Below are positions 1-19,825 of a stretch of 19,825 bases of DNA, one piece after another. The stretch comes from Clostridia bacterium. Lineage in GTDB: Bacteria > Bacillota > DSM-521 > Neomoorellales > Neomoorellaceae. The position numbers and the translations under genes were made by a program. The notes under the pieces were generated by a model, which had not been told where the DNA came from, made no database searches, and was given only the letters and a program-made list of their open reading frames with translations. The stretch's first letter is position 1. Every line of letters begins with the position of its first letter. The stretch spans positions 1-19,825 of the forward strand of contig JASUSX010000009.1 in assembly GCA_030445875.1 (NCBI GenBank), in the 5' to 3' direction.

Positions 1-26
1 AAAACCGCCCCTACTGGGGCGGTTTT
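1..26 (-). terminator. Rho-independent terminator of the left-edge gene
   Basis: A perfect 11-bp inverted repeat: AAAACCGCCCC at 1-11 pairs with GGGGCGGTTTT at 16-26, with a 4-nt loop. Read on the minus strand the stem is GC-rich and ends in a short T run. The TAG stop of the upstream gene (11-13) sits at the loop edge, so the stem's 5' arm encodes the last residues of that protein. The symmetric A/T ends mean it could also stop transcription arriving from the other side. Confidence 0.85.
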
Positions 27-703
27 ATGTTGATACGCCTGTTAAAATCGTAGAAGTCGACGGTCATGGTCAGCTTATCCTGGGGACGCTGGCGGTGAGC
101 AGCTTCCAGGGAAACCTGGCGGATGTAGTTGCTACCCCGTTCCACCAGGAACTGGTAGTTGAAGTCCTGCCAGTAGCTGTTGAGAAACTGGTTGTTGACC
201 CGGGGCTGGCAGGTCAGGAGATAGGGCCGGCCTGGCACCTTTTTCTGGCGGCCCAAAAATTTCAGGTTATCTACCTGGGTAATTTTTAAGATCGAGAGGG
301 GATTAATCTCAGCCATGTATTTTTCCTGTTCCAGGGGACTGTTGCCCGGGGTCACCATCCAGCGCTTGGAGGCCGGGTCGCGGAAATAGGTGGTATCCTT
401 GACCTGGTAGATCTCTACTGGCTGGCCGGTCATTTGACCCTTTAGATACAGGCTGCCATCACCGGCCTTCTCACCCTCCAGCTTGCTCAAGGCTATGCTA
501 TTACCACCAGCAGTCAGGTTGGCCTCGACATGGAAGCGGTAGCTGCTCGCCTGATTGGTGGTATCCAGGGCCTGGACAATGAGCTCCTGGGGGTCGACCT
601 TGATCTCCCGCAAATAATAGGAATAGGCCCATCCACCGCCGGCCAGAGCCACGATTAATACAAGCGGCAGGATGATTTGCCAGCGTAATAATTTCTGCAA
701 CAA
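11..703 (-). CDS. Membrane-anchored extracytoplasmic protein, function unknown
   Basis: I do not recognise a specific family. From the start chosen here the product is about 230 residues: a short basic N-terminus, one hydrophobic segment at about residues 9-28 (IILPLVLIVALAGGGWAY), then a polar domain with many beta-type stretches. This fits a single N-terminal membrane anchor with the rest outside the cell. There is no lipobox cysteine. The overall layout (YRFHVEANL, GSLYLKGQM, TTYFRDPASKRWMV) resembles the half-barrel lipoprotein carrier fold of the LolA/LppX type, but this is a weak impression. The frame stays open to a GTG at 787, but no ribosome site precedes that codon. A TTG at 701-703 has AGGAGG at 711-716 with a 7-nt spacer, so I moved the start there. 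It is separated from the methyltransfer operon by that operon's terminator, so functional linkage is not implied. Confidence 0.7.
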   Translation of the reverse strand: MLQKLLRWQIILPLVLIVALAGGGWAYSYYLREIKVDPQELIVQALDTTNQASSYRFHVEANLTAGGNSIALSKLEGEKAGDGSLYLKGQMTGQPVEIYQVKDTTYFRDPASKRWMVTPGNSPLEQEKYMAEINPLSILKITQVDNLKFLGRQKKVPGRPYLLTCQPRVNNQFLNSYWQDFNYQFLVERGSNYIRQVSLEAAHRQRPQDKLTMTVDFYDFNRRINIKPPQ

Positions 704-710
704 TAACCAC

Positions 711-716
711 CCTCCT
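711..716 (-). promoter_or_regulatory. Shine-Dalgarno site that sets a TTG start
   Basis: AGGAGG on the minus strand, 7 nt before the TTG at 701-703. It supports the shorter form of the membrane-anchored protein over the GTG at 787, which has no comparable site. Confidence 0.6.
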
Positions 717-742
717 CCCCTGCCGGGTTTAATCCGGGTACC

Positions 743-768
743 GGAAAAGATCCCCCTGCTTTGGGGAT
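743..768 (-). terminator. Weak hairpin with T run in the leader of the membrane protein
   Basis: ATCCCC (750-755) pairs with GGGGAT (763-768) around a 7-nt loop; on the minus strand this is followed by CTTTTCC. If translation starts at 703, the element lies in the untranslated leader and could attenuate transcription. The stem is only 6 bp, so it may be chance. Confidence 0.25.
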
Positions 769-872
769 ACCCTGTTTCAGCAGTCACACGTTCTATTTAA
801 TGGTATGGCAGGCGGCCGGGGATATACCAGGATATTTCTGGTAGGCTACCAGTTCTACCGACCTGGACAAAA

Positions 873-897
873 TAAAAGACCTGACTGAAAGTCAGGC
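873..897 (-). terminator. Rho-independent terminator ending the methyltransfer operon
   Basis: CCTGACT (880-886) pairs with AGTCAGG (890-896) around a 3-nt loop. On the minus strand the hairpin is followed by TCTTTTATTTTG. It lies 12 bp beyond the TAA of the URO-D gene, so it marks the end of the six-gene corrinoid operon. Confidence 0.8.
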
Positions 898-908
898 CCG
901 TAGGTGGC

Positions 909-1943
909 TTACTGGTAGCTCCCATATTGCTCGACAGCCCGGTACAGGGCTAGAACGTTCTCCAGGGGCAGGGAGGCGTTCAAAATACCGCAGGCTGTAG
1001 AGAAGATATAGCCCCCGCCGGGGGCTGCAACGTCCAGCAGGCTACGGACGGCGGCGGTTATAGTATCCGGGTTGCCGGTAACCAGGAGATCCAGGTCGAA
1101 GTTACCCATCAGGCATAACCTCTCCCCGTACTCCCTTTTAACGGCCCCTATATCCATGCCGGCGGCCGGCTCCAGGCCCTGGATGCCGTCCAGGGGCAGG
1201 GCGGCCAGGTCAGGCAGGACGGCCCGTAGGTTACCGTCAGAGTGGTAGAGGACCGGCAGGCCCATTTCTTTGATCCCTTCTACCAGACGCCGCAAATGAG
1301 GCAAAAAGTTCTCCCGCCAGAGGTCTGGCCGGATATAAGTCCCCCGGTCGTAGGCAATATCATCGCCGATAATAATACCATGGGCCCCCGCCTGGCAACA
1401 AAGACGGGCCAGTTCCAGGTTGAAATCGACGATAGCCCTAGCCAGGTCCGTAATAACCCCCATCCGGCCGGCGACGGCCAGGAGAAAATCGGTAAAATCA
1501 AAGAGCTTGCCTGTCCCCTGGAAGGGACCATCGACAAAGGCCAGGATAAAGAAGTCCGTTTCCTCCCGCCAACGCCGGATCGCCTGCAGGTCGAAGGAGG
1601 CGGGGTCCGGCAGGATATACTCTGCGGCAGCCCCAATATCCGGAATAGCCGGAGCCAAGGGCGCCCTCAGTCTCCCGCCGTTATGGTAACGACAACCCCA
1701 GGCATCCCGGTAGCTGCCGGACCCCAGTTCCTCCACCGGCGCCGCCGGGGTAACGGCCAGCAGATCCATGCCCAGGAGTTCCCGGGCTGCAACCTCCAGG
1801 TAGAAGTCGGAAGTAGAAGCGTCCGTTCCCTCCAGGCCCAGCAGGGTAGCCACCAGGCCCGGTTCCAGTTCGAATTCCCCCCGGGGCACCCGGTCAGGCC
1901 GGCCGCCAGCCAGGGCCGCCTGCACCCTTTCAATATGAGTCAT
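909..1943 (-). CDS. URO-D family methyltransferase, candidate MT I of the corrinoid system
   Basis: A 344-residue protein of the uroporphyrinogen decarboxylase fold family, which includes corrinoid-dependent methyltransferases (MtaA/MtbA types and aromatic O-demethylase components). The N-terminus (MTHIERVQAALAGGRPDRVP) is a typical family start. A barrel strand ends in LYHSDGN (H234, D236), E258 lies in GLEPAAGMD, and C318 in STACGI. In the zinc-dependent members the H-x-C motif is usual; here the cysteine is D236, while the distal cysteine remains. Being last in an operon with a corrinoid protein, an MT II and a corrinoid activator, it most likely moves a methyl group from a substrate to the corrinoid protein. 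The substrate cannot be read from the sequence; methoxylated compounds are the leading guess. The frame extends to a GTG at 1982 that overlaps the previous stop but lacks a ribosome site; the ATG at 1941-1943 follows GGTGGG and fits the family start. Confidence 0.85.
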   Translation of the reverse strand: MTHIERVQAALAGGRPDRVPRGEFELEPGLVATLLGLEGTDASTSDFYLEVAARELLGMDLLAVTPAAPVEELGSGSYRDAWGCRYHNGGRLRAPLAPAIPDIGAAAEYILPDPASFDLQAIRRWREETDFFILAFVDGPFQGTGKLFDFTDFLLAVAGRMGVITDLARAIVDFNLELARLCCQAGAHGIIIGDDIAYDRGTYIRPDLWRENFLPHLRRLVEGIKEMGLPVLYHSDGNLRAVLPDLAALPLDGIQGLEPAAGMDIGAVKREYGERLCLMGNFDLDLLVTGNPDTITAAVRSLLDVAAPGGGYIFSTACGILNASLPLENVLALYRAVEQYGSYQ

Positions 1944-1978
1944 GTTCCCCACCCACCTCTCACTTCTCACCTCCCATT

Positions 1979-3817
1979 TCACGGTAGCAGAAGCGAATTT
2001 ACATATACCTCTTGGAAGGTGGGTTGGGTCATAAGCTCGATATAGCCCACCTGGCGGGCTATATCCTCTCCCCGTTGCCGCTCGGCCATGGACAGAAGGG
2101 CCAGGCGCGCCCCGGTGCCAGCGGCATTGCCCACCTGGTGAAAGGCGTCCAGGAGCAGGTTGGGGAACATACCAATGGTAATGGCGCTTTCCAGTTGCAG
2201 GTGGGTGCCGAAGGCCCCGGCCACCACGATTTCCTCTAGATCCTCCACCTTAAGCCCGGCTGCCTCCAGCAGGAGGAGGGTGCCGCTGGCAATGGCCGCC
2301 TTGGCCAGCTGGATCTCGCTGATGTCCTTCTGGGTAACCACCAGGTCGCCGTCAATCCCTGTTTGTTCTGCCGGCACCAGCAGGAATTCCGGTGGACCGC
2401 CCCCGGCCGGCCGCCGCACCCGGGGGTGACTTACATCCAGGCGGCCGCTGGCGTTGAGGATACCGGCCCGGTACAGCTCGGCCACGGCGTCCAGGATACC
2501 GGAGCCGCAGATACCTAAAGGTGGCGCATTGCCGATGCTCTCCCAGAAAACCTCCCGGCCGCCGTCGCTCAAACGGACGGAACTAATGGCCCCGGTAATG
2601 GCCCGCATACCCTGGGCAATGTGGGCCCCCTCAAAGGCCGGGCCAGAGGCGCAGGAGCAGGAAAGCATCCGGCCCTTGTAACTCAAGACGATCTCAGTGT
2701 TGGTGCCAATATCCAGGCCCAGGGTTACTTTACGGGCCGCATCAATCCGGCTCCCCAGGATGAAGGCTACATGGTCACCGCCAACAAAGCCGGCGATTAC
2801 CGGTTGGAGGTAGACGCAGGCCCCGGGGCTAAGGTCTAACCCCAGGTGCCGGGCCTTCACCTCCACCGGCGTGGTCACAGCGGGCACATAGGGGGCGCGG
2901 GCCAGCTGGGCCACCGGCAGGTGTAACAACAGGTGGTGCATGGCTGTATTCCCTACAATGACAGTTTCTTCAATGTCCGTCGTTGCCACACCGGCCTTTT
3001 CCGCCAGGGCGGCCGCCAGGTGGTTCAGGCCTTCGATCTCTACTGCCTGGATGCGCCGGTAGGCCTCCTCCCCCTCCAGGGCATAGCCCAGGCGCGCCAT
3101 GACGTCTTCACCATAGGCTATCTGCGGGTTCATAATGCCATCCGCTGCCAGGGTAGCCCCCGTCTCCAGGTTAATAAGAAAGCCGGCCACCTTGGTGGTG
3201 CCCAGGTCGACGGCCAGGCCCACCGGCGGTGGCGCCGGCCGGCCAGTATAAATGTTAATCACTTCCGTCCCGCGCACTGTCACCGTAGCGCTGCCGACGG
3301 CCGCCTGGGGTTCCGTCTCCCGGGCCAGGTTAAAATCCACCACCGGTCGCGCCAGGCCATAGGTGGCCTCTAGCCCACCGGCCACCTGCTGCCAGAGGGG
3401 GGCGGGATTATCGATAGTCGTCTTACTTAACGGCAGGTTATACCTTTTCACCGGGGGCTCGGGGACAACCTCCACCTCCAGCCCCTCGACCTGAAGTTTC
3501 TGAACCCCGAGCATGGATTCCGGGGGGATCTCCACCTTAACGGGGCCAGTAACTGTGGCCTGGCAGGCCAGGCGGTAGCCCTGCTCCAGCTGGGCCGGCG
3601 TCAGGAAACGCCTCTCCGCCGGCGTTATCTCCCCGGCCTGCCCGGAGGCTACCCGCACCCGGCAGCGGCCGCACAGGCCCCGGCCGCCGCAGGGAGCAGT
3701 CAAACCCCCGGACCCCAGGGCCAGCCCCAGTTGCTGGGCCGCGGCGAGAATCGTCTGGCCGATTGTAATGTTCAGGCGCCGGCCTACGGGTTGGAAATCA
3801 ACCTGTACTTCCTTCAA
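1979..3817 (-). CDS. RACo-like corrinoid activation protein (2Fe-2S ferredoxin plus ASKHA ATPase)
   Basis: About 612 residues. The N-terminal ferredoxin domain holds a plant-type [2Fe-2S] set, C-x5-C-x2-C and a distal cysteine (C43, C49, C52, C85 from the TTG start). After a linker comes an actin-like ATPase domain with a DLGTTK phosphate motif near residue 205, a second LDIGTNTEI motif near 370, GICGSGILD near 440 and GAFGTHL near 537. This architecture is that of RACo/RamA-type activators, which use ATP to drive reduction of accidentally oxidised Co(II) corrinoid to Co(I). Its place between the regulator and the URO-D methyltransferase fits a housekeeping role for the corrinoid protein at the head of the operon, and perhaps for the corrinoid domain of the sensor kinase. 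The longest frame begins at a GTG (3826) directly against AGGGGG; the TTG at 3815-3817 has a 7-nt spacer and is preferred. It overlaps the preceding gene by 20 bp, so translation is probably coupled. Confidence 0.9.
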   Translation of the reverse strand: MKEVQVDFQPVGRRLNITIGQTILAAAQQLGLALGSGGLTAPCGGRGLCGRCRVRVASGQAGEITPAERRFLTPAQLEQGYRLACQATVTGPVKVEIPPESMLGVQKLQVEGLEVEVVPEPPVKRYNLPLSKTTIDNPAPLWQQVAGGLEATYGLARPVVDFNLARETEPQAAVGSATVTVRGTEVINIYTGRPAPPPVGLAVDLGTTKVAGFLINLETGATLAADGIMNPQIAYGEDVMARLGYALEGEEAYRRIQAVEIEGLNHLAAALAEKAGVATTDIEETVIVGNTAMHHLLLHLPVAQLARAPYVPAVTTPVEVKARHLGLDLSPGACVYLQPVIAGFVGGDHVAFILGSRIDAARKVTLGLDIGTNTEIVLSYKGRMLSCSCASGPAFEGAHIAQGMRAITGAISSVRLSDGGREVFWESIGNAPPLGICGSGILDAVAELYRAGILNASGRLDVSHPRVRRPAGGGPPEFLLVPAEQTGIDGDLVVTQKDISEIQLAKAAIASGTLLLLEAAGLKVEDLEEIVVAGAFGTHLQLESAITIGMFPNLLLDAFHQVGNAAGTGARLALLSMAERQRGEDIARQVGYIELMTQPTFQEVYVNSLLLP

Positions 3818-5438
3818 ACTGGCCACCCCCTAATTTACGGAACACGCTGGGCGTGTATCCTTCCTGTTTTTTAAAGACCTGGCCAAAATAGCGGGCATCG
3901 TGATAACCAACCCTGGCAGCTATTTCCGCTACCGGCAGGTTGGTGTTTAAGAGCAATTCCCTGGCGGCCTTAAGGCGCACCCTGGTCAGGTAATCGATAA
4001 AATTCTGCCCTTTGGTCTGCTTAAAGAGGCGGCTGAAATAGCAAGGGCTTAAATAAACCTGCTGGGCAACCTCTTCCAGGGTGAGGTCCTGGTGGAAATT
4101 GGCTTCGATGAACCTGCTGGCCCGTTCCATAAGGGCGGAGTTGCGTTGCTCCCGGCTGGCCACCACCTGGTCTACCAGTTCCCCCAGGCGCTCCAGGATG
4201 CGGCCTCGCATAGCAGCCAGGTTGTCAAGCTCTAAAAACTCGCTACTCCCGGCCAGGGTAAGACTGGAGACCGCCTCCGGGTCGGCCCCGCCTTCCAGGG
4301 CGGCGTTGGCCGCCAGGGCTACCAGTTCCAGGAGTTTCATCTTGACCAGGGTCGGGCGCTTCTCCTGTTCCAAGAGAAGTTGCATCAAAATATTTCCCGC
4401 CTGCCGCCGGGCCGCCTCCCGGTCCCCTATGCGGATAGCCTGGGCGAGTCCCTGTTCCTCATAAGCAGGCAGGGGCCGGGTAGCCCCGGGCCTGGTAGTA
4501 ACGTCGTCGGCATGGATCACCTGGTCGCCGCCGTAAAGCAGGCGGAACTCGGCGGCAGCCGCTGCTTCGGCATAGGAACGAGCCAGTCCCGTCACCCCTT
4601 CGGCCAGGCGGCCGATACCCACCGTCACCGTCATCCCCGTATCCTGGCGCACCCGGTGGCAGATGGCTTCCCCCAGGTGGATAGCCTCCCGGCGGCTTTC
4701 CTGGCCCGGGGACAGGTGTTGCAAGGGTAATAGGATGGCAAACTCATCCCTGGTAATGGGGGCTACCAGGGCGCCGGGCCAGCCAGCCGTTGCTGCCTCG
4801 ATACTCTCCTTGACCTGTTGTTTGCACATCTGCCGCTCTATTTCCCCGCCTTCCCGGGCCAGGGCGGCAAAATTATCGATATCCACCAGCAAGGCCAGTT
4901 GCGGCAGGGGATTAATCCCCAGGAAACTGGCCCGGCTAAGGGCGTCGGCCTCGGTTATGTTACCGCTTATCAGGTCGATAATAAAGCCCAGGCGCAGGAG
5001 GGGCCGCAGCTCAGCCAGGGTCTTTTTCAGCCGGGCCGTCTCCTGCTGGCGCCGATGGGAAGCGTCGATCTCCCCGGCCAGCTCATCCAGGAGGGCGAGC
5101 ATCTCTTCCCCGTCCACCGGCTTCAACAGGTATTTGGAGGCCCCCAGGGAAACAGCCTCGCGGGCGTAATCAAACTCACCATAGGCAGTGACGAAAATTA
5201 ACCTGGCCTCCGGTAAAAGGTTGCGGATCTCCCGGCCGGCAGCCAGGCCATCCATGACGGGCATCTTGATATCCAGGAAGATAATATCCGGCCGCAAGGC
5301 AGTTGCCTGGCTTACGGCCTCCAGGCCGTTGCTCGCTTCCCCGGCTACCTGGTACTGGGGCCGTTCCCTGGTAAGGAGAAAACGCATGGCCTGGCGCTCC
5401 AGGGGTTCATCATCAACCAGCAGGATCTTAAGCTCCAT
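3798..5438 (-). CDS. YesN-type response regulator (REC, central GGDEF-like domain, AraC HTH)
   Basis: About 546 residues from the ATG at 5438. Residues 3-120 are a receiver domain: acidic pair D9/D10, phospho-acceptor D56 (IIFLDIKMP), T84 and K106 (LLKP). The middle (about 150-310) resembles the degenerate GGDEF-like module found in YesN-type regulators; it lacks a cyclase signature. The C-terminal 100 residues (about 440-540) are an AraC/XylS double helix-turn-helix ending GYTPSVFRK. This regulator is the expected partner of the LytS/YesM-like kinase encoded just upstream (32-bp gap). It probably controls this operon, and the direct repeats at 8946-9035 are candidate targets. The start is uncertain: the only strong ribosome site (GGGAGGAGG, 5457-5465) is 18 nt from this ATG and 12 nt from a TTG at 5444, so two extra residues are possible. 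Confidence 0.9.
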   Translation of the reverse strand: MELKILLVDDEPLERQAMRFLLTRERPQYQVAGEASNGLEAVSQATALRPDIIFLDIKMPVMDGLAAGREIRNLLPEARLIFVTAYGEFDYAREAVSLGASKYLLKPVDGEEMLALLDELAGEIDASHRRQQETARLKKTLAELRPLLRLGFIIDLISGNITEADALSRASFLGINPLPQLALLVDIDNFAALAREGGEIERQMCKQQVKESIEAATAGWPGALVAPITRDEFAILLPLQHLSPGQESRREAIHLGEAICHRVRQDTGMTVTVGIGRLAEGVTGLARSYAEAAAAAEFRLLYGGDQVIHADDVTTRPGATRPLPAYEEQGLAQAIRIGDREAARRQAGNILMQLLLEQEKRPTLVKMKLLELVALAANAALEGGADPEAVSSLTLAGSSEFLELDNLAAMRGRILERLGELVDQVVASREQRNSALMERASRFIEANFHQDLTLEEVAQQVYLSPCYFSRLFKQTKGQNFIDYLTRVRLKAARELLLNTNLPVAEIAARVGYHDARYFGQVFKKQEGYTPSVFRKLGGGQFEGSTG

Positions 5439-5470
5439 AGACAAAACCGGGCCTGGCCTCCTCCCATTTC

Positions 5471-7288
5471 TTAAATAGTATAAGGAAAGCTGAGCTGAAT
5501 GCAAGTACCCTTGCCTGGTGTACTGCTGACATCCAGGGCGCAGTTGCCGCCGAAGTGGTGTTGCAGGCGACGAAAGACATTGACGATGCCCAGGCCGCTG
5601 ACCTGGCCCTTGCCGCTGCCCCGCACCTGGAGGTCAAAGATGGCCTTCTGGACCTCAGGGGGGATGCCGACCCCATCATCCTTGATCTCGATATGGACCT
5701 GCTCACCCACCCGGCGGCCGGTGACGGTGATTTCCCCGCCCTTTTCCCTGGGTTCCAGGCCGTGGATAACGGCGTTCTCCACCAGGGGCTGGAGGATCAT
5801 GCAGGGCACCCGCGCCTCCAGGATCCCTTCCTCGACTGACACCTGGCCTTGCACCCGGTCCGGGAAACGCGTCTGCTGGATAAAGAGATAATCCCGCACG
5901 GCCGCTATCTCTTCGGCCAGGGTAACCGTTTCCTTGACCTGGTAGAGGCTATAGCGCATCAGGCGGGCCAGGGAACGAACCATTTTTTCGGTGGTTGCCG
6001 CCCCCTCGAAAAGGGCCAGGCGGGCAATGGTATTCAAGGCGTTAAACAGAAAGTGAGGGTTCACCTGGGACTGCAGGGCCTTAAGTTCAGCATCCTTCAG
6101 GGCCTGCTCCAGCTGGTGCTGCCTTTTCAAGAAATGGATAAAGCTGGTGCGCTGTTCCTCCAGCTCTTTGTTGGCTAGCAGGACGGCATTGAGTTGCATG
6201 ATCTGCCCGGCTACAAAGGAAAGCAGGGCGCAAAGGGCTTCTAAGTCCTTGAGGTTCAATACCGGTACGGCGGCCTTTAATTGGTCCGGGGCCGGGTCGC
6301 CAGCCAGGAGGCAATGGCCGCAGAGGACAGTTCCTACCGTGCCGTCTTCGTTAGCCAGGGGGTAAGAGATCTCCACCAGGCCGGCGTGGCAGCGGTAGAT
6401 AAAGGCCTCTTTGAAATTACCGGCCAAGGTAGTAACATCTATGGCCCGCGTGGGGCTACCCTGGAGAAGATGGCAATGGCGGGAACACTCCAGGAAGCCC
6501 ACCGGGGGTGTCAGGGGGCTGCCGGTAGCATCCACCATGATCAGGTGCAAGCCCGTCAGGCGGTTAAAGGCCTGCTGCAGGTCTTCCAGGGAACCTTTGC
6601 CAAAGAACAGGTCCAGGGTTGCCGGGGCCAGAACGGCCTGGTGTTTGCCAGAGGCCCCAATCAGGTCTTTGATCAGCTGGACGGCCGCGGTGGCGTCGGG
6701 GGCGTAACCATCAGCCCCCATCCTGGCGGCAATCGTGGCGTTCAGGGGCGTACCCCCCACCACTACCTTGACCTTGCGCCGCCAGCCCGCCTCTTTCAGA
6801 GCCTCAATGGTTTCGCCCATGGCGCCCCGGGTAGACGAAAGCAGGGCCGACAAGCACAGGACATCGGGGTGGTGTTTGATTACTGCTTCGACAAAGGTGC
6901 TGGGGGCGACGTTAACCCCCAGGTCAAGGACCTCGAAGCCCGAGGCCTCAAGCATTATCCCCAGGAGGTTTTTGCCAATATCGTGGATGTCCCCCTGGAC
7001 GGTGCCGATGACCACCCGGCCCACTGGCTGCACCTGGCCCGTCAGCATAAAGGGCTTTAGTTCCTTGAGGCCGGTATGCATCGCCCGGGCGGTAATAATC
7101 AGGTCGGTCACGTAGATCTCGTTACGTTCAAACCTTTCCCCTACCACATCCATGGCTGCCACAAAGCCGTCGGCGATTATGCGGCCCGGGTCCACCCCGG
7201 CAGCCAGGGCCTTCTTTACTTCTTCCCGTACCTGGACGGCATTGCCGTTAATCACGGCCTGGACTAAACCCTCCAGGGAAACGGCCAT
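5471..7288 (-). CDS. Hybrid sensor histidine kinase with N-terminal corrinoid-binding and PocR domains
   Basis: 605 residues with three parts. Residues 1-212 are a full methyltransferase corrinoid module: a helical cap, then the B12-binding motif GDIHDIG with cobalt-ligand H102, SALLSST at 147-153, GGTP at 178-181 and GADGYAPDA. It is visibly related to the free corrinoid protein at 8170-8799. Residues about 225-370 are a PocR-type ligand domain with cysteines at 268, 272, 300, 323 and 326. A coiled linker leads to a LytS/YesM-type kinase: phospho-acceptor H412 in NPHFLFNALN, N box around N505 (QPLVENAVIHG), DDGVGIPP (537-544) and GLGIVNVFRRL. No membrane segment is seen, so it should be cytosolic. 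I infer that it senses corrinoid state, methylation or a methyl donor, and phosphorylates the regulator encoded next. The frame opens further upstream, but the ATG at 7288 has AGGAGGG (7295-7301) at a 6-nt spacer. A terminator hairpin lies immediately before that site. Confidence 0.93.
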   Translation of the reverse strand: MAVSLEGLVQAVINGNAVQVREEVKKALAAGVDPGRIIADGFVAAMDVVGERFERNEIYVTDLIITARAMHTGLKELKPFMLTGQVQPVGRVVIGTVQGDIHDIGKNLLGIMLEASGFEVLDLGVNVAPSTFVEAVIKHHPDVLCLSALLSSTRGAMGETIEALKEAGWRRKVKVVVGGTPLNATIAARMGADGYAPDATAAVQLIKDLIGASGKHQAVLAPATLDLFFGKGSLEDLQQAFNRLTGLHLIMVDATGSPLTPPVGFLECSRHCHLLQGSPTRAIDVTTLAGNFKEAFIYRCHAGLVEISYPLANEDGTVGTVLCGHCLLAGDPAPDQLKAAVPVLNLKDLEALCALLSFVAGQIMQLNAVLLANKELEEQRTSFIHFLKRQHQLEQALKDAELKALQSQVNPHFLFNALNTIARLALFEGAATTEKMVRSLARLMRYSLYQVKETVTLAEEIAAVRDYLFIQQTRFPDRVQGQVSVEEGILEARVPCMILQPLVENAVIHGLEPREKGGEITVTGRRVGEQVHIEIKDDGVGIPPEVQKAIFDLQVRGSGKGQVSGLGIVNVFRRLQHHFGGNCALDVSSTPGKGTCIQLSFPYTI

Positions 7289-7300
7289 TGCTAGCCCTCC

Positions 7301-7341
7301 TAACAAAAAGGGCCGCAGCAAGGGAACCCCTTCCTGCGGCC
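7301..7341 (-). terminator. Internal terminator between catalytic and sensor genes
   Basis: GGCCGCAG (7311-7318) pairs with CTGCGGCC (7334-7341). Inside it, AAGGG (7320-7324) pairs with CCCTT (7328-7332) around a 3-nt loop, with one C-C mismatch between the two stems. On the minus strand the hairpin is followed at once by CTTTTTG, the classic intrinsic terminator shape. It lies 18 bp past the TAG of the MT II gene, and the kinase's ribosome site starts right after the T run. It should lower expression of kinase, regulator, activator and URO-D gene relative to the corrinoid protein and MT II. Confidence 0.85.
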
Positions 7342-7359
7342 GGAAGTAATCGCTGAATT

Positions 7360-8157
7360 CTACGCTTTGATCTTACCGGCGCGGGCGGCAGCAATATACT
7401 CCAGGCAAAACTCATCTTGGCCAGCCAGGGCTGTAGCTGCCCGCAAAAGACCCATCAGCTGAATATCCAGGGGATCGAGGATAAAAGCATCCATCCCCCG
7501 GGTCAAACACATGACCATAAAGGCCCGGTTTAAGAGTCGGCGCTCTGGTAAACCGTAAGAAACGTTGGACAGGCCGCAGATACTATGCACTTCAGGATAC
7601 TTTTCCTTCAGGGCCGCCACAGACTCCAGGGCTTCGACGCCGTACTGGCTGTTTACCCCCAGGGGTTTAATCAGAGGGTCCAGGTAAATATCGTCGGCCG
7701 GTACCCCTGCTGCTACCAGGCCAGAAACCAGCTTATCCGCCACCCGCAAACGGTCCGCCACCGACTCTGGCATACCGCCGTCGTCCATACAGAGGGCAAT
7801 AACCTTCGCCTTATACTCTTTAACCAGGGGCAGGACTTCCGCCCAGCGCTCTTTCTCGGCTGTAATGGAATTGATCATCGCCTGGCCTTTATGGGCGGCC
7901 AGACCGGTCGCCAGGGCTTCCGCGCTAGGACTATCGATACATAAAGGTACGTCGACTACTTCCTGGACGGTATCCACCAGCCAGGCCATGACCTTTTCTT
8001 CTTCGCCAATGCTTGTCCCGCAGTTCACGTCGATGATGGCGGCCCCGGCTGCCGCCTGCTTCCGCGCCAGGTCCTGGATATAGGCCTTGTTACGGTTGGC
8101 AATGGCCTGGGCGACGGCCTTGCGGCTGGAATTGATCAGTTCGCCAACAACCAGCAT
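7360..8157 (-). CDS. Methyltetrahydrofolate:corrinoid methyltransferase (MT II type)
   Basis: 265 residues, a single pterin-binding TIM-barrel domain of the AcsE/MtvA/MtgA type with no extra modules. Recognisable elements are GELINSSR at 5-12, DVNCGTS with D43 and N45, CIDSPS with D75, INSI with N96, D160 in YLDPLIKP, and GLSNVSYGLPERR with N198. These match pterin-contacting segments of the family. The enzyme should transfer a methyl group between the corrinoid protein and tetrahydrofolate, linking demethylation to the Wood-Ljungdahl pathway. Its start is secure: ATG at 8155-8157 follows GGGAGG at a 7-nt spacer in the 12-bp gap after the corrinoid protein gene. Direction of transfer cannot be read from the sequence; with an activator and a candidate MT I in the operon, methyl-folate formation is the likely direction. 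Confidence 0.93.
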   Translation of the reverse strand: MLVVGELINSSRKAVAQAIANRNKAYIQDLARKQAAAGAAIIDVNCGTSIGEEEKVMAWLVDTVQEVVDVPLCIDSPSAEALATGLAAHKGQAMINSITAEKERWAEVLPLVKEYKAKVIALCMDDGGMPESVADRLRVADKLVSGLVAAGVPADDIYLDPLIKPLGVNSQYGVEALESVAALKEKYPEVHSICGLSNVSYGLPERRLLNRAFMVMCLTRGMDAFILDPLDIQLMGLLRAATALAGQDEFCLEYIAAARAGKIKA

Positions 8158-8169
8158 ACCCTGGCCTCC

Positions 8170-8799
8170 CTACGAAGCCAGCAGCTCGCGGGCGAGGTCT
8201 ACCGCCGAGGCAGCGTCGGGGGCGTAGCCGTCAGCCCCAATTTCGTCGGCAAATTTCTGGGTTACCGGGGCGCCGCCAACCATAATCTTGACCCTGTCGC
8301 GATAGGCTGCCAGGCCCTCGACAGTCTTCTTCATCTGCATCATGGTAGAGGTCAACAGGGCGGAAATGCCAATTAACTGGGGCTTGTGTTCCTCCACGGC
8401 CTGGACAAATTTCTCAACCGGCACGTCAATGCCCAGGTCAACCACCTTGAAGCCAGCGCCTTCCATCATCATAATTACCAGGTTCTTGCCGATGTCGTGG
8501 AGGTCGCCCTTAACCGTACCAATTATCAGCGTACCTTTATCCTCCATGGCCCCGCCGGCCAGCAAGGGCTTGACTACATCCATACCGGCGTGCATAGCCC
8601 GGGCCGCTACCAGGACTTCTGGTACATAAACCTCGTTATTCTTGAATTTGACGCCGATGATATTCATGGCCGCAATGAGGCCGTCGTTAATAATAGTAGT
8701 CGGAGCCATACCCTCGTCCAGGGCTTTTTGGGTTAATTCTTTGACCTTGTTGGCATTACCGGCCATCAAGGCTTCCTTGATTTCCTCCAGGACTGCCAT
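8170..8799 (-). CDS. Methyltransferase corrinoid (B12-binding) protein
   Basis: 209 residues, the usual length of MtaC/MtvC/MtmC-type corrinoid proteins. Residues 1-88 form the four-helix cap domain. The Rossmann-like domain begins with GTLIIGTVKGDLHDIG, giving the DxHxxG motif with H101 as the lower cobalt ligand. SALLTST (146-152), GGAP (175-178) and GADGYAPDAASAV complete the nucleotide-tail binding pocket. It shuttles the methyl group between a substrate-specific MT I and the folate-specific MT II. It is the first gene of the operon, with ATG at 8799 and AAGGAGG at a 7-nt spacer, and is followed 12 bp later by MT II. Strong ribosome site and first position suggest it is made in the largest amount. 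Confidence 0.95.
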   Translation of the reverse strand: MAVLEEIKEALMAGNANKVKELTQKALDEGMAPTTIINDGLIAAMNIIGVKFKNNEVYVPEVLVAARAMHAGMDVVKPLLAGGAMEDKGTLIIGTVKGDLHDIGKNLVIMMMEGAGFKVVDLGIDVPVEKFVQAVEEHKPQLIGISALLTSTMMQMKKTVEGLAAYRDRVKIMVGGAPVTQKFADEIGADGYAPDAASAVDLARELLAS

Positions 8800-8805
8800 G
8801 GCGGT

Positions 8806-8825
8806 ACCTCCTTATTAATATAAGG
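8806..8825 (-). promoter_or_regulatory. Hairpin overlapping the ribosome binding site of the corrinoid protein gene
   Basis: CCTTAT (8810-8815 on the plus strand) and ATAAGG (8820-8825) are perfect 6-bp arms around a 4-nt loop. In the mRNA the 3' arm contains the AAGG part of the AAGGAGG ribosome site (8807-8813). It could partly mask translation initiation, but the stem is AU-rich and weak. Confidence 0.3.
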
Positions 8826-8856
8826 TTACTTCATTTTTAAGTTTATTTTAAGATTA

Positions 8857-8885
8857 ATGGTACCGCAAGGCTAAATTATTGCCAA
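8857..8885 (-). promoter_or_regulatory. Candidate sigma-A promoter of the methyltransfer operon
   Basis: On the minus strand TTGGCA (8880-8885) and TACCAT (8857-8862) are separated by exactly 17 nt. The -35 matches 5 of 6 and the -10 matches 4 of 6 consensus bases. It lies between the aspA terminator and the first gene, giving a leader of roughly 50 nt. The weak -10 would suit an activated promoter. Confidence 0.45.
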
Positions 8886-8907
8886 AGGTTTATTTTCTTG
8901 TCCTGGG

Positions 8908-8943
8908 AGAAAATTGGGGCCTGCTACAGGAAATACAGGCCCC
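8908..8943 (-). terminator. Rho-independent terminator after aspA
   Basis: GGGGCCTG (8916-8923) pairs with CAGGCCCC (8936-8943), with a 12-nt loop. The minus-strand transcript continues AATTTTCTCC. It lies about 80 bp beyond the aspA stop and isolates aspA from the methyltransfer operon. Confidence 0.75.
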
Positions 8944-8945
8944 GG

Positions 8946-9035
8946 GGTAATATTGATCATATGTGAGTTAGGTAGCCCTTACAGTTACCCGGCCAGTCAC
9001 GAGGTTATATTGTGATTATATATCAGTTGGGTAGC
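8946..9035 (-). repeat. Imperfect direct repeat upstream of the methyltransfer operon
   Basis: Copy A is 8946-8976 (31 nt) and copy B is 9003-9035 (33 nt). They align at 26 of 31 positions with one 2-nt gap, share the ends GGT and GGTAGC, and start 57 bp apart. Copy B includes the last four codons and stop of aspA. They may be tandem binding sites for the AraC-type regulator or a duplicated gene end. Confidence 0.55.
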
Positions 9036-10426
9036 ATCTGGCGAGGGTCCAGTAACTCCCGCGCCTGGTCCTCCGGCAGGATCTCCATTTCCCGCACTAC
9101 CTCCAGGATGCTCTTACCGCTGGCCAGGGCTTTTTTGGACACCTGAGCTGCGGCATCATAGCCGATTAAGGGCACCAGGGAGGTTACCAGGCTGAGGGCG
9201 CCTTCAGCATAGCGCTGGCAACGGTCTACCCGGAATTTCATACCCTTGATCGTCTTGACCGTTAAAGAGTTGACCGCCTCGGCCAACATCCCCAGGCTCT
9301 CAAAGAGGGAGAAAGCCAGCACCGTCTGCATCACGTTGAGTTCGAACTGGCCGGCGGAAGCAGCCAGGCTAATGGTCAGGTCATTGCCAAAGACCTTGAA
9401 GCACACCTGGTTCACCACTTCGGGAATAATGGGGTTAACTTTGCCGGCCATAATGCTGGAACCGGCAGCCAGGGGTGGCAACTCCACCTCCGCCAGGCCG
9501 GCCATGGGGCCAGAGGCCATCAGGCGCAAGTCATTGGCGATTTTCGTCAGGGTTACGGCGGCCGTCCGTAATAAACCGCTCACCTCTACGAGCACGTCTA
9601 AATTCTGGGTGGCATCGACCAGGTTCTTAGCCAGGTGCAGGTGGGGAATACCTGTAACGACGCGCAATTCTTCGATTACTATTTCCCGGTAGAGGGGGTG
9701 GGCGTTTAAGCCCGTTCCGACGGCCGTCCCGCCCAGGTTAACCTCAGCCAGCAGCTTTACCGCCAGGTTACCGCGCTCCACATCCCGCTGGATGGCCTCA
9801 GCCCAGGCCTCCAGTTCCTCGCCAATAGTTAAGGGAACAGCGTCCTGCAGGTGGGTACGGCCCAGCTTGATCGCGTCCCGGTATTCAGCTGCTTTTTCCC
9901 GCAGGGCTCCGGCCAGGAGCATATTGGCCTTAATGTAGCGCTGCAAGAGGCGGATGGCGGCAATCCTGATGGCCGTTGGCAGGACGTCATTGGTGGATTG
10001 GCCCTTGTTGACATCGTCGATGGGGTTAACCTTATCATATGTTCCCGGCTGGTAGCCCAGAATAACCAGGGCGCGGTTGGCTATAACTTCGTTAACGTTC
10101 ATATTAATGGCCGTACCGGCTCCGCCCTGGATCGCTTCGCCGATAAACTGCTCGTGCCACTTGCCGCCTATAATCTCCTCCGCGGCCCGGGCGATCGCCA
10201 TAGCCTTGCTCCGCTCCAGGGTTCCCGCCTTCATATTGGCCAGGGCAGCGGCCTTCTTAACCATAGCCAGGGCGATAATCAGCTCCGGGTGGATCTTGTA
10301 ACCGCTGACCGTAAAGTTTTCCTGCGCCCGCAAACTATGAATACCATAGTAAGCGCCGCTGTAAATGGCCTTTTCGCCCAGGGAGTCCTTCTCCACCCTG
10401 GTAGAGCTAGATTTTTCCGCCAGCAT
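9023..10426 (-). CDS. aspA: Aspartate ammonia-lyase
   Basis: 467 residues, the normal length for aspartases. It belongs to the fumarase/aspartase superfamily: GQSTNDVLPTA at 142-152, GRTHLQDAVP at 189-198 and the mobile signature loop GSSIMAGKVNP at 322-332 with the catalytic serine. The N-terminal YYGIHSLRAQENF is typical of aspartase rather than fumarase. The loop has Ala where GSSIMPxKxN is more usual, still within the GSxxMxxKxN pattern. It reversibly converts aspartate to fumarate and ammonia in the cytosol. ATG at 10424-10426 is preceded by GGGAGGGG at a good distance. It has its own likely promoter and terminator, so it may be a single-gene unit, possibly with readthrough from the PucR-type regulator gene upstream. 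Aspartate is also the substrate of the pyrB product encoded upstream, but no direct link is shown. Confidence 0.95.
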   Translation of the reverse strand: MLAEKSSSTRVEKDSLGEKAIYSGAYYGIHSLRAQENFTVSGYKIHPELIIALAMVKKAAALANMKAGTLERSKAMAIARAAEEIIGGKWHEQFIGEAIQGGAGTAINMNVNEVIANRALVILGYQPGTYDKVNPIDDVNKGQSTNDVLPTAIRIAAIRLLQRYIKANMLLAGALREKAAEYRDAIKLGRTHLQDAVPLTIGEELEAWAEAIQRDVERGNLAVKLLAEVNLGGTAVGTGLNAHPLYREIVIEELRVVTGIPHLHLAKNLVDATQNLDVLVEVSGLLRTAAVTLTKIANDLRLMASGPMAGLAEVELPPLAAGSSIMAGKVNPIIPEVVNQVCFKVFGNDLTISLAASAGQFELNVMQTVLAFSLFESLGMLAEAVNSLTVKTIKGMKFRVDRCQRYAEGALSLVTSLVPLIGYDAAAQVSKKALASGKSILEVVREMEILPEDQARELLDPRQMLPN

Positions 10427-10480
10427 TTTATTCCCCTCCCAGGAATTTAGTAATTACACTGGTGAGATAAGTAGCTTCTC

Positions 10481-10518
10481 TATAATACATTATAGTGCAT
10501 ACTGTACCATGTATACAA
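10481..10518 (-). promoter_or_regulatory. aspA promoter with palindromic -10 region
   Basis: On the minus strand TTGTAT (10513-10518) and a perfect TATAAT (10489-10494) are spaced 18 nt apart. The -10 hexamer is one arm of an inverted repeat, TATAAT at 10481-10486 and ATTATA at 10489-10494, separated by 2 nt. A repressor bound there would block the promoter, but the symmetry may simply reflect AT richness. Confidence 0.5.
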
Positions 10519-10540
10519 TAACCATTAAAAAATTTTTTTC

Positions 10541-12223
10541 TTACTCCAGGCTGTTGCCAAAGCGGTTAAAGACCTGGGATAAACGCATGGCTACCTGCAG
10601 GTTCAACTTCTGGTCCGGCTGGTTAAAATCTACCCCGGTTAATTCCTTGATCTTATTTACCCGGTACAGGATGGTATTATAATGGGTATACATCTTCTCC
10701 GCCGTTTCCTTGACATTGCAATTGGTCTCCAGGTAGGTCTCCAGGGTCTTATAGAGCTCCCCTTTTTTATTGTAGTCATAATCCAGCAAGGGAGCCAGGA
10801 TCTCCTGGACAAAATCCTTTAGTTCAGCCATACCGGCGTGTTTGAGGAGCAAACCATAAACGCCCAGGTTGCGGTAATAGATATTACTGCCACTACCAAA
10901 GAGATACCGGCCCAGCTCCAAAGCAATCTTGGCCTCCCGGTAACTCCTTTTAATGCCTTTAATGCCATTATAACCGCTGCCGATGCCGATGGTAACCTGC
11001 CAGTAGTTGAGGACAGCCCTTAGTTGATGCAGGAAACCCCGGGCCCCGTTTTCTTTACCGTTGCATACTAAGGTGGGCTCCACTAAGAGGGTCAGGCCGT
11101 CTTCGTTGTTTACCAGGATAAATTTCAGCCGTTGCCGGCGGCAGAAATTCTCCAGCAGGATGGCGGCCCTGGTCTTGAGGTCCTGCGGCCGGTCCCCATT
11201 AAGGGTTACCTTATTTGTCTTAGCGGGTGGGCTGACATCCAGCAACAGGGCGGCATAATCGCCCGTCAATTCCCAGCCAAAGGTTCGAGCCCGTTCCAGG
11301 AAATCCTTTTCGTCCAGGTTGGAAGAGGTCAAAAGCTGGCTCAAAAATTCGGCTTTATATTTATTCTCGATCTGGGTAACATTGTGTTGCCTGATTATAT
11401 CCAGGGCGACGATGGAGCAGACCCGCTCCAGGGTGAGCAACTCCAGGAGCGAAAAACGCCGCTCCAGGAGCACGGCCTTGACCCAGCCATACTGCTGCCC
11501 CTCGACGATCACCGGCAAAGCAGCGCAATCAGCCTCCCGGCCATCAAAGGTCACCTGCTCCCGGTAAAAATCGCCCGTATCATAACAATCGGCTTTCTGG
11601 CCGACCAGATCCTCCCGTTCAAAATAACGGACCACCTCCGCCGGGATATCACGGGGGTAAATAACCCGCCGGTAATTCGAGTGGTCTTCCAGGCAGACGT
11701 AAGCGTTGATTAATTCCGCCAGGGCGGTAGCGATCTGGTCCAACTGCCCACCCTTCAGGATTAAATCCGTAAACTGCTGGTGGACTGCTACGCTATGCTC
11801 TAAAAATAGGGCCTGTCGGTTAACCAGCTGGGAAAGGACGCTGGATATCAATTCGGAAAAATTTATCTCCGCCGGCATTTCCAGCAAAGGGAAGTTCAAA
11901 TTGTTGGCGGCTTCGATCATGTATAAAGGTATGGTTTCGATATAGCGCTGGGATTTGATGGCCAGCCCGGCGGCCCCCTGGCGGGCCAGCTGGGGAATGA
12001 GGCCCTTCTGGGCGTCTATATCATCCTTAATGGCGTAGCCGGTGGTGAGAAGGAAATCCCCGCTCTTAATCCAGGGCAAAATATCCGGTACTTCCATTAC
12101 GTTGACATTGGTGATAACCCGCTGCAGGCCTTCCCCCCCGCCCAGGAGCCGGCACTTCTTAAAGGCCGGGAGGTGCAAAACTTCTTCTACACTAATCCCG
12201 TAGTGGTCCATGATCGCTACCAC
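10541..12223 (-). CDS. PucR family transcriptional regulator
   Basis: 560 residues. The N-terminal PucR domain spans about 10-135 (ISVEEVLHLPAFKKCRLLGG, then WIKSGDFLLTTGYAI). The centre holds a CdaR/GGDEF-like module, and residues about 490-550 form the C-terminal PucR-type HTH (ETYLETNCNVKETAEKMYTH, then LYRVNKIKELTG). Family members control purine catabolism, among other degradation pathways, in Gram-positive bacteria. It lies downstream of the molybdenum hydroxylase genes and upstream of aspA, so the hydroxylase operon and aspA are its plausible targets. The effector is unknown. The GTG at 12223 follows GGAGGTGATC (12231-12240), a full complement to the 16S rRNA tail, at 12 nt from GGAGG. 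An ATG at 12211 with a weaker GGTGG site is a real alternative. Confidence 0.88.
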   Translation of the reverse strand: MVAIMDHYGISVEEVLHLPAFKKCRLLGGGEGLQRVITNVNVMEVPDILPWIKSGDFLLTTGYAIKDDIDAQKGLIPQLARQGAAGLAIKSQRYIETIPLYMIEAANNLNFPLLEMPAEINFSELISSVLSQLVNRQALFLEHSVAVHQQFTDLILKGGQLDQIATALAELINAYVCLEDHSNYRRVIYPRDIPAEVVRYFEREDLVGQKADCYDTGDFYREQVTFDGREADCAALPVIVEGQQYGWVKAVLLERRFSLLELLTLERVCSIVALDIIRQHNVTQIENKYKAEFLSQLLTSSNLDEKDFLERARTFGWELTGDYAALLLDVSPPAKTNKVTLNGDRPQDLKTRAAILLENFCRRQRLKFILVNNEDGLTLLVEPTLVCNGKENGARGFLHQLRAVLNYWQVTIGIGSGYNGIKGIKRSYREAKIALELGRYLFGSGSNIYYRNLGVYGLLLKHAGMAELKDFVQEILAPLLDYDYNKKGELYKTLETYLETNCNVKETAEKMYTHYNTILYRVNKIKELTGVDFNQPDQKLNLQVAMRLSQVFNRFGNSLE

Positions 12224-12287
12224 CCCCTTCGATCACCTCCTCTCTTTTTCGCCATAATTACCCGGTTGTCCTGCTAAGTTTTAATTA

Positions 12288-12316
12288 AAGGCGAAGGGAA
12301 TTAAACCCTTCGCCTT
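12288..12316 (-). terminator. Terminator after the molybdenum hydroxylase operon
   Basis: AAGGCGAAGGG (12288-12298) pairs perfectly with CCCTTCGCCTT (12306-12316), with a 7-nt loop. On the minus strand the tail is TTTAATTAAAAC, so the T run is interrupted. It sits 8 bp after the stop of the 2Fe-2S subunit gene. Confidence 0.75.
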
Positions 12317-12324
12317 CCCTGGCC

Positions 12325-12792
12325 TTATGCCGGGTGCTTGACCTCTTTCACCGCCCGCACAATGGCCGCATAGCCTGTGCAGCGACAGAGGTTGCCCCGC
12401 AGGTAGTCCCGGATCTCTTCCTCGCTGGGATCAGGGTTTTCCGCCAGCAGGGCCTGGGCCGTGAGAAGCATACCTGGGGTACAGAAGCCGCACTGCACCG
12501 CCCCATGGTCCAGAAAAGACTGCTGCAGGGGATGGAGCCGGTCATAATCCCCCATGCCTTCCACGGTGGTAATCTCCTGGCCCTCCATGGTAACCGCCAG
12601 GATCAGGCAGGCTAGCATGGGCTGACCGTTGACCAGGACTGTGCAAGCAGCACACTCGCCCAGGCCGCAACCGTACTTGGCCCCCATCAACCCCAGCTCG
12701 TCGCGCAAGACATTGAGCAGGAGCTCGTTGGGCTTAATAAACAGTTGCCTCTCTTTGCCGTTGACCTTTAGCTTTACCCACTGCCTTTCCAT
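12325..12792 (-). CDS. Molybdenum hydroxylase 2x[2Fe-2S] subunit (xanthine dehydrogenase family)
   Basis: 155 residues, the typical size of the small iron-sulfur subunit. The N-terminal plant-type cluster is bound by C42, C47, C50 and C62 (YGCGLGECAACTVLVNG). The helical domain carries the proximal cluster with C101, C104, C136 and C138 (QCGFCTPGM, NLCRCTGY). It passes electrons from the molybdenum centre to the FAD subunit. The ATG overlaps the stop of the FAD gene by one base (TAATG), which suggests translational coupling and a fixed subunit ratio. Subunit order here is Mo, FAD, Fe-S in the direction of transcription. Confidence 0.95.
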   Translation of the reverse strand: MERQWVKLKVNGKERQLFIKPNELLLNVLRDELGLMGAKYGCGLGECAACTVLVNGQPMLACLILAVTMEGQEITTVEGMGDYDRLHPLQQSFLDHGAVQCGFCTPGMLLTAQALLAENPDPSEEEIRDYLRGNLCRCTGYAAIVRAVKEVKHPA

Positions 12793-13682
12793 TACAGGAC
12801 ACCTCCTGCCCGTTGCCAGGCGGCCCGCAGGGCCTCGGCCAGCATCACCCGGCTAACCTTTAACCTGTACTCGCGCGTGGAGCGATTATCACTTATGGGT
12901 TTAATGGCGGCGGCCCCCGCCTGGGCAGCGGTTTCAATTAGATCCTCAGTTATCTCCTGCCCGGCCAGGAGGGCCTCAGCTTCCGGAACGCGAATGGGCG
13001 TCGGCGCTACCGAGCCAAAGGCTATCCGACAAGCGGTACAGTTGCGCCCGGAACGCTGAAGGGAAACGGCGACATTGATTTTGGCAATATCGGCTGCCAC
13101 CCGGCCCAACTTCAGGAAACTGCTACCGCTCTCCGAACCCTGGGGAGGGAGGCTAATCTCCGTCAAAAGTTCTTCCGGGGCCAGGCAGGTTTTACCGGGA
13201 CCCAGGAAAAACTCCTCCACCGGCACCAACCTGGTCCCGGCCTGGCTGGCCAGTTTCAGGGTGGCGCCGTAGACCAGCAATGGTGGGGCCGTATCGGCAG
13301 CCGGGGAGGCGTTGCCCAGGTTACCACCTATGGTACCCATATTCCTGATGGCCGTGGCTGCCATCGACCGTACGGCTTCATAAAGGGCGCTGTAACCGGT
13401 CTTTACGGCCGCGCAGCCCTCGAGTTTCCTTAAAGTAGTGGTAGCGCCAATCCTTAAGCCTGCCTCATCGGCCTGGATATAATCCAGGCCAGCTACCTTT
13501 TTGATGTAGATGATATATTCAGGCTGCACCTGGCCGGTCTTCATTTTGACCAGCAGGTCGGTCCCCCCGGCGAGGACTCTGGCCCTGGTCCCATATTGCC
13601 CCAGCCAGGCTAAAGCCTCATCCAGGCTGTGGGCCTCCAGGTACTGAAATTCCGCCGCCAGAACCCGCGTATCAGTTGCCAT
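12792..13682 (-). CDS. Molybdenum hydroxylase FAD-binding subunit
   Basis: 296 residues of the CoxM/XdhB-like FAD family. The two diphosphate-binding segments are visible: VLAGGTDLL at about 36-44 and GTIGGNLGNASPAAD at 116-130. The C-terminal part (about 180-290) matches the CO dehydrogenase flavoprotein C-terminal domain. There is no cysteine-rich insertion of the kind that binds an extra [4Fe-4S] cluster in 4-hydroxybenzoyl-CoA reductase. The protein should take electrons from the iron-sulfur subunit and pass them to NAD or another acceptor. The ATG at 13680-13682 lies inside the end of the upstream gene (11-bp overlap), so the two are coupled. The upstream ribosome site is weak (GGGGG). 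Confidence 0.93.
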   Translation of the reverse strand: MATDTRVLAAEFQYLEAHSLDEALAWLGQYGTRARVLAGGTDLLVKMKTGQVQPEYIIYIKKVAGLDYIQADEAGLRIGATTTLRKLEGCAAVKTGYSALYEAVRSMAATAIRNMGTIGGNLGNASPAADTAPPLLVYGATLKLASQAGTRLVPVEEFFLGPGKTCLAPEELLTEISLPPQGSESGSSFLKLGRVAADIAKINVAVSLQRSGRNCTACRIAFGSVAPTPIRVPEAEALLAGQEITEDLIETAAQAGAAAIKPISDNRSTREYRLKVSRVMLAEALRAAWQRAGGVL

Positions 13683-16017
13683 CCCTGTCGCCCCCTTCTA
13701 GAGCCGCTAAAACCCTTTCCGGCGTTATCGGCGTCCGGTAGAACCTGATACCAATCGCGTTATAGATGGCGTTGTTCAGGGCCGAGGCTACGGAATTAAG
13801 GGCCGCTTCCCCAATTCCCTTGGCCCCAAAGGGGCCGGTAGGTTCATAGGTATGGGCGAAATAGACCTGGATATCTGCCAGCCGGGGCATCTCGCAGACA
13901 GTCGGGATCTTATTGTCAGTGATAAAGCCGTTACACTTGAGTTTTCCGCTCTCCAGGTCGTACTCGGTTTCTTCATAGAGGGCGTAACCCAGGCCCCGGG
14001 ACAGGGAGCCGATAAGCTGACCGGCCACCATATCCGGGTTGATAGGCGTCCCGGAGTCCGACAACAGGATGGCCCGCGGGACGCGGACGATGCCGGTCCA
14101 GGTATCGACTTCTACCTCTACGAAATGGGCGACAAAGCAGGGGGGGCAGTTCTTTTGCCGCAGGCTGTCGGTAGCAGCAATAGTCCCCCAGCTATAGATT
14201 TGCGCTAAGCGGGCGACTTCGCCGATAGTAATCTGCTTTTGCTTAAACCCCTTAGCATGGATAATCGTAACGCCCTTTTCCGCAGCGTAGGCCAGTTCCA
14301 GGTCACCCGGGTTTTCCTCTAAAATTCGCCCGGCATACTCGAACAATTTCTGTTTGACCTGCTGGGCTACATGGTAAACAGCTCCACAACCACAGTAGAC
14401 CCCCCGCGTGGCGTGGGTGCAGACATCGTAACCCGTTGTTTTGGTATCGACCCGGGACAACTCCACCCTCTCGTAGGGAACTTTAAGGACCTCCGCCGCG
14501 ACCTTTACCGCCGCCTCCCCGGTTCCGCCGCCCAGGTCCATTACCGGCGTCATTACATCCACGGTGCCGTCCTCATTGATCTTAATGGTAGCGCTGGAGT
14601 AGTCGATGACCTCCCCCGGCTTGGGGCCCCCGGTGCCGGAGGTATGGAAGCCCCTGGCCATGCCTATGCCCCGGCGGTAGCGCCCCGTTTTTTCCCGGGG
14701 GGGACGGCGCTGGCCCCAACCGATCATTTCCGCCCCCTTTTGCAGCATCTCCTCAACACCGCAGCTCTTAATGATCGACTTAACGGTGGGCCCCTGGCCC
14801 CAGAATTCATCGCCAACGCCCACGTAATTCTTCAGGCGGAACTTGACGGGGTCGAAGCCACACTCCGTAGCAATAAGATCCATATGGGATTCCACGGCAA
14901 AGTTAACCTGCGGGTTGCCGTACCCCTGCATGGCGCAGGCCGGCACTTTATTGGTGTAAACCGCCCGGCCTTCATAGCGGAAGTCGCCCCATTTATAAAG
15001 GGAAGCGTACCACCCGGCCATGCACCCTAGCAAAGGGTAGGAGTTGATCTGGTGGGCGCCGATATCCACCAGGGCCCGCATGTCGGCGGCAACGATGGTG
15101 CCGTCCTTTTTCACGCCGACCTTTAGTCTAATCCGGGCCGGGAACTTGGTATGGTCATAGACATCGTCTTCCCGGCTGGTGGCCATTTTTACCGGCCGCT
15201 TCGCCTTTAAGGCCAGGGCTACGCAGATGGGGATAATGGAATTCATCTGGATGCTGGAACCGAAGGAGCCGCCGATAGCCAGTTTTTTGACATTGACCTT
15301 GCTCAAAGGCAGGCTAAAAATACGGCCCAGGAGCTGGCGGACATTGTGGATGGTCTGGGTCGTGGCCCAGACGGTAATCCCGCCGTTGGGTTCCGGACGG
15401 CAGACGGCAGTCTTAGTTTCCATCTGGTGGTGATAAACCCGGGGCAACTCATACTCCCGTTCAACTATATAGTCGGCCCGGGCAAAGGCTCCCTCCGGGT
15501 CCCCCACGGTTATAATCCGCTCGCAGGCCACATTATTCTCAACAGCAATCTTTTGATCACCAAGGTATATTTCCTCATAAAGGGCAGGCGCGCCCGGGGC
15601 CATAGCCCTTTCCAGGTCCAGGACGGGCGGCAAAACCTTGTATTCAACTTTAATAGCCTGCATAGCCTTAAAGGCTATCTCTTCTGTTTCAGCAGCCACC
15701 GCTACTATGGCTTCCCCTACATGCCTGGCCCGCCGGGGCAGGACGCGGCGATCGCAGTAGGTCTTCTCCGGTATACTGACGGTACGTTCGTTGTAGATAA
15801 CCTCCGGCACGTCGTCCGGGGTCACACAAACCGCTCCCATGGCCTCGGCCGCCGAGGTATCCACCCGCAGTATTTCCGCGTGGGGATACGGACTGCGCAA
15901 GGTGACGCCATAGAGCATATGGGGGACCACAACATCGCTGGGGTAAGTCTCCTGGCCACAGACCTTGGCTATGCCGTCTTTACGCGGTAATACCTTGCCG
16001 ATGACCTGAAAATCCAT
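13672..16017 (-). CDS. Molybdenum hydroxylase molybdopterin-binding subunit (xanthine dehydrogenase-like)
   Basis: 781 residues from the ATG at 16015-16017, with AGGAGG at a 9-nt spacer. The longer frame begins at a GTG touching that ribosome site, which is unlikely. The N-terminal 'a/b hammerhead' domain spans about 15-125 (YGVTLRSPYPHAEI); the rest is the molybdopterin domain. The catalytic glutamate is E737 in GAKGIGEAAL. Two positions differ from classical xanthine dehydrogenases: the GGGFGGKE motif reads GGSFGSSI (249-256), and the AFRGFGGPQ segment reads AMQGYGNPQ, with Q364 in place of arginine. These sites shape substrate binding, so the substrate may not be xanthine. A purine or other N-heterocycle remains the best guess because a PucR-type regulator and carbamate kinase flank the operon. 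There is no sign of truncation. Confidence 0.9.
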   Translation of the reverse strand: MDFQVIGKVLPRKDGIAKVCGQETYPSDVVVPHMLYGVTLRSPYPHAEILRVDTSAAEAMGAVCVTPDDVPEVIYNERTVSIPEKTYCDRRVLPRRARHVGEAIVAVAAETEEIAFKAMQAIKVEYKVLPPVLDLERAMAPGAPALYEEIYLGDQKIAVENNVACERIITVGDPEGAFARADYIVEREYELPRVYHHQMETKTAVCRPEPNGGITVWATTQTIHNVRQLLGRIFSLPLSKVNVKKLAIGGSFGSSIQMNSIIPICVALALKAKRPVKMATSREDDVYDHTKFPARIRLKVGVKKDGTIVAADMRALVDIGAHQINSYPLLGCMAGWYASLYKWGDFRYEGRAVYTNKVPACAMQGYGNPQVNFAVESHMDLIATECGFDPVKFRLKNYVGVGDEFWGQGPTVKSIIKSCGVEEMLQKGAEMIGWGQRRPPREKTGRYRRGIGMARGFHTSGTGGPKPGEVIDYSSATIKINEDGTVDVMTPVMDLGGGTGEAAVKVAAEVLKVPYERVELSRVDTKTTGYDVCTHATRGVYCGCGAVYHVAQQVKQKLFEYAGRILEENPGDLELAYAAEKGVTIIHAKGFKQKQITIGEVARLAQIYSWGTIAATDSLRQKNCPPCFVAHFVEVEVDTWTGIVRVPRAILLSDSGTPINPDMVAGQLIGSLSRGLGYALYEETEYDLESGKLKCNGFITDNKIPTVCEMPRLADIQVYFAHTYEPTGPFGAKGIGEAALNSVASALNNAIYNAIGIRFYRTPITPERVLAALEGGDRDGN

Positions 16018-16032
16018 GCCCTCCACCCTCCT

Positions 16033-16971
16033 TTAAGGTACTATCCGGGTGCCTGCTTCCCCTTCCATCGCGGCGACGATGGCTGCCGGGGAGGTAATAA
16101 GGCCCTCCCGGCCGCCGTTTTTGAGGTACTTCAAGATGGCAGTAATCTTGGGGCCCATGTTCCCTGGCGGGAAATGGCCTGCCGCCATATAAGTCTCGGC
16201 CTCAGCGACGGTCAGGCGGTCCAGTTCCTTCTGATCCGGTTTACCGAAATTAATGGCTACTTTTTCGACACCGGTAGAAATGGTTAACATCTCGGCCTTG
16301 ATCTCCATAGCTAACAGAGAGGAGGCGTAGTCCTTATCGATAACAGCTGCTATCCCCTCCAGTTCCCCGTCTTTCTCAACTACAGGGACCCCGCCACCAC
16401 CTACGCAGATGACTATATAGCCCCTGTCGATTAACTCTTTGATGGCCGCGCTTTCGACTATGGCTTTGGGTTCAGGCGAGGGGACCACCCGCCGCCACCC
16501 CCGGCCGGCGTCCTCAACCACCGTCCAGCCGTCTTCTTTGACGTGCCGTTCTGCTTCTTCTCTGGTCATAAAACTGCCGATGGGTTTGGTGGGGTTCTGG
16601 AAGGCCGGGTCATTCTTATCAACTACGACCTGGGTAACTACCGTGACAGCCTGCCTCTTAATCCCCCGGCGCTGGAACTCGTTCATGAGGGATTGCTGGA
16701 TCATATAACCAATGGCGCCCTGGGTGTCGGCTACGGCGAATTCCAGGGGGATCAGGGGTAATTCCCCGGTCGCCAGTTCGGCGCGGCGGATTAAAAAGCC
16801 TACCTGGGGCCCGTTGCCGTGGGTAATGGCTACGTTCCATCCCCTGGCAACCAATTCAGCAATATTATGGCAAGTCTCGCGCACAGTCGCCAGTTGGTCC
16901 ATAAGACCAATGTGATTTTTATCTTTGATGAGAGAGTTGCCGCCAATGGCCACTACTGCTGTCCTTTCCAC
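16033..16971 (-). CDS. arcC: Carbamate kinase
   Basis: 312 residues from the GTG at 16969-16971, the usual carbamate kinase length. Motifs of the amino acid kinase fold are clear: VVAIGGNSL near the start, ITHGNGPQVG at about 49-58, and VICVGGGGVPVV in the second half. The enzyme interconverts ATP plus carbamate with ADP plus carbamoyl phosphate. The longest frame runs 90 codons further upstream, but that extension crosses inverted repeats and resembles no protein; AAGGAG sits 8 nt before the GTG. The molybdopterin subunit begins 15 bp after its stop, so it leads the hydroxylase operon. In catabolic purine pathways this enzyme conserves energy from carbamoyl phosphate; next to pyrB it could instead supply carbamoyl phosphate for pyrimidines. 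Confidence 0.95.
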   Translation of the reverse strand: MERTAVVAIGGNSLIKDKNHIGLMDQLATVRETCHNIAELVARGWNVAITHGNGPQVGFLIRRAELATGELPLIPLEFAVADTQGAIGYMIQQSLMNEFQRRGIKRQAVTVVTQVVVDKNDPAFQNPTKPIGSFMTREEAERHVKEDGWTVVEDAGRGWRRVVPSPEPKAIVESAAIKELIDRGYIVICVGGGGVPVVEKDGELEGIAAVIDKDYASSLLAMEIKAEMLTISTGVEKVAINFGKPDQKELDRLTVAEAETYMAAGHFPPGNMGPKITAILKYLKNGGREGLITSPAAIVAAMEGEAGTRIVP

Positions 16972-17039
16972 TCCCGTCACTCCTTCAAAAAACAACTTCT
17001 GCCAAAAATGATTACTGCCTGATCTGAGGCTACTTCTGG

Positions 17040-17250
17040 GGTGAGGCAGGTTCCCTTCGGGCGGTGGTTGCGCCGTTAGGCTGGCATTGTTTTTGCTCGC
17101 TCCAAACAAATGCCATCCCGTTATTTTCATCACTCTGATGGTCCCGCGTGAGCGGAATGAGGGTCTTGTATCGTGGTGGGATATGTCCCTGCGGCGCTTA
17201 TGCTTTCGCGGATCCGGGACATATCCCCACCCCATAATCACCGCCTCACC
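17040..17250. repeat. Inverted-repeat-rich spacer between pyrB and arcC
   Basis: The 278-bp gap 16972-17249 holds no supported gene. It contains a long stem of 15-16 nt arms (17175-17189 with 17216-17231, one bulged base, 26-nt loop, core GGGACATATCCC). A second, imperfect stem joins 17082-17092 and 17104-17115 around TGGCATT. An 8-bp inverted pair GGTGAGGC (17040-17047) and GCCTCACC (17243-17250) brackets both. No T run follows the large stem on either strand. It could be a degenerate small mobile or REP-like element; the arcC promoter must also lie here if arcC is not read through from pyrB. Confidence 0.4.
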
Positions 17251-18218
17251 TAGCGGACGTTACCTGTGGTCAGGGCCAGCAGGGCCATCCTGATGGGGAC
17301 GCCGTTGTGGGCCTGGCGGAAATAGGCCGCCCCCGGGTAGGAGTCGACGGAAACGGCGATCTCGTTTACCCGCGGCAGGGGATGCAGGATGCTCATGCCC
17401 TCCTTGGCTACGGCTACTACCTCGTCGTTAACAATATAGCTATCCTTGACGCTTTCGTATTCCTCTTTGCTGGGGAAGCGTTCCCGCTGGATGCGCGTGA
17501 CATAGAGGATGTCGGCCTCGGCCACGGCGGCCTTCAGGTCGCTGGTTTCTTCCACCTTGATGCCTTCGCCGCGTAGCTCGGCAGTGATCTCTGGCGGCAT
17601 CATTAACTGGGGGGGCGAGACAAAGATCATGTCGCAGCCGTAGTGCTTGAGGAAGTAGACCAGGGAATGGACGGTACGGCCGTATTTCAAGTCGCCGAGC
17701 ATGGCCACCTTCAGTCCTTCAATACGGCCGTGCTCCTTGAGGACAGTATAGATGTCCAGCAGGGCCTGGGTGGGGTGCTGGCCGGTACCGTCCCCGGCGT
17801 TGATTACCGGGTGGTCGGCGGCGTCGGCTGCTTCCTGGGCGGCGCCGGTCATGGGGCTGCGGACGACTATGACATCGACATAGCCGTCGACGACCCGGAT
17901 GGCGTCATGAAGGGTCTCGCCTTTGGCTGTGGACGAGGTCTGCATCTGGGGTGTTTCGGAAACGGTGACCACGCTGCCGCCCAGCCGGTGCATGGCTGCT
18001 TCGAAGGACAGGCGCGTCCGGGTGCTGGCTTCAAAAAACAGGGAGGCCATGATCTTACCGTCCATGTCATAGAGGCGGCGCTTGTTGACCAGGGCATCCT
18101 CGTAGTAGGCCGCTGTCTTTAAGATCAATTGCAGCTGGTCGAAGGTCAGGGTCTTAGCTGATAAAACGTCCTGGCCGTATAATAAGGCCATTTCTTCTTC
18201 GCTCGGTTTCTTTACCAT
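17250..18218 (-). CDS. pyrB: Aspartate carbamoyltransferase catalytic chain
   Basis: 322 residues, slightly longer than the usual 305-315. The carbamoyl phosphate loop SLFFEASTRTRLSFE (59-73) is intact. HPTQALLDIYT and HPLPRVNEI mark the active site and the inter-domain region. It condenses carbamoyl phosphate with aspartate to N-carbamoylaspartate, the first committed pyrimidine step. The ATG at 18216-18218 lies 13 nt from AAGGAGG (18232-18238), a long spacer, but no start codon lies between them. It follows pyrC after 38 bp and is presumably cotranscribed with it; the reverse order, pyrB before pyrC, is more common. No pyrI-like regulatory chain is present in the window. Confidence 0.95.
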   Translation of the reverse strand: MVKKPSEEEMALLYGQDVLSAKTLTFDQLQLILKTAAYYEDALVNKRRLYDMDGKIMASLFFEASTRTRLSFEAAMHRLGGSVVTVSETPQMQTSSTAKGETLHDAIRVVDGYVDVIVVRSPMTGAAQEAADAADHPVINAGDGTGQHPTQALLDIYTVLKEHGRIEGLKVAMLGDLKYGRTVHSLVYFLKHYGCDMIFVSPPQLMMPPEITAELRGEGIKVEETSDLKAAVAEADILYVTRIQRERFPSKEEYESVKDSYIVNDEVVAVAKEGMSILHPLPRVNEIAVSVDSYPGAAYFRQAHNGVPIRMALLALTTGNVR

Positions 18219-18256
18219 AAAAAATAGATAACCTCCTTGAGCATTTTCATATAATT

Positions 18257-19552
18257 TTAGGCGAGGATTTTGCCATCCTGCATTACGATCCGGCCCCCCA
18301 CCATGGTCAGGACAGCTTTGCCCTTCAGCCAGCGACCGTCCTGGGGGCAATTGCGGCTCCTGGATTCGTTCTCGCTTACTTTAACCTGCCATTCCTGGTC
18401 GGGATCGATGACTACTAGATCCGCGTCCTGGCCGATGCCCAGGGTACCTTTATTTAAGCCCAATAACCGGGCCGGGTTGCAGGTCAGTTTAGCGATGGCA
18501 TCAGAGAGGCTCATCAGGCCGCTATGGACCATCTCCGTCAGGACTACCCCCAGGGCTGTCTCCAGGCCGATCAGGCCAAAGGGCGCCTCGCGCAGGAAAT
18601 CGCGCTGCTTCTCGGCCAGGGTATAAGGTGCGTGGTCCGTGGCGATGACCTCGATGGTGCCATCCACCAGGCCCTCCTTGAGGGCTTCCTGGTCCCGCTT
18701 GCTGCCAAAGGGCGGCTTGATCTTAAAGCGCCCTTCCATGGTCACCATGTCCTCTTCCGTCGTGTTGAGGTAATGGGGTATTACTTCCCCCGAGACGTTG
18801 ATCCCGCGTTTCTTGCCCTCGCGGATTAATTCCACTGAGCGGGCGCAGCCGACATGGCAGATGTGTACCTGTCCGGCTGTCTCTTCCGCCAGGAGGATAT
18901 CCCGGGCCACCATAACGGCCTCCGAGGTGTAGGGGATGCCCTTAATACCCAGGCGGCGGGACACCTCGCCGTCGTTAATCACCCCTTCCCCGGTAATGGT
19001 TTTATCCTCGCAGTGCACTGCCAGGACTTTATTAATGGCCTTAGCCTGGATCAGAGCCCGGCGCATTAAACCCGAGTTCATGACCGGCTGGCCGTCATCG
19101 GAAAAGGCGACACAACCGGCAGCCACCAGATCCACATAGGGGGCCAGCTCCTGCCCCTGCTGGCCGATGGTAATGGCCCCGTAGGGCAAGACATTGACGA
19201 TGCCGACGCGTTTGCTTTTGGCCAGCACGTATTCGGCCACGACGGGGTGGTCGCAAACCGGGTTGGTATTGGGCATGGCAATGAGGGTGGTAAAACCACC
19301 CCTGGCTGCCGCCCGGGTGCCACTCTGGAAGTCCTCCCTTTCGGGGAAACCCGGATCCCGCAGGTGACAGTGAATATCGATTAGCCCCGGGGCCACCACC
19401 TTGCCGGTTACATCTATTACCTCTGCATCCCCCGGATCAAGGGCCGGCCCCAGCTGGGCTACTTTGCCGTCGACAATTAATACATCTGCTACACGGTCAA
19501 TAGCGTTGCCCGGGTCAATAACGTGACCACCTTGGAGTAAAGTTCTGGCCAC
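18257..19552 (-). CDS. pyrC: Dihydroorotase
   Basis: 431 residues from the GTG at 19550-19552, which follows GGGGAGGGGG at an 8-nt spacer. The frame remains open to 19615, but the longer start would add 21 residues before the conserved beginning and exceed the usual 425-430. It is a class I amidohydrolase: the metal-binding motif DIHCHLRDPG places H61 and H63; further ligands lie in VHCED, ICHVGC and ATDHAPYT. MPNTNP is the family's substrate-binding segment. It cyclises N-carbamoylaspartate to dihydroorotate. It precedes pyrB, with the two adjacent steps of the pathway in reverse order. Its leader is about 120 bp and holds a small palindrome and a partial PyrR-site-like sequence. Confidence 0.95.
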   Translation of the reverse strand: MARTLLQGGHVIDPGNAIDRVADVLIVDGKVAQLGPALDPGDAEVIDVTGKVVAPGLIDIHCHLRDPGFPEREDFQSGTRAAARGGFTTLIAMPNTNPVCDHPVVAEYVLAKSKRVGIVNVLPYGAITIGQQGQELAPYVDLVAAGCVAFSDDGQPVMNSGLMRRALIQAKAINKVLAVHCEDKTITGEGVINDGEVSRRLGIKGIPYTSEAVMVARDILLAEETAGQVHICHVGCARSVELIREGKKRGINVSGEVIPHYLNTTEEDMVTMEGRFKIKPPFGSKRDQEALKEGLVDGTIEVIATDHAPYTLAEKQRDFLREAPFGLIGLETALGVVLTEMVHSGLMSLSDAIAKLTCNPARLLGLNKGTLGIGQDADLVVIDPDQEWQVKVSENESRSRNCPQDGRWLKGKAVLTMVGGRIVMQDGKILA

Positions 19553-19624
19553 TTTAATAACCCCCTCCCCTCGCTGAATTCTTAAACCTAAATTAATCTT
19601 TCTCCCTGGATCCACTGCTCACCT

Positions 19625-19640
19625 TTGTGGATTACCACAA
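19625..19640. promoter_or_regulatory. Perfect palindrome upstream of pyrC
   Basis: TTGTGG (19625-19630) and CCACAA (19635-19640) form 6-bp arms around ATTA. There is no T run, so it is not a terminator. Its place in the only gap between the LivF-like gene and pyrC makes it a candidate operator or RNA hairpin for pyrC control. No firm promoter could be assigned in this gap. Confidence 0.3.
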
Positions 19641-19673
19641 TTATTTAGCTGTTTTTATATAAACATTATCTAA

Positions 19674-19825
19674 TTAGCTAGCTGCTGAGAGGTACGATTC
19701 TTTGACTATACTGTTTTCCTGCAGCTCCGCGGTAGAACCGGCCAGGATTATACTGCCCTTTTGCAGGACATAGCCGCGTTCAACTACCGATAGCGCCTTC
19801 TGGGCATTCTGCTCCACCAGGAGAA
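19674..19825 (-). CDS. livF: Branched-chain amino acid ABC transporter ATP-binding protein, C-terminal fragment
   Basis: Only the last 49 codons and the TAA are inside the window; the gene continues beyond the right edge. The fragment reads LLVEQNAQKALSVVERGYVL, then KGSIILAGSTAELQENS and ends KESYLSAAS. LLVEQN, followed by RGYVLxxGxIxxxG and a short terminal helix ending in YL, is characteristic of LivF-type ATPases of branched-chain amino acid (HAAT family) uptake systems. The Walker motifs lie outside the window. HAAT systems carry amino acids, but related ones carry urea, amides or nucleosides, so the cargo is open. The gene lies 121 bp upstream of pyrC on the same strand, with no clear terminator in between. 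Confidence 0.8.
   Translation of the reverse strand, partial: LLVEQNAQKALSVVERGYVLQKGSIILAGSTAELQENSIVKESYLSAAS

Follow-up and report, generated by a model that had tools for sequence, protein, structure and literature searches.

To our knowledge, how anaerobes sense the methyl donors that feed their many corrinoid methyltransferase operons is a largely open question. CarH and the photocobilins use B12-binding domains as sensors, through photochemistry. The two halves of the protein described here are each known separately, B12-binding domains as sensors and PocR-containing kinases from the mec cassette, as given in the part of its description cited here (PMC9768040). In the literature searched, no account was found of a histidine kinase joined to a corrinoid protein of the methyl-carrier type. 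The protein is a real new sensor variant within a known kinase class, apparently uncharacterised. In Moorella-type acetogens, this kinase with an intact B12 methyl-carrier front end adjoins, and probably controls, genes of methyl transfer, and it would read the state of the B12 cofactor directly. New here are also the presence of the kinase and a YesN-type regulator within one methyl-transfer gene run, and a 35-base block upstream of that run.

The fusion kinase and its domains

The window, i.e., the whole stretch of DNA analysed, comprises 19,825 nucleotides of a Clostridia bacterium. A first-pass annotation had recognised at 5471..7288 a histidine kinase fused to a corrinoid-binding module. 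These coordinates are correct, and the gene lies on the minus strand, its start codon being preceded by AGGAGG:

5471..7288, minus strand: fusion histidine kinase with corrinoid-protein module, 605 aa, start ATG at 7288
6653..7288, minus strand: corrinoid-protein module, residues 1-212, helical cap and Rossmann half, with D100-x-H102-x-x-G, S147 and G178-G179
6254..6595, minus strand: PocR domain, residues 232-345, with C268, C272, C300 and C323
5474..6091, minus strand: LytS/GanS-type kinase core, residues 400-605, phospho-acceptor H412 assigned by motif

Each of the domains proposed in that annotation (corrinoid module, PocR and LytS-like kinase) was recovered by Pfam above the curated cut-offs, namely B12-binding_2 at residues 5-78, B12-binding at 90-203, PocR at 232-345 (61.1 bits vs. 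a cut-off of 23.9), His_kinase at 400-479, and HATPase_c at 498-604. Both the helical cap and the Rossmann half of a corrinoid protein (PF02607 and PF02310) are present, as are the motif series DxHxxG - SxL - GG with the ligand triad, and a LytS/GanS-type His_kinase domain (PF06580) with its phospho-acceptor histidine, accompanied by HATPase_c. The motifs lie where they had been placed, with H102 within GDIHDIG, SALLSST at 147-153, GGTP at 178-181, and H412. The best solved relative of the corrinoid module is the corrinoid protein 1y80 (residues 5-210, 187.7 bits), and that of the kinase part is the GanS kinase 6swj (residues 406-602, 162.3 bits). No 19-residue window of the kinase exceeds a Kyte-Doolittle value of 1.73, so the protein is without an obvious membrane span, which supports the cytosolic location proposed earlier.

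Results of our database search indicate that this architecture defines a family, as 91 of the 120 relatives listed out of 1186 matches are fusions that join a B12-binding domain to the remainder of the kinase (P0001-P0091, the protein of the window included). The names under which family sequences are deposited include 'histidine kinase' and 'Glutamate mutase sigma subunit'. Two partial fusions were set aside, P0038, which is devoid of the first ~100 residues with the H102 region, and P0050, which is devoid of the kinase end, leaving 89 complete ones. At least 20 of the 398 sampled genomes of the phylum encode a fusion kinase (17 by full-length match, and G086, G028 and G360 by scanning of frames, with generally three candidates per genome scored); G153, where the candidate looks similar, is outside this count. 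All 11 genomes of the genus Moorella match the fusion kinase, 10 of them at full length and G398 from residue 308 only.

Conservation of the corrinoid module and the change at position 61

The corrinoid module had been described as intact, and it is evidently under strong constraint. Among the matches listed, the ligand triad D100/H102/S147 is kept in 89 of 89 complete fusions and H412 in all 90 fusions that cover this position, while D100, H102, S147 and H412 are retained together in 24 of 24 fusion loci. All-pairs identity of the 89 complete fusions among those listed is 0.46 for the cap, 0.57 for the Rossmann half, 0.38 for PocR, 0.68 for DHp, and 0.56 for HATPase. The corrinoid Rossmann half is, therefore, conserved as strongly as the ATPase domain, and PocR much less.

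Of the three main domains, PocR thus varies most, which might suit a reader of substrates, and the first-pass annotation gave it no part in the mechanism. Its cysteines 268, 272, 300 and 323 are all kept in 67 of the 89 complete fusions among the matches listed, so that PocR might respond to metal or redox in its own right; it may act as a second sensor or even as the principal one. A reading in which PocR is the real sensor (of a methyl donor, of the demethylated product, or, by way of its cysteines, of redox), with the corrinoid module serving chiefly to dock the kinase onto methyltransferases or to stabilise it, may accordingly be considered, although we regard it as unlikely. Plain PocR kinases do exist, and in the cited part of the mec cassette description the PocR kinase MecA accompanies the cassette and is proposed to sense dichloromethane (PMC9768040). 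However, D100, H102 and S147 are not needed for mere docking, and some fusions in which PocR is not recognisable still have the corrinoid triad. By Pfam labels, PocR is present in all listed fusions except P0083-P0086, P0089 and P0090, and a rescan agrees for P0085 and P0090; the wiring, therefore, differs between members of the family. Since the triad is constant where PocR decays, we argue that the corrinoid would be the main input. In the incomplete genome to which the window belongs, the sole other PocR domain found (L001, G000:C41:9163-9633) belongs to an open frame of 254 residues that has FC, RC, FC and CGQ cysteines.

A change on fusion concerns position 61, beside the cap residue, which is proline in 131 of 134 free corrinoid proteins but in only 1 of 92 fused rows, where it is replaced by T (69), A (9), M (6), V (5) or S (2). 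The free set consists of P0122-P0240 (119 of the 120 listed) and 15 proteins from the window and the loci, with the partial P0121 (92 percent identity) left out; 3 of the 92 fused rows (L064-L066) duplicate, exactly or nearly so, rows from the database. One of the three free exceptions, P0200, has 271 aa and comes from a short contig, and may be a cut fusion. At 27 positions, the ligand motif among them, residues are conserved to at least 95 percent and identical between the free set (134) and the fused rows of the main group (73). The fused rows, 42 of which were sampled, are compatible with one clade. A cofactor site that is kept under a lid that is altered would fit a carrier turned sensor.

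The same invariant binding motif might suit a kinase that senses the supply of cobamide (apo vs. holo form) and switches the operon on only when the cofactor is available, and genes for a free corrinoid protein and for its activator belong to the run as well. Such sensing alone would not call for the retained cap residues or for the change at position 61, and we consider it a distinctly unlikely explanation. The Rfam scan of the window gave no family at the gathering threshold, so no riboswitch was seen, which neither supports nor excludes a protein sensor.

The cap pair of MetH type, F53 with V, I or L at position 60, a pair whose role is known from MetH, is present in 88 of 89 complete fusions among the matches listed. 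The cap signature of CarH-type photoreceptors is W-x9-E-H. This signature is absent from the 92 fused rows, which have F53, mostly L or V at position 63, and I or L at position 64; the candidate assignment as a CarH-type photoreceptor was rejected. That the kinase senses light or oxygen in the manner of CarH or the photocobilins, with which it shares the B12-binding fold, appears very improbable.

The methyl-transfer gene run and its operator-like block

The kinase gene belongs to a run of six genes on the minus strand, in the order free corrinoid protein, methyltransferase, kinase, YesN-like regulator, RACo, and MtaA/CmuA-like methyltransferase, which we infer to be read as a single transcript (putative operon):

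8170..8799, minus strand: free corrinoid protein, first gene of the putative operon
7360..8157, minus strand: pterin-binding methyltransferase of the CH3-THF:corrinoid type (PRK07535, 366.9 bits, above the cut-off of 259)
3798..5504, minus strand: response regulator with receiver, GGDEF-like and AraC HTH parts, YesN-like by architecture
1979..3826, minus strand: RACo/AcsV-like ferredoxin-ASKHA reductive activator of corrinoid proteins
909..1982, minus strand: methyltransferase of the URO-D superfamily, MtaA/CmuA-like, with HSDGN, under the NCBIfam cut-offs
877..899, minus strand: terminator-like stem (10 pairs) downstream of the last gene

The open frames of regulator and activator, and of activator and methyltransferase, overlap, and the true starts may differ; for the regulator, ATG 5438 or TTG 5444 seems likelier than TTG 5504. 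Terminator-like sites number six in the region vs. a shuffle mean of 9.1, i.e., they show no overall excess. Upstream of the operon (9023-19615), the window encodes aspartase-like and PucR proteins, three molybdenum-hydroxylase (xanthine-dehydrogenase-like) subunits, an amino-acid kinase (carbamate-kinase-like), a carbamoyltransferase, and a dihydroorotase-like protein. Other Moorella loci (e.g., L049) have only some of these genes next to the operon, and L047, L048 and L005 gave no match to the set.

The association with methyltransferases claimed for this kinase extends to its relatives. Of 24 fusion loci, 21 have at least one other methyl-transfer gene within 8 kb (L066 being counted on a weak 35-bit match) vs. 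none of 8 plain PocR-kinase loci, among which the four from Sporomusa amount to nearly one case; outside Moorella, the respective values are 12 of 15 and 0 of 8. The Fisher p values of 1.6e-5 (all loci) and 3.4e-4 (outside Moorella) overstate the difference because the compared loci are related. Of the three fusion loci with no such gene within 8 kb, L058 is a contig of 5 kb and L011 is truncated ahead of the genes present in its near-copy L010; the third is L056. Locus L009, with a free corrinoid protein and a pterin enzyme, is not among the 24, as the contig end truncates its kinase gene. All 24 fusion loci examined have a match to a regulator at a distance of no more than 8 kb. This setting agrees with the part of the earlier proposal that concerned neighbouring methyltransferases, but the claim that the kinase reports flux through them is narrower than the evidence, as the presence of substrate, inactivation to Co(II) and cobamide supply would all fit.

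Several features of individual loci are of note. Plain PocR kinases of L060 and L063 adjoin a diol-dehydratase-type large subunit (PF02286), and those of L061 and L062 are similar by eye, which is in line with PocR sensing diols. Fusion kinases in L010 (8759-13532) and L011 (9271-12801) lie beside a PFL2-3 family glycyl radical enzyme and an activase-like gene. In the L010 copy scanned, the best equivalog score was that of sulfopropanediol dehydratase, below the cut-off, and genes of a URO-D enzyme and RACo follow. A protein of 222-227 aa recurs near fusion kinases (L055:11704-12384, L057:5747-6430, L011:8168-8836); the L055 copy is DUF1638, the other two are alike by eye, and that of L011 has no NCBIfam match. 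The URO-D enzymes of the window (909-1982), L007, L010, L047, L052, L055 and L064 have HSDG, and that of L057 has HCCG, at the place of HxCG in CoM methyltransferases. In L064, the gene of the URO-D methyltransferase (8015-9019) shares 14 bases with the start of the kinase gene. Close to the fusion kinase of L065, an open frame of 500 aa (13827-15329) matches the trimethylamine methyltransferase model TIGR02369 above its cut-off.

Alignment of the region preceding the free corrinoid gene yielded two further elements:

8866..8900, minus strand: conserved operator-like block of 35 bases, CAAGAAAATAAACCTTTGGCAATAATTTAGCCTTG, 66 bases before the free corrinoid gene
8840..8868, minus strand: proposed weak promoter, TTGCGG (8868-8863), 17-base spacer, TAAACT (8845-8840), drawn from conserved columns

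Upstream of the free corrinoid gene, CAAGAAARYAAACCTWTGRCA occupies 8880-8900 and was met in 0 of 200 shuffles. With at most two mismatches, the block occurs once per genome in 10 of the 11 genomes of the genus, and with at most three it is likewise found in 10 of 11, in single copy except for a second, three-mismatch site in G261; the pattern read backwards gave two matches in the 11 genomes. The presence of the block is partly by construction, because most of the same genomes contributed loci to the alignment that defined the pattern (G398 was not used), and its real test is the near-single copy and the absence in M. thermoacetica DSM 21394. Of the 10 genomes having the block, 9 have it immediately ahead of the free corrinoid gene. 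In G398 (L070:1500-1660), it is joined straight to the 3' kinase part, from residue 308, by deletion or misassembly.

The block is alignable in 13 chosen loci of several genera, extends to CCTTG, and overlaps a poor -35 element, and 17 bases further on an invariant TA-ACT follows; this arrangement would correspond to the layout of an activator site. A scan for consensus promoters did not return the proposed promoter among its matches. In a looser scan, matches with four to five mismatches also appeared at unrelated places, so for L009, L053 and L054 the assignment of a block relies on its position and alignment; none was found in L008 and L055, though both have the free corrinoid gene.

In DSM 21394 (G132, locus L006), the block is absent and the free corrinoid gene is gone as well. 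Only remnants of the pterin methyltransferase are left there (8569-8855), and the kinase, regulator, RACo and URO-D genes are still open; the kinase of this strain is, therefore, not simply slaved to this operon. No free corrinoid gene was found near the kinase in L006, L007 (5.1 kb searched on the left and 8 kb on the right) and L064 (within 8 kb), as might be expected if the fused module were a trigger enzyme, the working methyl carrier of the pathway and its sensor at once. Yet a free corrinoid protein is present at most of the examined loci with enough flank, and other B12-binding proteins are encoded elsewhere in the DSM 21394 genome, and we deem this explanation improbable. The position of kinase and regulator inside the operon, the occurrence of the block about once per genome, and its loss together with the free corrinoid gene make this pair look like a dedicated switch for its own operon, which, given the operator-like block, is probably the output of the system.

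Proposed mechanism and comparison with known systems

In our best reading, which we hold to be somewhat probable, the kinase senses its own corrinoid by the methylation or redox state of the latter. We give about the same modest preference to a cytosolic two-component system that senses corrinoid state and switches on its own methyl-transfer operon. The invariant ligand triad suggests that the N-terminal module would carry a cobamide, on which the partners of the free corrinoid protein may act as well. The MtaA/CmuA-like enzyme would methylate its Co(I) when the methyl donor is present, the pterin-binding enzyme would pass the methyl group on to tetrahydrofolate, and the RACo-like activator would rescue Co(II). 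The cobalt state may move the helical cap against the Rossmann half, and this movement, relayed through PocR and the long helix 346-406, would set autophosphorylation at H412, with PocR possibly adding a second, small-molecule or metal/redox, input. The phosphate would then pass to the neighbouring YesN-type regulator, which, as phylogenetic footprinting suggests, may bind the block at 8866-8900 and bring polymerase to the weak promoter ahead of the free corrinoid gene. More tentatively, this could be sensing by organometallic chemistry, in which pathway enzymes write a methyl group onto the cobalt of the kinase, or let Co(II) form in it, and phosphotransfer reads this state out to switch the operon; where a locus is devoid of a free corrinoid protein, the sensor kinase may double as the carrier.

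If this is true, the sensor reads the cofactor of the pathway rather than its substrate, and it can readily be assayed by UV-visible spectra and autophosphorylation, with a single predicted operator and with position 61 as the diagnostic residue. Its study could help in assigning substrates to orphan methyltransferases and could offer a methyl- or redox-responsive gene switch for anaerobes.

The corrinoid module shares its fold, the His-on ligand motif and cap residues with methyltransferase corrinoid proteins (1y80 of Moorella, MttC 7xcn, 3ezx, and the MtgC models), but those are free carriers, whereas here the module is part of a kinase and has a residue other than proline at position 61. 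With GanS (6swj/6swk) and LytS/YesM-type kinases, the protein has in common a core that is ~40 percent identical (Foldseek), the PHFLFN motif and an AraC-type regulator as partner; the solved GanS construct is the kinase domain alone, with no corrinoid module. CarH and the photocobilins, found as fold matches, join a B12-binding domain as sensor to an output domain, as proposed here, although their cap signature and outputs differ. As far as the cited part of its description goes, MecA of the mec dichloromethane cassette shares the PocR and kinase parts, the regulator and the corrinoid methyltransferase neighbours, but it has 430 aa and its corrinoid protein, MecB, is encoded by a separate gene (PMC9768040), whereas in the family described here the two are fused.
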